Assembly: GCF_000195295.1 (NCBI RefSeq)
Contig: NC_015388.1
Coordinates: 992,001-1,056,000, forward strand
Direction: 5' to 3'
Origin: Desulfobacca acetoxidans DSM 11109
Lineage (GTDB): Bacteria > Desulfobacterota > Desulfobaccia > Desulfobaccales > Desulfobaccaceae
DNA length: 64,000 nt
This document shows positions 1 to 64,000 of the stretch, one piece after another. Position numbers and translations under genes: made by a program. The notes under the pieces are model-generated. The model had not been told where the DNA came from and ran no database searches. It was given only the letters and a program-made list of their open reading frames with translations. Within the stretch, counting starts at the first letter, position 1; the number at the start of each line of letters is the position of its first letter.

Positions 1-118
1 AACACGAGATTCGCCCCTCCATAACAGTATCTCTTTACATTAAAATGGCTTGCCAGTGGCATAGGGTTCCAGTCCGTGCCGCATCTATATTTGGGCAACC
101 GGAAACTGAAAACCGCGG

Positions 119-1489
119 TTATTTCCCCAGGCAGAAGCGGGCAAAGACGCGGTCCAAGACCTCGTCGTCGACCTCCAGACCTAAGATGGCGCTGAGTTCC
201 TGCAATGCCGAACGCAATTCCAGAGCCAACAGCTCCCTTGGCTGAGCAGTTTGGATGATCTTCCAGGCCCCTTGGAGATGGTGGCGGCAATGTTCCAGGT
301 GTCGGCAATGCCTGGCCTGAGTGACGATCTGACCGTCCAGAGGGCTGGCGCCTCCCATCCCGGCCTGAAAAATGGCCTCTTTGAGGGCGGGTATGCCTTC
401 GCCGGTGAGTGCGGAGATTTCTATTAGGTGATGAGGCCAGGCTGATGGGATTGCCGCTGGCTGTAATACCCGCGGCAGATCGATTTTATTCAGGACGACT
501 AGGATCGATTGATCTCTTAAGGCTTGCAGTTGGGGTTCATCCTCCACCTGCCAGGGTTGGCTGGCGTCCAGCAGGTAGAGCACCAGGTCGGCCTGCTGCA
601 GGTGTTCCTGAGTTCGTTGAATACCTATTTCCTCCACCAGATTTTGCGCCGGGCGCAGACCGGCAGTGTCCAGCAGGCAGACAGGCAGTCCCTGGATGAC
701 CAGATTTTCGGCGATGACATCTCGCGTGGTGCCTGGGATATCAGTGACGATAGCCCGGTCGGTCTGCAGGAGTCGGTTTAATAGACTGGATTTGCCGACA
801 TTGGGACGTCCGGCGAGGACCACCTGGAGTCCCTGGCGCAGCATCCGACCCTGGGCATAGGATTGACAGAGGGCAGTTATTTCGGATTCAAGTGCTTCCA
901 ACTGATGAACGAGAGCCGCCAGATCAATCTCGGGTACTTCTTCTCCGAAATCCAGGTCAGCCTCCACCAGGGCCAACAGGTCCAGCAGGTCATCACGCAG
1001 CCGGGTGAGGTGGCGACCCAGACCGCCGGCAAGATGAGCGGCGGCCACTCTAAGACTGGCGTCACTCCTGGCCTGAATAACTTCCAAGACAGCTTCGGCC
1101 TGAGTGAGATCGAGACGGCCGGAGAGGAAGGCACGTAGGGTAAACTCGCCCGGATCGGCCAGCCGGGCACCCGCCTGCAGGGTTAGTTGCAGGATGCGTT
1201 GCAGCACGGCATAGCCGGAGTGGCATTGTATTTCGATGACGTCTTCTCTCGTATAGCTGTGGGGACGGGGCATGAAGGCCAACAGCACTTCATCTACCGC
1301 CTGACCGTCCTCTGGCGAGACGATCTGTCCCAGAATGAGACGGCGGGCCGGCCAAGTCGGGGTATGCGGTCTGGCAGGCCGAAAAATGCGATCGGCAATT
1401 GCCCGAGAGTCAGGACCGCTCAGGCGCACGATGCCGATGCCGCCCTCTCCCGGCGGCGTTGAAATGGCGGCGATGGTGTGGCGCTTCAC
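119..1489 (-). CDS. mnmE: tRNA modification GTPase MnmE (TrmE)
   Basis: This 456-residue protein is full length for MnmE, which with MnmG installs the carboxymethylaminomethyl group on U34 of certain tRNAs. The N-terminal folate-binding part begins near the start (TIAAISTPPGEGGIGIVR). The GTPase domain follows with P-loop GRPNVGKSS, switch region DIPGTTRD, DTAG and NKID. The protein ends in the family-typical CLGK, carrying the invariant C-terminal cysteine. Its ATG overlaps the jag stop codon by 4 bases, so it is probably translationally coupled as the last gene of the rpmH-rnpA-yidD-yidC-jag-mnmE block. Nothing abnormal was seen. Confidence 0.97.
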   Translation of the reverse strand: MKRHTIAAISTPPGEGGIGIVRLSGPDSRAIADRIFRPARPHTPTWPARRLILGQIVSPEDGQAVDEVLLAFMPRPHSYTREDVIEIQCHSGYAVLQRILQLTLQAGARLADPGEFTLRAFLSGRLDLTQAEAVLEVIQARSDASLRVAAAHLAGGLGRHLTRLRDDLLDLLALVEADLDFGEEVPEIDLAALVHQLEALESEITALCQSYAQGRMLRQGLQVVLAGRPNVGKSSLLNRLLQTDRAIVTDIPGTTRDVIAENLVIQGLPVCLLDTAGLRPAQNLVEEIGIQRTQEHLQQADLVLYLLDASQPWQVEDEPQLQALRDQSILVVLNKIDLPRVLQPAAIPSAWPHHLIEISALTGEGIPALKEAIFQAGMGGASPLDGQIVTQARHCRHLEHCRHHLQGAWKIIQTAQPRELLALELRSALQELSAILGLEVDDEVLDRVFARFCLGK

Positions 1490-2229
1490 TCGTCTTCGTT
1501 CAAGACCTCGGCATTTCGTCTCTTTTTTACCGGATAGATGATGATTTTTTTATAAAGTCCTTCCCCCCGGCTCTTGGTTTTAAGGTCACGGTCCGACTGC
1601 AGGGTTAGATGGATGATCCGCCGGTCATAGGCGTTCATCGGATTCAGAGTCACCGGCTTGCCGAGCCGTTTGGCCTTTTCGCCATATTTCTGGGCCAGAT
1701 CAACAAGGACTTGTTTATGTCGCTCCCGGTAGGATTCGATATCAATGATGACGCGCGGTTTTCTTTTGGTAGATTTAGACAGAATTTTGGTCACTAGGTA
1801 TTGCAGAGCTTCCAGAGTCTGACCCTGCTTGCCGATGAGCAGCCCGGCATCCTCACCTTCAACGATGAGATTAACCTGATTGAGTTCTTGAAAACCGCTG
1901 ATGGTACAGGTCTCGCCCATTTTTTCGAGCAGTTGGCTGAGAATCTCCTGAGCCCGGGGGACGAGATCGACTTCTTTCTCGCCTTCTTCCATTGGCTCGG
2001 CAACCTCGCCGACCGCCGATTCTTTTTCCGTTTTTTCGGGTTCTTCCCGTACCTCCCCTTTAATCGCAGCGCGAATTTTTGCCTTTTTCCCTCCCAACAA
2101 TCCAAAGAGGCCGGATGAGCCCAATGAAATGATCTCTATCTCTAATTTTTCCTGTGCCACCTTAAAATGCGCCGCAGCCTGTGCAATGGCGTCTTCGGGA
2201 TCTTTCCCTTCGAATTCCAGAAAATTCAT
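1486..2229 (-). CDS. jag: Jag (KhpB/EloR-type) RNA-binding protein
   Basis: The 247-residue protein has the three-part Jag layout. The N-terminal Jag_N domain (FEGKDPEDAIAQAAAHF, then GLFGLLGGKKAKI) is followed by an acidic Lys/Glu-rich linker (about residues 60-90). A KH domain carries the GKQGQ loop in place of GxxG, and a C-terminal R3H domain carries the RERH stretch and a basic tail. Family members bind RNA and influence cell elongation or division. It lies 17 bp after yidC and overlaps mnmE, the usual order in this conserved cluster. Start chosen at the ATG giving MNFLEFEGKDPE, the canonical N-terminus. Confidence 0.93.
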   Translation of the reverse strand: MNFLEFEGKDPEDAIAQAAAHFKVAQEKLEIEIISLGSSGLFGLLGGKKAKIRAAIKGEVREEPEKTEKESAVGEVAEPMEEGEKEVDLVPRAQEILSQLLEKMGETCTISGFQELNQVNLIVEGEDAGLLIGKQGQTLEALQYLVTKILSKSTKRKPRVIIDIESYRERHKQVLVDLAQKYGEKAKRLGKPVTLNPMNAYDRRIIHLTLQSDRDLKTKSRGEGLYKKIIIYPVKKRRNAEVLNEDE

Positions 2230-2246
2230 TCAGGCCTCCACCTTGG

Positions 2247-3947
2247 TTAAGGCATATACTTATTGGTGTAATATTGCTGGATGATGGACAGGACATTATT
2301 AAGCAGCCAATACAACACCAGACCGGATGCAAAGTTAAGGAACATAAAGGTGAAGATGATAGGCATCATCAACATTAATTTGGCCTGGGTGGGGTCTCCA
2401 GGAGAAGGGGTCATCTTTTGCTGAATGAACATCGTTGCTCCCATAATAATCGGGGTGATCAACAGAGGATCTTTGGCCGAGAGATCTGCCAGCCAGACGA
2501 TATCGGTGAAAGGCAACGTTGAAATGAAGGGGGCATGGCGCAGTTCGATGGCGTATCCTAAGATATTATAAAGTGCGATGAACACCGGCAGTTGCAAAAT
2601 CATGGGGAGACAGCCACCCATGGGATTGACCTTATAGGTCCGATACAATCCCATAAGTTCCTTGTTCAAGGCCTCTCGATCGTCTTTATACTTCTCCCGC
2701 AACTTGGCGATTTTAGGCTGCAATTTCTGCATGTCCTTCATGGACTGGTAGCTTTTATGGTTTGGATAGAGAAAAAGCACCCGGATCAGAAAGGTCATAA
2801 CAATAATGGCCCAGCCATAGTTATGGAGATATTTAAAGAAGAATTGCAGGACATAGAGGAGGGGCAAGGCCAGAATTTGGAACCAGCCGAAGTCTACCGT
2901 CTGTTCCAACCCTAATCCGAGCGATTTTAAGATGTCTAAATCCTTCGGACCGAAATAAAGCGTATAGGGCAAAGAAATCTCCTGACCGGGGGGTAATGAG
3001 GCCACCTGGGTCCGGAAGGTGGCCGTCATTATTTTACTGGCAACGTCTTGAACTGTGGCAGTGAACTTAAAATCCGACGGCGGCGGGACGACGGCCATCA
3101 TAAAATAGCTGCTTTCCAAAGAACCCCAATCAAGTTGGCCGATCATCTTGGATTCTTTCAGGCTGCCACTAGCGACCGTGTCCCGACTCTTCTTTGCCGA
3201 CCAAGCGAAGCCGGTGAAACCGGCATCTTTTACCTCACTGAAGTCATCAGTTAGGCTTAGTGCCAGGTCGCCTTCAAGGGGGTTGGAACTTTGATTCTTA
3301 ACCGTGGCTGTCAGATCCAGCCGGTAGCTGTTCTGCTCGAAGGTAAAGGTCTTGACCAGGGTTAAACCGTTGGGCCTGACGCAGGTAAAACTGAGTTTGG
3401 CCTTGTCCTGGTCGGTAAGAGAGATTGCCTTTTGATCAGCCTGATACACCTCGGCGGCGCCTACGGAGGCGGCCTTGGTCTCCCAGGCCAGGGCCAGGGG
3501 AAGGGCGTCAGGAGTAGTAGCCTGAACCAATTCTTTCGGGTCGGTTATCTGATTTCCCACCCGCTTATATCTCTGAATGTCGATGCCAAAGAACCACAGG
3601 TTGAAATCGGCAATTTTTTGAAACGGCAAGTGCCCCCAGTATTTTTTGAGCCGGAAGCTCTTCAGCCTGGCGCCCTGTTCAGTAAATATTGCCTGATAGA
3701 GAGGGGTATCAACGACTATATCCCGAGCCTTTTGAACGCCGGTGGGCGGAGTTGACGGCGTTGTCGGCGTCGCTACGGGCGATGGACTGATAGCAGGTTT
3801 GGGCGCCGCGGGTTGCTCAACCGGCTGTTCAACCGGTTGAGTCGCCGGTTTCTGAGGGGAGGGCGGATAGAATTTCTGTTGAATATACCCGAAACCGATA
3901 AAAATGACGAAACTTATGACCAGAGCTAGGAGCGCTCGCTTTTCCAT
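2247..3947 (-). CDS. yidC: Membrane protein insertase YidC
   Basis: At 566 residues this matches Gram-negative YidC, which inserts and folds inner-membrane proteins alone or with Sec. One N-terminal membrane segment (LLALVISFVIFIGFGYI) precedes a Pro/Thr-rich linker. A large periplasmic P1 domain follows (about residues 70-330). The C-terminal five-helix insertase core includes the signature region with Arg (IIVMTFLIRVLFLYPN), the cytoplasmic coiled loop (KMQKLQPKIAKLREKYKDD is the close pattern) and MGGCLPMILQLPVFIALY. The C-terminus is short (NKYMP), lacking the basic tail of some homologues. The long P1 domain shows a Gram-negative envelope. Confidence 0.97.
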   Translation of the reverse strand: MEKRALLALVISFVIFIGFGYIQQKFYPPSPQKPATQPVEQPVEQPAAPKPAISPSPVATPTTPSTPPTGVQKARDIVVDTPLYQAIFTEQGARLKSFRLKKYWGHLPFQKIADFNLWFFGIDIQRYKRVGNQITDPKELVQATTPDALPLALAWETKAASVGAAEVYQADQKAISLTDQDKAKLSFTCVRPNGLTLVKTFTFEQNSYRLDLTATVKNQSSNPLEGDLALSLTDDFSEVKDAGFTGFAWSAKKSRDTVASGSLKESKMIGQLDWGSLESSYFMMAVVPPPSDFKFTATVQDVASKIMTATFRTQVASLPPGQEISLPYTLYFGPKDLDILKSLGLGLEQTVDFGWFQILALPLLYVLQFFFKYLHNYGWAIIVMTFLIRVLFLYPNHKSYQSMKDMQKLQPKIAKLREKYKDDREALNKELMGLYRTYKVNPMGGCLPMILQLPVFIALYNILGYAIELRHAPFISTLPFTDIVWLADLSAKDPLLITPIIMGATMFIQQKMTPSPGDPTQAKLMLMMPIIFTFMFLNFASGLVLYWLLNNVLSIIQQYYTNKYMP

Positions 3948-4163
3948 ATATTGTTCCTCCCTTGGGGGTCATCCCGAGGCCAAACCGAAATGACCGTTTC
4001 CCAAACCAGGCATAGGTCTATGATAAGGTTAGAATGAATTATCGGGTCGAAGGCCATCCTGACGGCTGAACCCTATCCCCCTGCATGTCCTGGCCGGTCG
4101 GAAGACATCAAACTCCCCTGTAGCCACCTTAATTCTCAGGACTAGCAATCCCGCAAGACATAT

Positions 4164-4382
4164 TCATGGCAGGGGGTCCAGACCACCCGGATGTAGGGGA
4201 TGGCATTTCAAAACCCGTCGGCAACTGAGCAGGATACCTTTGCCGAAACCGTATTTCTCGAGGGCCTGGCAGGCGTATTCGGAACAACTGGGGTAGAAGC
4301 GGCAGGAATGAGGCAAAAATGGCGAAATAAAAAGCTGGTAGCCCCTCAGGAGCCAGATGAGGGAGCTAACTGCCAATTTCAT
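4164..4382 (-). CDS. yidD: Membrane protein insertion efficiency factor YidD
   Basis: This is a 72-residue small basic protein with the UPF0161/YidD pattern: [20 protein letters not shown], a cysteine-rich [10 protein letters not shown] core, and [13 protein letters not shown] at the C-terminus. It is thought to assist YidC-dependent insertion at the inner face of the membrane. The start is placed at the ATG giving [10 protein letters not shown]; a longer in-frame reading would run far into rnpA and adds nothing conserved. It overlaps the 3' end of rnpA by 17 bases, a usual arrangement. Confidence 0.93.
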
Positions 4383-4743
4383 CTTTGACTCCGGACAGCA
4401 GGAGCACAGGTCCCAACTCCGCTGCAACCTCAGCAGACGTCAAGCCGGGAGCACCTGGCTTCGCAATGATGACAATATCTTGGGGGGGCAAAATCCCTTT
4501 ATGGCGTCTAAAAAATTCCCGCAGCAGCCGTTTGACCCGGTTCCGTTGTACGGCCTTGCCTAACCGTTTGGTCACCACCACCCCAAGGCGGGGCCTCTGA
4601 AGATCATTATCCGCCAGTGAAATAACGAAATGAGGAGAACGTCGCCTCGATCCGACTTGTTTGACTCGCTGAAACTCAGCCCGTTTCAGCAGTCGGTCGG
4701 CTTTGCAAAAGCTGGCCTGGCCCCGTAATGATTGCGTCGTCAA
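4366..4743 (-). CDS. rnpA: Ribonuclease P protein component
   Basis: The 125-residue basic protein partners the RNase P RNA in 5' maturation of tRNA. The family signature is present: [11 protein letters not shown] near the N-terminus, [20 protein letters not shown] and RLLREFFR. The start is set at a TTG at 4743, since no ATG or GTG lies in frame between it and rpmH; the N-terminal residues before ADRLLKR are poorly conserved, so the start is the weak part of this call. It follows rpmH by 50 bp. Confidence 0.95.
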
Positions 4744-4793
4744 TCGTAATGGATGATTCTTCTGGGTAGATCGCGACCTAAATAGAGATACTA

Positions 4794-4928
4794 TTAGGCA
4801 CTCAGCCGTTTTCTTCCTTTGGCACGGCGCCGTTTGATAACCAGGCGACCGCCCCGGGTGCTCATCCGGGTTAAAAAGCCAAAGGTTCTTGCTCGCTTGA
4901 GATTATGAGGTTGATACGTTCGCTTCAT
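4794..4928 (-). CDS. rpmH: Ribosomal protein bL34
   Basis: Read directly from the minus strand: a 44-residue protein beginning [19 protein letters not shown], continuing with the [20 protein letters not shown] stretch and ending KRLSA. This is an essentially canonical L34 of the large ribosomal subunit. It is the first gene of the minus-strand cluster, and a near-consensus promoter lies about 200 bp upstream. The gene is short and easily missed in annotation. Confidence 0.97.
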
Positions 4929-5124
4929 AACTTATATACCGTTACCTTTGTCTCGATTGATTGCCATAATGAGGGCTTTCCGCAGTCGGCTAACAGCAGC
5001 AAGGCAGATGGGGCTAATCACTACCAGATCAATGAATTACGCTTGGGCTGCTCACAGGTTATATCCAGATCTTAGAGCCGGGGACTGCGGGACGTCCATC
5101 TCAAACCTGTAATCTAAAGATATA

Positions 5125-5154
5125 ATTAAATACATTATTCGCAGGATTTGTCAA
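5125..5154 (-). promoter_or_regulatory. Probable sigma-70 promoter for rpmH-rnpA
   Basis: On the minus strand there is a perfect -35 box TTGACA (5149-5154), an 18-base spacer and TTTAAT (5125-5130) as -10 element (5 of 6 match). It points toward rpmH, leaving a leader of about 190 bases. No DnaA box cluster was found in the adjacent 4929-5212 stretch, so this is not evidently an origin region. Confidence 0.5.
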
Positions 5155-5412
5155 GAGATGCGATATTACTTGAGGGTGTTTCTTCAATAACACCTAATTT
5201 ATTGATAATACATGGATAATACTGCGCAATCTGGAAAAATGTTTCAAGTTTCGAGTTCCAAGTTCCAAGATAGTCAGAAAATAACCCTTACACAGGCTAG
5301 AAAGCCTGTGCCACCGGCATTGGACTCACAAAAAGAGAAGAAAGCGGCGTCAGCCAACAGGCGGGATGTTCTCCGGTTTTCGCTTTTTACCCGGCAGTCA
5401 AGGCTCGGGACG

Positions 5413-5441
5413 TTGACAAGAGGCCCAAGATTTTATTTAAT
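5413..5441 (+). promoter_or_regulatory. Promoter placed almost on the miaB start codon
   Basis: TTGACA (5413-5418), a 17-base spacer and TTTAAT (5436-5441) form a near-consensus sigma-70 promoter. The -10 box ends only 7 bases before the miaB ATG at 5449, so the transcript would begin at or within a few bases of the start codon. The rest of 4929-5448 holds the rpmH promoter and an open frame joined to miaB that has no protein-like conservation. Confidence 0.5.
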
Positions 5442-5448
5442 AAAGGCA

Positions 5449-6771
5449 ATGAATAGACCGAAAAAGAACCTATATATCAAAACCTACGGTTGCCAGATGA
5501 ACGTCTATGATTCTGAGCAGATCGCCCTGATCCTGGGGCGGGATTATGATCTGACCGACAGGCCGGAGGAAGCCGACCTGTACCTGATCAATACCTGCTC
5601 TATCAGGCGCAAATCCGAAGAAAAGGTCTTGAGTCTGGTGGGACGGTTAAAGGGGTTAAAAAACAGACGTCCCCAGATGCTTTTGGGGGTCGGTGGCTGT
5701 GTGGCTCAACAGGAAGGCGAACGTCTGCTGCAGCGAGCGCCGCATTTAGACCTGGTTTTCGGCGCTCAGGGTATCTATCGCCTGCCGCATCTCCTGCACC
5801 AACGCCTGGAGTCCGGAAAGGCGGTGGTTGATACGTCGTTTTCAGCGGATCTGCCCTATATTTCCGGCCAGGTAAAGCCGGGTGCCCCAAAGAAGTTGGT
5901 AACCATCATGCAGGGGTGCAACAATTATTGTACGTATTGTGTCGTGCCGTATGTCAGAGGGCCGGAGCGCAGCCGTCCGGCAGCCGAGGTTATCAATGAG
6001 GTGCAGGATTTCTTACGCCAGGGCGGTCAGGAAGTTACCCTGCTGGGGCAGAATGTCAACTCTTACGGCAAGGGCTTGGCCGACGGACTAAGCTTTCCAG
6101 GACTACTCCGACGTCTGGCCAAACTGCCGGGGCTAGTCCGGCTGCGTTTCACCACTTCTCATCCCCGGGACTTGTCCGATGATTTGATATGCTGTTTTGC
6201 AGAATTGCCGCCTTTATGCGATCACATTCATCTACCGGTACAGGCGGGTTCAAACCATATTCTGGCGCGGATGCACCGAGGTTACACTAGGGAGGAATAT
6301 CTACATAAAGTCAACCGGTTACGGCAGATTTGTCCCGGAATCTCCCTGACTACTGATCTGATCGTTGGGTTCCCGGGCGAAACCGAGGCCGACTTCGCTG
6401 ATACTCTGGCGCTGATGCGGGAGGTCGCCTTTGATGCGGCTTTCTATTTCAAATATTCACCCAGACCGCAGACTGCGGCGGCTGCCTTGGTTGATCAGAT
6501 TCCGGAGCCAGTAAAGGCGGAACGTCTGGCTCGGCTCAGGATCTTGCAAGAAGAACTTTCCCTGGCTAGCAACCAGCGGCTAGTGGGACAGTTTAAGGAA
6601 GTATTGGTGGAAGGATTGAGCAAACAACAGAACCAACAACTTTGCGGGCGGTTGCGTAGCAATCAGGTGGTGAATTTTGACGGTCCCCAAGACCTAATCG
6701 GTCGGATGGTTTGGGTGCGGATTGAAAAAGCCAACCTCCATTCCTTGGGAGGCCACCGGTGTCAGCCATAA
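5449..6771 (+). CDS. miaB: tRNA-2-methylthio-N6-dimethylallyladenosine synthase MiaB
   Basis: From the ATG at 5449 the protein is 440 residues, the usual MiaB size. It is a radical-SAM methylthiotransferase that modifies i6A37 in tRNAs reading UNN codons. The N-terminal UPF0004 domain contains TYGCQMN plus two further cysteines (NTCSIR, GGCVAQ) for the auxiliary cluster. The radical SAM domain has CNNYCTYCVVPYVRG. A C-terminal TRAM domain ends the protein. The frame is open back to an ATG at 5212, adding 79 residues with no family counterpart. I rejected that extension because homologues start just before the KTYGCQMN motif. Confidence 0.96.
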   Translation: MNRPKKNLYIKTYGCQMNVYDSEQIALILGRDYDLTDRPEEADLYLINTCSIRRKSEEKVLSLVGRLKGLKNRRPQMLLGVGGCVAQQEGERLLQRAPHLDLVFGAQGIYRLPHLLHQRLESGKAVVDTSFSADLPYISGQVKPGAPKKLVTIMQGCNNYCTYCVVPYVRGPERSRPAAEVINEVQDFLRQGGQEVTLLGQNVNSYGKGLADGLSFPGLLRRLAKLPGLVRLRFTTSHPRDLSDDLICCFAELPPLCDHIHLPVQAGSNHILARMHRGYTREEYLHKVNRLRQICPGISLTTDLIVGFPGETEADFADTLALMREVAFDAAFYFKYSPRPQTAAAALVDQIPEPVKAERLARLRILQEELSLASNQRLVGQFKEVLVEGLSKQQNQQLCGRLRSNQVVNFDGPQDLIGRMVWVRIEKANLHSLGGHRCQP

Positions 6772-6826
6772 TTGAGTGCCTAATCCTTTTTCGTTATGCC
6801 TCCCGGCAATTCCACAGGAGGATGCC

Positions 6827-7324
6827 ATGTTAAGAGAAGTGACCGTAGCCGGATTGACGATCGATCCTATGAGCAATTCGCCCATCATGATCTTGAAGGA
6901 CATCAATTCCGATCAGGCCGTGCCGATCTGGATCGGATTGCTGGAGGCCACGGCTATTGCCAGCGAACTGGAAAATATCAAGTTTTCTCGTCCGATGACC
7001 CACGATCTGCTCAAGAATATTATCGACCTGATGGATAGTCAAATAACCCGTATAGAAGTCTGCGATCTCAGGGACAACACGTATTTTGCCCTCATTTACC
7101 TGCAGACCGAAGACAAGGAAATCAGGATCGATGCCAGACCGAGTGACGCCATCGCCCTGGCCCTGAGGGCCAAGGCGCCGATTTTCGTAGAGGACTTGGT
7201 CATCCAGAAGTCACGGCGGGTGGATTTGGGCGCCAAAGAAGAAATCACCACGGAAGAAGGTAAAAAGTGGACGGAGATCCTGGAAAGTCTGGATCCCGAG
7301 GATTTTACCAAGTATAAAATGTGA
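6827..7324 (+). CDS. Bifunctional nuclease family protein (BFN/DUF151)
   Basis: The 165-residue protein matches the BFN/DUF151 domain: VAGLTIDPMSNSPIMILKD, then VPIWIGLLEATAIA, RPMTHDL, and the DARPSDAIALALRAKAPIFV segment. Family members have been reported with DNase and RNase activity, and bacterial versions are otherwise poorly characterised. The start is the ATG at 6827 because AGGAGG (6816-6821) sits directly before it; the frame is open further upstream. It follows miaB closely and precedes the PHP gene by 7 bp, so the three probably form an operon. Confidence 0.9.
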   Translation: MLREVTVAGLTIDPMSNSPIMILKDINSDQAVPIWIGLLEATAIASELENIKFSRPMTHDLLKNIIDLMDSQITRIEVCDLRDNTYFALIYLQTEDKEIRIDARPSDAIALALRAKAPIFVEDLVIQKSRRVDLGAKEEITTEEGKKWTEILESLDPEDFTKYKM

Positions 7325-7331
7325 CCGCAAA

Positions 7332-7994
7332 ATGATTGATCTCCATACTCATTCCCTTTATAGCGATGGTGAATTGTTGCCGGCCGAAGCAGTGCGCCGG
7401 GTTACCGTCCTCGGCTATCGGTATCTGGGCATTACCGACCATGTGGACGCCTCCAACTTCGATTTCGTAATAGAGCGTCTCCGGCGGGCGGCGATCGAAC
7501 TCAACCGGGTGAATCAGACGAAGCTGATTCCCGGAGTGGAATTCACCCATGTGCCGCCTTCCCAGATCGGTTCGTTAGTGAATCAGGTCCGAGCCATGGG
7601 AGCGGTCCTGGTGGTAGTACATGGAGAAACTATTGTCGAACCGGTGGAGCCGGGGACTAACCGGGCGGGTTTGGAGGCTGACATCGATATCCTGGCCCAT
7701 CCCGGTCTCATCAGTCGGGAAGACGCCGAACTAGCCGCCAGACGCGGCATCATGTTGGAGCTCTCCGCCCGCGCCGGACATTCCCTGGCCAATGGGCATG
7801 TGGCAGCCATAGCTCGGCAGGTGGGGGCCAGACTTGTCCTCAACACCGATTCCCATAGTCCAGGCAACTATATCACCCGGGAGAAGGCCTACCAGATCGC
7901 CCAGGGTGCGGGATTATCACTGGAGGAATGTCACCAGATGCTGGCCAATTCCGAAGCCTTGGCTTTACGGGCCCTGGACTGTCTAGAAATGTAA
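7332..7994 (+). CDS. PHP-domain metal-dependent phosphoesterase
   Basis: The 220-residue PHP protein begins with the metal-binding DLHTHSLYSDGE. It carries ITDHVD and GVEFTHV, then DILAHPG, and ends with NTDSHS, which together give the histidines and aspartates of the polymerase-and-histidinol-phosphatase active site. The short histidinol-phosphatase-like form suggests hydrolysis of a small phosphoester, but the substrate cannot be told from sequence. It follows the BFN gene almost directly and likely shares its transcript. Confidence 0.87.
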   Translation: MIDLHTHSLYSDGELLPAEAVRRVTVLGYRYLGITDHVDASNFDFVIERLRRAAIELNRVNQTKLIPGVEFTHVPPSQIGSLVNQVRAMGAVLVVVHGETIVEPVEPGTNRAGLEADIDILAHPGLISREDAELAARRGIMLELSARAGHSLANGHVAAIARQVGARLVLNTDSHSPGNYITREKAYQIAQGAGLSLEECHQMLANSEALALRALDCLEM

Positions 7995-8273
7995 CAGCTC
8001 AGCCGGAAGGCTGATTACAAGAGAGTCTCCATTCTTCGGGCCGGAGTGGAGAAGATTAGAGCGGGGGACTTGATGCCAGCCTTCCTCATACTCGCAGTGT
8101 TTCTCATTTTCTCCCCCCAAATGCTGTTCTGGGTAAATATAGTGTACCCCGCGCACTCGGCTGTTGACAGCAATTACTATACTCTTTCGCAGAATAACAC
8201 ACCCGGTCAAGCAACCGGGCCTGATCTCGATAAGCCGGCGGTCAGTCCGAAATCTTCCCGAAAGGCGGTATCC

Positions 8274-8660
8274 ATGAGTAAAGAACGTAAAATCATTCGC
8301 AGCACCAAACTCCCTCCCGCGGTGGGCCCCTACAGCCCCGGAGTCCAGGCCGGCCATTTCCTTTTCTTGTCGGGGCAGTTAGCTTTGAATCCGGCCGGTG
8401 AACTGCTGCAGGGCGACATCGTCGTCCAGACCATACAAATAATGGAAAATATCAAAACTCTCCTGGAAGAAGCTGGCCTGACTTTGCAGGATATTGTCAA
8501 GACCACAGTATTTCTTACCGATATGGGGGATTTTGCCGAAATGAACCGGGTCTATGCCGAGTATTTTCCGGAAAACCCTCCGGCCAGATCAACTATTCAG
8601 GTGGCCGCCCTGCCCAAAGGGGCTGCCATTGAAATCGAGGCCATTGCGGTTAAAAAATGA
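8274..8660 (+). CDS. ridA: RidA family enamine/imine deaminase
   Basis: The 128-residue RidA (YjgF/YER057c/UK114) protein hydrolyses reactive enamine/imine intermediates released by PLP enzymes. The family pattern is clear: LPPAVGPYSPGVQAGHFLFL, LSGQLALNP, and NPPARSTIQVAALPKGAAIE containing the conserved Arg, with a terminal IEIEAIAVKK. The start is at the ATG of MSKERKII, preceded by AAAGGCGG. The frame is open upstream for 76 codons including a hydrophobic stretch (AFLILAVFLIFSPQMLFWV); RidA is cytosolic and soluble, so I treat that part as outside the gene. Confidence 0.94.
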   Translation: MSKERKIIRSTKLPPAVGPYSPGVQAGHFLFLSGQLALNPAGELLQGDIVVQTIQIMENIKTLLEEAGLTLQDIVKTTVFLTDMGDFAEMNRVYAEYFPENPPARSTIQVAALPKGAAIEIEAIAVKK

Positions 8661-8747
8661 CCCGCAGCAGAGAAGTAAAAAAGCTAGCTTCTTATCTGAA
8701 ACCAGGGCCTTAACGGTATACCATTAAAACAAGAACCGGAGGGGGAG

Positions 8748-9539
8748 ATGGCGGCGATGAATTTCTTGCAAGCGGCGGAATTTATCAGAAATGACCTGCG
8801 GTTGAAGACCCTGCCGGTGGCCGTGAATTTTCTCCGTGAAAAAGCCGCTTTGCCCGAAAAGACGAGACAACCCTCGGTGGCGTTGGGTAAACGGGTGACC
8901 ATCTGCCAGGGAGTTACCATGGCTCGGGTTTACGGTTGGACCGTCGGCTTGACTCAAGAAGACCTGATCTGCGTTCCGGCTATGATTCTATTCGGTTTTA
9001 CCGATGTCCCGGACCAGAGTGCTACGTTGGCCCGGCTATTTTGCGATGTTCATTTCATCAGCTCTCCGGAAAAGGCCCTGAGTGAAACCGGTGGTATGCA
9101 CCGTCTGGCCAACGGGGAGTTCGAGGCCCTACTGTTAACGCCGCTGGCAAAAAGCCCGAACGTTCCCGACACCGTCGTACTCTATGGCAATCCGGCCCAA
9201 GTGATGCGGTTGGCCCAGGCTTATAGTTACATTGCCGGGGAACGGACGCCGGGTCAGTTCGGCGGCAAGGTGGAGTGCGCCGATTACCTCATTGCTCCCT
9301 TTAAGACCGGCAAACCTCGGGTGGTGATTCCTGGTATGGGGGATCGGATTTTTTCCATGACCCAGGATGACGAAATGGTCTTTGCGCTGCCCGGTAAGGA
9401 CCTTGAAATTTTGCTGCAAGGGCTGCATGAGGCCGGCGATAAAATCGGGGCCCGCTATCCGGTAACCTTCTATCAGAATTTTCAGCCGGAATTTCCCAAG
9501 TATTATAAAACATTAGGTAAAGAATTAGGGATCTTCTAA
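8748..9539 (+). CDS. DUF169 family protein
   Basis: The 263-residue protein fits the DUF169 family, common in anaerobic bacteria and methanogens and of unknown function. Family hallmarks seen are an N-terminal LKTLPVAVNFL segment, CQGVTMARVYGWTVGLTQED with a conserved cysteine, MHRLANGEFEALLLTPL, and the C-terminal KPRVVIPGMGDRIFSMTQDD. A strong purine-rich ribosome-binding stretch (GGAGGGGGAG) directly precedes the ATG. There is no signal peptide or membrane helix, so it is probably cytosolic. It stands alone, separated from sdhCAB by about 500 bp. Confidence 0.85.
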   Translation: MAAMNFLQAAEFIRNDLRLKTLPVAVNFLREKAALPEKTRQPSVALGKRVTICQGVTMARVYGWTVGLTQEDLICVPAMILFGFTDVPDQSATLARLFCDVHFISSPEKALSETGGMHRLANGEFEALLLTPLAKSPNVPDTVVLYGNPAQVMRLAQAYSYIAGERTPGQFGGKVECADYLIAPFKTGKPRVVIPGMGDRIFSMTQDDEMVFALPGKDLEILLQGLHEAGDKIGARYPVTFYQNFQPEFPKYYKTLGKELGIF

Positions 9540-10039
9540 GATCTGGCGTAGCCCCCGGCCGGATAGGTTCTCTTTTTAACAGAGGCTTTCCAACCTGATT
9601 TCGAGGTTTGCAGCAGACAAGGGCTAGCTCTTAAAAACCCCAGGTCCGACTCCGAAGGTTCACGCCAGCCATTCCGCCTGTTATACGTTCTGTAATGCCT
9701 GCCAGCTTCCGAAAACACAAATAAGTCTTGACTTATTGTCACATTTCATTAAATTTTTATACCTGTGATTTTTGTAATTTCCATGACCTGTAAGTGGCCC
9801 GCCAACCATTAAAGTTGGTGCCGGAGAACTCCGGAAGGCGCCATACGCTTGGCTTTTCCGCCCAACGGCACTACGGTGCGGTACCGGCAGGCCCATCCTG
9901 AGGGGATAGATAAACAATTGAAAACAGGAAACCAGAAATTTAATTTTCTTGTTAACATCCGACGAATTTCCCCCGGTCGGTACGGCGGCGGGCGTCGGGA
10001 GGTGGGTATCACGCTCTAAGCATATGTAAAGGAGAAACC
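9540..10039 (+). other. 500-bp intergenic region before sdhCAB, with GC-rich inverted repeats
   Basis: No convincing gene is seen. The first 200 bases are unremarkable. About 9795-9905 is GC-rich with short inverted repeats (for example CCGGAG-AA-CTCCGG near 9822-9836), and 9905-9960 is AT-rich. It could hold the sdh promoter and a structured leader, but I recognise no riboswitch class and no clear -35/-10 pair. Confidence 0.4.
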
Positions 10040-10687
10040 GTGTTAGTCCAAAAAACCCTTACCAAGAACCCCCGCTCGGAGGCCTGGATAGAGCTGCTGG
10101 AATTGATCACCGGTCTATTCCTGGCCCTTTTTGTGCAGATGCACATCCTGGCGGTGTCCAACATTCTCTTCGGAGCTGCGGCCTTTGATCACAAGTCGGC
10201 CCAGATGGACGAGTATTACATCTCCCATGTGGCGATTGTTTTGGTATGTGCCGCAATTATTGCCCATGGCATCCTGGCGATGCGCAAGGCACCCTGGCGG
10301 ATACAGGAGGCGCAGATCGTCTGGCGTCATGCCAAACTGGTCCAACACGACGAAACCTGGTATTGGCTGGTGCAGATTGTCACCGGCGCTGCTGTTCTCA
10401 TTCTGGCCACCATTCATATTGCCGGGGTTCTTACCACCTGGCCCATCCAAGCCGCCCGCAGTGCCGCCCGGGTGCAGTCCGGCGGTTTTATTTTCTATCT
10501 GATCCTTATCGGCATTGCCGAAATTCATGCCTTTCTGGGTGTGTATCGCATCTTTATCAAATGGGGCTGGTGGCCGCGTAGACCGATTTTCAAATATCTG
10601 GTCTACACCGCCATTGCCTTTTCCACTTTAGGAGTCTTCGCCTTGTTTGTCTTTCTACTCTTTATTTCTGCGGGAGGCGCCCAATGA
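10040..10687 (+). CDS. sdhC: Succinate dehydrogenase/fumarate reductase diheme cytochrome b subunit
   Basis: The 215-residue integral membrane protein has five hydrophobic helices. Histidines lie in LFVQMHILAVS, ISHVAI, IIAHGILAM, ILATIHIAGV and GIAEIHAFLG, the pattern of the single-polypeptide, two-heme (type B, Wolinella-like) anchor. It passes electrons between menaquinone and the iron-sulfur subunit. It starts at GTG with AAAGGAG six bases ahead and overlaps sdhA by 4 bases. The gene order C-A-B and absence of a separate sdhD agree with the type B complex, which can run as fumarate reductase or succinate dehydrogenase. Confidence 0.9.
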   Translation: MLVQKTLTKNPRSEAWIELLELITGLFLALFVQMHILAVSNILFGAAAFDHKSAQMDEYYISHVAIVLVCAAIIAHGILAMRKAPWRIQEAQIVWRHAKLVQHDETWYWLVQIVTGAAVLILATIHIAGVLTTWPIQAARSAARVQSGGFIFYLILIGIAEIHAFLGVYRIFIKWGWWPRRPIFKYLVYTAIAFSTLGVFALFVFLLFISAGGAQ

Positions 10688-12504
10688 AGTGGCAAGACGC
10701 GCACATTACTGAGGTTCTGGTTATTGGCGCCGGTCTCGCCGGTGAACGGGTGGCGGTGGAAGCAGCCTCCCACGGTCATGAATGCACTATTTTGAGTCTG
10801 GTGCCGCCGCGCCGTTCTCACAGCACTGCAGCCCAGGGCGGTATGCAGGCCTCTTTGGCCAATGTCGCTATGGGCTACGGTGATAATACCGATCTGCATT
10901 TTGAAGACACCGTCAAAGGCTCGGATTGGGGCTGCGAGCAAGATGTGGCCCGCCGCTTTGTCAATCTGGCCCCCATCGCCGTCCGCCAGTTGGCTGCCTG
11001 GGGGGTCCCCTGGACCCGGGTCAAAGCCGGTAAAAAGATACTGCCCGATGGCCGGGAGATTGAGGACCTGCCCGAGAAAGAAGGACTCATCGCCCAAAGG
11101 GCCTTCGGCGGTACGGCCAAATGGCGGACCTGTTATGCGGCCGACGGTACCGGCCACGTTTTGCAGTATGCCATGGATTCCATGGTCTTAAAATTGGGCG
11201 TCACCGTGCATGACCGCCTGGAGGCGGTTGTCCTGATCCATGATGGCGAAAAATGTTACGGCGCCGTGGCCCGCTGTCTGCGCACCGGTGAGTTCCGGGC
11301 CTATCTGGCCAAGGCCACCGTTATTGCCACCGGCGGCTACGGCCGCATCTACGGTACCTCTACCAACGCCGTTATTAATGAGGGTTCCGGCATGGCCATT
11401 GCCCTGGCTACCGGCGTGGTACCCCTGGGCAATATGGAGGCGGTGCAGTTTCACCCCACCGGCATCGTTCCTACCAACATTCTGGTCACCGAAGGCTGCC
11501 GGGGTGACGGCGGTTTTCTCCTGGACAAAAATCTCCATCGATTCATGCCCGACTATGAACCGGTGAAAAAAGAACTGGCCAGCCGGGACGTGGTCAGCCG
11601 CCGGATGATGTATCACATCAATCAGGGGTTTGGGGTGGAAAGCCCTTACGGCCCGCACCTGTGGCTCGACATCCGCCATCTAGGCCGGGAGCATCTGTGC
11701 ACCAATCTTAGGGAGGTTTCTACCATCTGCTCCAACTTCCTGGGTATCGACTGCGCCGAGTCGCTGATTCCGGTGGTTCCCACCCAGCATTACTCAATGG
11801 GCGGCGTGCGTACCAACATCGATGGAGATGCCTATGGTCTCAAGGGTCTATTTGCCGCCGGGGAATCTGCCTGTTGGGATATGCACGGTTTCAACCGCTT
11901 GGGCGGTAACTCCTTGGCTGAGACCCTGGTGATGGGCATGGTGGTGGGCGATCGGGTAGCCGATTACGTCAAAGAGGCCGTAGTGGACTTCCCGCCGACC
12001 CTAGTGAGCGATTTTGTCAAGCAGCAGGAACAGCGGGTGAAGGATCTCCTGGCGTCCAAGGGATCGGAATACGTCTACGATCTGCGCAAACAGATGGAAG
12101 AAACTCTCTCTAATAAGGTGGGCATCTTCCGGAACGAAGGAGACCTGAAAGCGGCAGTGGAAAAACTATCAGAGCTCTATGGGCGTTGCCAACAGCTCCG
12201 GTTGCGTTCCAACGGCCTGGGTCCCAACCCTGAAGTTGGCGCCGCCTTGCGTCTGCCGGGTATGCTCCGGTTGGCCCTTTGCATAGCCGATGGTGCCTTG
12301 CAGCGGACAGAAAGCCGGGGCTCACATTATCGGGAAGACTATCCCAAACGGGACGACGCCAACTGGCTGAAACGAACCCTGGCCTACTGGCGGCCGGGCG
12401 CCCAGATGCCGGAATTGAACTACGAACCCGTCACTATAATCGAACTTCCTCCCGGGGATCGCGGCTATGGCGAAGCCTCCGGCGCGACTCAACTAGGCGA
12501 TTAG
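10684..12504 (+). CDS. sdhA: Succinate dehydrogenase/fumarate reductase flavoprotein subunit
   Basis: The 606-residue FAD-binding catalytic subunit interconverts succinate and fumarate. The Rossmann motif VLVIGAGLAGERVAVEA opens the protein. The covalent-FAD histidine lies in RRSHSTAAQGGMQASLAN. Substrate-site segments include VQFHPTGIVPTNILVTEGCR, the Arg of ELASRDVVSRRM, and HYSMGGVRTNIDG. The C-terminal domain (LGPNPEVGAALRLPGM onward) is complete. It overlaps sdhC by 4 bases and is followed by sdhB within 12 bases of the stop, so the three subunits are co-translated. Confidence 0.96.
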   Translation: MKWQDAHITEVLVIGAGLAGERVAVEAASHGHECTILSLVPPRRSHSTAAQGGMQASLANVAMGYGDNTDLHFEDTVKGSDWGCEQDVARRFVNLAPIAVRQLAAWGVPWTRVKAGKKILPDGREIEDLPEKEGLIAQRAFGGTAKWRTCYAADGTGHVLQYAMDSMVLKLGVTVHDRLEAVVLIHDGEKCYGAVARCLRTGEFRAYLAKATVIATGGYGRIYGTSTNAVINEGSGMAIALATGVVPLGNMEAVQFHPTGIVPTNILVTEGCRGDGGFLLDKNLHRFMPDYEPVKKELASRDVVSRRMMYHINQGFGVESPYGPHLWLDIRHLGREHLCTNLREVSTICSNFLGIDCAESLIPVVPTQHYSMGGVRTNIDGDAYGLKGLFAAGESACWDMHGFNRLGGNSLAETLVMGMVVGDRVADYVKEAVVDFPPTLVSDFVKQQEQRVKDLLASKGSEYVYDLRKQMEETLSNKVGIFRNEGDLKAAVEKLSELYGRCQQLRLRSNGLGPNPEVGAALRLPGMLRLALCIADGALQRTESRGSHYREDYPKRDDANWLKRTLAYWRPGAQMPELNYEPVTIIELPPGDRGYGEASGATQLGD

Positions 12505-12516
12505 GAGGTGTCCTTC

Positions 12517-13248
12517 ATGGAGAATCGCACCCTCAACTTCAGCATCTTCCGCTATAACCCCGCCACGCCGGATATTAAGCCTCGGATGCAGGATTATCAA
12601 TTGGATGAAACGCCGAACATGACGGTCTTTATAGCCCTCAACCGATTACGGGAGGAGCAGGACCCATCCCTGATATTTGACTTTGTCTGCCGAGCCGCCA
12701 TCTGCGGTTCGTGCGCCATGCTGATCAACGGCAGACCCCGCCTGGCCTGCAAGACCCTTACCATCGACTTGCCGGAGAATATTACGCTTATGCCCCTGCC
12801 GGTCTTCAAGTTGGTGGGAGATCTCTCGGTGGATACCGGCGTCTGGTTCCGTCATATGGGTATGCGTACGGAATCCTGGATTCACGCCGACCAGAAGTTT
12901 AATCCCAAGGCCCAGGAAGAGCGCATGGATAATCCCACCGCCTTGGATATTTACGAGGCCGAGCGCTGTATAGAATGCGGCTGTTGTATTGCCGCCTGTG
13001 CTACGGCCAATATCCGGGAGGATTTTTTAGGAGCTGCGGGCATTAACCGTATTGCCCGCTTCCTCATCGACCCGCGGGATAAGCGCACCCCGTCCCAGGT
13101 CTTCGAAGTAGTCGGTACCGATGAGGGTGTGTTCGGCTGCATCGGTCTGATGGCCTGCGATGTCCTCTGCCCGATGGAGATCCCCCTGCAAACCCAACTG
13201 GCCCTGGTCCGCCGTAAGATGATGGGAGCAGCGATTGCCAGGCGGTAA
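12517..13248 (+). CDS. sdhB: Succinate dehydrogenase/fumarate reductase iron-sulfur subunit
   Basis: The 243-residue electron-transfer subunit carries three cluster motifs in order: the [2Fe-2S] ferredoxin fold (CRAAICGSC, then a lone Cys in PRLACKTL), [4Fe-4S] (CIECGCCIAAC), and [3Fe-4S]/[4Fe-4S] (CIGLMACDVLCPMEIP). The start is at ATG 12517, which AGGAGG (12503-12508) precedes at ideal distance; a GTG 9 bases upstream is also in frame. It is the last gene of the operon, and a long stem-loop lies about 50 bp after the stop. Confidence 0.95.
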   Translation: MENRTLNFSIFRYNPATPDIKPRMQDYQLDETPNMTVFIALNRLREEQDPSLIFDFVCRAAICGSCAMLINGRPRLACKTLTIDLPENITLMPLPVFKLVGDLSVDTGVWFRHMGMRTESWIHADQKFNPKAQEERMDNPTALDIYEAERCIECGCCIAACATANIREDFLGAAGINRIARFLIDPRDKRTPSQVFEVVGTDEGVFGCIGLMACDVLCPMEIPLQTQLALVRRKMMGAAIARR

Positions 13249-13297
13249 TTAAGTATAAAAGTTCATAATAAGCGGTGAGGAAGTAGTCACGGCCCAA

Positions 13298-13327
13298 CGA
13301 GGGAAGAGGAAGACACTCTTCCCTTCG
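13298..13327 (+). terminator. Stem-loop after sdhB
   Basis: CGAGGGAAGAG and CTCTTCCCTTCG form an 11-bp stem with one bulge around the loop GAAGACA. No long U-run follows directly, so it may act as a processing or stability structure rather than a classical intrinsic terminator of the sdh transcript. Confidence 0.45.
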
Positions 13328-13377
13328 TTCAAGGAAACCAAAAATTGTAGGTTTTGGCACCGAAAAAGAAAAATTCG

Positions 13378-13406
13378 TTGGCCAAATCTTTTTGGAAGTG
13401 TATAAT
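13378..13406 (+). promoter_or_regulatory. Promoter of tRNA-Arg
   Basis: TTGGCC (13378-13383), a 17-base spacer and a perfect TATAAT (13401-13406) lie 45 bases before the mature tRNA 5' end, in position to drive the tRNA gene. Confidence 0.5.
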
Positions 13407-13450
13407 GAATATTTAATTTAAGATTGTACGGTGTATTAAGACAACAAAGA

Positions 13451-13527
13451 GCGCCCATAGCTCAGCTGGACAGAGCAACGGACTACGAATCCGTGTGTCG
13501 GGAGTTCGAATCTCTCTGGGCGCGCCA
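13451..13527 (+). tRNA. tRNA-Arg (anticodon ACG)
   Basis: The 77-nt cloverleaf folds fully. The acceptor stem is GCGCCCA/TGGGCGC. The D arm is GCTC/GAGC. The anticodon stem ACGGA/TCCGT holds loop CTACGAA with anticodon ACG. The T arm is GGGAG/CTCTC with loop TTCGAAT. Discriminator G and an encoded CCA finish it. It decodes CGN arginine codons. It is the integration site of the decayed element to its right and is followed by an intrinsic terminator. Confidence 0.97.
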
Positions 13528-13536
13528 AGAATATCA

Positions 13537-13570
13537 AGGGGTTAGCTCATTTAGTTAACCCCTCTTTTTT
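13537..13570 (+). terminator. Intrinsic terminator after tRNA-Arg(ACG)
   Basis: AGGGGTTA (13537-13544) pairs with TAACCCCT (13556-13563) around an 11-base loop, followed by CTTTTTT. The sequence from the tRNA CCA through the first stem arm is repeated, inverted, at 41835-41856. Confidence 0.8.
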
Positions 13571-13599
13571 GCCTTGGTGTCCATATAGGTGTCCAAGCG

Positions 13600-13930
13600 T
13601 CAAATTTTCTCATCCACGAGTCGCCTGAGTTCATCCCTCCCCACGGTGTTGTATCGTTTGAAGACGCTCATGGTCTTGTGGCCGCTTACCGCCATAATCC
13701 GAAAGTAGTCATGGCCTTCCTGGCGCCAGTTATTGATAGCCGTATGACGCAGGTCGTGAAAGGTAAAATCTTCGATCCCTGCCGCCTTGCAGGCCGTTTC
13801 CCCCTGGGTGTGGCAGGATAGCCCCATATCAAATATTCGCTTCCTGTAAAATCAATGCCGTCAACTCTTTTGAAAGATCATCGGAAAGCCGGATACGGAG
13901 ACCCGTACGTCCGGTTTGACGAGGGGAAGG
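13600..13930 (-). pseudogene. Remnant of a tyrosine recombinase (phage-type integrase)
   Basis: The last 75 residues are intact in one frame: HDLRHTAINNW with the HxxR box, SGHKTMSVFKRY with the catalytic Tyr, and the C-terminus LRRLVDEKI. A neighbouring frame just upstream on this strand (about 13850-13925) encodes GRTGLRIRLSDDLSKELTAL, the beta-strand region that normally precedes this part, so the gene is frameshifted and truncated. It ends about 70 bp from the tRNA-Arg(ACG) 3' end and points at it, the typical place for an integrase of an element sitting in that tRNA. The rest of the gene is lost before the IS. Confidence 0.75.
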
Positions 13931-14105
13931 GGCAAGCTTTGCATGGTCTGCTGGCCTTTTGCCGCGCCCCCCGAAAGGGCTGATACTCTGGAAGCTTCGG
14001 ATGGACCTGCCGGTGTTGCAGTGTTGGGGGAGCACCGCCCACCATTCCTTGATCCATTCTCAGACTGCTGAAGTACTACGTAGTATCAGGAAGAGTCAGA
14101 AGAAC

Positions 14106-15818
14106 TTACCCTTCCAGAGGCTTGATTTCCCCTCCGCCTATTTCATAGCCGAGGGCTCTGGCAATCTGCACATGGAGTTCGGAGGGTTTTTCAAAGAGTC
14201 GCTCCGGCTTGGCTTCTTCAGAGAGCAGAAAGATGGCTGTTCTGAGGGAGCGCATCTCTTCAATGGCTTCTTTGGCATTGAGCAGGAGACCCGCCTTATC
14301 CAGTCGGCTGTCCAATATGCCCTGATAGGTCAGGGCCGCCATGCAGACAAAGACATGAATAGGGATCTTGGACTCAGTCCAGTGGTATTGGGGGGTCAGA
14401 GCAGATTGAAAGAGGGTCTGCGGACGGTTGAAACTCTCTCCCAAAAGACCGCGACCCACGGCCAGACCGCAGACCTCTTGGGCCTGCCAATCGAGCCGGT
14501 CGGTGCGGACAACCATTTTGCCCATTTTTTGCAGCATAGCGGCACACTGGCGGCGGTTAAGCTGCGACTGGACAAAAGATCTGCCATCTTCCCGGCCAAA
14601 GGTCAATTTCATGACCTCAAAGTCCAGGGATAGATCTTTGCAGCGAGAGACAAAGCGGCCTTTGATTTCCCGTATGAAGCTCTCCAGGGGCTGCGACCGA
14701 AGTTCGCGTTGCCAAATGATCAAGTCCTGTCGGAGCTTTTGTAGCCTGTCCCGCAACTCCCGCCGCATTTTTCTATACAAGGCCGGGTCAAAAAGTATGA
14801 AGGCCTGCTCTTTTTCCGCTCGGCTGGGACCGAAATAAAGGATGCTGAGGTGTTCTTCGCCCAGGGACCGGAGACGAAGGTTATGTTTGCAGGGAAGAAC
14901 TTGATAGGCGCGGGTAGAGACGCTGAGCAGTTCCGGGTAGGCGTCCGGCGATACGACAGCAATAAAGCGAACGTGGTCCTTGTCGGCAATCTTCTCACAC
15001 AGAGGAGCGGCATTAAGGTTGGCACCGATGAGGACGGTAAGGTCTTGAAAAGAGGTGCCAAGGAAAGAAACCTTGGCAAGCAGATTATCCACCATCGGCC
15101 CGAAGTGTTTGATGACCGGTTCACCTTCATCAATGGTCTGATAATATAAAGGAATCCCCCGGCGATTAGTCAACAGGGCAATTTTTACCTGATGCTTGGG
15201 CGTTTTGTTAAACCGAACGGAGCTTACCGGGCTGCGACCGATAAAGGCATTCTGGCCTGCCGACGGGAACAGCAGACCGGTTTCCATCAACAGATGAGCA
15301 TTTTCTTCCACTGACACCGAGGCAATCACCTTTTTAAAAAAACGGTTTTTGATCTTTTCCAACTCCGCAGTGCGGATGCGGTCCCAATGGTTCCAAAAGT
15401 TTTGAGAGCTCAGGGAAATAAGGCGAACCGGCCTGATCCGTTGGATATCCGTCTGCTCGAACCAGGCTGCCAACTTCCTTTTGCTTGTAGGGGCAATGGC
15501 GCGGTTCATGGCGGCATAGAAAATAATCTCGCCCAACGAGGGACCGCGAATCTTTTTGCCGGGCGGAAGGATTTCGTCGATGATGCCAACCAGATCTATC
15601 TTCAAATCTAAGGCGTGGATGAGAAAAACTGAACCATATTCTTTGGGTGAAAAGCCTTCGGGAAGATTGCCTTCTCTGACCTCGAAGAGGGACCGGACAT
15701 TATCGGCGGTGCCTAAGCAGACCTGATTGACTATGGTCGGTCTGCCTTTGATGCGTTGGGATTCCCGGATATAATAATACGTCAGGTCTTTTTTGACTTT
15801 CTTATGAAGATGGGCCAT
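14106..15818 (-). CDS. IS1634-type (IS4 superfamily) transposase
   Basis: The 570-residue DDE transposase begins MAHLHKKVKKDLTYYYIRES and continues GRPTIVNQVCLG, the opening usual for IS1634 elements, and is full length. The C-terminal half contains a large insertion domain and the IHVFVCMAALTYQGILD stretch typical of the family. I could not find confident terminal inverted repeats, so the element ends are not placed. It lies inside the decayed integrated element behind tRNA-Arg and separates it from the two-component genes. A different, truncated relative lies at 30276-31082. Confidence 0.88.
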   Translation of the reverse strand: MAHLHKKVKKDLTYYYIRESQRIKGRPTIVNQVCLGTADNVRSLFEVREGNLPEGFSPKEYGSVFLIHALDLKIDLVGIIDEILPPGKKIRGPSLGEIIFYAAMNRAIAPTSKRKLAAWFEQTDIQRIRPVRLISLSSQNFWNHWDRIRTAELEKIKNRFFKKVIASVSVEENAHLLMETGLLFPSAGQNAFIGRSPVSSVRFNKTPKHQVKIALLTNRRGIPLYYQTIDEGEPVIKHFGPMVDNLLAKVSFLGTSFQDLTVLIGANLNAAPLCEKIADKDHVRFIAVVSPDAYPELLSVSTRAYQVLPCKHNLRLRSLGEEHLSILYFGPSRAEKEQAFILFDPALYRKMRRELRDRLQKLRQDLIIWQRELRSQPLESFIREIKGRFVSRCKDLSLDFEVMKLTFGREDGRSFVQSQLNRRQCAAMLQKMGKMVVRTDRLDWQAQEVCGLAVGRGLLGESFNRPQTLFQSALTPQYHWTESKIPIHVFVCMAALTYQGILDSRLDKAGLLLNAKEAIEEMRSLRTAIFLLSEEAKPERLFEKPSELHVQIARALGYEIGGGEIKPLEG

Positions 15819-16146
15819 AGAGCTGTCCTTGCGTAGTTATTAGGTTGGCATGCAAAGGCGTATCACACTGACTAATGCTGCGTTTCACTAACCTGAATAT
15901 CGGTCGTAATAAACTAATTCATCAAATAAATTTTAAACTATTTATTAAGCTAAAAAAGTTGTCATAAAAACCTAATTTTATAGGTAAGATTTCTTACCTA
16001 GATAAAAATGTCTACTTTCGGGCAAGAACAGGCTACCGCACTTCCCGCCCAGTTCTAGCAGGCAACGTGGCAATCGAGGGAATCTGGCACGCCGGTAGCA
16101 AAAGAGCGGCAGACTCCGTCTGGCAGCTCCCCACCTCGGATGACTA
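15819..16146 (-). other. 328-bp region between IS and response regulator
   Basis: Probably contains the IS right end and an AT-rich stretch (15900-15980). No gene is seen. A perfect 20-bp palindrome lies at 15981-16000 and is listed separately. Downstream of the response regulator this region shows no clear intrinsic terminator. Confidence 0.4.
15981..16000. promoter_or_regulatory. Perfect 9-2-9 palindrome (possible operator)
   Basis: TAGGTAAGA-TT-TCTTACCTA is a perfect inverted repeat. A 2-base loop is too small for a stable RNA hairpin, so a dimeric protein site is more likely. It lies about 150 bp beyond the 3' end of the NarL-type regulator gene, and no gene start is nearby, so its role is unclear. 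Confidence 0.4.
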
Positions 16147-16830
16147 CTACAAGAGCAGCACTTGATCGGAGGTGTAGCCTTTCTGAATGGCATAGCGCAC
16201 TAATTCGGCTATCTTCCGACATCCGAGCTTGCGCATCATGTTAGCCCGATGGTGTTCAACGGTGCGGGAGCTGATAAAGAGCACTGCGCCGATTTCTTTG
16301 CTCGATTTGCCTTCGGCAATGAGGCGGAGAATTTCTTTTTCCCTTTTAGTCAGGGGATCTTCGGGAAATTGAGAGCGGTCTTCCCGATATTTGCGGAGGA
16401 GCAAGTCCTTTAGCTGGGGTGAAAGCAGGGGAGAGATATACGTTCCTTGTTGGCGGATGGTATCGATGGCAGAAAAAAGCTCTGTGTCGGCGTCTTCTTT
16501 TAAGAGGTAGCCATCGGCGCCGACGCTCAGAGCATAATTGAGATATTCATTACTTTTGTGCATGGTGAGGATCAAGATTTTCAGCTTTGGATACCGTTTT
16601 TTAATTTCCTTGGCAGCCTCCAGACCCTGTATCTGGGGCATGGAGATATCGAGCAGGATTAAATCTGGGACGGTCTGCTTCAACATCTCTAACAATTCGA
16701 CGCCGTTGCTGGCCTCGCCGATAATTTTTAAGGCCGGATTGGCATTAATAATTTTTCTAATGCCTTGCCGGAACATGACATGATCATCGGCAATAATTAA
16801 GGTGTAAGGCTTCATCAGAAATCCTTTCAT
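16147..16830 (-). CDS. NarL/FixJ-family response regulator
   Basis: The 227-residue two-domain regulator has a receiver with acidic pair ADDH, phosphoacceptor Asp in LILLDISMP (about residue 61), Thr/Lys positions in LTMHKS and GADGYLLK, then a LuxR-type helix-turn-helix (LTKREKEILRLIAEGKSSKE, continuing with SSRTVEHHRANMMRKLG). It overlaps the kinase gene by 4 bases, so the two are a cognate pair. The ATG five codons in (MKPYTL) is an equally good start. The target genes are unknown. Confidence 0.93.
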   Translation of the reverse strand: MKGFLMKPYTLIIADDHVMFRQGIRKIINANPALKIIGEASNGVELLEMLKQTVPDLILLDISMPQIQGLEAAKEIKKRYPKLKILILTMHKSNEYLNYALSVGADGYLLKEDADTELFSAIDTIRQQGTYISPLLSPQLKDLLLRKYREDRSQFPEDPLTKREKEILRLIAEGKSSKEIGAVLFISSRTVEHHRANMMRKLGCRKIAELVRYAIQKGYTSDQVLLL

Positions 16831-19800
16831 GAGAGAGTTTTTTGTTGTAGAGGCACTGTAAAAACAACGTGAGTGCCAAATTCCAAGCCACTGGAGATGT
16901 CTAAGGCGCCTCCTAATATATGCACCCGTTCGTTAATGGACGATAGACCTAAACCTACATCCAGAGATGATCGATTCAGGGTCGACCCGAGTTCGAACCC
17001 CTGACCGTTATCGGCCACCGAGACGGTCAACCTGTCTGGCGTGCGGTCAATGTGTACGGTCACAGCCGTTGCCTGGGCGTGCTTTTCAATATTGGTGAAC
17101 AGTTCCTGAAAGATACGATATAAATGAATCTGCGCCTGGGAGGAGAGAGAAACATCGATCCCGTCTAGTTCCTGAAGATTTTCGGTAATCTGATAAAACC
17201 GACGGTATCCGTCCAGAAGATGCCGGAGCGCCGCCGCTAAACCGACATTTTCCAGGAGTGAAGGGCTGAGATCATGGGCCAGGCGCCGAACATTCTCCAC
17301 CACTTCATTGATGTACGCCGCCATACTGGTGCACTCCCGTTTCAACCTGGCTTGATCTTTGCGGAGCTTATCGGCAACAGATTTTAGTTGCAGTTTAAGG
17401 GCTGTGAGGCTCTGTCCTAATTCATCGTGCAGTTCGAGGGATAGCCGACGGCGTTCGGTTTCCTGGGCGCGGAAGATTTGCGAGGCCAGCATCCGCAACC
17501 TGCTGTCCGATTGCCTGAGGGCAGCTTCTAAATGTTTCCGTTCGGTAATATCCTGGGCGTTGATGACAACGCCGCCCACCGCCGGTTCGTGCAGCAGGTT
17601 TTTTCCTTTGACTTCCCAAACCCGCCAGGAGCCATCCCGACGTCGGAGCTGTACTTCGGTAGTAAAGGTCTGGCCCGTCTGTCGCAACATTTGTGAAAAA
17701 AAGTTTTTTAGCGGCTGGCGTTCTTCCGGATGCACCAGCTCGAAGGCGTTCTTGCCGATAAGTTCTGCCACCGGATAGTCAAGCAGTCGGGTAACGCTCG
17801 GATTCAGATAGCGGCAGACACCCTCCGAGGTGAGCAGGCCGATCACATCGGAGATGTTCTCGGTGAGCAGGCGGAAATATTCTTCCCGGCGCAGGGCAGC
17901 AATTTCGGCCTCGCGCCGGGCCGAGATGTCGGTGACGATACCGACGCTACCTTTAAACTCACCCTGGGAATCAAATATGGGTTGGGGGGATACGATAGAG
18001 GAAAATGCACTACCGTCTTTCCTTTGCCACTCTATCTCATATGGTGATTTATCACCGGCCCGACGCTTGGCAAGCTCCGCCCGTAAAATGTCTTGATTCG
18101 TCTGATCAAGAAGCTCCAAAACATTGCGACCGACCAGTTCTTCAGCAGAATATCTTAAGAGTTCACAGATTTTCGGATTAGCATAGGTGATACCACCTCG
18201 CTCATCCAGCACCCCTAAACCATCGTTCATGGTCTCTACCAGAAAACGGTGGTGTTTTTCGCTCTCACGGAGCGTCGCTTCGGCCTGCTGTCGCCGGGTA
18301 ACATTGACCAGGCTGCCCAAAATTGCCGGTCGCCCCTGATGCTCCACTAACTGGCCCAATAATTCGCAATAGACTAGCGAGCCATTTTTGTGGAGACCTT
18401 TAATGACATATGCCTCTGGGGGCTGACCCTTGAGACGGTTGGCGATCTGTTGTCTTATCAGGTCGCGGTCATCCTCATGTACCAAATCGAGTGGAGAGAT
18501 CACGTTCAGGAGTTCCACCGGGGTATAGCCGAAGGTCCGGGCAAAAACCGGATTGACATAAATAAAACGGTTATCCTGGATAAGGTAGACCCCTACCAAA
18601 GAGCCCTCGGTATACATGCGGAACCGGCGCTCGCTCTGTCGCAAGGCCTCTTCGGCTTCTTTGCGCTTGGTGATATCCCGCCCAACCCCCTGAAGTTCGA
18701 TGATCCTCCCCTGATCATCGAAAAAGGCATGGCTTATCCATGATAACCAGTAAGTCTGGCCATCGGGCAGGTTGATTGGATATTCGATTTCTCTCACCGA
18801 ATCTGTGGGGGTGAGAGAACTGATCAGGTCTTTGACCCGCGGTTGATCTTCGGCAGTGAGGAAGGGCGGGAGGGAGCGACCCACAAAATCTTTAGAATCC
18901 TTGCCAACGAAGCGACAAAAGGCCTCATTAACGTAGGTCAGGGTGGTATCGGGTCGAAATCGACAGATGATCTCACTCTGACTCTCCACAATGGCGCGGT
19001 AGCGTTTCTCGCTGAGCTCCAACTCCTCCTGTATCTGCCTGGTTGTCGTCACATCAATCAGAGAGCCGATATACTCAAGCGGCTGGTCCTGCCGGTTTAG
19101 TACCAGGTTGAAGTTATCGTGCAACCAGCGAAACGTTCCATCCCGGTGGCGGAACCGGTATTCGATGACCTGAGGCCCTACCCCCTGTTGGAAAGAGTTT
19201 TTCAGGAGCAGGAGGGGACGATCTTCAGGATGGACGTGTTGTTCCCAAAAATCCGGTTCGGACAAGACTTCTTCTGTGGTATAGCCGATTAAGTTAACTA
19301 TATTCCTGCTGAGGTAGGTTAATACACATCGATCCTGCAAGATGCAGCTATAAAGGGCCGCAGGGCTATGATACAACAAGTGCTCCAGGCGTGCCTGGGT
19401 CTTTTCCAATTCTTTTCGGGTCTGGCGGTCATCGGTGATGTCCAGAACATAAATGCCCACCCGAACAACCTTGCCCTCGTCATTAAAGATGGGGTAGACG
19501 GTATGATAAAAAATCCGGCCACGTGATTCATCTTCGAAGCGGTTGATTCTACCGGTCTGAAAGACCTCTGCAACCTTGGCCCTCCTGGTCTCGCGCACCT
19601 TCTCAGGGAGTAACGCATAAACATTCAGACCCACGATCTCTGCTAACGGCCGCCCCGCACGCTGGGCGGCGGCGTCATTGGCGGCGATAATGGTGCCTTG
19701 CGAATCTAGCAGCAAGGCTACGTCTTGCAGGGCCTGGAAAAGCGCCTTGTGTGCATTCTCGCTCTGTCGGGCCGTTTGCTCCAATGCCTTCCGGGCTGAG

Positions 19801-20231
19801 ATATCGCGTACGGTGGCAATCAGATATCTTTTCCGGCTGATGGTGGCCGAAGTCAGATTTAATTCTACCCAATGCTGGCGTCCATGTCGGTCCTGTGCCA
19901 ACCACTCGAAGAGTTGCGGACCTTCCTGCAGAGCTTTGGCGATATATTCCTGGGCTTCAGCGAGGGAGTACGGCGGCTTGCCGGTAAAAAGCAGTCCTAG
20001 AGATAGATTAGAGATTTCGTGATTGGCAAAACCAGTCATCTCCGAAAACTTCTCATTCGCCGCCACGAATGTCAGATTTTCAGCGTCAATGACCACGACG
20101 GCGTCATTAATGACATCAAAAAGTAAACTATACAATTCGCGCGGGAAAGCGCAAGGACAAGAGGTCTGATTCTGATAAGGAAATATCAGCTCGGATTTGG
20201 GTTCGGGATTTTTCTTACTTCTCTGGTTCAT
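16827..20231 (-). CDS. Seven-PAS sensor histidine kinase (NarX-type HisKA_3)
   Basis: The 1134-residue protein has seven consecutive PAS/PAC modules (about residues 30-905), each ending in the usual DIT/DIS linker. A HisKA_3 domain follows (phospho-His in LSLELHDELGQSLTALK, about residue 932). The HATPase domain has NIEKHA, the G1 box VADNGQGFE and GLGLSSINER. There is no membrane helix, so it should sense a cytoplasmic cue. It is paired by a 4-base overlap with the NarL-type regulator downstream. The signal is unknown; multiple PAS modules in this kinase type often sense redox state or ligands. Confidence 0.93.
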   Translation of the reverse strand: MNQRSKKNPEPKSELIFPYQNQTSCPCAFPRELYSLLFDVINDAVVVIDAENLTFVAANEKFSEMTGFANHEISNLSLGLLFTGKPPYSLAEAQEYIAKALQEGPQLFEWLAQDRHGRQHWVELNLTSATISRKRYLIATVRDISARKALEQTARQSENAHKALFQALQDVALLLDSQGTIIAANDAAAQRAGRPLAEIVGLNVYALLPEKVRETRRAKVAEVFQTGRINRFEDESRGRIFYHTVYPIFNDEGKVVRVGIYVLDITDDRQTRKELEKTQARLEHLLYHSPAALYSCILQDRCVLTYLSRNIVNLIGYTTEEVLSEPDFWEQHVHPEDRPLLLLKNSFQQGVGPQVIEYRFRHRDGTFRWLHDNFNLVLNRQDQPLEYIGSLIDVTTTRQIQEELELSEKRYRAIVESQSEIICRFRPDTTLTYVNEAFCRFVGKDSKDFVGRSLPPFLTAEDQPRVKDLISSLTPTDSVREIEYPINLPDGQTYWLSWISHAFFDDQGRIIELQGVGRDITKRKEAEEALRQSERRFRMYTEGSLVGVYLIQDNRFIYVNPVFARTFGYTPVELLNVISPLDLVHEDDRDLIRQQIANRLKGQPPEAYVIKGLHKNGSLVYCELLGQLVEHQGRPAILGSLVNVTRRQQAEATLRESEKHHRFLVETMNDGLGVLDERGGITYANPKICELLRYSAEELVGRNVLELLDQTNQDILRAELAKRRAGDKSPYEIEWQRKDGSAFSSIVSPQPIFDSQGEFKGSVGIVTDISARREAEIAALRREEYFRLLTENISDVIGLLTSEGVCRYLNPSVTRLLDYPVAELIGKNAFELVHPEERQPLKNFFSQMLRQTGQTFTTEVQLRRRDGSWRVWEVKGKNLLHEPAVGGVVINAQDITERKHLEAALRQSDSRLRMLASQIFRAQETERRRLSLELHDELGQSLTALKLQLKSVADKLRKDQARLKRECTSMAAYINEVVENVRRLAHDLSPSLLENVGLAAALRHLLDGYRRFYQITENLQELDGIDVSLSSQAQIHLYRIFQELFTNIEKHAQATAVTVHIDRTPDRLTVSVADNGQGFELGSTLNRSSLDVGLGLSSINERVHILGGALDISSGLEFGTHVVFTVPLQQKTLS

Positions 20232-20507
20232 AGTCCGTAGGATGCAATAACCGGTTTAAAATACAATTCAATTCTACTAGATGTCAAAGTACTTCACAAG
20301 ATTGCCATATTACCTAAGATAATATTCCTAATATTGTCAATGTATAAATAATGAGTAGTATTTTATCAGCTTGTTAGACTAATAATCAAAACTAATTTTC
20401 CGTCTCTTTTTTATCAGATAAATGTGTGGCAGAGGGTTTCCAAGTCTGCTAAACTTTCGCCTGGAGTGAACAAGGTCAAAACCGGTTTTTGCCAATGAGG
20501 TATCTAC

Positions 20508-21182
20508 GTGCACGTGTTTAACTGGCAGGAAGTGGATTGGGTGCTGCTGGATATGGATGGCACCCTGTTGGATAAGCATTTCGACGATTATTTTTGGGAA
20601 ACTCTGGTTCCCCGGGAATACGCTTGCCGCCAGGGGTTGGAACTGGCTGCGGCCCGACAGGAAGTATTTGCCCGCTACCAACGGCAGGAAGGAACCCTGA
20701 ACTGGACTGACATTGATTTCTGGTCTCGCGAACTTGACCTGGATATCCCGGCCCTGAAGGAGGGCATCCGGCACCTGATTGAGGTGCATCCGGACAGCGA
20801 GCCTTTCCTGCGGTATGTGCGCCGCCTTCATAAACGGGTGATTCTGGTCACCAATGCCCATTACAAGACCCTGGAGCTGAAAATGAATCAGGTAGGGTTG
20901 CTCGGTTGCTTCGACGCCGTATTATCTTCCTTTGATCTCGGCGCCCCCAAAGAGGATCGCCGGTTTTGGCAAAGATTAGAGGCCAAGCTGCAATTTGAGC
21001 CCGGGCGTACCATGTTGGTAGACGACAACCGTGAGGTCTTGCAGGCTGCCAGGAATTACGGGGTTCGTTTTGTCTTTTTTAAGGCCCGCTCAAGTTCTCA
21101 AGCGGCCCCTGAAACCTCCCGCCGATTTCCTGTGATCCATTATTTCACCGAGTTGATGCCTCCTTTGGAGAGCGCTGAGTAA
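20508..21182 (+). CDS. HAD-superfamily GMP/IMP nucleotidase (YrfG-like)
   Basis: The 224-residue HAD hydrolase has motif I DMDGTLLDKHFDDYFW, motif II LVTNAH, a lysine in LGAPKEDRRFW and motif IV MLVDDNREVLQAA. The HFDDYFW...VPREYA stretch after motif I is characteristic of the YrfG group, which dephosphorylates GMP/IMP. A GTG start at 20508 fits the motif spacing. It stands alone between the kinase gene and murA; no operon partner is seen. Confidence 0.85.
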   Translation: MHVFNWQEVDWVLLDMDGTLLDKHFDDYFWETLVPREYACRQGLELAAARQEVFARYQRQEGTLNWTDIDFWSRELDLDIPALKEGIRHLIEVHPDSEPFLRYVRRLHKRVILVTNAHYKTLELKMNQVGLLGCFDAVLSSFDLGAPKEDRRFWQRLEAKLQFEPGRTMLVDDNREVLQAARNYGVRFVFFKARSSSQAAPETSRRFPVIHYFTELMPPLESAE

Positions 21183-21371
21183 TATAGCATGGAGATGATC
21201 ATCCCGAGGAAAGCGGGGTTTATGCAAACTAGCTTCTTTTATTATCTAGAGCCTTGAGGAGGCTCCGGCAGTGATAATGAACGAAGCATTTTTCTGCTTC
21301 GCTTATTATAACCGCTTCTTTCAAGAAGACCGGCGGCGGAAAAAACTATTTAGGTAGCGGCCAGAGATTAC

Positions 21372-22625
21372 TCAAGCTTTTTCCCGCCAGATGTTCGCCC
21401 CCAGAGCTGACAGTTTTGTTTCTATCCTTTCATAGCCCCGGTCCAGGTGATAAACCCGATGCACCTCGGTCTGGCCCCTAGCGCCGAGGCCGGCCAGGAT
21501 TAACGAGGCGCTGGCCCGCAGGTCGGTTGCCATAACTGGTGCACCCTGCAAAGATTTTACGCCCCGGACCACCGCCTGATTGCCGGAAACGACGATATCG
21601 GCGCCCAACCGTTTGAGCTCGCTGACATGCATGAAACGTTTCTCAAATATGGTTTCAGTGATGACACTTACACCTCGCGCCAAGGTCATCACGGTCATGA
21701 ACTGGGCCTGCATATCCGTGGGAAACCCGGGGTAGGGCAGGGTTTTGACATCCACGCCGATCAGATGCCCCCCAGAGGAGACTTTGATAGAGTCATGATC
21801 AACGCTTATTCGCAATCCGGCTTCGGCGAACTTATCCAGAACGGCAGTCAGGTGTTCCACCGGGGCCTGGCGGATGACCACTTCACCCCTGGTAATGGCG
21901 GCTGCAGCCAGGTAGGTGCCGGCTTCAATACGGTCCGGCATAATGCGATAACTGGCCGGCCGGAGGTATTTAACGCCCTGAACAGTAAGCACGTCGGAAC
22001 CGATCCCTTGGATATCAGCGCCCATGGCCTGAAGGAATTGGGCCAGGTCCGCAATTTCGGGTTCCTGGGCGGCGTTTTTAATGACCGTTTTACCGCGGGC
22101 CAACACCGCTGCCATGAGCAGGTTTTCCGTTCCGGTGACGGTGGGAAAATCAAGGATGATCCGGGCACCCTCCAGGCGTTTTACTGTGGCCTCCACATAG
22201 CCATGCTGGAGGGTTATCTTGACACCCATCTCCTCCAATCCCTTGAGATGCAGGTTGATGGGACGGGCGCCAATGGCGCAACCGCCAGGGAGGGAGATGC
22301 GGGCTCGGCCCACTCGAGCGACCAACGGACCCAATACGAGGACTGCGGCCCGCATGGTCTTGACTAAATCATAGGGAGCCTCCCAGGAGGTGAGTTCACT
22401 GGCGTCAACTTCCAGACCCCCAGAAAGGTCTTGAAAATGCACTCCTAAATTGCCCAGCAGTTTTTTGGCGGTGCGAATATCGGCCAGGTTCGGCACGTTT
22501 AGCAAAGTATGACGGCCTGGGGCCAGCAAGGTGGCGGCCAGGATAGGCAAGGCGGCGTTCTTGGCGCCGCTGATCAATACTTCGCCCCGCAATGGAACGC
22601 CGCCGGCAATAACAATCTTATCCAT
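21372..22625 (-). CDS. murA: UDP-N-acetylglucosamine 1-carboxyvinyltransferase MurA
   Basis: The 417-residue enzyme catalyses the first committed step of peptidoglycan synthesis. It starts [20 protein letters not shown]. It carries [16 protein letters not shown], the catalytic loop [14 protein letters not shown] with the active-site Cys (fosfomycin target), and SGNQAVVRG plus [17 protein letters not shown] near the end. The start is placed at ATG 22625 as in homologues, since an upstream in-frame ATG adds only 12 non-conserved residues. A short stem-loop (CGAAGCA/TGCTTCG, about 21274-21294) lies after the gene. Cys retention predicts normal fosfomycin binding. Confidence 0.97.
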
Positions 22626-22897
22626 GCCTTCAGCCCTATCATAAAAATCAGATAATCTCAAGCATTATCTTAGGGATAGATGAATTTTGAGCAGAACCGC
22701 CTGGTATATTCGGATGGGGAGCAAGAATAGCGAGGGAGAAAGGGGGATTGGGAAAATTTTCTCAAAAAATTTCCCTATCAGGGTAAAATGGTTGCTTATC
22801 AGCAAATTTTAAGTTTATTATTAACAGATTAAGGTATTTTGGATAGAGGAAAGGCGCCAGGGGTGGTGGATGGGAGAGTCTGGCCGAAAGGTGGAAT

Positions 22898-24115
22898 ATG
22901 AGGCGTGACGTGAGGTTTAGGGCTACCGGGTCGTTAAGCTATACAATTTTTCTCAGTCTGCTCGTGATTCTGAGCGCCTGCTGTTTCGGGAGCTATCCGG
23001 TTCGGGCAGAGGTGATCCGCCTCGGCGAGATCAATCCCTTGACCGGAAGTTTCGCCCTGCATGGCTTAGAGATTCATCAAGGCATAACCTACGCCGTGGA
23101 GGAGGTAAACGCCAGGGGAGGGGTGCAGGGTCGTCGGGTGGAGCTTCTCAGCCGGGACGATCAGAGCCGCCCCGATGTGGCCTTGAATCAGACCCAAGAC
23201 CTGCTCTACCGTGAGAAAGTCGTGGGCCTGCTGGGCGGTTATGTAGACTCGCTGGTGAGCCCCATCAGTTCTCTGGCAGCCCGTTGCAGTGTGCCTTACG
23301 TAGCCGCCGCCAGTCTGCAGAAGTCCTTAACTGCCAAACCCAATCCCTTTTTCTTTCGCGTCTCCTGCATCAGTGGCGTCATTCAGCCCTTATGTCGGTT
23401 CTTAGGCGAAGAGCTGAAGCCGAAAAGAGTGGCCATCCTCTATATGGCAACCCCCGGATCCACCGAGTTTGCTCAAGGAGTCAAAGAAAGTCTCGGCAAA
23501 TATGGTATCCAAACCGTGGTTTGCGAAAAATTTCGCCCTGGGGCACCGGATTTCTCCGTTTTTCTGTTAAAGGTGAAGCAGCAAAAGGCCGAAGTAGTAA
23601 TTTCGGGCGGTTTCTTCCAGGATAATTTATTGTTAGTCCGTCAGCTGGGCGAACAGCAGACTTCCATTCAGGCCTTCATTGCCCCCTGGGGAGTGGCTTA
23701 CGAGAAATTTATTCGAGAAATGGGCCGGAGCGGCGAGGGTCTTATGGGTATGTGCGCCTGGAACCCAGGCATTACCCAACCGGGGACCGAAAAAGTTTCT
23801 CAGGATTTTGTGCGAGGGTTCAGCCAGCGATTCGGACAGATGCCTAATACTACTACCATGCACGGTTATACCGCCGCCCGGGCGCTCTTGGCGGCTGTTG
23901 AGCAGGCCGTTCTTAAACCGGAAGGTCTGAACGGCGCTGCCATCAGCCGGGCCTTACGGAATTTAGATCTCCTCCTGCCCATGGAGCGCCTACGCTTCGA
24001 TAATCAGGGCGATCCCTTGGACTACAACCAGGTAATTGTGCAGGTTCAAAAAGGGCAGCTCCAGGTGGTCTATCCAACCGGACGGGCCACTGCTGGCAGT
24101 ATACGTTATAAGTAA
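22898..24115 (+). CDS. livK: Branched-chain amino acid ABC transporter, substrate-binding protein (LivK-type)
   Basis: The 405-residue periplasmic-binding protein of the Leu/Ile/Val family has IRLGEINPLTGSFALHG, EEVNARGGVQGRRVELLSRD and VVGLLGGYVDS at the ligand cleft. The N-terminal signal carries a lipobox-like LSAC (Cys 28) as well as a possible type I site (PVRA|EV), so it may be a lipoprotein. It heads the liv operon, 20 bp before livH. The substrate could be another small amide or acid, since many Liv-type binding proteins in this phylum are uncharacterised. Confidence 0.92.
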   Translation: MRRDVRFRATGSLSYTIFLSLLVILSACCFGSYPVRAEVIRLGEINPLTGSFALHGLEIHQGITYAVEEVNARGGVQGRRVELLSRDDQSRPDVALNQTQDLLYREKVVGLLGGYVDSLVSPISSLAARCSVPYVAAASLQKSLTAKPNPFFFRVSCISGVIQPLCRFLGEELKPKRVAILYMATPGSTEFAQGVKESLGKYGIQTVVCEKFRPGAPDFSVFLLKVKQQKAEVVISGGFFQDNLLLVRQLGEQQTSIQAFIAPWGVAYEKFIREMGRSGEGLMGMCAWNPGITQPGTEKVSQDFVRGFSQRFGQMPNTTTMHGYTAARALLAAVEQAVLKPEGLNGAAISRALRNLDLLLPMERLRFDNQGDPLDYNQVIVQVQKGQLQVVYPTGRATAGSIRYK

Positions 24116-24135
24116 AGCAGAGAAGATAGACAACC

Positions 24136-25005
24136 ATGAGCGTCTGGCAACAGGCTGTGATTTCCGGCATTTCTTTGGGCTCTTTTTACGTTCTATTGGC
24201 TATGGGTTTCTCCCTGATCTTTGGGGTTACCCATGCCTTTAATCTGGCCCACGGAGAACTGATCCTGCTGAGCGGCTACCTGGCCTACGCCCTGTGGAAA
24301 TTTCTTGCTGTGCCTTTTTACTGGACTTTGCCGCTGTGCATGCTGTTGTTGCCGACCGCAGCATTAGGGCTGCAATGGCTGCTCCGGCGGCTGCCGCAAC
24401 CTTTTGAGATGAATTCCCTGGTGGTCACGTTCGGTCTGGCCATTATCCTGCAGAACCTGTTTCTGGCGTTCTTTTCCGCTGACTTCCGCTTAATTATGCT
24501 GGAGCAATCGATCATTTTGGACCTGCCGGGCTGGTCCGTTCTGATAACTGCCAATCAGGTGCTGCTATTTTTCTGTTCACTGGGGGCTGTCGCGGTCATA
24601 CATCTCTTCCTGCACCGGACTTTTCTCGGCAAGGCCCTGCGGGCGACCATTCAGGACCGGGAAGGGGCGGCGTTGGCCGGGATCAGAGTCGGGCAAATGC
24701 AGGTCATTGCCTTCGCCGTGGGCGGCGGGCTGATCGGCTTGGCCGGTCCGTTGTTTGCCACCAACATGTATTTGTATCCCGCCGGCGGCATGGAGGCGAC
24801 CCTCATTGCCATCATTATCACTATCGCAGCCGGGGTAGGCCGGACGCGCAGCCTTTTGTTGAGCGGTTGGCTTTTGGGTCTGGCAGAATCTTTGGCCACC
24901 TTATTGGCAGGTGCCAGTTGGCGGGAGATGATCAGTGCCGCCGTCCTGATTCTCATTCTGCTTCTGCGGCCGCAGGGACTTTTTGCCAAAAAAACTGCGA
25001 GTTAA
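24136..25005 (+). CDS. livH: Branched-chain amino acid ABC transporter permease LivH
   Basis: The 289-residue inner-membrane permease has about eight hydrophobic helices. The opening GISLGSFYVLLAMGFSLIFG and FNLAHGELILLSGYLA match LivH. The EAA-like segment RATIQDREGAALAGIRVGQM precedes the last helices. It pairs with LivM as the membrane core of the transporter. It lies between the binding protein and livM on one transcript. Confidence 0.95.
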   Translation: MSVWQQAVISGISLGSFYVLLAMGFSLIFGVTHAFNLAHGELILLSGYLAYALWKFLAVPFYWTLPLCMLLLPTAALGLQWLLRRLPQPFEMNSLVVTFGLAIILQNLFLAFFSADFRLIMLEQSIILDLPGWSVLITANQVLLFFCSLGAVAVIHLFLHRTFLGKALRATIQDREGAALAGIRVGQMQVIAFAVGGGLIGLAGPLFATNMYLYPAGGMEATLIAIIITIAAGVGRTRSLLLSGWLLGLAESLATLLAGASWREMISAAVLILILLLRPQGLFAKKTAS

Positions 25006-25088
25006 ACTGCCCACTGCTTACTAATTTCATATGAATGTGGCCCTTGGTTTATGATGCCTACTACTGTCTGAAAGCCGACCAAAAAGTA

Positions 25089-26054
25089 ATGTCTCGTCAT
25101 ATCGTGGTTAAGATCCTGATATCAGCGGCGGTCATGCTGTTCTTTGGCGGGCCGCTATTCCTGCCCGGGGCGGATTTGTACCTGCTCGTATTCGGGCTTG
25201 CCTGTTTTTATGCCACCCTGGCTCTGGCGTGGAATATCTTTGCCTTGAGTGGTCTCCTTTCCTTGGGGCACGCCGCTTTTTTCGGTTTGGGCGCTTATGG
25301 GGCGGTGCTGCTGGAAAACTGGGGACATTGGCCGACATATCCGGCAATCATGGCCGGTGGGGCATTGGGCATGGTGTATGGCTGCCTTTGGAGTTTAGCC
25401 TTTCAGAGACTGCGCGGGGCCTATTTTGCCCTGGCCTCTCTGGCGGCAATGGAAATCCCGCGGGTGGTTATCGATAACTGGGAAACCCTGACCTCGGGTT
25501 CCTTAGGCATTGTCGGCATCAGTCGCCTTCCCAGCCTTAGTATCGGTTCTCTGGTGATCCCGGTGGGCGACAACCTGCAATCCCAATATTGTTTTCTCTT
25601 TTTTCTCATGGCGGCGGTCGGACTTCTCCACTGGCGGGCGATGCGGTCAAAATGGGGCTGGGGTCTGCGGGCCATCCGGGGGGATGAAGAGGCGGCGGAA
25701 GTCTTAGGGGTCAATGTCTTTGGGTATCGATGCCTGACCCTATGCCTGAGTTCTTATATCACCGGCGTCTGCGGCGGGGTGTATGCCCATCTGGTAGGAT
25801 TGATTGAACCGGCCATGGTTTTCAACCTGCAGTTGGCCGCCTTTCCGTTGGTGCTCAGTTTATTTGGCGGACGCTATGCAGTTCTAGGCCCGATTATAGG
25901 GGCGTTGACGCTTTATCCGTTGGACCAGTTGGTTTTGCAGCCTTGGTTACCTCAAGGGCATGCAGCGATTTATGGGCTGGTTATTATCTTGACAATCTTC
26001 TTTTTCCCGCGCGGGTTGGCTTCATGGTTCAGCAGGCTTCCCAAGAACTCCTAG
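25089..26054 (+). CDS. livM: Branched-chain amino acid ABC transporter permease LivM
   Basis: The protein is 321 residues from the ATG giving MSRHIVVKILISAAVM; an upstream in-frame start adds 18 hydrophilic residues not usual in LivM. The family pattern is seen in ALAWNIFALSGLLSLGHAAF, and the EAA-like loop WGLRAIRGDEEAAEVLGVN is present. Its 3' end overlaps livG by 31 bases. Confidence 0.93.
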   Translation: MSRHIVVKILISAAVMLFFGGPLFLPGADLYLLVFGLACFYATLALAWNIFALSGLLSLGHAAFFGLGAYGAVLLENWGHWPTYPAIMAGGALGMVYGCLWSLAFQRLRGAYFALASLAAMEIPRVVIDNWETLTSGSLGIVGISRLPSLSIGSLVIPVGDNLQSQYCFLFFLMAAVGLLHWRAMRSKWGWGLRAIRGDEEAAEVLGVNVFGYRCLTLCLSSYITGVCGGVYAHLVGLIEPAMVFNLQLAAFPLVLSLFGGRYAVLGPIIGALTLYPLDQLVLQPWLPQGHAAIYGLVIILTIFFFPRGLASWFSRLPKNS

Positions 26055-26791
26055 AATTGCGGCACCTGGAAATTATCCGGGGAGGTCGGCGGGTGCTGTG
26101 TGACATCGATCTCAAAGTAAAGCAGCAGGAGATTATCGGCATTGTCGGCCCCAACGGGGCAGGCAAAACGACTCTGATGAGTGCTATTGCCGGTCAGATA
26201 AAACCTGCGGCAGGAAGTATCCTGTTTCGAGGGCAGAATATCAGCTCCTGGCCGCCTCATCGACGCTGTTGGGCCGGAATCGCCCGAACCTTTCAAATTC
26301 CGAAGCCGTTTCCCGAGATGACCGCTTGGGAAAATGTTGCCATCGGTGCCTGGTTTGGCAAAACCGGACGGAGACGGAGCATAACCAGGAGTCGGGCCTT
26401 GAAATTTTTGGAGATGGTGGGGTTACCGCACAAAGCCGATACACTCGGGAAAGAACTGACCCTGTCGGAACAGCGCCGCCTGGAGGTGGCACGGGCTTTG
26501 GCAACGCAGCCCCAGATCTTATTGCTGGATGAGGTAGCTGCCGGCCTGAGTCCGAAGATGGTCAGCCAGGTGGCAAAATTAGTGACCAGACTGAGACAAA
26601 AGGGCGTAACCCTGATCATTATTGACCATTTCCTTAATCTTACCCTGGAGGTTTCGGATCGGCTGGTGGTTCTGGATCGGGGGGAAAAGATCATGGAAGG
26701 ACCGCCCCCAGTAGTCATCCGCCATCCGGAAGTAGTCGGCGCCTATCTCGGCACCCGCCGGCTCCTCAAATCTCAGGAGGCTGAGAGTTGA
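26024..26791 (+). CDS. livG: Branched-chain amino acid ABC transporter ATPase LivG
   Basis: The 255-residue ABC ATPase has Walker A GPNGAGKTTL, a Q-loop in ARTFQIPKPF, signature LTLSEQRRLEVARAL (LSEQRR in place of LSGGQ) and Walker B LLLDEVAAGL with an H-loop in IIDHFL. The start is ATG 26024 because the frame is open further back only through livM, and homologues begin near LLELRHLEI. The signature motif lacks its Gly-Gly, which is found in some LivG proteins. Confidence 0.93.
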   Translation: MVQQASQELLELRHLEIIRGGRRVLCDIDLKVKQQEIIGIVGPNGAGKTTLMSAIAGQIKPAAGSILFRGQNISSWPPHRRCWAGIARTFQIPKPFPEMTAWENVAIGAWFGKTGRRRSITRSRALKFLEMVGLPHKADTLGKELTLSEQRRLEVARALATQPQILLLDEVAAGLSPKMVSQVAKLVTRLRQKGVTLIIIDHFLNLTLEVSDRLVVLDRGEKIMEGPPPVVIRHPEVVGAYLGTRRLLKSQEAES

Positions 26792-27546
26792 AATCGGAAA
26801 CTTCGGGCGAACCGCTGCTGGCGATTGAGCACCTCTGCACCTCGTATAACCACACCTGCATCATTAAGGATGTGTCGCTACGTCTCTGGCCGCAACAGGT
26901 AGTCGCCGTGGTCGGACCCAACGGCGCCGGTAAAACCACAATATTGAAGGCCGTGGGGGGCTTATTGCGCCCGGTCAGCGGCAAAATTTACCTTGTCGGA
27001 GAAGACCTGACCCAATTGCCGGTCTGGGAAGTAGTGCGCCGCGGAGTGGTCTACGTCCCTGAAGGAACAAATGTATTTCCCGATATGAGCGTTTTGGAAA
27101 ATTTAGAAATCGGTGGTTATCTCAATCGGACGTTGATTCCCGAACGTTTAGCATTGGTTTATGAGTTATTCCCGGAACTCCATCTGAAGTTGCGGATACC
27201 TGCTGGCAGCCTGAGCGGCGGCCAGCAGCGGATGCTGGTGCTGGCCCGCGGTCTCATGGCCGGGGCTCGGCTGCTGCTTTTGGATGATCCTTTCTTGGGT
27301 CTTTCTCCCAAATATGTTAAAATATTCTGCGATGCCTTCCGCGTCCTGCGGCGGCAGGGCATGACCCTGTTTATTTCGGGGCAGCATGTCCGCCGTATAC
27401 TCAATGTTGCTGACCTGGCCTTTCTCATTGAAGAAGGGGAGATCACGCTGACCGGTTCGGGTGCCGAACTGTTGCAGAATCATCACTTGCGGCGGACCCT
27501 CTTTGGCATCGAAGCCACCTGTGATCCGGCGGACGTTTTGACCTAA
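26788..27546 (+). CDS. livF: Branched-chain amino acid ABC transporter ATPase LivF
   Basis: The 252-residue second ATPase has Walker A GPNGAGKTTI, a degenerate Walker B LLLDDPFLGL with Asp-Pro where LivF usually has Asp-Glu-Pro, and the signature GSLSGGQQRML. It starts at a TTG overlapping the livG stop (TTGA). Loss of the Walker B glutamate suggests this subunit may be the less active half of the LivG/LivF pair, which is an inference. It is the last gene of the transporter operon; about 145 bp follow before the MCE gene. Confidence 0.92.
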   Translation: MKSETSGEPLLAIEHLCTSYNHTCIIKDVSLRLWPQQVVAVVGPNGAGKTTILKAVGGLLRPVSGKIYLVGEDLTQLPVWEVVRRGVVYVPEGTNVFPDMSVLENLEIGGYLNRTLIPERLALVYELFPELHLKLRIPAGSLSGGQQRMLVLARGLMAGARLLLLDDPFLGLSPKYVKIFCDAFRVLRRQGMTLFISGQHVRRILNVADLAFLIEEGEITLTGSGAELLQNHHLRRTLFGIEATCDPADVLT

Positions 27547-27691
27547 GCGTGCAGCGTTTCCTCTTGGAGCAAAGATCAAGAACTACAGTGAGGCATAAAA
27601 GCAGGAAAAGCACGTATCTGCTGCGGATAGCTTAACTATCGGTTTCTGTTTATCACTAGTCGCCGGCGTCTGGCAAAAGGAGAGACAACTG

Positions 27692-28678
27692 ATGAACCGC
27701 GCCAAAAGCTGGGGGGTTGAAGCCAAAGTTGGTGTTTTTGTATTGGCTGCATTGCTCCTGCTCGGGTATATGAGTCTGCGAGTCGGAAAATTCAGCTTTG
27801 TCACCTGGGGGGAGCAGTTTCCTCTCCAGGCCCGTTTTACCTCTGTCTCCGGTCTGGCCGAAAACGGCCGGGTAGAGATCGCCGGAGTTGAGGTCGGGCG
27901 GATCAAAGCCATCCACCTGAGCGACGGCCGGGCTCTGGTGGATTTACTGCTCAGACCGGGGCTGGACCTGCGTCAAGACGCCCAAGCCCGCATCCGCACT
28001 AAAGGGATGCTAGGGGAGAAATACATCGAGCTGGAATTGGGCTCTCCTGACAATCCAGCCCTACCGGCCGGTGGAGTGATCAGCCGGACTGAGTCGGCGG
28101 TGGAATTTGATCAACTGTTGAGCAAAGTCCCTGCTCTCTTGGATGATTTTCGTCCAATCCTGAATGATGTCCGGGCCGTCAGCCAGACCTTGCAACGGGT
28201 CATCGGCACCACCGAGGGTGAGACTTCCCTGAAAGAGATTCTGGAGAACTTTAACCAGGCCAGTAAATCTCTCAGCCAGGTAGCCCGGGGACTGGAACGG
28301 GGCGAAGGTACGCTGGGCAAACTCCTGAAAGACGACGGGCTCTATCGTGAGGTGCAGGGCGTCGTCCGGGAGGTGCAGTCAGCGGCGAAAAATCTCACGG
28401 CCTTTTCGGATAAGCTTGCCAGGGGAGACGGCACCATCGCCAAGCTGGTGAATGATAAAGGCCTGTATGAGCAGGCCAACCAGGCCATCACCCGGCTAAA
28501 CCGGGTGGCTCACAAGATCGATGCCGCCGAAGGTACTCTCGGTAAACTGGTAAACGATAAGTCGCTCTATGATGATGCCAAGAAAGCGGTGAAAAACGTC
28601 AACCAGGCCATGGAGGGCATTAAGGAGCAGTCGCCCGTGACCATGATGGGCGTGGTCGGCTCCACCGTCCTGCGCTAG
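27692..28678 (+). CDS. MCE/MlaD-domain protein
   Basis: The 328-residue protein has an N-terminal anchor (VGVFVLAALLLLGYMSL), one MCE domain (FTSVSGLAENGRVEIAGVEV, GMLGEKYIELELG) and a helical C-terminus. That C-terminus holds three copies of a G-E/D-GT-GKL-DxxLY repeat (GEGTLGKLLKDDGLY, GDGTIAKLVNDKGLY, EGTLGKLVNDKSLY). MCE proteins form periplasmic lipid-transfer rings fed by an Mla-type ABC transporter. No mlaE/mlaF partners lie here; the Liv ATPases upstream are a different family. The anchor, MCE and repeat layout fits lipid trafficking, but the partner transporter must be elsewhere. Confidence 0.85.
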   Translation: MNRAKSWGVEAKVGVFVLAALLLLGYMSLRVGKFSFVTWGEQFPLQARFTSVSGLAENGRVEIAGVEVGRIKAIHLSDGRALVDLLLRPGLDLRQDAQARIRTKGMLGEKYIELELGSPDNPALPAGGVISRTESAVEFDQLLSKVPALLDDFRPILNDVRAVSQTLQRVIGTTEGETSLKEILENFNQASKSLSQVARGLERGEGTLGKLLKDDGLYREVQGVVREVQSAAKNLTAFSDKLARGDGTIAKLVNDKGLYEQANQAITRLNRVAHKIDAAEGTLGKLVNDKSLYDDAKKAVKNVNQAMEGIKEQSPVTMMGVVGSTVLR

Positions 28679-28746
28679 CGCCTGATCTCTAAAGCTGACC
28701 GATAATATGCAGGTTTTCGGGATCCCGATCCGACCGCGGCCTTAAC

Positions 28747-30162
28747 ATGTCGCTCTTTTCCCGCTACGGACAGAAGATTATCCTCTTGGCCGCCGTTGTC
28801 GGAGTGCTCCTGGCTGGCTGCACCGGTACCCCCCAGGGCGGGCGGCGTTTAAACCTGTCGCCGCTGCTCTTCTACAGCGAGGAGCCGGCTGTGGGCCGCA
28901 GCCGCATGGAGCTGTTGGGACCGATCTATTCGCGCCAGCGGGACGGCGGCAGCACTCTTACTACTGTGGCCCCCTTGTTTTATATCTGGCGCAACGGCGA
29001 CGGCGGCACTGAAACGGAATTTTTGTACCCCCTCGGGCACTATAAGACCAGCGGCGGCGATTCCCGATTCAGTATCATCCCCTTCAGCGCCTGGACCGAG
29101 GAGCTGCCCGAAGGCGCCTCCACCTGGCAATTTTTTCCCTTTTACGGCGGCCGCACCTCCGGCGGCGAGGCTTACGGCGGTATCTTTCCGCTCTTTGGCA
29201 CTTATAAAGAGCGCTTCCACCGGGACTCCGGGGCCTTCTTCCTCTGGCCGTTGTATTCTACCTCTACCGAAGGCGAGGCTCGTCACTACCGTTTTCTCTG
29301 GCCGCTGTTTTCTTATTCCACCGGTGGCGAGCAGGCCTGCACCTTCTGGCCCCTGGGCGGAAAGATCATCAAACCCGGCGTTTATGAAAAGTACTATGCC
29401 CTGTGGCCCCTGATTCATTACCAGCGCCTGCAGTTAGATACCGAAAACCCGCGCACGGTGAACATGGCCTTGCCTTTCTACGTCTGGGACACCTCGCCGA
29501 TGGGTTATCGCAAAAGTATTCTCTTTCCCTTTTTTACCCATTACCATCAGGACAAAGGTAATTTTGAACAGTGGGATGCCCCCTGGCCCTTATACCAACA
29601 GGGCGATGGGGACAATTTTTATCTGCGCAATTACTTTCCTTTTTATTACCGTAAGATCGAGCGCTCCAGAGATCAGATGAAACTTTTCTGGCTGCTCTAT
29701 GACCGCATCACTGAGGATGACGGCCAGAGATGGGAGAGAATCCACCGCTATCTGATTTTTAGCACCTATCTGGCCGAAATAGACGGCCAGGGGAATTGGT
29801 CAGAAAAACACCGGTTGTGGCCGCTATTCTATGATAGTGAACGTTCGGACTTTCGGCATTTCCATGCACCCGTTATCCTACCGATGCAATCGGAGGGATG
29901 GGACCGCCTCTTCGGTCCCTGGCTGTATCTCTGGACTCAGGACCGGCAGAATGAGTACCGTCAGGGCAGACTCTTGTGGGGCATCTATCGGTGGGAGGAA
30001 ACCCCGGAATACCGGCTCTGGGAACTGAGTTTCCTCGCCTCCCGGCAGACCACGGCCACCGGCGGCGTCTTCCGGCTGTTGTCGGGACTGTTGACCCTGG
30101 AGCGGGAGGGGACGATGCGGCGGCTGAAGCTCTTATACCTCCCTTGGGGGTTGCATTGGTAA
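28747..30162 (+). CDS. Large lipoprotein with repeated WPL motifs, function unknown
   Basis: The 471-residue protein has a lipoprotein signal (LLAGC, Cys 25), so it is probably membrane-anchored on the outside of the inner membrane or sent to the outer membrane. The mature part repeats an aromatic-WPL motif: FFLWPLYS, FLWPLFS, TFWPLGG, ALWPLIHY, APWPLYQQ and RLWPLFYD, spaced about 25-70 residues apart and alternating with PFF/FPFY strands. That suggests a repetitive beta structure. I do not recognise a named family. It follows the MCE gene by about 70 bp, so it may share its transcript. Confidence 0.7.
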   Translation: MSLFSRYGQKIILLAAVVGVLLAGCTGTPQGGRRLNLSPLLFYSEEPAVGRSRMELLGPIYSRQRDGGSTLTTVAPLFYIWRNGDGGTETEFLYPLGHYKTSGGDSRFSIIPFSAWTEELPEGASTWQFFPFYGGRTSGGEAYGGIFPLFGTYKERFHRDSGAFFLWPLYSTSTEGEARHYRFLWPLFSYSTGGEQACTFWPLGGKIIKPGVYEKYYALWPLIHYQRLQLDTENPRTVNMALPFYVWDTSPMGYRKSILFPFFTHYHQDKGNFEQWDAPWPLYQQGDGDNFYLRNYFPFYYRKIERSRDQMKLFWLLYDRITEDDGQRWERIHRYLIFSTYLAEIDGQGNWSEKHRLWPLFYDSERSDFRHFHAPVILPMQSEGWDRLFGPWLYLWTQDRQNEYRQGRLLWGIYRWEETPEYRLWELSFLASRQTTATGGVFRLLSGLLTLEREGTMRRLKLLYLPWGLHW

Positions 30163-30184
30163 AGCAGTGATCAGTCCACAAAAA

Positions 30185-30295
30185 CTAGTTACCCATACAA
30201 CACCGGCCATGACTCGGCGCTATGCTCACTTGCGAGATGAGGCTTTACAGGCGGCGGCAAGTGTGGCAAGCACTATCATTGCCCAACGAGAATAA
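30185..30295 (+). pseudogene. C-terminal tail of a tyrosine recombinase
   Basis: A 36-codon fragment reads LVTHTTPAMTRRYAHLRDEA and ends ASTIIAQRE before a stop. THTTPAMTRRYAHL is the box around the catalytic tyrosine of phage-type integrases. All upstream parts are missing; the fragment starts right after the lipoprotein gene and runs into the IS remnant. It marks the left boundary of the accessory region. Confidence 0.7.
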
Positions 30296-31082
30296 CTTTC
30301 TGGAAGGTCGCTTTATCCGTGGTTTCTCCAGGAAACACCTGATGACAGAGAGGAATACCATCTTTGGTCATGACCAGTCCCAGCACTACCTGAGGGCAAC
30401 CGGAATGGTCCCGATCATAGCCGTAATTTTGCAACGTCGGTTTATCTGATTGGGAGGAGGGATTTCGGACCTTATCCGCTCGCTCAATCTCACAATAGCA
30501 CGAGGTCAGGTCGTAAAAAACCAAGTCCAGGGGTGCGTCGAAGAGGGTCAGGATCGGCCAGGCCAGTTTGGGCTCCAATTCTGCTTTGTGTTCAATGAGA
30601 AAGTCCAAAGAGCGTAACAAGTGATTATAATCAACCTGCTCCCGGTCGATACCGGGAAGGTGCACCCCCTCGAGCCAATCCAAGAGGTGGAGTTTGGCCA
30701 TGGGATCTAAGAGACGCTTGGCTACCATAACTTTGAGGTTGGCAATGACATCGAACTCGAACTGCCTACCCTGGAGGAATTTTTTGAAAACCTGGGTCCA
30801 GTCCATCTCCTCCCAGAGGCGGAAGATGGTATAAATGGAGCCGAAATCCAGGCTACCCGTAGGAGGGATGCTCTCTTGCGGCTTTGCTTCTTCGAGTTTA
30901 AAGAATATTTTCAATCCTGCGATAATTTCTTGGATTTGTTCAGAGGAGTATTGCGAAGCCGAGCCGAAGTTAACCAGAATCCGCTGCCGAACTTTGCCCT
31001 CTTTAGTCCGGTAAGATTCGACGATGTGGAGGGACTGATAAATCTTATCGCCCCGTTTTCGAGTGGTCGTCCGCAAGTACAT
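30276..31082 (-). pseudogene. Truncated IS1634/IS4-type transposase
   Basis: The 268-residue N-terminal part of a transposase begins MYLRTTTRKRGDKIYQSLHI. It carries EGKVRQRILVNFG, the first catalytic region (DLVFYDLTSCYCE) and LGLVMTKDGIPLCHQVFPGE. Full-length relatives are about twice as long, so the C-terminal half is lost where it meets the integrase tail near 30290. A near-consensus promoter precedes it. It is not closely similar to the complete IS1634 transposase at 14106-15818. Confidence 0.8.
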
Positions 31083-31088
31083 GACGCC

Positions 31089-31116
31089 ACTATAGCATGG
31101 TAGCTTAGATTGTCAA
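31089..31116 (-). promoter_or_regulatory. Promoter of the truncated transposase
   Basis: On the minus strand TTGACA (31111-31116), a 16-base spacer and TATAGT (31089-31094) lie directly before the ATG at 31082. Transcription would start at or next to the start codon. Just upstream, 31126-31145 is a perfect 20-bp AT-only palindrome. Confidence 0.5.
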
Positions 31117-31319
31117 TATATAAAGATATTATATATATATAATATTATATGCCGACACTACAGGGTGGTGATTTTTCGTATCTAACCGATTGAATTTGTT
31201 CAGGGGCAACCTGGAATTTTGTGTTTTACTGATAATCTCCGGTGGTAATTAATTCCAGAGAAATGATATTAAACGCATGTGGCTATTGTCAAGCGATAAA
31301 ATTGCCGAGAGTGGAAATT

Positions 31320-32096
31320 ATGGCTAAGAAGATGTTTTCCAAAGAGATCTTTCTGCGGCAGGTTAAAAAGCTGATGGCAGAGAAGGGCATCAAGGACCAG
31401 AAAGTCTTCAATGACATGGTGGGAGTGCAACGGGCCATTAGCCGTTGGAAATCGGGAGAGTCCCGTCCCTCGGTGGACAGCCTCATGGTGATCCAGGAGA
31501 TTTTCGGTAAATCCATCGACTGGTTGCTGACCGGGGAAGAACCCCCGGCTTTCCGGCCGGTCCAGCCCATCATCTCTCTGGCTGGGACCGAGCCCGAGGT
31601 TCCGGAGGGCTTACGGCCGGAATATTACCTGGCCGTCCCTATGGTCGAGGGGCGCATTGCTGCGGGGTATGCCGGCGCCATTCCCGGGGATTATGTGGAA
31701 GATCTGGTGTGGGTCTATAAACCTGAGATCGGGGCCCGCCAACACCACAACCTGCGGGCCGTGCGTTTGCGTCACGACTCCGAATCAATGGAACCCACCA
31801 TCCACCGGGGCTCCATCGTCATCATCGATCCCACGGAGATCCAGATAACACCAAAGGCCATTTTTGCCGTACGCTTGGACAGCGAGGGAGGATGCGCCCT
31901 GAAGCGGGTACAGCAGACTAAAGATCTCTGGGTGCTGGTGTCGGATAACCCCGAGTACGACCCCATCGCTATTGAAAAAGCAAGAATTCCGACCATTATC
32001 ATCGGTCGGGTGATCTGGTCCTGGACTAGCTGGGTGCGGGAGCCGTTATATGAGGGACGTGCAGGGAGTAATATGAAGAAGAACGGTTTGGTCTAA
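31320..32096 (+). CDS. XRE/S24 phage-type repressor (CI/LexA-like)
   Basis: The 258-residue protein has an N-terminal helix-turn-helix (NDMVGVQRAISRWKSGESRP) and a C-terminal S24 peptidase domain. A likely self-cleavage site lies in GRIAAGYAGAI (Ala-Gly). The catalytic Ser is in DSESMEPTIHRGSIVIID and the catalytic Lys in GCALKRV. Such repressors cut themselves on RecA-ssDNA contact, linking control to DNA damage. The start is at the ATG giving MAKKMFSK. It stands upstream of the AT-rich gene and McrBC and may control them or a lost prophage; no operator pair was identified. Confidence 0.87.
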   Translation: MAKKMFSKEIFLRQVKKLMAEKGIKDQKVFNDMVGVQRAISRWKSGESRPSVDSLMVIQEIFGKSIDWLLTGEEPPAFRPVQPIISLAGTEPEVPEGLRPEYYLAVPMVEGRIAAGYAGAIPGDYVEDLVWVYKPEIGARQHHNLRAVRLRHDSESMEPTIHRGSIVIIDPTEIQITPKAIFAVRLDSEGGCALKRVQQTKDLWVLVSDNPEYDPIAIEKARIPTIIIGRVIWSWTSWVREPLYEGRAGSNMKKNGLV

Positions 32097-32166
32097 CTTT
32101 GCCTCTAATGTTTTCAGACGATAGAGGAATAAAAAAATAGACTTCAAATTATAGAGACTAAAATAT

Positions 32167-32897
32167 ATGTCTGATTATTTCCATTATATTTCGACATCCG
32201 ATTATAATTTCAATATTACTCTTCTAAATGTTCCTGAGGCAGTTTCTTTGTTTGACGATATTGACAAGCAAACACATGACCTCCAGAAACATTTAAATGC
32301 ATTACCAGATTTGACGAGCAAAGATGCTTTTTACCTTATTGGGATTTTTCTTATTATTAGCCATAGGCAAATGAGGAATGCATTCTTTTTATTTCTCAGA
32401 AGAATGTCTTATGATGGCATGTTACTCTTTCGCGTTGGCCTAGAAAGTGCCATATTTGCTTATAGAATTTTCAAAGACACATCACTTGCGACAGTATGGG
32501 CGTTAAAGAATGATAATTGGAAAGATTTTTCAGATAAATTTCGTAGAGCTAAATATCCCTTAGATATCCCATATAGAGATGAAATTAAAAAAACATGGAT
32601 TTGTTAAATAACTATTGTGCTCATCCAAATATTAATTATTTCTCTGGGTCTATAGTATTTCCTGAAGATATTAAAAATGAAGAGAATAAGGAGATAAAAG
32701 TTCACTTCTTTGACCATAAAGAGACTAATTTTCGCAATAACTTAATCTGGTTTTTAGATTGTTGTTTAAAGATAATTGCAATTTATAGAAAAATTCTTAA
32801 TGACAAATTTCCTATTCTCATTACTTCTACTGAGCCAACTTATCAAAAGATGATAATTAATTTTGAAAATTTTAAATCGAAATATAAATATGAATAG
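32167..32897 (+). pseudogene. AT-rich protein of unknown function, split by a one-base frameshift
   Basis: Two adjoining frames (32167-32607 and 32595-32897) make one protein of about 243 residues if one A is added to the run of seven A at 32587-32593; the joined text then reads through KKNMDLLNNYCAHPN. The NNYCAHPN piece and the helical N-terminus recall abortive-infection or DUF5677-like helical proteins, but I cannot assign a family. It is far more AT-rich than its neighbours, a sign of recent transfer. The frameshift may be real or a sequencing error in the homopolymer. Confidence 0.55.
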
Positions 32898-32967
32898 GCA
32901 AATTGTTCTCACTTACTATGAATGAATTGAATTTACAGCGATTTTAAGAAAGCTAACGGTAAACAAC

Positions 32968-35235
32968 ATGATATTGTCAGAGAGATTGGCTCGCGAGCTA
33001 AGAGAGGTCCATCAAAAACTGGACGCCGCAGGGGAATTACTTTCAAAGTCTCAGTTGGATGAGTATTATGCGGTATTTCGCCAAAAGTTCGGTCCTGAGG
33101 TTATCTCCCGGTGGGAAGGCGAGGAACTCTTGGAAAAGCTTCATGACCACAGCAATCGTGATAGCCTGGTTTACTGGTTAGAATTCAAAAATGATGAGGA
33201 ATTCACGGCTCATTTTGGAAGCATCGCTGGGGGTAGCGCTCTTAAATTCGGTATCTACAGGCGCAGGGAAACCGGGGCATGGACGACTGGCAGCCCCCGC
33301 AGCCAACGGGAGCTTTCTTTAGACGAGGCAATCACCATCGCCAGGAAACATCGAGACCAGCTACTTGCGGGTGTGGGACTTTTGGAGAAACTCCCTGCAT
33401 TCGCCACTGACGCTGAATATGCGACCTTGCAGGATGATATGAACCGCCTGGCTCACCCAGTGAACGACACCGCCTGGGGGCACAAATATTTTAGTTTGCT
33501 CTTCCCCGAGAAACTTGATGATTTCCATGTGCCAAGCTATCAACGCTTCCACCTGATCAAACTGCTACAAAAGCCGGCAGCCGACATGGGAAGATACACC
33601 TGTGCAGGGCAATACGAGCGTATAGCTCGCGAACTTAATTTTCCCATAAATCATTTAACCTCGGTTCTCAATGCCAGGAACGGACGCCCCTATCGTTATT
33701 GGCGCATAGGTACACGGCTCGACCCCCAGGGGAGCATCTGGGAGCTAATGCAGGACCAAAGCTGTGTTGCAGTGGGGTGGTTGGAGATAGGCGCCCTTGC
33801 TGATATCGAGTACAACCAAGCATCCAAAGAAAAGATACGTACCCTTTTGAACACACATTACCCCGGCAGAGACCCTCGTGCTCAAGGACGTGATGCCCAG
33901 CAGATTTTCAATTTCGTCGCAGGCCTTGGCGAAGGGGACATAGTGGTAGCATCTGATGGAATGCGCGTTTTGGGCTTGGGCCGGATCACCGGGCCTTACG
34001 TTTTTGAATCCCAAACGGATGCCCCCCATCGACACCCAGTAGAATGGCTTTGGCATGGTGAGTATTCATCTCCCGTTCAGGAGGGACTCAGGACCACAGT
34101 ATATGAGTTAAAAAAATCTGAAAATCTAATTGAAATTGAAAGCAGGTTTCTTGGACCGTTGGTTCCCCCTCCAAGGCCTTACCCTCGTCCTTCGCCATTA
34201 ATTCTTGCAGGCATACCCGGACGCATCCAAGATATACTCGAACGGAAGGGTCAGGTAATCCTCTACGGACCCCCAGGCACAGGCAAGACCTACTGGGCAG
34301 TGAAAACTACCTTAACCTTAGCGTCTTTTGCTAGCTTTGGAGCCACTTATGATCAACTCACCGATGGGCAGCGAAAATCGATCCATGACGACATTGTCCG
34401 GATGTGTACTTTTCATCCCGCTTATGGGTATGAAGACTTTTGGGAGGGCTATCGCCCTCAGGCGATAAATGGTTCTTTAGCTTTTGAACTCCAAGATGGC
34501 ATTTTCAAGAAATTGTGTGAAGATGCTCGTAACCAATCGGATCGCAAGTTTTACTTAATCATCGATGAAATCAACCGAGGCGATATTCCGCGAATTTTTG
34601 GGGAACTCCTGACTGTTCTTGAAAAAGATAAACGAGGTAAAACCATCTTTCTTCCACTTTCGAGACAGCCTTTTACTGTACCGAATAATGTTTTCGTGAT
34701 CGGCACCATGAACACTGCTGACCGCTCCATTGCTCTCCTGGACAAGGCACTACGGCGGCGGTTTGGCTTTGTGGAACTCATGCCCGACAGCTCTGTTTTG
34801 GAAGGGGCATTGGTCGCGGACATTCCTTTGGGACCCTGGCTCAATGCCTTAAATCAGCGCCTTTGCGAGCATATAGGCCGGGACGCACGTAATCTCCAAA
34901 TCGGCCATTCCTATCTTTTGGACCAAGGCCGAGCGGTGTCGAGTTTCACTCTCTTTACCCGCATCTTGCAAGATGACATAATTCCTCTAATAGAAGAATA
35001 CTGTTACGAGGACTTCTCCACTTTAGCCAAAATTCTGGGTGCGGGACTGGTTGATGAGCAACAACAGCGCATCCGGCATGAACTATTCGAACCTACCCGA
35101 AGGGATGAACTTATTCAGGCACTCCTAAGCCCAGAGGTGGTCACATCCATGGAAGCTACTGCTGCCGAGACCCCGAGCGATACGGAGACCGGGGACAGAG
35201 ATGAGGATGATTCCGTTGAGGGCACCCCGGAGTGA
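32968..35235 (+). CDS. mcrB: McrB-type GTPase/AAA+ restriction subunit with EVE-like domain
   Basis: The 755-residue protein has an N-terminal helical region, then an EVE/PUA-like domain (YRYWRIGTRLDPQGSIWELM, GEGDIVVASDG; about residues 245-380), then the McrB AAA+ motor. The motor has Walker A GPPGTGKTYW (about residue 434), Walker B LIIDEINRGDIPRIFGE and the McrB-specific GTMNTADRSI with LDKALRRRFGF. McrB with McrC restricts DNA carrying modified cytosine; the EVE-like domain probably reads the modified base. The gene overlaps mcrC by 4 bases. Confidence 0.92.
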   Translation: MILSERLARELREVHQKLDAAGELLSKSQLDEYYAVFRQKFGPEVISRWEGEELLEKLHDHSNRDSLVYWLEFKNDEEFTAHFGSIAGGSALKFGIYRRRETGAWTTGSPRSQRELSLDEAITIARKHRDQLLAGVGLLEKLPAFATDAEYATLQDDMNRLAHPVNDTAWGHKYFSLLFPEKLDDFHVPSYQRFHLIKLLQKPAADMGRYTCAGQYERIARELNFPINHLTSVLNARNGRPYRYWRIGTRLDPQGSIWELMQDQSCVAVGWLEIGALADIEYNQASKEKIRTLLNTHYPGRDPRAQGRDAQQIFNFVAGLGEGDIVVASDGMRVLGLGRITGPYVFESQTDAPHRHPVEWLWHGEYSSPVQEGLRTTVYELKKSENLIEIESRFLGPLVPPPRPYPRPSPLILAGIPGRIQDILERKGQVILYGPPGTGKTYWAVKTTLTLASFASFGATYDQLTDGQRKSIHDDIVRMCTFHPAYGYEDFWEGYRPQAINGSLAFELQDGIFKKLCEDARNQSDRKFYLIIDEINRGDIPRIFGELLTVLEKDKRGKTIFLPLSRQPFTVPNNVFVIGTMNTADRSIALLDKALRRRFGFVELMPDSSVLEGALVADIPLGPWLNALNQRLCEHIGRDARNLQIGHSYLLDQGRAVSSFTLFTRILQDDIIPLIEEYCYEDFSTLAKILGAGLVDEQQQRIRHELFEPTRRDELIQALLSPEVVTSMEATAAETPSDTETGDRDEDDSVEGTPE

Positions 35236-36554
35236 GTGAGCTGTCGGTTTCTATCCAGGAATGGCAGACTCTGGAGCCCATTCCCGGAAGCCCCTTAGCC
35301 GGTATAGGGTTTGAGGAGCCGACTACAAAAAGAATTGCTGCAGAGCTTACACAGTCCGGCAAGCTAGAAATTTTGGAATTGCGGCACGGACTTTCTATTC
35401 GTGCCACTTCCTACGTTGGCAGCCTTAAACTCGGCCAGATAAGCCTAAACATCTTACCAAAGCTGGCAGTCAAGCCACTTTTAACCCTGCTTCGTTACGC
35501 CTATAATTTCCGAAGGCTCACTCTGTTCTTACCATTGGCCCACGGCTATGCCCCTCGAACCTTCCAAGACCTACTGATTCATCAACTTGCAGCCGAAGTC
35601 GCGGAATTGTTCTCCCGTGGTCTTCACCGTCGCTATGAGGCCGTGCATACCGACTTACAAAGTCCTCGAGGAAAGATTGATTTCCAGTCCCTCATGCGCC
35701 AAGGAGGATTGAGCCAGGCACGTCTACCTTGTCGTCACCATCCCAGATTGGAAAATACACTTTTGAATCGGTTTATCCTGTCGGGGCTGCTTCTCAGTGT
35801 TCAACTCACTGAAGATCGTATTCTTAGAACCTTGCTACGACGTCTGGTGAGTTTCATGCAGGACTCTATCATTCCAATTAAGTTGGACAGGGAAACAGTC
35901 CGACTGGTGCGACGAATGGATGACCGGATGACTAAGGCTTACCGACCCGCCAGGGGGATCATCGAACTTCTTTTGGATGGATTGGGGATAACCTTGGACG
36001 GCTCATCATCGTCTACGCAAGCACCCGGCTTCTTGTTTGATATGAACCGTTTCTTTCAGGAACTAATGTCCAAGTTTTTACGGGATAATCTTAATGGCCT
36101 GACTGTCGTGGATGAATACCGCCTCAAGGGTATGATGGCGTATGACCCCTTATTCAATCCCCTCCGGCGCAGGCCCCCCGACTTGAGGCCAGACTATCTC
36201 ATTTTCAACCGCCACCAGCTTGTGGCTATTATAGATGCGAAATATCGGGACTTATGGGAAAAGCCGCTGCCTCGGGAAATGCTTTACCAGTTAACAATCT
36301 ATGCTTTGAGCCGGTTTAACGGAGTAAAAAGCGCCGTCATCCTATACCCCACCGAAGACAGTGCCGCTAAGGAAGCCAGGATCAAAATACTGGACCCAAT
36401 AAAAGGACAGAATCGCGCCCAGGTAATTCTGCGCCCAGTGAACTTGCTTAAATTGGAAAGTTTGCTCTTTCAGTCACAAGGAATCTCTCTTTTAAGGCAA
36501 AGGCAAGTTTTTGCCAATAACCTTGTTTTTGGCCCTGATTCTCATCTTAATTAG
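35232..36554 (+). CDS. mcrC: McrC-type 5-methylcytosine-specific restriction endonuclease subunit
   Basis: The 440-residue protein starts at GTG overlapping the mcrB stop. The N-terminal McrC region (LEILELRHGLSIRATSYVG, ISLNILPKLAV) is followed by a PD-(D/E)xK nuclease core: RPDYLIFNRHQLVAIIDAKY with catalytic Asp and Asp-Ala-Lys, and a downstream QLTIYALS helix. It cuts DNA when docked on the McrB hexamer. It is complete and should be functional with mcrB. Confidence 0.93.
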   Translation: MSELSVSIQEWQTLEPIPGSPLAGIGFEEPTTKRIAAELTQSGKLEILELRHGLSIRATSYVGSLKLGQISLNILPKLAVKPLLTLLRYAYNFRRLTLFLPLAHGYAPRTFQDLLIHQLAAEVAELFSRGLHRRYEAVHTDLQSPRGKIDFQSLMRQGGLSQARLPCRHHPRLENTLLNRFILSGLLLSVQLTEDRILRTLLRRLVSFMQDSIIPIKLDRETVRLVRRMDDRMTKAYRPARGIIELLLDGLGITLDGSSSSTQAPGFLFDMNRFFQELMSKFLRDNLNGLTVVDEYRLKGMMAYDPLFNPLRRRPPDLRPDYLIFNRHQLVAIIDAKYRDLWEKPLPREMLYQLTIYALSRFNGVKSAVILYPTEDSAAKEARIKILDPIKGQNRAQVILRPVNLLKLESLLFQSQGISLLRQRQVFANNLVFGPDSHLN

Positions 36555-36623
36555 CAGATATCTGAATCTCTAATCTTTCCCCATAGAAACTTTCAAAAAA
36601 TACACTGATACGGTAATTTAAGC

Positions 36624-36652
36624 TTGACTATTATGCCGCATAGGGGTATCAT
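36624..36652 (+). promoter_or_regulatory. Promoter of the xis-int pair
   Basis: TTGACT (36624-36629), a 17-base spacer and TATCAT (36647-36652) form a good sigma-70 promoter, about 90 bases before the excisionase-like gene. Confidence 0.5.
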
Positions 36653-36743
36653 CCTTCCCAGATAAAGAGGAATTATCCCTCTCAGGGATTGTCCTGCACC
36701 CAAATTCTTGGGAAAAAGATTTCTGGAAAAGGATGGACTAAAT

Positions 36744-36980
36744 ATGGAGAATAGCAATGTCACTCTTCCAAAGTTACTGAGACCAGCAGAGTTATCGGAT
36801 CACCTGGGTGTTCCCAAGCCCACCATTTACTCTTGGGTCAGGCGAGGCGACATACCTTTTGTCAAACTCGGGGGGCTGGTCCGGTTTGATCCTGGAGAGA
36901 TCCACGACTGGCTCAAGGAACGTAAGCATCCGGCATGGAAGAAACTATTGTTCCTCAGAGAAGCTCCCTCAATAGGATAG
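36744..36980 (+). CDS. Excisionase-like MerR/HTH_17 DNA-binding protein
   Basis: The 78-residue protein has a helix-turn-helix of the excisionase type: LLRPAELSDHLGVPKPTIYS, WVRRGDIPFVKLGGLVRFD and a final IHDWLKE. An earlier in-frame ATG at 36708 adds 12 residues; AAGGA lies upstream of the chosen start. It sits 3 bp before the integrase start, so it is the probable directionality factor of that element. Confidence 0.85.
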   Translation: MENSNVTLPKLLRPAELSDHLGVPKPTIYSWVRRGDIPFVKLGGLVRFDPGEIHDWLKERKHPAWKKLLFLREAPSIG

Positions 36981-36983
36981 AGC

Positions 36984-38148
36984 AATGGCCACTGTCCGCA
37001 AGGTTACCACTGAACAAGGAATCTCCTGGAAAGTGGATTACTACGATCCCCAGGGGCGCCGGATCAAGAAACGCTTTAAGAAAAAGGCCGAATCCGCTCT
37101 GGTCCGGCCTGCGGCTTGCAGGACCGCCTCCTCCCTCTAACAGGCATTATCCATTATCTAAAAAACACCAAGGAGGTTAGCAGTTTTTCACTGGTGGGGT
37201 AACGGGAAAAATAATTGTCGTTGACAGGAAAAAATAGTTGACGCTGATCAATACGAGGACATCTTCGAAAAGAAAAAGGGAAGTCAGCTCAACTTTAATG
37301 AGTTGGCCGATCATTATCTGGAGATCTATCGCCAGCAAAAGTCATTTCACAATTTCAAGAAACAGATTGTCCAGACCTTGACTGAGGCCTTCGGCTCCAC
37401 GCGTCTCTCCCAGATAACCTACCTGGATCTGGAAAAACACCGCAACACCCGCAAGGCCACTCCCACCTGGCGAGGTGAGACCCGCTCCGATGCCCGGGTC
37501 AACCGGGAAATGGCGGTGCTGAAGCATATGCTGAACAAGGCAGTCGAGTGGGGGATGCTGGAAGGCACGCCGTTTAAAAAAGGCCAGAAATTGATGTTCA
37601 AAGAAAACAACCACAGCCTCCGCTTTCTGTCAGAGGCCGAGATCGAGGCCTTGCTGGCCGTTTGCCCGCCCCACCTGCGCCCCATTGTGGAAACCGCCCT
37701 GCTGACCGGGATGCGCAAAGAAGAGTTGCTCAGCCTCAAGTGGGAGCAGATCAACCATGGTTTAATTCATCTTATCAGAACCAAGAGTGGCAATCCCCGG
37801 CATATTCCCATCAGCGGCCGGCTGGTGGAAATTTTTCAACAGTTGCGGCACCAGAACCAACTAAAATCTCCCTATGTGTTCTGTGACGGGGAAGGCCGCC
37901 GGTTCAATTCCGTGAAAAGATCCTTTGCCACCGCCTGCCGTAAGGCAGGGATTGAAAATTTCCGCTTCCACGACCTCCGCCACACCTTCGCCTCCCATCT
38001 GATCATGCGCGGCGCCGGCCTGAAGACGGTCCAGGAACTCCTGGGCCACTCCGACATCAAGATGAACATGCGCTATGCCCACCTCTCCCCCGGCCACCTC
38101 CAGGAATCCGTCAACTTGCTGAACAACCTGGCTACAAATCCCGGCTAA
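36984..38148 (+). pseudogene. Tyrosine integrase interrupted near its N-terminus
   Basis: The gene opens with MATVRKVTTEQGISWKVDYY and DPQGRRIKKRFKKKAE, an arm-type-binding domain, then hits about 130-140 bp of foreign sequence with stops (about 37088-37235). Coding similarity resumes with DQYEDIFEKKKGSQLNFNEL and is open to the end. The 281-residue remainder from 37303 is intact: Arg in TGMRKEELLSLKW, HDLRHTFASH, and LGHSDIKMNMRYAHLS with the catalytic Tyr. It points toward a degenerate tRNA-like att region right after the stop. The catalytic domain might be made alone, but full function is doubtful. Confidence 0.8.
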
Positions 38149-38166
38149 AATTATTGGGAAACTTTA

Positions 38167-38250
38167 TCAAAGATATCTATGGGCCTGCAACCAAATAGTT
38201 GCCAACCCCCTGATATCTTTGATGCCTCCGGCCTGACCTCCTATTGCCGT
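38167..38250 (+). repeat. Decayed attachment region with long hairpin after the integrase
   Basis: TCAAAGATATC (38167-38177) pairs with GATATCTTTGA ending at 38222, with inner GCAAC/GTTGC pairing. Beyond it, the minus strand reads GGCCGGAGGCATCAAAG, a diverged copy of the tRNA-Arg(CCT) 3' end found intact in sequence at 41854-41898. This is a degenerate att site behind the integrase. Confidence 0.6.
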
Positions 38251-38345
38251 AAGAGTATCGCTACTTCATATTAAACTCCTGCCTATTATAAAAATAAATT
38301 CTCATAAGACTTTTTTTTCATTGACAAATTACTATTTTTGTGAAA

Positions 38346-38380
38346 ATATTTGACATAATATAATAAATTATGTCAAATAT
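38346..38380. promoter_or_regulatory. Perfect 14-bp inverted repeat upstream of the MerR-like gene
   Basis: ATATTTGACATAAT (38346-38359), 7 bases, ATTATGTCAAATAT (38367-38380). Each arm contains TTGACAT, and a TTGACA also lies at 38321-38326, so the repeat overlaps likely -35/-10 elements. It is a probable dimer operator for the regulator just downstream. Confidence 0.6.
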
Positions 38381-38430
38381 GGAAAATTACAATTAATTAC
38401 AATGGGTTTTCAACAAATAAAGTAAGTGCC

Positions 38431-38847
38431 ATGACTGGAGTCTCGGCTCGGCAACTACGTTGGTGGGAAAAGCAGAAGCTTGTAAAGCCAGGCGCTCTTC
38501 CTGTCCGCAAGTCAGGGCAAACGCGTCGCTATACTCTTCAGGACTTGGTTTGTATAATTATTATTAAAGCACTAAGGGATAGAGGCGTGAGTCTTCAGAA
38601 AATCAGAAATAGTGTAGAGAGGATCAAAGGTTCCGGCGTCCAAAATCCGCTTTCCCAACTCAGAGTCGCCTGCTTGGCCAACAGGATCGTATTTAAGAAG
38701 GGAGAGAACTACTTAGAGGTTTCTGGTCAGACAGTCATTCAAGAAACTTTGCAAAAAATCCGACCTGAATTACGACGCAGAGGGATAACCGAACGCGAGG
38801 TGGAGATAGCAAATAGGCAGTATCTGGAAAAAGTGGCAGCTTTTTAA
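38431..38847 (+). CDS. MerR-like transcriptional regulator
   Basis: From ATG 38431 the protein is 138 residues: a MerR helix-turn-helix (TGVSARQLRWWEKQKLVKPG, RRYTLQDLVCIIIIKALRDR) and a short C-terminal part with no known effector domain. The same frame is open upstream and reads GFSTNKVSAMTGVSARQL, which is what a MerR N-terminus should look like, but no ATG, GTG or TTG lies there; an ATT start or N-terminal loss are both possible. It sits directly behind a perfect 14-bp inverted repeat and heads the PyrE/PyrF-like cassette. Confidence 0.75.
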   Translation: MTGVSARQLRWWEKQKLVKPGALPVRKSGQTRRYTLQDLVCIIIIKALRDRGVSLQKIRNSVERIKGSGVQNPLSQLRVACLANRIVFKKGENYLEVSGQTVIQETLQKIRPELRRRGITEREVEIANRQYLEKVAAF

Positions 38848-39047
38848 TTTTCTAGATTAATACCTTGCATTTGATTTCACTTAGTGATTAAAATAACAAG
38901 TTATTACTCGAAATGATACCATGATCATGTCGATTATGAAGGTATCGAGCTTAACTATACTTATCATCGAATTTTTTGATTATTATTTTAAAGATCATTT
39001 AAATAACGATTTGAGTTAAGGACCAGCTCGGGTTAACAGCCAATAAG

Positions 39048-39446
39048 ATGGAAAAAAGCCGGGAAGACCTTTTGGATATTGTTGGGCGTATGGCTAAGGG
39101 GGAAGTAGAAGCCCTTCGGGACCTTCGCAGGGAAATTGTGGACTTGGACCTTCCCAATCAGTCTTTAAGTCCTGATAACGCGCTCTTCCTGGCTATATAT
39201 TTGGCCAAGAGAATAACTGGAGACGTTTGGGAGAACCTGGCCACGGATGCTTCATTCGATTTTAATGAGGATATATTAAAAACTTTTACTATTTCTTTGG
39301 GCGAGGCACTTCAAACAATTTTGTCCGATGATCCAGCTAACCACACAATCACGAACAAGTTAGGCGAGTTGACAAGATGCCTTTATGAGTATTTTCACAA
39401 GATTTCCCTTAACCCTGGCCGCGTTAAGAAAGGAGAAAGCCAATGA
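39048..39446 (+). CDS. Small helical protein of unknown function
   Basis: The 132-residue, mostly helical protein (KSREDLLDIVGRMAKGEVEA, then LDLPNQSLSPDNALFLAIYL) has no motif I recognise. It overlaps the PyrE-like gene by 4 bases, so the two are translationally coupled and probably work together. There is no signal peptide or membrane segment. It starts about 200 bp after the MerR-like gene. Confidence 0.6.
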   Translation: MEKSREDLLDIVGRMAKGEVEALRDLRREIVDLDLPNQSLSPDNALFLAIYLAKRITGDVWENLATDASFDFNEDILKTFTISLGEALQTILSDDPANHTITNKLGELTRCLYEYFHKISLNPGRVKKGESQ

Positions 39447-40108
39447 GCAAGCGATCTATTAACCCAAAGACCCAAAGGGCCATTGAACGGGAGAAATTAT
39501 GGATTGCTCGCGAGTTTTTCCTGAAGCCCGGGGTGATTAAATCCAGCAGTCACGGTTTACGTAGTGGCAAGAAAGACGATTATTATTTTGATTTGGATTA
39601 TTTGTTAAATGAACCATATCAGGCTGAGATGCTTTTAGACATCTATGCTGGTATGATTAACGTGATTAAAGAAGAGAACTCAATAGATTTTCTTGCCTTT
39701 ATCGAAAAAGCATCAGGAGGGACTGTAGGGGCAATTCGCTTATCGGTGGCACTATCGATCAAAACGAGACTCCCCAATTTATCAGTGAGGCTTCGCAAGG
39801 AAATCGCTTTCGAGAAGATCAAGGCCAGATTCCCTGAAAAGGGACTAAGAGGCCTTCGGGCCATCATCGTTTCAGATCATTGCACGACTGGCAATGAAGT
39901 TTTGCTTGCTGCTAATGCCTTGAAACAAAACGGCGCCTCGGTAAATCACGCGGTTGCTTATACCATTCGATCCGATGAACTTGCAAAGGATAAATTTCTG
40001 AACTCAAAAATTAGTCTCAGCTACGCTTTTGAATTGCCTCCATCTTACGAAATGATTCCTAAGGAGTCTAAAAATTTGGGAATTATTGCGATGGCTGTTA
40101 ACTTTTAA
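39443..40108 (+). CDS. PyrE-like (orotate) phosphoribosyltransferase
   Basis: The 221-residue protein has the type I phosphoribosyltransferase layout. SGKKDDYYFDLDYLL near the N-terminus recalls orotate phosphoribosyltransferase (SGxxSxYYxD), and LRAIIVSDHCTTGNEVLLAA corresponds to the PRPP-binding loop. The usual acidic pair before TTG is S-D-H-C rather than D-D, so the PRPP loop is altered. It is cotranscribed with the helical gene upstream and followed by a membrane-tailed protein and a PyrF-like protein. As a pyrimidine enzyme it would be an odd cargo; a nucleotide-acting role in the mobile cassette is possible. Confidence 0.7.
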   Translation: MSKRSINPKTQRAIEREKLWIAREFFLKPGVIKSSSHGLRSGKKDDYYFDLDYLLNEPYQAEMLLDIYAGMINVIKEENSIDFLAFIEKASGGTVGAIRLSVALSIKTRLPNLSVRLRKEIAFEKIKARFPEKGLRGLRAIIVSDHCTTGNEVLLAANALKQNGASVNHAVAYTIRSDELAKDKFLNSKISLSYAFELPPSYEMIPKESKNLGIIAMAVNF

Positions 40109-40126
40109 ATCATAAAAGGCATAGCT

Positions 40127-40831
40127 TTGTATACCCAGGTCCAATGGAATATAACGTTAAGTGATAAAAGGCAAGGAGAGCATGAATTAAAAATTAAGAT
40201 ATTTGACTACAAGTCATCAGATACAACTTTTGACGAAATTATAGCCCTTCCTCCCCAACTTTATATTTCTAATTTTCGATCAGAAGCTAATAATTCAGCA
40301 CTGTTATGGGCAGGTGACCAAACTAAAACTATTGAAATTTCACAAATCGCCAAATGCTATCAAGACCCTCTCCCCAATCCACTAATTGTTCATTGCAAGT
40401 TTGATACAGAAGAATTTACTTCAACTTATGATGATTTTGCTGTCGTCGCTTTATATCATAATGTTCAAGACTTAAAATCCACTTCTATAGATATGTTTAT
40501 AGCATTGCCAGAGATTTCGGTATTAAGGTTTTACATCGACAATATCTTATTGAAAATACTATCATTTCTTGATGTAGGCAAATTTTGTGGCAGGAAAGGC
40601 TTTGAAGATGTTGTAGGAATATATAAAATCACAGCAGCATCTGGAGCTAAAGTTCAAAGATGGGAAGTTTTAGAGTCTGGTCCTCGTCACATTTTAAAAT
40701 TCAATATATCTGGTGGAGCATTCGAAACATCTGTTGATTTTTCCTATGTGCATGCACTGAACCCTTTTTGGTATTTAATAAGTGCTTATGTTTCTTATAA
40801 AGTATTACATTGGCTTTTGTCCGTTATTTGA
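40127..40831 (+). CDS. Unknown protein with C-terminal membrane segment
   Basis: The 234-residue protein (TTG start) has no family I recognise. The N-terminal part is beta-rich (QVQWNITLSDKRQGEHELKI), and the final 20 residues (ISAYVSYKVLHWLLSVI) form one likely membrane helix. It is AT-rich, lies between the PyrE- and PyrF-like genes, and ends 8 bases before the PyrF-like start codon. A tail-anchored protein in a mobile nucleotide cassette could be a membrane effector, which is speculation. Confidence 0.55.
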   Translation: MYTQVQWNITLSDKRQGEHELKIKIFDYKSSDTTFDEIIALPPQLYISNFRSEANNSALLWAGDQTKTIEISQIAKCYQDPLPNPLIVHCKFDTEEFTSTYDDFAVVALYHNVQDLKSTSIDMFIALPEISVLRFYIDNILLKILSFLDVGKFCGRKGFEDVVGIYKITAASGAKVQRWEVLESGPRHILKFNISGGAFETSVDFSYVHALNPFWYLISAYVSYKVLHWLLSVI

Positions 40832-40839
40832 GGGACAAG

Positions 40840-41562
40840 ATGGATATCTTACAAAATAAATACGGGATTATTCCTGCCTGCGACGTGAGCGATTTAAGGG
40901 AATTAATAACTCTAGTTAAAGAAACGTGCTCGTTAGATTTCATCCAAGCATACAAGATAGGCGTGAAAATGCTTGCCTTGGAAGGGGCTAAGAAGGTTAT
41001 CCAGGAAATACGCCGCTTAACCGATTTACCCATAATATATGATCACCAGAAATATGGAACTGACATCCCAGAGCTTTCTGGAGGGGATATTCTCGAAAGT
41101 TTTAAGAAGTCAGGGATAAATGGGTTAATTATATTTCCCTTTGCCGGCATCAAGACCTTACAAGCTACTGTTGCAGGGTGTAGAAGGGCCAATCTTCTTC
41201 CAATTGTCGGGGGAGAAATGACCCACCCCGGTTTTCTGGCTTCAGAAGGAGGCTATATCGCTGATAATGCTCCCGAGAAGATTTATCGGGATGCAGCACA
41301 CCTTGGAGTGGATACCTTTGTGGTGCCTGGTACAAAAATAGACAAAATAAAAGAATATGCTGGGCTTATCGGAGAAGTGGTTCCAAATCCACGAATTATG
41401 TTTCCTGGGATAGGGAAAGGCCAGGGAGGAGATATCTCAGAAGCATTTAAAGCTGCTTCACCTTATAGTTGTTCCGCAATCGTCGGCAGAGGTATTTACG
41501 CAGCAAAAGATATAAGGGCGGCTGCAAAAGCTCTTTGGGAGAGAGCTTCCTCTGTTTTGTAA
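40840..41562 (+). CDS. PyrF-like orotidine-5'-phosphate decarboxylase family protein
   Basis: The 240-residue TIM-barrel protein starts MDILQNKYGIIPACDVSD with GGGACAAG as ribosome-binding stretch. The family active-site strand IIYDHQKYGTDIPE supplies the Asp-x-Lys-x-x-Asp type residues. The C-terminal phosphate site is PGIGKGQGGD followed by AIVGRGIYAAKDIRAAAK. Substrate is probably OMP or a related nucleotide. Orotate and OMP enzymes side by side suggest consecutive reactions, but both are divergent and sit in a mobile cassette rather than with other pyr genes. Confidence 0.75.
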   Translation: MDILQNKYGIIPACDVSDLRELITLVKETCSLDFIQAYKIGVKMLALEGAKKVIQEIRRLTDLPIIYDHQKYGTDIPELSGGDILESFKKSGINGLIIFPFAGIKTLQATVAGCRRANLLPIVGGEMTHPGFLASEGGYIADNAPEKIYRDAAHLGVDTFVVPGTKIDKIKEYAGLIGEVVPNPRIMFPGIGKGQGGDISEAFKAASPYSCSAIVGRGIYAAKDIRAAAKALWERASSVL

Positions 41563-41651
41563 TTTAATGTTCTCTTTTTAAAATCCTACCTTGACTTCTT
41601 TTTTATACAATAACCTAAAAATATTTTTTAGAATTTAGCCGGAGCAAAAGG

Positions 41652-41770
41652 ATCCAAGAGCTCCTGGGCCACTCAACATCAAGACGACCATGCGCTATGC
41701 CCATCTCTCTCCCGGTCACCTCCAGGAATCAGTCAACCTGCCAAACAATCTGGCTGCCAATCCTGCCTGA
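41652..41770 (+). pseudogene. Second copy of the integrase 3' end
   Basis: This stretch matches the last 39 codons of the integrase ending at 38148: IQELLGHS, then after a one-base frame slip IKTTMRYAHLSPGHLQESVN and LPNNLAANPA before TGA. The rest of the gene is absent. With the hairpin and tRNA fragment that follow, it duplicates the int-3'/att region and encloses the PyrE/PyrF-like cassette between two such copies. Confidence 0.85.
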
Positions 41771-41810
41771 AAATCGATGGGAAACTTTTGGGAAACTTTG
41801 CTAAAAATGG

Positions 41811-41847
41811 TCAAGGGGTTTGCAACGATAAGTTGCTAACCCCTTGA
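41811..41847. terminator. Strong hairpin between integrase remnant and tRNA fragment
   Basis: TCAAGGGGTTTGCAAC (41811-41826) and GTTGCTAACCCCTTGA (41832-41847) form a 16-bp stem with one mismatch and loop GATAA. It resembles the hairpin at 38167-38222 and the tRNA-Arg(ACG) terminator, and probably served as a two-way terminator for integrase and tRNA. Confidence 0.7.
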
Positions 41848-41853
41848 TATTCT

Positions 41854-41898
41854 TGGTGCCCCCGGCCCGACTCGAACGGGCGGCACACGGATTAGGAA
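41854..41898 (-). tRNA. 3' half of tRNA-Arg (CCT), partial, attachment site
   Basis: On the minus strand the fragment runs from anticodon loop TTCCTAA (anticodon CCT) through stem arm TCCGT, the variable loop, T arm GCCCG/CGGGC with loop TTCGAGT, acceptor strand CGGGGGC, discriminator A and CCA. The 5' half is missing: the bases before the loop (TCGTA) cannot pair with TCCGT. Breakage exactly at the anticodon loop is typical of integration crossover there. The intact gene should lie beyond the right edge. Confidence 0.85.
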
Positions 41899-42147
41899 TA
41901 CGAACCCTTGAGCTTCACAAACTCCTCAATTATTGGCAACTTACTGAAATTGCTCATTCTATATTTTCCATACTTTAGCAGGTTTTTCACTGTTTGGCAG
42001 ATTTTGGAGGTAAAGTCTCACACAGAGTCTCACACAGGAAAGGCCCTGGGGAGGGTCCCAAAAACATACTCGGTACGGTTTTTAATATCCTAATTTTCCC
42101 AGTTGGAATATCTGATAAAATTTCATCAGAGTCAGGAACACAATTCT
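41899..42147. other. Gene-free stretch right of the tRNA fragment
   Basis: No gene is seen. It holds a tandem duplication of a 12-bp unit (AGTCTCACACAG twice, 42014-42037). Being directly beside the anticodon-loop break point, it should be the attP arm of the element to the right. Confidence 0.4.
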
Positions 42148-43170
42148 CTATATGGATTCATAGACCATCTTATTATAACTTCCAAGAATTTTCTGCGCCT
42201 CTCCCTTGACCATCTCAATTAATTCTTCCGGACCAATAACTTTCGCTTCACTGCCAATACCCATGACCCAATGAAAGATTTCAAAGAGATTGCTGACCAC
42301 GACCTTCATTTGAAATTTACCATTCTGGACGGGGCTAATTTCCTGATTGGCGATCCATGAGCGATTAGCCACATAATCATAGAGGGTTTCGGGGAATTCA
42401 ATCACCACGGTAATCCTACTTCCATCATCCCCCTTATACACCCCAAAGGATTTTTCATAGAATAATTCAGGCGAATAATCAATTGGATAATCAAAATAAT
42501 CTTTGGTCAATTTGGCCTGTAAAATATTATCAACTCTAAATGTCCGGATCTCCCCATAGCTATCCACCCAGGCATTGAGATAAAGGGCATCCCGGTGCAT
42601 CACCAGGGTATAGGGTTGCACCAGATAGTCCCTTTCGCCTTTTTGCGACCGGTAATGTAATTCCAATTTATACTGGTTTAACAGACCCCGAAGAACCATA
42701 TCAATATGGTCATCCATGTCTTCATAACGCCTGCTGCCAAACCCAGTGGTGTAAAATTTCTTCTGATAATTTTTCAAAAGAGCCCGTTGCGCCAGAGGAA
42801 TTGTCCCTTCAAGGTCAGAAAACATATCCATCAATCCATCCCGAACCACTGTTTGGTCTAAAGAGGACATGAGAATTGAGCCCAGGTAGAGGGACATCAA
42901 TTGATAGGGTGTGGCTTCCAAAGGCATGGTTTCATTTAAGCGCCAGCGTTCAATACCGCCTGTCTTAATGACCTTAATCAGAGGCTCCCCCTGACGGTTA
43001 GTGAGAAATTCATTAATGGCCTTTAGATACCGCCTGACCGTCCTTTCGGAGATGTCAAGAATTCTCAGGATGTCTTCCAGGTTGAGGGAACGACCTTGAG
43101 TAGCCAGGGTATATATCAACTTGGCCATATTCAATGCTGCCGGATAGGTTGGTTTTCTCTTCTCATTCAT
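42148..43170 (-). CDS. WYL-domain transcriptional regulator
   Basis: The 340-residue protein has an N-terminal helix-turn-helix (LEDILRILDISERTVRRYLK) and the WYL domain, here with YLVQPYTLVMHRDALYLNAW and FRVDNILQAKLT, plus a C-terminal WCX extension. WYL regulators bind nucleic-acid-like ligands and often control defence genes. Divergent from the membrane zinc-ribbon/ARPP-1 genes, with a 9-1-9 palindrome over its likely promoter, it probably regulates itself and perhaps the divergent operon. Confidence 0.9.
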   Translation of the reverse strand: MNEKRKPTYPAALNMAKLIYTLATQGRSLNLEDILRILDISERTVRRYLKAINEFLTNRQGEPLIKVIKTGGIERWRLNETMPLEATPYQLMSLYLGSILMSSLDQTVVRDGLMDMFSDLEGTIPLAQRALLKNYQKKFYTTGFGSRRYEDMDDHIDMVLRGLLNQYKLELHYRSQKGERDYLVQPYTLVMHRDALYLNAWVDSYGEIRTFRVDNILQAKLTKDYFDYPIDYSPELFYEKSFGVYKGDDGSRITVVIEFPETLYDYVANRSWIANQEISPVQNGKFQMKVVVSNLFEIFHWVMGIGSEAKVIGPEELIEMVKGEAQKILGSYNKMVYESI

Positions 43171-43196
43171 AATTATTTTTTAGCATACCCCAGCAT

Positions 43197-43215
43197 AAAG
43201 TCAACGGTTGACTTT
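43197..43215. promoter_or_regulatory. Perfect 9-1-9 palindrome in the WYL-gene promoter
   Basis: AAAGTCAAC-G-GTTGACTTT. On the minus strand the right arm supplies a TTGACT -35 box with an A/T-rich -10 (TAAAAA) 16 bases on, just before the WYL gene start. This is a likely autoregulatory operator. Confidence 0.55.
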
Positions 43216-43338
43216 TCCATTAAGTATAATCTATTCATCGACAATGAGAAAGGGGTTGATAGTCTGAAAAATTCAAGGGCTATTGGCTGACTGCGGATTA
43301 AAAACAAGAAGACATAGATAGGAGAAAGGCTAAAGGAT

Positions 43339-43665
43339 ATGGAGATTGTCATATATGGCATAATTGGCGCATTAGCAATATTAGTATGTTGGCTACTAGA
43401 TATCTATTCATCGACATCGGAAAAGGAAACGATAATCACATATTCAACAGATTGTCTGCGGTCAGAAAAATCCACGGTCATCCTCCCCACTTGCTGTTTC
43501 TGCCATAAAATCAGGGATGAAAAAGGCAATTGGCATGAGAGAAGCGAATATCAGGAGGATTATCAAGACGTGCTCTTTACCCATGCCTTCTGCCCAGAAT
43601 GCGCCTTAAAACACTATGGAGAGTTCTATCAGGGAACTGAATTGGAGATTAGGGCTAATTATTGA
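43339..43665 (+). CDS. Membrane-anchored small zinc-ribbon-like protein
   Basis: The 108-residue protein has one N-terminal membrane helix (VIYGIIGALAILVCWLLDIY) followed by CCFCHKIRDEKGNWHERSEY and FTHAFCPECALKHYGEFY. The CxxC...CPEC module is the small cysteine motif found at the ends of many sensory proteins in this phylum, where it probably binds metal. Here it stands alone on an anchor. It overlaps the open frame of the ARPP-1 gene and likely shares its transcript. Confidence 0.7.
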   Translation: MEIVIYGIIGALAILVCWLLDIYSSTSEKETIITYSTDCLRSEKSTVILPTCCFCHKIRDEKGNWHERSEYQEDYQDVLFTHAFCPECALKHYGEFYQGTELEIRANY

Positions 43666-43703
43666 GACTTTGTTATCTTGAAAAGATTAGGAGGTATCGA
43701 GAC

Positions 43704-44711
43704 ATGGAAAATAATTTGGCGACATTTTTAGCCGATATATCAGTAGGCCCGGAGCAGTTCTATAAAAATATGGCGGTATTCCCCTTGTTGGCTGACCAGT
43801 CGGCTAATTTGGAATTTATCACCCTGGATGAAGCTCTGGCCCAGAGAAACTTGGTCATCACTGAAATCGATGAAACTGGCCAGGTTCCCGAATTAAAAGT
43901 AGTCAATAATTCCAGCCAGAAAATTTTATTACTGGATGGTGAGGAACTGGTAGGTGCTAAACAGAACCGGGTCTTGAACGTGACGATTTTATTGGCTCCT
44001 AACTCAGAGACTTTAATCCCGGTATCTTGTATTGAACAGGGTCGGTGGTCGTATAAAAGCCGGGAATTCAGCAGCGCTAACAGGACTATGAGTGCTGATT
44101 TGCGGAAGAAAAAAACTCAGTCGGTACATAACCGGGTGCGTGAGTCTGGTTCTTTCGCTTCCGACCAGGGAGAGATTTGGGAGGAAATCAGTCTCAAATT
44201 TGAAAGAAGTCATGTGCCACCTTCTCCCACTGGAGCCTTATCCGACCTCTTTGAAGCCAAAAAAGATACTAACAAAGATTATCTGAAAAACTTTTCTCCT
44301 GTGGACAAGCAATTGGGCCTGGCGGTGTTTATTGACGGCAATATAGCAGGGGTCGAATTTTTGGGGCAACATGATAAATTCCAACTCCTCTACCATAAAT
44401 TAGTCACCAGTTATGTCATGGATGCTCTGGAGACAGCCGATGATATATCAAAGGAGTATCCTCCTCTTTCTCCCAATTCAATCACGGAATTTCTGGCAGG
44501 CGCGGCTGGGGCTAATATGGACAAAAGAAAATCTGTTTCCCTGGGTTGGGATATTCGCCTTGAATCCGAAACTATGGTTGGGGCCGGTCTGGAGTTCGAG
44601 CAGGATATTTTACAATTGAGCCTTTTCAAGAAAGAGAATGGTCGGAGAACCGGCAATAATGAAAGGCCAATGCGCCGGGCTTCCGGGAGACGCAATTCTA
44701 TTTTGAGATGA
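43704..44711 (+). CDS. ARPP-1 (DUF6569-type) family protein
   Basis: The 335-residue protein fits the ARPP-1 domain (ARG and rhodanese-phosphatase-associated protein). Seen are KNMAVFPLLADQS, ITLDEALAQRNLVITEID, the conserved LLLDGEELVGAKQNRVLNVT core, and IPVSCIEQGRWSY. The domain has been linked by genome context to ADP-ribosylation and stress systems; no activity is proven. The start is at ATG 43704, since earlier in-frame residues are not conserved. It overlaps the following repeat protein by 4 bases. Confidence 0.82.
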   Translation: MENNLATFLADISVGPEQFYKNMAVFPLLADQSANLEFITLDEALAQRNLVITEIDETGQVPELKVVNNSSQKILLLDGEELVGAKQNRVLNVTILLAPNSETLIPVSCIEQGRWSYKSREFSSANRTMSADLRKKKTQSVHNRVRESGSFASDQGEIWEEISLKFERSHVPPSPTGALSDLFEAKKDTNKDYLKNFSPVDKQLGLAVFIDGNIAGVEFLGQHDKFQLLYHKLVTSYVMDALETADDISKEYPPLSPNSITEFLAGAAGANMDKRKSVSLGWDIRLESETMVGAGLEFEQDILQLSLFKKENGRRTGNNERPMRRASGRRNSILR

Positions 44712-45094
44712 CGGGTAAGGTGGTAAAAATGTTTGGCTTGATTGATAACCAATTAAATATGATTGCTCATATGACCAGATTGATTTTGATTATGCTGGTT
44801 CTTATGTCTTTGAGTTGCCCTGCGGCTTGGGCCGAAGATATAGACGTCTATGACGACAATTACCGGCTCCAATACCGTATCCGGGGAGATAAAGTCTATG
44901 ATCGGGATTACCGTCAGCAATATAGCATTGATGGCAAGAAAATTTACGACCGGGATTATAAACTGCAATACCGAGTTGATGATGGGAAAGTTTATGACCG
45001 GGATTACCGGTTAAAATTTCGAACGGATGGTGATAAGGTATATGATGGGGATTATCGATTGAGGTATAGGTTGCAGAGGAAACTTTTAAAATAA
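44708..45094 (+). CDS. Exported protein built of YDxDYRLxYR repeats
   Basis: The 128-residue protein has a signal peptide (MTRLILIMLVLMSLSCPAAWA then EDI), with the likely real start at ATG 44759. The mature part is five near-identical units of about 17-18 residues: VYDDNYRLQYRIRGDK, VYDRDYRQQYSIDGKK, IYDRDYKLQYRVDDGK, VYDRDYRLKFRTDGDK and VYDGDYRLRYRLQRK. Alternating Tyr/Asp/Arg suggests a periplasmic or surface beta-strand stack. It overlaps the ARPP-1 gene by 4 bases. I know no function. Confidence 0.75.
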   Translation: MTGKVVKMFGLIDNQLNMIAHMTRLILIMLVLMSLSCPAAWAEDIDVYDDNYRLQYRIRGDKVYDRDYRQQYSIDGKKIYDRDYKLQYRVDDGKVYDRDYRLKFRTDGDKVYDGDYRLRYRLQRKLLK

Positions 45095-45551
45095 TTTTGG
45101 GTTTCAAGAAGAGCATTTAGGTATTCCAAGATCACACCAGTCAATTCCTTAGGTACTCAAGGCTCAGGTTTATATTCATTGACCAAGATAACTCGTTCAT
45201 GGCATAAGTAATATAGGAATTTATTATCTAACATTCCTGACCTCATTGGGTTCTGCCCTAGCTGAGAGAAGCCATGAGAAATGTTGCGCCTTACTGCACC
45301 AGATCATCATTGATTTAGAAAATGCATGATAGCGGTATTGCAATCCTTTATCCGGTAATATATTGGGCTCGGCAAAATTGCGGTTTCGGGAATTTCTTAC
45401 CTCAATCCGGCCAACCCGTTTCATCTTAGCTTTTTAAGCGATTTAGGGTATATATAAATTTTAAGAACAGGTAAACTTTGATTACTGGCCAACCCTGATC
45501 TGAATATTGTGATAAATTGGGTACCTAAAACGGGGCTGTTTTCTCTCTGCG
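45095..45551. other. 457-bp gap before the eight-gene operon
   Basis: No convincing gene. 45430-45500 is AT-rich (GGGTATATATAAATTTTAAG) and probably holds the operon promoter; a TTGATT lies at 45478 but no clear -10 partner. A minus-strand open frame of 66 codons (45224-45424) has no recognisable features. Confidence 0.4.
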
Positions 45552-46091
45552 ATGGCTATCGCTAAGAATATATTAATAAAGAGGCATGTCGAACTCATTA
45601 CTGAACGGGCGGTGGAAAGATTTCTCGAAAGGCTGTTTATTCGCAATGCCCCGTTAAGATGCCTCTATATAGTTTCGCCATTTATAGCGGCGATGCAGGA
45701 AAACCGCTTTTCTCTGGCAGATTTGCGAACTAAAATTGAATATAGTCAAATACCTACTTATTTAATTACTCGAACCCCGGTTGAGGATTACCATTCCACG
45801 GCTATGGAGGTCCTTCTCAATAGCCCGTGGATAGAGATTCGCTATAATCAGTTCATCCACGCTAAGGTCTACATCGCCATAGCAAAAAAAGAATCCGAAT
45901 CATTCGCCCTTTTCGGCTCAGGAAACTTAACCGGCAGGGCAAGAGCAGCAAACATCGAGGTGGCAATGTTGGTTTCTAGCGAAGGGCCAGGTAAAGAAAT
46001 CTTACGACAGCTCGAATACTGGGTATCAGTTAGCTTGCGGACACTCAAAGCCAGCAAGCTTATTCAGCCAATAAAAGTTAGGGGGAATTAA
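45552..46091 (+). CDS. PLD-family nuclease-like protein (operon gene 1)
   Basis: The 179-residue protein has one phospholipase-D-type active-site half: FIHAKVYIAI (His and Lys of HxK near residues 103-105) and FGSGNLTGRARAANIEVAM (the GS.N and Glu parts) about 18 residues later. An N-terminal helical section precedes. Single-HKD proteins work as dimers; relatives of this size act as nucleases or are found in restriction systems (DISARM DrmC, Dpd DpdK). It is the first gene of the operon, 3 bp before the ATPase. Nuclease activity is inferred. Confidence 0.82.
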   Translation: MAIAKNILIKRHVELITERAVERFLERLFIRNAPLRCLYIVSPFIAAMQENRFSLADLRTKIEYSQIPTYLITRTPVEDYHSTAMEVLLNSPWIEIRYNQFIHAKVYIAIAKKESESFALFGSGNLTGRARAANIEVAMLVSSEGPGKEILRQLEYWVSVSLRTLKASKLIQPIKVRGN

Positions 46092-46094
46092 GTC

Positions 46095-47252
46095 ATGGAA
46101 TTTAAAGATTGGTTCTGCTTGAGTCAAAGAGAAAGTTTTACCATTGATCCCAAGATTAATCCCTCGGATGCCCAGTTTTATTTTGGCCGCAAACAACTAG
46201 CGGAACGGATGCACAACCAGATAAAAAGAGCCTTTATTGATCCTCAGGTGCCTAAAATGATGGTCTGGGGGCCTTATGGCTGCGGCAAAACCCAAACGCT
46301 TTATTATCTCTCCTACTGGCTCAAAACAAGTAAACCGGCATCGTGCAAAGGAATTCCACATACGGTTCATCTTGACATCGAAATGCAGAGCAAATCAACT
46401 GCCGCAAGTTGGCATCTGCAAAATATGGAAGCTCTCGGCATGCAAGCCGTGCAAAAATGGCTAGATAGTCTTTATGGTAAATCTGCCAAATTCGAGCAAG
46501 AAATATCAAAATTAACCGGTGATCCGAATATATTCCAAACTTTTTACCAATTGAGGGGCGGGGGTGATTTAGGCTTTACGGCCTGGAGATGGCTAACCGG
46601 GCAGAAGTTGGCTGCCAAGGAACTGCAAGAAATCAAGGTGACCCGTAATCTCGGCGAAGTAGGGGTGGGCGATATGGTGGCAGCCCTGCAAGCCTGCGGG
46701 AATCTTGCCAAAGCCGTTGGGGAAGCCCTGATTTTATTTATCGATGAAATGGAAGAATTGCAAAATGTCCGGGAAGGGGACGCCGCCGAGTCGTGGCATC
46801 AATATATTCGTAAACTGGCTGATAATGCAAACTCCTCAGTCGGTTATATTATAGGATTTAAGGCCGACACCCGAGATGATGCCCCCCGAGTTTTAATCCG
46901 GGACGATGTGGTTTCCAGAATGAGCGCAATGAATTTAATTGAGCTGGAAACTCTGGCGGCACCGGCAAATGTGCAAAATTTTGTGAAGGAAATGTTACAG
47001 CATCTGGTAGATGCTACAAAAGCCAGCAAGCTCATCCAGGATGAAGGATTAGCTTCTACAATCGAAACCTATCCTTTCACTGCCAGCGCTTTTGAGCTCT
47101 TATGCGATTATGCTTGTCAGGATGTAATCAAATCAACCCCACGGAATATCATCAGAACCATTAATGAGTGTGCTATTGCGGCATGGGACGCCCAAGAGAA
47201 AGTCATTGATGATCACATTGTCAATGAAATTGCACCGATCATCTTTGGTTAA
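46095..47252 (+). CDS. AAA-type P-loop ATPase (operon gene 2)
   Basis: The 385-residue protein has an N-terminal DPKINPSDAQFYFGRKQLAE segment, Walker A WGPYGCGKTQT (Lys 65), Walker B LILFIDEMEEL (Asp 218/Glu 219) and further sensor-like stretches (GYIIGFKADTRDDAPRVLIR). It belongs to the large AAA/ORC-like ATPase class often seen in defence operons. It is tightly linked to the PLD gene (3 bp) and the HerA-type gene (11 bp). It probably loads or drives the nuclease or translocase, which is an inference. Confidence 0.85.
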   Translation: MEFKDWFCLSQRESFTIDPKINPSDAQFYFGRKQLAERMHNQIKRAFIDPQVPKMMVWGPYGCGKTQTLYYLSYWLKTSKPASCKGIPHTVHLDIEMQSKSTAASWHLQNMEALGMQAVQKWLDSLYGKSAKFEQEISKLTGDPNIFQTFYQLRGGGDLGFTAWRWLTGQKLAAKELQEIKVTRNLGEVGVGDMVAALQACGNLAKAVGEALILFIDEMEELQNVREGDAAESWHQYIRKLADNANSSVGYIIGFKADTRDDAPRVLIRDDVVSRMSAMNLIELETLAAPANVQNFVKEMLQHLVDATKASKLIQDEGLASTIETYPFTASAFELLCDYACQDVIKSTPRNIIRTINECAIAAWDAQEKVIDDHIVNEIAPIIFG

Positions 47253-47263
47253 CTCGGGACAAG

Positions 47264-48646
47264 ATGATGAAAAAGTTTACCACCAAGCCGAAAGTTTTTC
47301 GATCCTCGCCGGGATATGCCGGTACTCCTCAATTCGAAAGTAAGAGCTGGGTTTATCTCGGGAGGCTGGGGGAGGCCGGAGCTTTGACAGATGTCCGGTT
47401 CGACACTGACATGGCTCATGTGGTGGCTCTGTTTGGCAAACGGGGGTCCGGGAAATCATATACTTTGGGGACCCTTTTGGAGGGTCTGTGCACTCAACAC
47501 CATGAATCCACCATTGCCAGCAATCCCCGAAATAAATCCATCCTACTTTTTGACACGTTAGGCGTATTCCAATGGATGAGCATCCTCTTAAAGGAAGACA
47601 GCCAGAAAGAAATTTTAAAAGAACAATTCGCCCTGCGTCGGGGCTGGCCCGTTAAGCCGGAACCGTTAGACATCGCCATTTGGATTCCGAAAGGGACCCG
47701 GACCTCTGGCACTCCTGCCGATCACTTAGAATTCTCCGTCGATTGCTCCGACTTTGCGGCGGAAGACTGGGGCTATCTTTTAGGGTTGGATATTTATCAG
47801 GATAGGATGGGGCAGCTTTTAAATGATGCCTATATCAAGGTAACTCTTGAGGGTTGGAGCGACAATAACCGACGGTATAAACCAAAACCCCAATATTCCA
47901 TTGAAGAGCTCATCTCATGTGTAAAAAACGACGTTGAACTCAATACTGCCTATCAGGGTGAAACTCTGAGGGCAGTGCTGCAACAACTTATGACTTATCG
48001 GCGCAACCCTCTCTTTGAACATCAAGGCACCACTTTGCAGGAGTTTTTAAAACCTGGCCGCATGAGCGTTATCGTTATGAATAAGATGTCCGATGAGTTG
48101 CGGCTTATCGTGATGTCAGCTCTTCTGCGGCGTTTGATTGCTTTGAGAGTTAAAGCTTCGGAGGCCGAGAAGCACCTTAAAATTTTAGAAAATATAACTA
48201 ACCAAGAAAAAGCCGATCTCCAAGAAGTGCTTGCTAATTCTGTGCCCTCAACCTGGGTGTGCATTGATGAAGCCCAAAATATCTTGCCTGCGGAAAGGCG
48301 CACCTCTGCCACAGATATTATTGTCAAGTATGTAAGAGAGGGCCGGAACTACGGCCTATCTTTTATGGTGGCCACTCAGCAGCCAACCGCCATAGACCCG
48401 AGAATCTTAGCTCAAGTTGATACCCTGATAGTGCACAAATTAACTGTTCAGGGAGATATAGATTATATTCGGAAAAATATAAAGTCCAACCTTCCCGAGG
48501 AAGTAAAATACGCCAACTCGGTTCTTGATTTCAGTCAACTGCTACGTAGTCTCGATGTGGGCCAGGCAGTAGTTTCCAACACGGAAACCGAGCGAGCCTT
48601 TGTTATGGATGTGCGACCCCGTATTAGCGTCCACGGAGGTTTTTAA
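47264..48646 (+). CDS. HerA/FtsK-type DNA translocase ATPase (operon gene 3)
   Basis: The 460-residue protein has a short N-terminal beta region (SWVYLGRLGEAGALTDVRFD), Walker A LFGKRGSGKSYTLG (Lys 64), Walker B WVCIDEAQNILPAE (about residue 335) and the HerA-like strand FMVATQQPTAIDPRILAQVD with LIVHKLT. HerA proteins are hexameric DNA pumps that pair with nucleases. The neighbours, a PLD-type nuclease and a second ATPase, fit such a machine. It overlaps the next gene by one base. Confidence 0.9.
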   Translation: MMKKFTTKPKVFRSSPGYAGTPQFESKSWVYLGRLGEAGALTDVRFDTDMAHVVALFGKRGSGKSYTLGTLLEGLCTQHHESTIASNPRNKSILLFDTLGVFQWMSILLKEDSQKEILKEQFALRRGWPVKPEPLDIAIWIPKGTRTSGTPADHLEFSVDCSDFAAEDWGYLLGLDIYQDRMGQLLNDAYIKVTLEGWSDNNRRYKPKPQYSIEELISCVKNDVELNTAYQGETLRAVLQQLMTYRRNPLFEHQGTTLQEFLKPGRMSVIVMNKMSDELRLIVMSALLRRLIALRVKASEAEKHLKILENITNQEKADLQEVLANSVPSTWVCIDEAQNILPAERRTSATDIIVKYVREGRNYGLSFMVATQQPTAIDPRILAQVDTLIVHKLTVQGDIDYIRKNIKSNLPEEVKYANSVLDFSQLLRSLDVGQAVVSNTETERAFVMDVRPRISVHGGF

Positions 48647-49896
48647 TGGCAGGCAGAATCAGGGTATTGGATACAGCCGGTCGCACGATGCAAAGGCTGG
48701 GATACCTAAAGCCCCTCTGCGCCCTGGTCAACGAGACCGAAACCAGTAATTTATTTTCTCTTGGCAAGCGTTTGATCGACAGGGTTACCAAAAAAATTAG
48801 AATATCTCCCCCCCTCGAAGACCATATTCAAAAATATGTCAAGCTTCGTCTAACCGACGGCACCTATAAGGAATTAAGAAAAGCAGTCTTAAACGGCGCC
48901 AATAACGCTCAAATAGCTATGGAGATTCAGGACCTCTACCTTGCTGATAACGATCTCCCATCTCGCACCGGTAAGCTAGTTGAAGCCAACTGGCAACGCT
49001 ATCCTTATTTGGGCACTTCCCTGGAGTTGATCAAAAAAGGAACCTACTCCGCTCTGACACGCAGCCTGGTTCTGCTTGCCCTCACTCCCAAAAAAGAACA
49101 GGATGCTTTTCAGGAATATAATTCAGCCTGTAATCCCATGCGTCTATCAGATGCTCAGGCTATACTCCTCCTCTATTGTTTTATCGACAATGACGCCGAG
49201 GTCATCTTACCATTATTTAACAAACTCCTGAACGTGAACGCAGACAGTTTTAACGAAAGGCTAGCTGGAGAATTCCTGCCGGATATCTTGCGGAATATCG
49301 TCAAAGATTTTTCGCAGCGAAGTCTCACCATTGAAGAACGAGATCGACTATCCCTCATAAATAAAACCGCAGCAAGCATTGATAAAAATAAAGGCAAGCC
49401 TTATACCGGTGGGGGAGCACGGGAAGAGTCCATCAGGGTCCGACTGGAACCATTCTGCGATCTGGGACTTTTTCAAAAACCTAATAAAGACCGATATGAA
49501 TATGCAACAACCCCAGCTTTCAAAATACTCTTGGAAAATTGGGGAAGTGTCGCGGAAACCGATGTGTTTCTGCAGCAGACCTTTTTTCAGACCTTTGCCG
49601 CCGGTCGGGGATTTTCGGTACAAGAATCTTCAGAAAGCGAGGCAGTGGCAGCCCTGGTACGAGCCGGGGAAATTCTGAAAAGTTCATTGGGATATACCCC
49701 CATAACCGATGTCGGGTTGCTTGCTGGAATACAGCTTCTCACCGGAAAAAAGAAGATATTAGAGCTTGGTCGCACCTTCGAGCTTCTGAAGGCTTTGCAA
49801 AAACGTGACCCTGATTTTGTCAGATTTACGGTTGATCGTATGGGCGCACTGGCCCATGTAAAATTTTTAAAGCCGCAACCTGAGAATGGCGCTTGA
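48646..49896 (+). CDS. Winged-helix-like protein of unknown family (operon gene 4)
   Basis: The 416-residue, mostly helical protein has no catalytic motif I recognise. The segment ESIRVRLEPFCDLGLFQKPN followed by DRYEYATTPAFKILLENW looks like a winged helix with its beta wing. ETSNLFSLGKRLIDRVTKKI forms a helical N-terminus. It is locked between the HerA-type gene and the methyltransferase by 1- and 4-base overlaps, so it belongs to the complex. A DNA-reading or scaffolding role is an inference. Confidence 0.7.
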   Translation: MAGRIRVLDTAGRTMQRLGYLKPLCALVNETETSNLFSLGKRLIDRVTKKIRISPPLEDHIQKYVKLRLTDGTYKELRKAVLNGANNAQIAMEIQDLYLADNDLPSRTGKLVEANWQRYPYLGTSLELIKKGTYSALTRSLVLLALTPKKEQDAFQEYNSACNPMRLSDAQAILLLYCFIDNDAEVILPLFNKLLNVNADSFNERLAGEFLPDILRNIVKDFSQRSLTIEERDRLSLINKTAASIDKNKGKPYTGGGAREESIRVRLEPFCDLGLFQKPNKDRYEYATTPAFKILLENWGSVAETDVFLQQTFFQTFAAGRGFSVQESSESEAVAALVRAGEILKSSLGYTPITDVGLLAGIQLLTGKKKILELGRTFELLKALQKRDPDFVRFTVDRMGALAHVKFLKPQPENGA

Positions 49897-52800
49897 ATAC
49901 GCACGTAGGCGAAATATTTCAACGGTTTCTCGCTCTTTTTCCTTCCGAAGCAGATGCTCTCCTGAGCATTGAGCAGATTCAGTCAGCCGATGCCATTGCC
50001 AGCACCAAGACGCCTTATTTTACTGTTCTGATAAAAGGGCGACATTCCCAGGGTGATGAACCTCTGGCTATGGTATTAATGACGCTGCCATCACTGTCAG
50101 CCGAGGATCACGCCATCCTGGATTTTGCCAGCCGCCGGGCAAGAGCCTACAAAGCCCCTTTTTTTCTTACCTGGACCCTTCGACAGGCCATCTTATGGCG
50201 CACTCCCAAACCTGGAATTCCCGCCAGCCGGGATTCCTTGGAAAAGGTGAAGCAGTATCCCGAATTGTTTGAGGTAGATGCCACTGAGCAGCATCAACAA
50301 TCTGAACCCGTCAAACTGACTATCCTCAATCGGGGTAAAGAACTGATCCGGGATTTGGAGAGTCTCCATAAAAACGAAGCCCTGGAATTAGTCCAATTAG
50401 ACGCCACCTATTTTGTGGGCCGTTTATTGGAGGCGGTTCATACTCTCCTGCCCCTGGTGAGTGCCTCCATCCATCAACGTCTCCAGCATGAGATACAATT
50501 CAACAAAGAAATTTCGGCCTGGGCTGTCAAACAGGCTATTGCCGGTTCTCCCAGCGATCCGGAGTTTGCCCAAGCCATCGCCCGCCAGATTATTTATCGT
50601 CTTTTAGGCAAAGTCCTGTTTTATCAAAGCCTGCGGCGTTCCGCCCGCCATCTGCCGAAACTGGAACTGGATAGGGTTGACACTTCCCAGGTCCTGCCGA
50701 CCTTACGAGCTGCCTTTACTCAAGCCTTAGCCATAGATTACCATGCCGTATTTGAAGAAGACGTTCCTGACCGGCTGCAGTGGCCTTCCCAAGCCTCCTT
50801 GGAATTGGCAAAACTCATTGGGGATTTTAATACCCGAGACTTTGCCCATCTGCCCCAGGATGTCGTGGGAAACGTCTTTGAACGGTTGATTCCACCCGAA
50901 GAACGGCATGGTTTGGGCCAATATTTCACCAGTGAAAATCTCTGCGATTTCATTGCAGCTTTTTGCATTCGTTCACCTCATGATACCGTGCTTGATCCGT
51001 CCTGCGGCACCGGCACCTTTCTCATCCGGGCTTATGACCGGCTCCGCTGGTTGGGCCGCCATGACCACACCAAACTCCTTTCGCAGATTTGGGGGGTGGA
51101 CATCGGCCCTTTTCCGGCGGAATTGGCCACTATCAATCTTTTCCGACAACGCATCAGTGAACATGGCAATTTCCCCCGGATCATCTGCCAGGATTTTTTT
51201 AGAATCACACCGGGAGAGTGCTTTCCCTTCCCACCCCCAAAAATGGACCTGGATAACCCGCAAACCATCGAAGAACCTTTCCCCCAGTTTGAGGCCATCA
51301 TTGGCAACTTTCCCTATGTCAGCGCCGATAGAATAGAAAAGTATGAAGCCGGATATTTAGATTTTATCCGTCGACGTCTCCTGAATGGTTGGTTTGAAGA
51401 TTATCCTCAGCTTTTCTGCCATAAAAATCAGAATGCACAGATAAAGTTTGAGCGTGATATCGCTGAGAATCGTCATAAGCGCAATGACTACCAGAAAAAT
51501 GGCCTCCAGATTCACATTTCCACGTATGCTGATCTCTACGTTTACCTGTTCTTTCATGCCGCCCGGTTCTTGAAACCCGGCGGCCGCATGGGGATTGTCA
51601 CTTCCAATGCCTGGCTGGATGTCAATTATGGTTTTGAGCTGCAAAAATTCTTTCTGCAGTATTTCAAGATCGCGGCCATCCTGGAGAGCCGCTGCGAACC
51701 ATGGTTTACCGAGGCGGCCGTCAATACCATAGTCACGATTTTGGAGCGGTGCGACGTCCCCCAAGATCGGGATGCCCACCTGGTGCGATTTGTCAAAGTC
51801 AAGCGGGCACTCAATGACTTGATTCCCGGTGACCCGGTGATCGAAGCCTTGCCCCGATGGCAGCATTTAACCGGACTGGTGCACCACCTGGAAAAGGCCG
51901 GAAATAAATATGGCAAAACCTATCCCTTGGGGATGGTTACCGAAGAAAACGATAATTTCCGTATCCGCATTCTGCGTCAGGGGGAGATGAGCCAGGAGGT
52001 GGAGAGGACAGGCAAAACGGTAAAATGGGGTCGGTATCTGCGGGCGCCACAAGTATTTTTTGATCTAATAACTAAGGGGAAAGTGTGTTTATTTCGAGAT
52101 ATTGCTGCCTTACAACGTGGAGGGTTAACTCGAATCAATGAATTTTTCCATATAACCCAAGAAACTGCTGCAAAATTCAATCTTGAGGATGAATATCTGT
52201 TGCCACTTATGAAAAGTCCCAAAGAAACCAGCACGATATTTTTAAATCCAAATGATCTTAAACTCAGAATTTTTGTTTGTAGGAAAAACAAAAAAGAGTT
52301 AGAAAAGGAGGGCCATTATGGTGCCTTACGATATATTGAGTGGGGAGAAAAACAGACATACAAGACTGGCGAATTTAAGGGGTTGACATGGCCCGAAGGT
52401 ACATGGCTAAAAAAACGATATCCTGGCTGGTGGGCATTACCTGATAACGAAACACAAACAGGACAGATATTTTGGAATAAAGATCGAGCAGATAGACATT
52501 TTACGATAGTATCCCAACTCCCTATCATCCCTGATTCCACTTGCTACTTCATAAAGGCGGACAGAAATATTATTTCTGACATGATCTTGGCGGCATTTCT
52601 GAATTCCACAATATGCTATTTATTTATAGAAATTGTTGGGAGAGTAATTTTAGGAGATGGTGTCCTGGCGACAAAGGTTGAAGAGGCTAATGAATATCTT
52701 CATATTCCCGATCCCCGTTTATTAAGCGAAGATGAGAAAAAAGAAATATTATCAGCTTTTGAAAAATTATCCTGCCGTCAAATCGAATCAATTTTTGATG

Positions 52801-53417
52801 AGGTTAAGCAAGTTGATAGAAATGCTTTAGATACTTTAATCCTCAAAGCCATGGGCCTTGATCCCAGGCAGTGTTTGAAGCCGCTTTATGAAGGACTCTG
52901 CGAATTGGTGCGGGAACGCATTCAGTTAGGTCAGATGCGGCAGAAGGCCAGGAAGACCAAGACCAGGGTGGCGAAAGCGGAACAGAAAATTGCCGAAGAA
53001 GTATTGGATGAAATTATACCGGAAGGTCCCCGGCGTTTTCCGGAAGACTTTTTCTCCCCGGCTGCTGCGGCAGATATAAAGCATGCGGTGGAACTGCCAC
53101 CTGAACCCATATTATTTAATAATATTCCTCTATTTATGGAGGTGCAGGCAAAGGACGGGGATTTCCGGCACCCGGTCGCCTCACCAGCGGAGGGAAAATT
53201 TCTGGTCTATGCCCAACAGGCCGGTCACCAAGTTGCCCAGGTCCCTGATAAGAAAGTCGAGATTAGCAGGACCGTGGCTAATTATGAGAGGTATCTGCGA
53301 GAGCTCCGGCAGCAGCTAACCGAAGCGTATTACCGCTGGACTCTGGACGCTCGGGCAGCCGCCCGTTTAACCCAGTCAGCCTTTAATCGTTTTCATCTCC
53401 CTACCCCCGAGGAATAA
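49893..53417 (+). CDS. Large N6-adenine DNA methyltransferase with shared C-terminal domain (operon gene 5)
   Basis: The 1174-residue protein starts at TTG overlapping gene 4. The helical N-terminal third leads to VFERLIPPEERHGLGQYFTS and motif I VLDPSCGTGTFLIRAY (about 368). Motif IV reads IIGNFPYVS (about 472-475), with Phe where NPPY-type enzymes have Pro. A target-recognition-like middle and coiled-coil linker follow. The last 140 residues (about 1035-1174) carry the domain with FPEDFF, VELPPEP, PAEGKFLVYAQ and VANYERYLRELR that recurs in genes 7 and 8. It resembles Eco57I/PglX-type methylases in size and motif order; no nuclease motif was seen. Confidence 0.87.
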   Translation: MNTHVGEIFQRFLALFPSEADALLSIEQIQSADAIASTKTPYFTVLIKGRHSQGDEPLAMVLMTLPSLSAEDHAILDFASRRARAYKAPFFLTWTLRQAILWRTPKPGIPASRDSLEKVKQYPELFEVDATEQHQQSEPVKLTILNRGKELIRDLESLHKNEALELVQLDATYFVGRLLEAVHTLLPLVSASIHQRLQHEIQFNKEISAWAVKQAIAGSPSDPEFAQAIARQIIYRLLGKVLFYQSLRRSARHLPKLELDRVDTSQVLPTLRAAFTQALAIDYHAVFEEDVPDRLQWPSQASLELAKLIGDFNTRDFAHLPQDVVGNVFERLIPPEERHGLGQYFTSENLCDFIAAFCIRSPHDTVLDPSCGTGTFLIRAYDRLRWLGRHDHTKLLSQIWGVDIGPFPAELATINLFRQRISEHGNFPRIICQDFFRITPGECFPFPPPKMDLDNPQTIEEPFPQFEAIIGNFPYVSADRIEKYEAGYLDFIRRRLLNGWFEDYPQLFCHKNQNAQIKFERDIAENRHKRNDYQKNGLQIHISTYADLYVYLFFHAARFLKPGGRMGIVTSNAWLDVNYGFELQKFFLQYFKIAAILESRCEPWFTEAAVNTIVTILERCDVPQDRDAHLVRFVKVKRALNDLIPGDPVIEALPRWQHLTGLVHHLEKAGNKYGKTYPLGMVTEENDNFRIRILRQGEMSQEVERTGKTVKWGRYLRAPQVFFDLITKGKVCLFRDIAALQRGGLTRINEFFHITQETAAKFNLEDEYLLPLMKSPKETSTIFLNPNDLKLRIFVCRKNKKELEKEGHYGALRYIEWGEKQTYKTGEFKGLTWPEGTWLKKRYPGWWALPDNETQTGQIFWNKDRADRHFTIVSQLPIIPDSTCYFIKADRNIISDMILAAFLNSTICYLFIEIVGRVILGDGVLATKVEEANEYLHIPDPRLLSEDEKKEILSAFEKLSCRQIESIFDEVKQVDRNALDTLILKAMGLDPRQCLKPLYEGLCELVRERIQLGQMRQKARKTKTRVAKAEQKIAEEVLDEIIPEGPRRFPEDFFSPAAAADIKHAVELPPEPILFNNIPLFMEVQAKDGDFRHPVASPAEGKFLVYAQQAGHQVAQVPDKKVEISRTVANYERYLRELRQQLTEAYYRWTLDARAAARLTQSAFNRFHLPTPEE

Positions 53418-53418
53418 C

Positions 53419-54942
53419 GTGAATCAGGCTCCTGTCATACCTCTATCTCTGGGTCCAACCATTGACCGGATTGTGGAAAACCTGGCCAAAGGGCATGATA
53501 CTGCCTTGATTGCGCCTCCAGGCTGCGGAGCTTCCACTTTTTTAGACCATCTTCTGGAAAAATTTGCCAATCAGCGTTCACTCATCTGCCGTTTCGTCAA
53601 TCATTCACAAGCAGAAGTAACAGAAACTATTGCCGCAATAAAAACCTTTGCTGCTGATCCAAGCAAAATCGCCCCCAAAGTAGTCATTCTAGATAACACA
53701 GCGAAATTGTTACCTGACGATTTTAAAGAATTACTGGGAGTTTTACAGGAACAGCGCCGGCTGGCCGAGTTTCAATGTCTTTGGATCGGCCCCTTGGATT
53801 CACGAGCCGTTTATCAAGATTTCGGCTTTCGGCTGCATTCTGTCCCCAAGTCGCATGTTTCCTTTCCAATATTGCTCCGGGACGAGATTCTGGCGATTTA
53901 CCGTGCCATTGCCTCCGCCAATAGCTGCACCTGGGGTGAGGCAATTCTTTTTCTCATGCTGGATTTCTGCGGCAATGACCTCTCCCTGGTAAAAGGCGCC
54001 ACGGAATATTTTTATGGTAATTGGGGAGAAAGATTGTATGACCAGTCGGTTTGGGATCGCCTCAGCGAGTGGCTGGAACAGGATGCCACTGTGGAAGCCT
54101 ATCGCCAACGTTTACAGAATCTCCCTGACAAATGTCAACAATATTTAAAGCTCTTCCGGCTGGGCGGAAAGCCCATCAGTTCCAGGATGGAATTCTATGA
54201 AGAGGTAGATGATGCCCTCCGGACCTTCTGTCTGCAAGGTTTTCTCGTTCACAATTTCATACCTGGATTTTACCAGTTGCGTAACCTGACCGTCAGAATG
54301 CTTATTCACGAAGGGCTGCAACCGGAGATTATTTTCCGGCGGGCAACCAACGAGCGGGTGGCCCAGCTTTTACAGGATGTGGAAAGTATGCTGCGAAGCG
54401 TGCTGCTGTCGGTGTTCCACACTCTTGGAGAGGAAAGGGTACGGGGTTATTTGGTAAAACGCCAAAGTGAGCAAGAATTCATTCCCAGTGATTTGAACCG
54501 AGAATTGTTACAATGGGCCAGAGAGCAGGGTGTGCCCGATCTGCGAGAGAGTTTAAGTGAGCTCATCAATCGACACCGGCTAAGCTTTAAGGAAAAAAAC
54601 TCCCTGTGGTCTCGGATTGAACATCTGATCCGGCAAGAAGGCCTTATTGACACCGATGATCAATCATCGACCTATCTGCGCTACGTCGATTACCTTACCT
54701 TCGGGGAACTCGGTGCTGCCATTTTGGATAACGTGGGTGAGGTTTTCCCCGGTTTGACCACTCAGCCAGATTCCAAAAAACAAGATTTAATCGCCAGATG
54801 GCGGGAATATATTTCCAGAGTGCGTCGACTGCGTAATCAAGTAGCTCATCTCCGTAATGTCAGTTTTCAGGATGTTGAGGACCTAGTTAATGTCGTCGGT
54901 TATATGCGCAAAGACCTCATTGCGTATGCCGCTTGGAGATAA
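53419..54942 (+). CDS. Degenerate P-loop protein with C-terminal HEPN-type motif (operon gene 6)
   Basis: The 507-residue protein starts at GTG. The P-loop region reads LIAPPGCGASTFLDHLL: the Walker A lysine is Ala 38. The Walker B-like strand is VVILDN (Asp 92, Asn 93), so ATP hydrolysis is doubtful. The middle is helical with a possible winged helix (YEEVDDALRTFCLQGFLVHN). Near the C-terminus RRLRNQVAHLRNVS contains RNxxxH (472-477), the signature of HEPN RNases, in a helical setting. It starts 2 bp after the methyltransferase stop. A STAND-like sensor with an RNase effector is a reasonable guess. Confidence 0.75.
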   Translation: MNQAPVIPLSLGPTIDRIVENLAKGHDTALIAPPGCGASTFLDHLLEKFANQRSLICRFVNHSQAEVTETIAAIKTFAADPSKIAPKVVILDNTAKLLPDDFKELLGVLQEQRRLAEFQCLWIGPLDSRAVYQDFGFRLHSVPKSHVSFPILLRDEILAIYRAIASANSCTWGEAILFLMLDFCGNDLSLVKGATEYFYGNWGERLYDQSVWDRLSEWLEQDATVEAYRQRLQNLPDKCQQYLKLFRLGGKPISSRMEFYEEVDDALRTFCLQGFLVHNFIPGFYQLRNLTVRMLIHEGLQPEIIFRRATNERVAQLLQDVESMLRSVLLSVFHTLGEERVRGYLVKRQSEQEFIPSDLNRELLQWAREQGVPDLRESLSELINRHRLSFKEKNSLWSRIEHLIRQEGLIDTDDQSSTYLRYVDYLTFGELGAAILDNVGEVFPGLTTQPDSKKQDLIARWREYISRVRRLRNQVAHLRNVSFQDVEDLVNVVGYMRKDLIAYAAWR

Positions 54943-55036
54943 TAGAAACAAGGGACACTAAACAAGTGAGATGTCCAAAGATCCTATAGTAATTTTTGGA
55001 TTAAATCCTTCTACCTATATTAAAGGGAGATTGTGA

Positions 55037-55861
55037 GTGTCAATAATAATTAAACAACTCATGGATGTCCTGGAATATATAAAGAATAATTATAGAGGCT
55101 ATGATATTAGTGAAATCCGTATTAAAGCAGATAGATTTGTGGCAAATAAATATAATGTTAATCATCGAACAATTGCAGATGCTTATAGAAGGAGATTGAA
55201 AAATAAAGATGGAAATGACCTTGGTACTCAATACTTTGACCGATTATTAGAGAGTTGGTTATCAAAAGGGGATCAAGAATTAAAAAATATTGTTTTAAAA
55301 CATTGTAAAGATAGTAGCGATACTAATTTAGTCTTAAATTTTTTTGGCATTAAAAATGATAATTTAATTGATAAACCGAGAATAACTGGCAAGCAAGAGC
55401 CATTAAAACCCCGAAAGCCAAATAATATTCCTGATTATGAAGAGCTCATAAATTTGGTAATAGAAGTAATTGCACCAAGAGGGGGAAAAAAATTTCCAGA
55501 GGAATTTCTAAATAATAACGAAATACATAGTATTTTTGAAGTTGAGTTGCCCGGAACGTTCCTCCAGATAGACTCTTTGTTCAAATCAATTATTGCTTCA
55601 CCCAAAAAATTATTCAAGTACGAAGCAAGAAATCCTGCAGAGGCAAAATATATTTACTATTCTCATGGAATAGGTATAAATAAAATTTCCATACCTCAAG
55701 ACAACCTTATCCTGTTTAAGGCAGTTAAAAACTACGAAAAATATTGCAGAAAAATAAAAGAAGAAGCATTTGGACATGTTATAGAATTTACCAATGATGA
55801 ACATCAGGCCGATTTACTTACTCAGGAAATAGTTAAACGACTTGGATTAAGGGGCATATAG
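55037..55861 (+). CDS. Protein with N-terminal helical/HTH part and the shared domain (operon gene 7)
   Basis: The 274-residue protein (GTG start, AAAGGGAGA ahead) is clearly more AT-rich than its neighbours. The N-terminal part (VLEYIKNNYRGYDISEIRIK, RTIADAYRRRL) looks like a helix-turn-helix-containing domain of unknown family. From about residue 143 the shared domain begins: KKFPEEFL, VELPGTFL, NPAEAKYIYYSHG, ISIPQDNLILFKAVKNYEKY, ending before residue 274. The same domain closes the methyltransferase and gene 8. Codon use suggests this gene joined the operon from a different source. Confidence 0.65.
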   Translation: MSIIIKQLMDVLEYIKNNYRGYDISEIRIKADRFVANKYNVNHRTIADAYRRRLKNKDGNDLGTQYFDRLLESWLSKGDQELKNIVLKHCKDSSDTNLVLNFFGIKNDNLIDKPRITGKQEPLKPRKPNNIPDYEELINLVIEVIAPRGGKKFPEEFLNNNEIHSIFEVELPGTFLQIDSLFKSIIASPKKLFKYEARNPAEAKYIYYSHGIGINKISIPQDNLILFKAVKNYEKYCRKIKEEAFGHVIEFTNDEHQADLLTQEIVKRLGLRGI

Positions 55862-55873
55862 AATATATTCCTG

Positions 55874-56839
55874 ATGGAGATAGCAGTGGAAGACCAAGAC
55901 CTGGGAACTATAATATTAGCTGTATCATCAGAATTGGTTTTTAGTATTGGGAGTTATAAAGGGAAACACTACGCCAAAATCAGAAAATTTGTGAAGACGG
56001 GCAAATATAGCGGCCCTACCAAAGCCGGGCTTTCTTTCACAGGACATACCCTTGTTGCATTAATCAAAATCCTCCAGCAATTGCAGGCCTCATTGCCGGG
56101 CGTTCAGGAACAGGAGATTGCTCGGCTGCCCAAAACTGGAGACAGAGAAATTGTTGTCCTCATCATGCCTCCAGATGATGTCCAGTCTCTTCCCAATATC
56201 GATATCCGGGAGTATATCGAATCAGCAAATTTCACTGGGTTCAGTAAGAAGGGCGTGCGATTTAATTGGCACAAGCTTCAAGATGTTTTGGCGCTTCTGC
56301 AAGTCCAGGCCCAGCAACTCCAGCAGCATGAAAAGCAGACCCCGACCCTTTTCCCGGAAGCCAGACCGGAGTGGGTGAATGAAGCAGAAAAGTTAAATAG
56401 TCCCGCCAGCGGAGGAAAAGACGAGGTCCTTGAGAAGCTATTACCGTCTGGGCCTAAAATTTTTCCCGAGGATTTTCTGGATAACGTGCAGGGTGGGGCA
56501 CAAGAGGTAGAGCTTTCCAGTGACGTTCTGAAGGTGGAGCAGCAATCAGACGGAACCTATGCAGTCTGCTCCGAGTTCGGCTTTTGCCATGGTGTCAGAA
56601 ACCCCACAGAAGGAAATTATCTTTTTTATAGCTGGCTAAGGGGTAAAACCAAGGTGCAGTTACCACAAGAGATGATAACTGTTTTTCGAACCGTCAAGGC
56701 TTATGAAAATTACCTCCGCAACCTGCAAAAGTCCCTTATCCAGGCCTACGAGCGTAAGAGCGGCCACCGGCCCATTGCCGAACATCGGGTCAAACAGGTT
56801 TTTAACCGATATGGGCTGCCCTGGATTGAGGGGTCGTAA
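55874..56839 (+). CDS. Two PC4-like repeats plus the shared domain (operon gene 8)
   Basis: The 321-residue protein has two repeats resembling the PC4 single-stranded-DNA-binding fold: YKGKHYAKIRKFVKTGKYSG with KAGLSFTGHTLVALIKIL (about residues 35-75), and NIDIREYIESANFTGFSKKG with VRFNWHKLQDVLALL (about 115-150). Residues 183-321 carry the shared domain: KIFPEDFLD, VELSSDVL, NPTEGNYLFYSW, VQLPQEMI, VKAYENYLRNLQ. It is the last gene of the operon. The PC4-like part predicts ssDNA or RNA binding; the domain link predicts contact with the methyltransferase system. Confidence 0.7.
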   Translation: MEIAVEDQDLGTIILAVSSELVFSIGSYKGKHYAKIRKFVKTGKYSGPTKAGLSFTGHTLVALIKILQQLQASLPGVQEQEIARLPKTGDREIVVLIMPPDDVQSLPNIDIREYIESANFTGFSKKGVRFNWHKLQDVLALLQVQAQQLQQHEKQTPTLFPEARPEWVNEAEKLNSPASGGKDEVLEKLLPSGPKIFPEDFLDNVQGGAQEVELSSDVLKVEQQSDGTYAVCSEFGFCHGVRNPTEGNYLFYSWLRGKTKVQLPQEMITVFRTVKAYENYLRNLQKSLIQAYERKSGHRPIAEHRVKQVFNRYGLPWIEGS

Positions 56840-57218
56840 ATGTAATTACGTAGATTTATTTACTTATTTTAAAAGGTGTCAAACTTAGGCAAATAGTCAG
56901 GTATTTTTTCCCCTAAATAGTCATCATTGTCGAACTTCCAACAGGCCGCCCCGGTTCATTTCAAGTAAAGTAATAATCTTGATTACCAATAATGCTTGAT
57001 ATAAGATCATTATATAGCGTTTGCCAAAAATTTTGACAGAATTAGAGGTCATCCAAAACAAGAAGAATATTGTTTCGGCGAAACCTCTGTTATCATGGCT
57101 TCATTCAAACTTTAAGGATATAAAAAAGCAATTTCCCGGGGGTGTTCTGGCAACGAAGCCTGGGCTTTATATGACCATATGATCATCGAAACCTTGAAAC
57201 CTATACTGGAGAAGAATC
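56840..57218 (+). other. 379-bp gap between operon and DUF262 gene
   Basis: Contains a possible small gene of 53 codons (TTG 57021 to TGA 57180-57182) whose product would include ELEVIQNKKNIVSAKPLLSW and end GVLATKPGLYMTI. It has no known relatives that I recognise and may be a remnant. The rest is AT-rich with no clear promoter. Confidence 0.3.
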
Positions 57219-58403
57219 TTGGAAAATGACGTTATAAAAGAAGACAATATCTGGGTAGACCCCGAAGAAGATGGATCTGATTCATTTGAAGACATCAGTT
57301 TCACTGAATATGATATCTCCACGTCGCCGAATGATTTTAACATTAAGACGCTATTTGATTTCATAGGCTCGGGTGTCGTTAAAATTCCTGGCTTTCAGAG
57401 AAATTATGTATGGGATATAAAGAGAGCCTCGAAGCTAATAGAGTCAATAATAATTGGAATACCAGTACCTCAGATTTTCTTATACGAAGAAGCAAAAAAT
57501 AGATTTATTGTTATAGATGGTCAGCAGCGATACATGACTATTTATTACTTTATGAAGAAACGATTTCCACGAAAGGAAAAGCGGCTTGAATTAAGGGTTA
57601 TTTTTGATAAAAATAAAGGCATACCGGATGCTATTATTAATAATAATGATTTTTTTACAGATTTTAATCTTAAGCTTCCAACTTCACAACCTAATAAAGT
57701 CAACAAGTTTAATAATCTTAATTATTTCACCTTAGACGATGAAGACAAGACATCTTTTGAACTTAGAACAATTAGAAACATTATTATAAAGCAAAATGCT
57801 CCAGACGATGAGCATTCTATTGTATTTGAAATATTTAATAGACTTAACTCTGGAGGAGTAAACCTAAAGCCACAAGAAATAAGAACCAGTCTTTTTCATT
57901 CAATATTCTATGATATGCTTTATAGTCTAAATCTGGAAGAAAAATGGCGAAATCTTACACCATCTGCGACTCCGGATTTAAACATGAAAGATGTTGAAAT
58001 ACTACTTAGAGGATTTGCAATGTTAATTGATGGTGAAAACTATAAACCATCGATGACCAAGTTTCTTAATAAATTTTCGCTGAAAGCTAAAAATTTTCAA
58101 GTTGAGAATATTAATTACTTAAAGAGTATTTTCTTGGCCTTTATAGACAAGGTTGCTCACTCGGATGGTCGCCTATTTCACAGTAAGACAGGTCGTTTTA
58201 ATATATCTGTATATGAGTCAATATTCGTGGCAAGCTGCAACAAGGCCTTCTCAGCAAAGACTCTAAATGTAGCCAATATAGACTTTGATAAAGTTAGTTT
58301 GCTAAAAGAAGACGATGGGTTTATCAATGCAACTCAATCGGATACAGCCAGCGAAAAGAACGTAAAATATAGAATAGAACGCGCTAAAAGGATGTTAGCA
58401 TAA
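57219..58403 (+). CDS. DUF262 (GmrSD N-terminal type) protein
   Basis: The 394-residue protein starts at TTG with GGAG upstream. The DUF262 pattern is present: VVKIPGFQRNYVWDIKRASK, LIESIIIGIPVPQIFLY, VIDGQQRYMTIYYF (the DGQQR box), IFNRLNSGGVNLKPQEIR. DUF262 is the nucleotide-hydrolysing half of the GmrSD type IV restriction family and occurs in many defence loci. The C-terminal DUF1524 nuclease half is absent. It is AT-rich and ends 1 bp before the HEPN gene, a probable partner. Confidence 0.87.
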   Translation: MENDVIKEDNIWVDPEEDGSDSFEDISFTEYDISTSPNDFNIKTLFDFIGSGVVKIPGFQRNYVWDIKRASKLIESIIIGIPVPQIFLYEEAKNRFIVIDGQQRYMTIYYFMKKRFPRKEKRLELRVIFDKNKGIPDAIINNNDFFTDFNLKLPTSQPNKVNKFNNLNYFTLDDEDKTSFELRTIRNIIIKQNAPDDEHSIVFEIFNRLNSGGVNLKPQEIRTSLFHSIFYDMLYSLNLEEKWRNLTPSATPDLNMKDVEILLRGFAMLIDGENYKPSMTKFLNKFSLKAKNFQVENINYLKSIFLAFIDKVAHSDGRLFHSKTGRFNISVYESIFVASCNKAFSAKTLNVANIDFDKVSLLKEDDGFINATQSDTASEKNVKYRIERAKRMLA

Positions 58404-58404
58404 C

Positions 58405-58822
58405 ATGACGCCAGTTGAATTATTGAATGAAGAATATAAGTCAATAGTAGGATTTCTGAACGAAAACGTTCAACCATCTCTTTCAAGTGATGTCGATAAG
58501 TCATTTAAAAAAGTCATTGTTCTATCCTCAGCAAGCTATTTCGAGCATTTAATACAAGAGATCCTAATTGACTTTGTCACTAAAGAAACTAAAAACAACA
58601 TGAAAGCTATTAATTTTTTTAAAAAGAAAGCTATCGGCATGCAATACCATACATATTTCAATTGGGGTGAAAAAGATAACCCAGATAAACCAGGTAAAAA
58701 TGCTAATTCATTTTTCGCCTTATTTGGTGATACTTTTAAGAAGGAAGTAGAGGATGAAATAAAAAAAGACCAACGCCTCGACAAGTCGATGAAAGCGTTC
58801 ATTGAGATCGGACCCTCTGTGT
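58405..58822 (+). pseudogene. HEPN (MAE_28990-like) protein truncated by IS insertion
   Basis: About 138 residues of a HEPN-fold protein remain: SLSSDVDKSFKKVIVLSSAS, YFEHLIQEILIDFVTKETKN, NSFFALFGDTFKKEV and LDKSMKAFIEIG. The part that should follow, with the RNxxxxH active site, is replaced by the IS3 left end at 58818; the last four codons of the frame are IS sequence. The missing 3' end does not reappear beyond the IS. It was probably the RNase partner of the DUF262 protein. Confidence 0.75.
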
Positions 58823-58880
58823 CAATATAGCTGAGACACCCTCCCTGTGATAAATTACTGTAGGGCGGGGAGGGAAAAAA

Positions 58881-59426
58881 ATGAAAGAAACCGGATCACC
58901 AAAGATGATGACATCCCCCAGGGAGGAGATGGCAGAGGCCCCGGAACGGAGACCAGGTGAGCGTAGCGAATCTGGTCGAAGTGGAGGGGCCTCTGCCAAG
59001 AAGCTGGCCGCTCCCAACCCTTGCCAGCCTGTGCTCGTTCCCAATCCTGAGGTGTTAGAAAAACCCATACGGCGTCGGTTCACGGCAGAATATAAGCTGC
59101 GCATTCTGCAAGAAGTTGACGCCTTAAGCGAGTCCGGCCAGCTAGGCGCCCTCTTGCGTCGGGAGGGGCACTATTCCTCCAACCTCACTACCTGGCGCCG
59201 TCAGAGAGATAACGGCACCATCGAGGCGCTTAGTCCAAAAAAACGGGGCCGCAAATCTCGCCGGCAAGACCCGTTGATCCAGGAAAACGAGCAATTGCGC
59301 CGCCAAAATGAGCGCTTGGCTCGCCGCCTGAAAAAAGCCGAGGCGATCATCGATTTCCAAAAAAAAATCTCGGAGATCCTGGGGATCCCCCTGAGCCAGC
59401 CCGAATCAGAAGAGAACGATTCATGA
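58881..59426 (+). CDS. IS3-family OrfA (helix-turn-helix subunit)
   Basis: The 181-residue protein has the OrfA pattern: RRFTAEYKLRILQEVDALSE, LGALLRREGHYSSNLTTWRR and a coiled-coil (ENEQLRRQNERLARRLKKAE). It binds IS ends. The first 45 residues are low in conservation. Its stop overlaps the orfB start (ATGA), so orfB may be made by coupling or frameshifting. Confidence 0.88.
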   Translation: MKETGSPKMMTSPREEMAEAPERRPGERSESGRSGGASAKKLAAPNPCQPVLVPNPEVLEKPIRRRFTAEYKLRILQEVDALSESGQLGALLRREGHYSSNLTTWRRQRDNGTIEALSPKKRGRKSRRQDPLIQENEQLRRQNERLARRLKKAEAIIDFQKKISEILGIPLSQPESEENDS

Positions 59427-60436
59427 CGGCCGCCCAGTCTGCTCCGGAATTGGGGGTTTCAACTGCCTGCCAGGCTTTGGGACTGAGTCGTGCCACGTTT
59501 TATCGCCATCTTACTCCTCAAAGGCCCCAGGCTCAGATATCTTCCCCATTGCCGCATCACCGAGCCTTAGACCAGGGTGAACGTCAGGCGGTGCTCGATC
59601 TTCTCCATCAGGAACGATTCGTGGATAAAGCACCTCGGGAGGTCTATGCCACTCTCCTCGATGAAGGGGAATACCTGTGTTCGCCCAGTACCATGTATCG
59701 CCTTCTGAACCAGGAAGGCGAAGTGAAGGAACGACGCAATCAGCTGCGCCACCCGCCTTACCAGAAGCCCGAACTATTAGCTACCGGCCCCAACCAGGTG
59801 TGGTCTTGGGACATCACCAAGCTTTTAGGGCCGGTGAAATGGACCTATTTTTACCTGTATGTCATCCTGGATATCTTTAGCCGTTATGCCGTCGGCTGGA
59901 TGGTGGCGCACCGGGAAAGCGCTGCTCTGGCCGAACGGCTGATCCGTGAGACCTATGACAAACAGGGCATCGTGCCTGGACAACTTACGATCCATGCGGA
60001 TCGGGGCTCCTCCATGAAGTCCAAGCCAGTGGCCTTATTACTGGCAGATTTAGGAGTTACCAAGACGCATAGCCGCCCGCATGTTTCCAACGACAACCCA
60101 TTTTCAGAAAGCCAGTTTAAGACCCTGAAATACCGACCGGATTTTCCCAAACGATTCGGCTCGTTGGAAGATAGCCGGCTATTTTGTCAAACCTTTTTCG
60201 AGTGGTATAACACTGAACATCGTCATAGCAGCATCTCCTTGCTGACTCCGGAGACCGTGCATTACGGCCTCGCTGACGGTGTTCGGGCCGCCCGGCAGAA
60301 AGTACTCCAAGCAGCCTATGTCATGCATCCGGAACGCTTTGTCCGCAAACCTCCAGTCGCTCTCCCCCTACCCGAGGCCGTCTGGATAAATCCCCCCATC
60401 AAGAGCAAGGAGGGAAGCCTAACAGAGATACACTAA
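59423..60436 (+). CDS. IS3-family OrfB transposase (DDE)
   Basis: The 337-residue catalytic subunit has an N-terminal HTH_21-like region, then the rve core: WSWDITKLLGPVKWTYFYLY (first Asp), TIHADRGSSMKSKPVALLL (second Asp), DNPFSESQFKTLKYRPDFP (Glu), and WYNTEHRHSSISLLTPE. All three catalytic residues are present, so the element looks active. Confidence 0.92.
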   Translation: MTAAQSAPELGVSTACQALGLSRATFYRHLTPQRPQAQISSPLPHHRALDQGERQAVLDLLHQERFVDKAPREVYATLLDEGEYLCSPSTMYRLLNQEGEVKERRNQLRHPPYQKPELLATGPNQVWSWDITKLLGPVKWTYFYLYVILDIFSRYAVGWMVAHRESAALAERLIRETYDKQGIVPGQLTIHADRGSSMKSKPVALLLADLGVTKTHSRPHVSNDNPFSESQFKTLKYRPDFPKRFGSLEDSRLFCQTFFEWYNTEHRHSSISLLTPETVHYGLADGVRAARQKVLQAAYVMHPERFVRKPPVALPLPEAVWINPPIKSKEGSLTEIH

Positions 60437-60471
60437 TTATAGAACCCGGGTGTCTCAAAATCATTGACACA

Positions 60472-60639
60472 TTCCGGTTCGTCAAGTACGAGGAGGTGTA
60501 TTTAAAGGACTACAGCACAGTAAGGGAGGCAGTCACGGGCCTAAAAAACTACTTTAATCTTTACAACCACGAGAGGCCTCATCAAGCTCTCAATTACTCG
60601 ACCCCGGCAGAGATTTATTCTGGGGCTAACTTAGGATAA
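60472..60639 (+). pseudogene. C-terminal tail of another IS3-type transposase
   Basis: A 55-codon fragment reads FRFVKYEEVYLKDYSTVREA, then LKNYFNLYNHERPHQALNYS and ends TPAEIYSGANLG. This is the conserved end of IS3-family transposases (VKYEEVYL...NHERPHQAL) but of a different group from the complete element beside it. It begins exactly at the right end of that element. Confidence 0.75.
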
Positions 60640-60697
60640 TTACATAATAATCGGCGATATCACAAAAGCACATTAAAAAGTTGGAAAAAGCTTAATT

Positions 60698-61264
60698 TTG
60701 AAATTTTTTGTCTTGACTTTAGGGGTAACCATACCCCTGAAATCCAATGCCTGCTTCGAGGTCATCGAAACGTTGAAAAATCCCGCTCCTGACAGGGTTC
60801 TAACTGACCAAATCATCCGTTTGAACTCCGAGCATGGTCTTCATAGCTATCAAGGCACCCTGCGCCGGGTGCACTACCGAGACCCTGAAACTGGCAAAGA
60901 ATATGTCTTTTTAACCAATCGCTTTGACCTGTCTGCCCTCGCCATCGCAGATCTTTACCGGCAACGTTGGCAGATAGAGCTTTTTTTCAAGTGGGTCAAA
61001 CAGAATCTGAAAATCAAAACCTTTTATGGCACTTTCCGAAATGCCGTCTTAATTCAAATCTGGACTGCTTTAATAGCCTATTTGCTGCTCATCTGGTTAA
61101 AAATCAAAAGCACCATAAATATCGGCATCTTAGAATTGTCTCGACTCATTCAAGCCACATTGATGGAACGACGTTCACTTTGGGAAACCATTTGTCCAAA
61201 AAAACGTCCACCTACCTCCATAAATAACCAGATGGACTTACTCAATTATTGTGCCGGACACTAA
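60698..61264 (+). pseudogene. C-terminal part of an IS4-family transposase
   Basis: A 188-codon fragment carries IPLKSNACFEVIE, RRVHYRDPETGKEYVFLTNR and the YREK signature YRQRWQIELFFKWVKQNLKI, then LTALIAYLLLIWL-like helices and MDLLNYCAGH. The N-terminal half with the first catalytic Asp is missing. Its right end truncates hsdS, so it once inserted there. Confidence 0.75.
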
Positions 61265-62287
61265 TGATTTTTGGAGATATTTTTTCAAGTAGATACCAAA
61301 TAAAAAAGCTATCACTTTTTTCTTGTAAAGCTGAAATTGCTGCAACTCCTCGTCCAATGCAAAGTTCTCGGTCAGCAAGATTCAAACGGCCAGTGGTATT
61401 TCCACGAACACACACAATAATATCACCGGGTTTACATAACCGAGTAGGTGAGGTTGTCCACTTAACAATAATTGGATATATTTTTCCATATTCGGCAGGA
61501 CCATTTACTAAAGGGACACCATTTCCAATAGTGTTATAAGTAGAGCTATTTGGAGAACTACCCATTTTAATTTCAGTCAGACTCCCTAAGTTAGTAACTT
61601 TCCATTCTTTTGGCATTAATCCGATCTCCGTCTCCTGCAACTTCGCCTTTTTGACTTCGTGGAAGGACACGGGGCCGTAAGTGAACAGGTGCCGCATGAG
61701 GCTTTGCTTGAGCTGCCGGGCGGCGGCGATAACCTTTTCGGTGGCCTCCTTTGCCCGCTGCACGGTGCGCAGGACGTGGGCAATGGCTTGTTGTTCGGGG
61801 AGGGGGGGGAGCGGAATATCCAGGTTGGCAACATCAGTTCGTGGCACCCCTTTAATGGTAGCCCCACGCTTATTATCTTCAAACCATTTTGGATGGATTG
61901 CTGTTTTAAACTTAGAACAAGGAACCCTGGCTCAACGTCGGAAACTGGTATAAAACCTGTTAAGTCCTGGCTAATGGCTATATCAAAAGTTGCTACGACA
62001 GCTTTGCCAACGCCAACCCTTGTTCCGATTAAAATACCGCCTTTAGGCACCATGTTTGAAGAAGAATTGACAAGTCCTTCCTCGGTAATACATCGCTGAT
62101 AGCGGTCAAGGTAAATGTCGTCTTTTTGAATAACTGCAGAAGTAGTCCATGGTTGATCCCCATCCCAGAACTCAGGTTTTTTAGTTGATGGGGTTCCGCC
62201 TCCAAACATTCTTGTGGCCAAATCTCCTAATTTGACCAGTTGCCATTCTTTTGGCAATTGAGAATAATTTTTAAGTTCCTCAACCAC
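61260..62287 (-). pseudogene. hsdS: Type I restriction specificity subunit HsdS, frameshifted and truncated
   Basis: It starts at GTG 62287 overlapping the stop of the duplicated hsdM tail. The first target-recognition domain is intact (LPKEWQLVKLGDLATRMFGG, WDGDQPWTTSA). The frame then slips by one base at a run of four C (61862-61865 on the plus strand); with one base restored, GATIKGVPRTDVANLDIPLP and LPEQQAIAHVLRTV follow. The second domain (EIGLMPKEWKVTNLGSLTEI) ends abruptly at SPKIIS, where the IS4 remnant begins. The gene is thus doubly broken, and the host methylase has no working specificity here. Confidence 0.8.
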
Positions 62288-62408
62288 TACGCCACGCCAC
62301 AAATCCGAGCTTGACCAACACCTCATCTAATTGCCGATCAGCCTCAGCCCGCTCCTTATCAGCCTCTTCCGGGGGGTCCGGCGTTTTCCAGCTATTCTTG
62401 ATCAGCAT
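62280..62408 (-). CDS. Duplicate HsdM C-terminal tail between fic and hsdS
   Basis: A 42-codon frame overlapping the fic 3' end reads MLIKNSWKTPDPPEEADKER and then AEADRQLDEVLVKLGFVAWR with a final SG. The last 27 residues match the end of HsdM at 63660 (AEADRQLDEILKKLGFIGWR with SG) at 21 of 27 positions. Its stop overlaps the hsdS GTG, preserving the classic hsdM-hsdS coupling. It is too short to be an enzyme; it probably keeps translation of hsdS coupled after fic entered. Confidence 0.75.
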   Translation of the reverse strand: MLIKNSWKTPDPPEEADKERAEADRQLDEVLVKLGFVAWRSG

Positions 62409-63555
62409 CTTTGAACAGGGATAAGTAGGGGGTGTAAATAAACCGGCGATGCCGCTTCTGGCCGGTCGTTTCTTCCATGAGCCCCAATTTTACCAACTGA
62501 TTCACCACCCGGTTGGCATTGCCGTAAGTTAATGCGGTAGTAGCCATGGCAGCTTGCACCGAAATGACGGGTTGGTAATACAAGGCCTCCAGCAAAGCCA
62601 GGGCCTTAGCGGCACTGCGTCCCAGAGAGTGGGTGACGAGATTTCGGTGGTCTTCCCGCAGATTGACGATTTTACGGGCAGTTTCCGTGGCCTCCTGGGC
62701 CACTTCGTAGACCCCTTGGAGAAAAAACTTCAGCCAGCCTTCTAAGTCCCCCTTATCACGGGTGGCTTGCAATCTCTCATAATAAGCGCCCCGATGTCGT
62801 TTAAAGTAATAGGACAAATAGAGCAGCGGGCGTTTTAAGACCCCCTCCTTACAGAGCAGGAAGGTGATCAGCAAACGTCCCATCCTGCCGTTGCCGTCGA
62901 TGAAAGGATGGATGGTTTCGAACTGGGCGTGGATGAGTCCAACCTTGACAAGCATGGGCATCGGCGTGGAATCATAGAAAAAGTTTTCCAGGTTATGCAA
63001 AGCCTCTTGCATCTCCTGGACCGGGGGCGGCACAAAGCTGGCTGTAGTCAGGCCATTTAACCCTGGTATGCCAATCCAGTTTTGGCTGCGCCGAAATTCT
63101 CCCGGATTTCTTTCACCACCTCTTACACCTTCCAAAAGCTTCGCATGAATCTCCCTGATCAGACGAAGGGATAAAGGCAACTCCTGCAATCTTTCCAGAC
63201 CGAAATTCATAGCGGCAATATAATTCACGACTTCGGCCACATCTTGAGGGTGGTCCGGCTCCAAAGCCTGAAATTCAAATTCCAGGACGTCCAGTAACGA
63301 TGCCTGTGTCCCTTCTATCTGACTGGATAGCACCGCCTCTTTACGGACATACATGGCGACAAAGAGTTCCGGATTCGGTAAGGTTTCTGTGGCCCCGTCC
63401 AACCTCCCCAAGGCCCGGTCAGCTTTAGATAAGATCGCCCATAAATCAGGATCAATGCGAATAGGCGGCTGGGGGGGCAAACCTTTGGGAATAAAGGCAC
63501 GGTAGCCTCCCGATTGCAGAATATATTGACCGGTGCGTTGTGTCTGTTTTGGCAT
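62392..63555 (-). CDS. Fic-domain AMP-transferase-type protein with C-terminal winged helix
   Basis: The 387-residue protein has an N-terminal inhibitory motif SSQIEG (SxxxEG, class II Fic), the active-site loop HPFIDGNGRMGR (about residues 217-228), and a C-terminal winged helix (ALTYGNANRVVNQLVKLGLM, GQKRHRRFIYTPY). Fic enzymes AMPylate target proteins and are held off by the inhibitory helix. It lies between hsdM and hsdS. A palindrome just upstream of its start suggests autoregulation through the winged helix. Confidence 0.92.
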   Translation of the reverse strand: MPKQTQRTGQYILQSGGYRAFIPKGLPPQPPIRIDPDLWAILSKADRALGRLDGATETLPNPELFVAMYVRKEAVLSSQIEGTQASLLDVLEFEFQALEPDHPQDVAEVVNYIAAMNFGLERLQELPLSLRLIREIHAKLLEGVRGGERNPGEFRRSQNWIGIPGLNGLTTASFVPPPVQEMQEALHNLENFFYDSTPMPMLVKVGLIHAQFETIHPFIDGNGRMGRLLITFLLCKEGVLKRPLLYLSYYFKRHRGAYYERLQATRDKGDLEGWLKFFLQGVYEVAQEATETARKIVNLREDHRNLVTHSLGRSAAKALALLEALYYQPVISVQAAMATTALTYGNANRVVNQLVKLGLMEETTGQKRHRRFIYTPYLSLFKDADQE

Positions 63556-63559
63556 CTGT

Positions 63560-63577
63560 ATTATCGTTTCCGATAAT
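63560..63577. promoter_or_regulatory. Palindromic operator candidate at the fic start
   Basis: ATTATCG-TTTC-CGATAAT lies 5 bases ahead of the fic ATG (63555), covering the ribosome-binding site, and another half-site TTATCG is at 63591-63596. This is a likely site for the winged helix of Fic itself. Confidence 0.55.
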
Positions 63578-63659
63578 TGAAATAATTTTATTATCGAAAA
63601 AGCCCACTAATCGACAATATAAATTTCTTTATTGCTCTTTACAACAATAAAGAGTGATC

Positions 63660-64000
63660 TTAGCCACTCCGCCAGCCTATAAACCCGAGCTTTTTCAAAA
63701 TCTCGTCCAACTGCCGGTCGGCCTCGGCCCGCTCTTCTTCGGCCTCGGCCAATAACACCACGGCCTCATCCAGGGGGAGCACTTCGCTCTCGACGCCGGT
63801 GGAGACATACCGGCTGGGGGAGAGGTTATAATCGTTCCGGGCTGCTTCAGCTTTGGTGATAACGGTAGCAAGGCTCTCTTTGGCTTGCCAATCTTGATAT
63901 ACCTGGGCGATCTGCTCCAGGTGGGCCTCTTCCAGATAGTTCTTAGGTCGGCCCTTGGCAAAGAGCTTGCTGGCATTGATCAACAAAATTTCGCCGGGAT
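63660..64000 (-). CDS. hsdM: Type I restriction methylase HsdM, C-terminal part (runs off window)
   Basis: The visible 113 codons read PGEILLINASKLFAKGRPKN, then YLEEAHLEQIAQVYQDWQ and end RQLDEILKKLGFIGWRSG. This is the C-terminal end of HsdM, whose catalytic part lies beyond the right edge. It methylates adenine as the M2S complex. Its tail is duplicated after fic. Confidence 0.88.
   Translation of the reverse strand, partial: PGEILLINASKLFAKGRPKNYLEEAHLEQIAQVYQDWQAKESLATVITKAEAARNDYNLSPSRYVSTGVESEVLPLDEAVVLLAEAEEERAEADRQLDEILKKLGFIGWRSG

Follow-up and report, generated by a model that had tools for sequence, protein, structure and literature searches.

What does a protein with two PC4-like repeats do in a bacterial operon whose other genes resemble those of a defence system? 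The question arose from a first-pass annotation of a 64,000-nucleotide stretch of Desulfobacca acetoxidans DSM 11109 (NC_015388.1, positions 992,001 to 1,056,000; hereafter the window), in which tandem PC4-like repeats fused to a further domain had been noticed. The region concerned, 55874-56400, makes up the first ~175 codons of a single ORF of 321 aa with an ATG start (55874-56839, + strand). This gene, supported by Pfam PC4, an AlphaFold (AF2) model and orthologues, encodes two fused PC4 repeats, at 55895-56086 (+, aa 8-71) and 56111-56338 (+, aa 80-155), and ends in a C-terminal module of ~135 aa at 56420-56827 (+, aa 183-318). The computations returned two PC4 repeats with a predicted pseudo-dimer, a module shared with other proteins, and an eight-gene operon found in three settings.

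The full-length protein matches the Pfam family PC4 (PF02229) at 6.5e-11 and 42 bits, with a curated cut-off of 25 bits. Cut out alone, repeat 1 passes this cut-off (E 1.3e-8, 34.7 bits) and repeat 2 stays under it (0.068, 13.1 bits), PC4 being the sole Pfam family listed for the isolated repeat 2 and the leading or sole one for repeat 1. The weak assignment of repeat 2 is secure because both orthologues (L024:7458-8408 and L035:9662-10615, 50-51% identical to the window protein) score two PC4 stretches apiece in Pfam. Furthermore, the two repeats align with each other in hhalign (P 3.2e-7), their pairwise score was reached by none of 5000 shuffles, and repeat 2 matches human PC4 at P 2.9e-5. 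Its IDIREY motif is identical to that of human PC4. The order of elements by which the repeats had been recognised, with IREY or KIRKF, then KKG or KAG, then a long helix, was found complete in both, and the order in the AlphaFold model agrees.

This model, for which an alignment of ten rows was used, has a mean pLDDT of 83. Its two beta-sheet-plus-helix repeats (aa 8-71 and 80-155) are followed by a disordered linker (156-181) and then by a C-terminal domain that forms a unit of its own. In repeat 1, strands at 8-16, 19-28, 31-41, 46-48 and 53-55 are followed by a helix at 57-71; in repeat 2, the strands lie within 80-131 and the helix spans 132-155. Because the whole-chain pTM is 0.49, the placement of the C-terminal domain relative to the repeats is undefined. 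The expected PC4 fold is borne out by the match of repeat 1 to Burkholderia PC4 BPSL1147 (PDB 5a4n; Z 8.7, 1.6 Å over 67 residues) and to human PC4 (Z 6.1). The best solved match, over about aa 5-151, is PURA repeat I-II (8cht_B; Z 15.8, 2.6 Å, 137 residues), and human and fly Pur-alpha repeat I-II structures match at Z 15.8 to 14.6 (2.6-3.1 Å, 132-139 residues). Since PC4 in its normal action is a homodimer (PMC4350104), the best interpretation of the two repeats is a pseudo-dimer formed by one chain. In the predicted model they take the PUR-type two-repeat arrangement within one chain, and most likely they act as a single intramolecular PUR-like pseudo-dimer. The proposal of tandem repeats therefore stands as to the two PC4 copies, but probably not as to two independent units. 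PURA/Pur-alpha repeat I-II (8cht, 5fgp) likewise pairs two repeats within one chain; PURA is eukaryotic, whereas the window protein is bacterial and has no sequence match to the PUR family in Pfam.

Contacts of PC4 with ssDNA involve F77, R86, W89, K97, R100 and K101 (PMC4350104). Repeat 1 keeps an aromatic-KGK hairpin (Y28-K29-G30-K31), in which Y28 is the F77 equivalent (W in the orthologues) and the positions of K29 and K31 hold K or R across orthologues. Together with the equivalents of R86 (R37) and R100 (K50), this hairpin is kept in 3/3 orthologues. Repeat 2 retains IDIREY, KK-G and the contact residues R112 (R86), K125 (R100) and K126 (K101), and the F77/K78/K80 hairpin residues are absent. 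Neither repeat keeps the tryptophan of W89, its position being V40 in repeat 1 and I115 in repeat 2. All orthologues combine a basic repeat 1 (pI 9.4-9.8; about 9.6 in the window protein) with an acidic repeat 2 (pI 5.6-5.8). Judged from these residues, ssDNA binding is plausible, chiefly via repeat 1. The affinity for nucleic acids may be low or RNA-directed, because valine and isoleucine stand in for W89, and repeat 2 is acidic (pI 5.6) and without the hairpin residues. Stand-alone PC4/YdbC proteins such as BPSL1147 have the same repeat fold and several ssDNA-contact residues as in repeat 1; the window protein differs from them by two copies per chain, the added module and the missing W89 equivalent.

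The loss of ssDNA contact residues from repeat 2 would also suit a PUR/PC4-like regulator of the operon, acting on RNA or transcription outside any defence complex. A bacterial PUR protein, Bpur, is reported to modulate transcription and bind nucleic acids (PMC3764826). A regulator would need no module in common with the methylase of the operon, and we consider this role improbable.

The PC4 protein is encoded by the last of eight genes arranged head to tail on the + strand; they span 45552-56839 and are spaced by -4 to 94 bases. The first (45552-46091) encodes a PLD-family (HKD) nuclease-like protein, ZacB/DrmC-like, with one HxK motif, HAKVY (Pfam PLDc_2 2.1e-5); its planctomycete copy (see below) passes the Pfam cut-off. 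Two ATPases with intact Walker A motifs follow. One is a 385-aa ORC/Cdc6-like (BrxC/BrxD-like) AAA ATPase (46095-47252; Pfam BrxC_BrxD 8.5e-6; PADLOC BrxD; Walker A GPYGCGKT), with 78% identity between the operons, and the other is a HerA/FtsK-type translocase ATPase (47264-48646; Pfam DUF87 1.5e-12; PADLOC mad8/HerA; Walker A GKRGSGKS), 80% identical in the planctomycete. The fourth protein (48646-49896), of 416 aa and no assigned family, is kept in 3/3 operons at 62-64%; it has no PADLOC or NCBIfam match and a Pfam match to DnaT_2 that is sub-threshold only, and a phylum scan with it found the window alone. Next comes a type IIG-like N6-adenine methylase of 1174 aa (49893-53417; Pfam N6_Mtase 3.4e-14, Eco57I 1.2e-12; PADLOC IIG/mad2). 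Its motif IV is NFPY in 3/3 operons and NPPY in four distant relatives, and because it reads NFPY, not NPPY, methylase activity is not certain. The sixth gene (53419-54942) encodes an NTPase-like protein with weak Pfam HEPN matches and a C-terminal HEPN-like motif, RNQVAH (R-x4-H), kept in all three orthologues; by reading of the three copies, the Walker A lysine is missing (GCGAST or GCGMTT). The seventh (55037-55861) encodes a 274-aa protein with a helical N-terminus, inferred to be HTH-like, homologues of which occur in other contexts. Overall, this content agrees with the earlier description of the operon as defence-type.

A link between three of these proteins is provided by the module. 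Residues 183-318 of the PC4 protein recur at the C-terminus of the methylase (52995-53402; BLASTP E 4e-19) and of the 274-aa protein (55457-55849; 2e-16), and the latter two copies match one another at 1e-13 (BLASTP). Identity among the three copies of the window is only about 30%; FPE.F, VEL, PxE and VxxYExYxR are among the invariant positions. Modelled alone by AlphaFold, the module reaches a pLDDT of 91 and a pTM of 0.85. A structure search against the PDB gave nothing above noise (best Foldseek E 0.29, best VIA Z 3.2), which does not prove that the fold is new. No Pfam family matches the module convincingly, and a PDB sequence search with its profile returned weak, unrelated matches only.

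The domain fused to the repeats had been taken as specific to this system. The fusion is real, but the specificity is not, as the module sits on the methylase and the 274-aa protein as well, and it is not confined to this operon, because it also ends lone methylases in two genomes (G501, G685) and forms stand-alone proteins on a bacterial chromosome (G292) and, nearly stand-alone, on a phage contig (L025:156-755). The lone methylase of G501 (L051:2112-6057) has NFPF as motif IV and adjoins a TIR-like protein. Neighbours of the phage module gene encode a DUF3799 nuclease, an AAA protein and DUF669; speculatively, the phage protein could be a decoy that competes for a docking site. Module-bearing genomes are rare, with 7/395 in the phylum of the window (five of these seven by weak matches) and 5/343 in that of the planctomycete. 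The diversity of an eight-row alignment of the module precluded its use in a genome scan, and support in the module tree is too weak to tell the oldest copy. At two loci that we read (L027:7768-9852 and L028:8532-10892), proteins of 690-790 aa near ruvB resemble the N-terminus of the methylase in their N-terminal region and match the module weakly at their C-terminus; they were left uncounted as module members.

Lone methylases and small stand-alone proteins are also what could be expected if the module bound DNA rather than protein. It would then have originated as the DNA-binding C-terminal domain of one subfamily of type IIG-like methylases and been copied to further DNA-binding proteins, and it would serve to aim its carriers at DNA, not as a docking handle. 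We regard this as rather unlikely. Three such domains in one operon would be redundant, as each carrier probably has its own DNA-reading head; in addition, the window copies have diverged to ~30% identity, and the modules of the PC4 proteins from the window and the phage orthologue (L024) have a near-neutral pI.

Three complete operons were found in all, two of which are close relatives (75-91% identical). Besides the window, they lie on a planctomycete MAG contig (JAAYEH010000149.1; L035) and on the IMG/VR contig IMGVR_UViG_3300050015_001122 (L034+L024), from a temperate phage. With the gene at 55037 and its HARE counterpart left aside, the proteins are 47-80% identical to those of the window, and the top values belong to HerA and the ORC ATPase. 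Both relatives lack the 55037 gene and carry, after the PC4 gene, a gene for a HARE-HTH, module and Mrr_N protein; the 55037 protein being replaced in this way, the reader head changes and the module stays. Scans for close relatives with a single PC4 or methylase sequence found none, a plasmid collection contained no relative of the window PC4 protein, and a phage collection none of the planctomycete PC4 orthologue or of the stand-alone phage module protein (L025). Distant plasmid methylases were rejected as operon relatives, their alignments falling mostly outside the module region.

On the phage contig, the operon is flanked by genes for portal, head protease, tail and integrase proteins and lies between the tail and integrase genes. 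With one of the three copies in such a place, the operon might be read as a replication, transfer or packaging cassette of a mobile element instead of an immunity system. However, phage-borne defence cassettes are common, and the window copy resides in a chromosomal defence cluster (McrBC-like, GmrSD/NsnA-HEPN and type I R-M-like genes), so that we hold a mobile-element function to be very unlikely.

Tandem PC4 had been called unusual, and a PF02229 scan of 345 genomes from the phylum of the window confirmed this. The 57 matches, in 46 genomes, were nearly all in short stand-alone frames, and ORFs with two PC4 domains were seen for the window gene and one gene of genome G111 only. Long PC4 frames in G013 and G296 were ordinary stand-alone genes read past their start codons. 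The tandem PC4 gene of G111 (151 aa; Pfam 2.3e-23, two stretches) lies in a locus (L062/L067, G111:C76) with the order DndB, tandem PC4, Eco57I methylase, DUF6577, AbiEii and PLD-SNF2 helicase. Its PC4 protein lacks the module, as does the methylase, judged by its sequence end. Tandem PC4 therefore recurs with a methylase, a PLD protein and a DNA-moving ATPase in a different operon.

The position of the G111 gene directly upstream of a methylase gene, and the module common to the PC4 protein and the methylase in the window, raise another option, in which the protein serves modification. It would melt or hold unpaired DNA at the fork and pass it to the methylase via the module, and new host DNA would be marked quickly. 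Such a helper is conceivable in view of Pur-alpha, whose repeat I-II binds ssDNA and needs no ATP to unwind duplex (PMC4764581). It would leave unexplained why a HARE/Mrr_N or HTH-like protein bears the same module. Moreover, most N6 methylases act on duplex DNA without a helper of this kind, and we consider a role in modification unlikely.

Anti-invader capture systems are known for pairing ORC with HerA (PMC10853773, PMC12839542), and the operon contains such a pair as adjacent genes (46095 and 47264). HerA/ORC capture systems and BREX-Related Capture (BRC) likewise combine a HerA/FtsK with an ORC/Cdc6 ATPase, and in the plasmid collection the nearest full-length relatives of HerA include one from an archaeal BRC-like locus. 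In contrast to these systems, no PglZ, DUF4007 or REase was found; the operon has the N6 methylase, the PLD protein, tandem PC4 and the module instead. A profile search of the operon for REases gave none beyond the PLD protein, and cryptic REase folds are possible. From BREX and BRC it further differs by the absence of PglZ with BrxC/DUF6079, the 385-aa BrxD-like ATPase being the sole counterpart. The methylase resembles mad2 (1e-27) and HerA resembles mad8 (2.6e-21) of MADS, but the remaining mad genes are unmatched in the operon and other ATPases also give weak mad8 matches. With DISARM the operon has a methylase and a PLD nuclease in common, but not the DrmA helicase or DrmB/DUF1998 (Pfam/PADLOC/NCBIfam), and the PLD similarity to DrmC is weak. 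A PC4-like protein in phage-host conflict is also known from AcrIIA22 (PMC8545432), yet that protein is a single-domain nickase and anti-CRISPR without a C-terminal helix. As a whole, the operon matches no PADLOC, BREX, BRC, DISARM or MADS system, and NCBIfam models name none. Its appearance is that of an anti-invader system of a type not yet described. We class it among defence-type operons built on a methylase, a PLD protein and the HerA/ORC pair known from capture systems, to which a PUR-like PC4 reader and the shared module are added.

We give an even chance to the reading that the operon is an anti-invader system guided by its methylase and driven by HerA/ORC, in which the PC4 protein reads unpaired nucleic acid. 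The pseudo-dimer would bind ssDNA at replication forks, displaced strands, R-loops or phage DNA ends. The module would be a docking handle that brings the PC4 protein, the HARE and Mrr_N or HTH-like protein, and the methylase onto one scaffold. Self DNA would be marked by the methylase, and reading of unpaired or unmarked invader DNA would lead to loading of the ORC/HerA ATPases, after which the PLD protein may cut DNA and the NTPase-HEPN protein add RNA cleavage. Precedents are DISARM, a methylase/PLD system that tells self from non-self by ssDNA ends (PMC9142583), and Pur-alpha, in which a fold of this kind binds ssDNA and opens duplex (PMC4764581). More tentatively, the module may have been copied onto the methylase and onto interchangeable readers, the PC4 pseudo-dimer serving unpaired DNA and the HARE-HTH/Mrr_N or HTH-like proteins duplex or modified DNA; in this undescribed immune architecture, several kinds of alarm signal would feed one ORC/HerA machine.

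Should this reading prove right, methylase/HerA defence systems would gain a dedicated reader of unpaired DNA, and the PURA pseudo-dimer a bacterial counterpart made of one chain. The module, for which the PDB holds no fold match, may then account for the use of one effector machine by several sensors. With tandem PC4 adjoining N6 methylases in two operons, ssDNA reading by the system is directly testable.

Upstream of the operon, at 32968-36554, lie McrB-like AAA and McrC-like genes, named by eye from the ORF translations and followed by an integrase gene (37303-38148); with the McrB/McrC-like genes, the operon is in a defence-gene neighbourhood. Directly downstream (57219-58830), a GmrSD_N/NsnA-like protein (NsnA 1.1e-58) and a RiboL-PSP HEPN protein are encoded, and past the latter gene there is a transposase-like gene pair at 58881-60436. 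Further on, the minus strand at 61242-63555 carries type I R-M specificity-like fragments and a Fic-domain-like protein, again named by eye.
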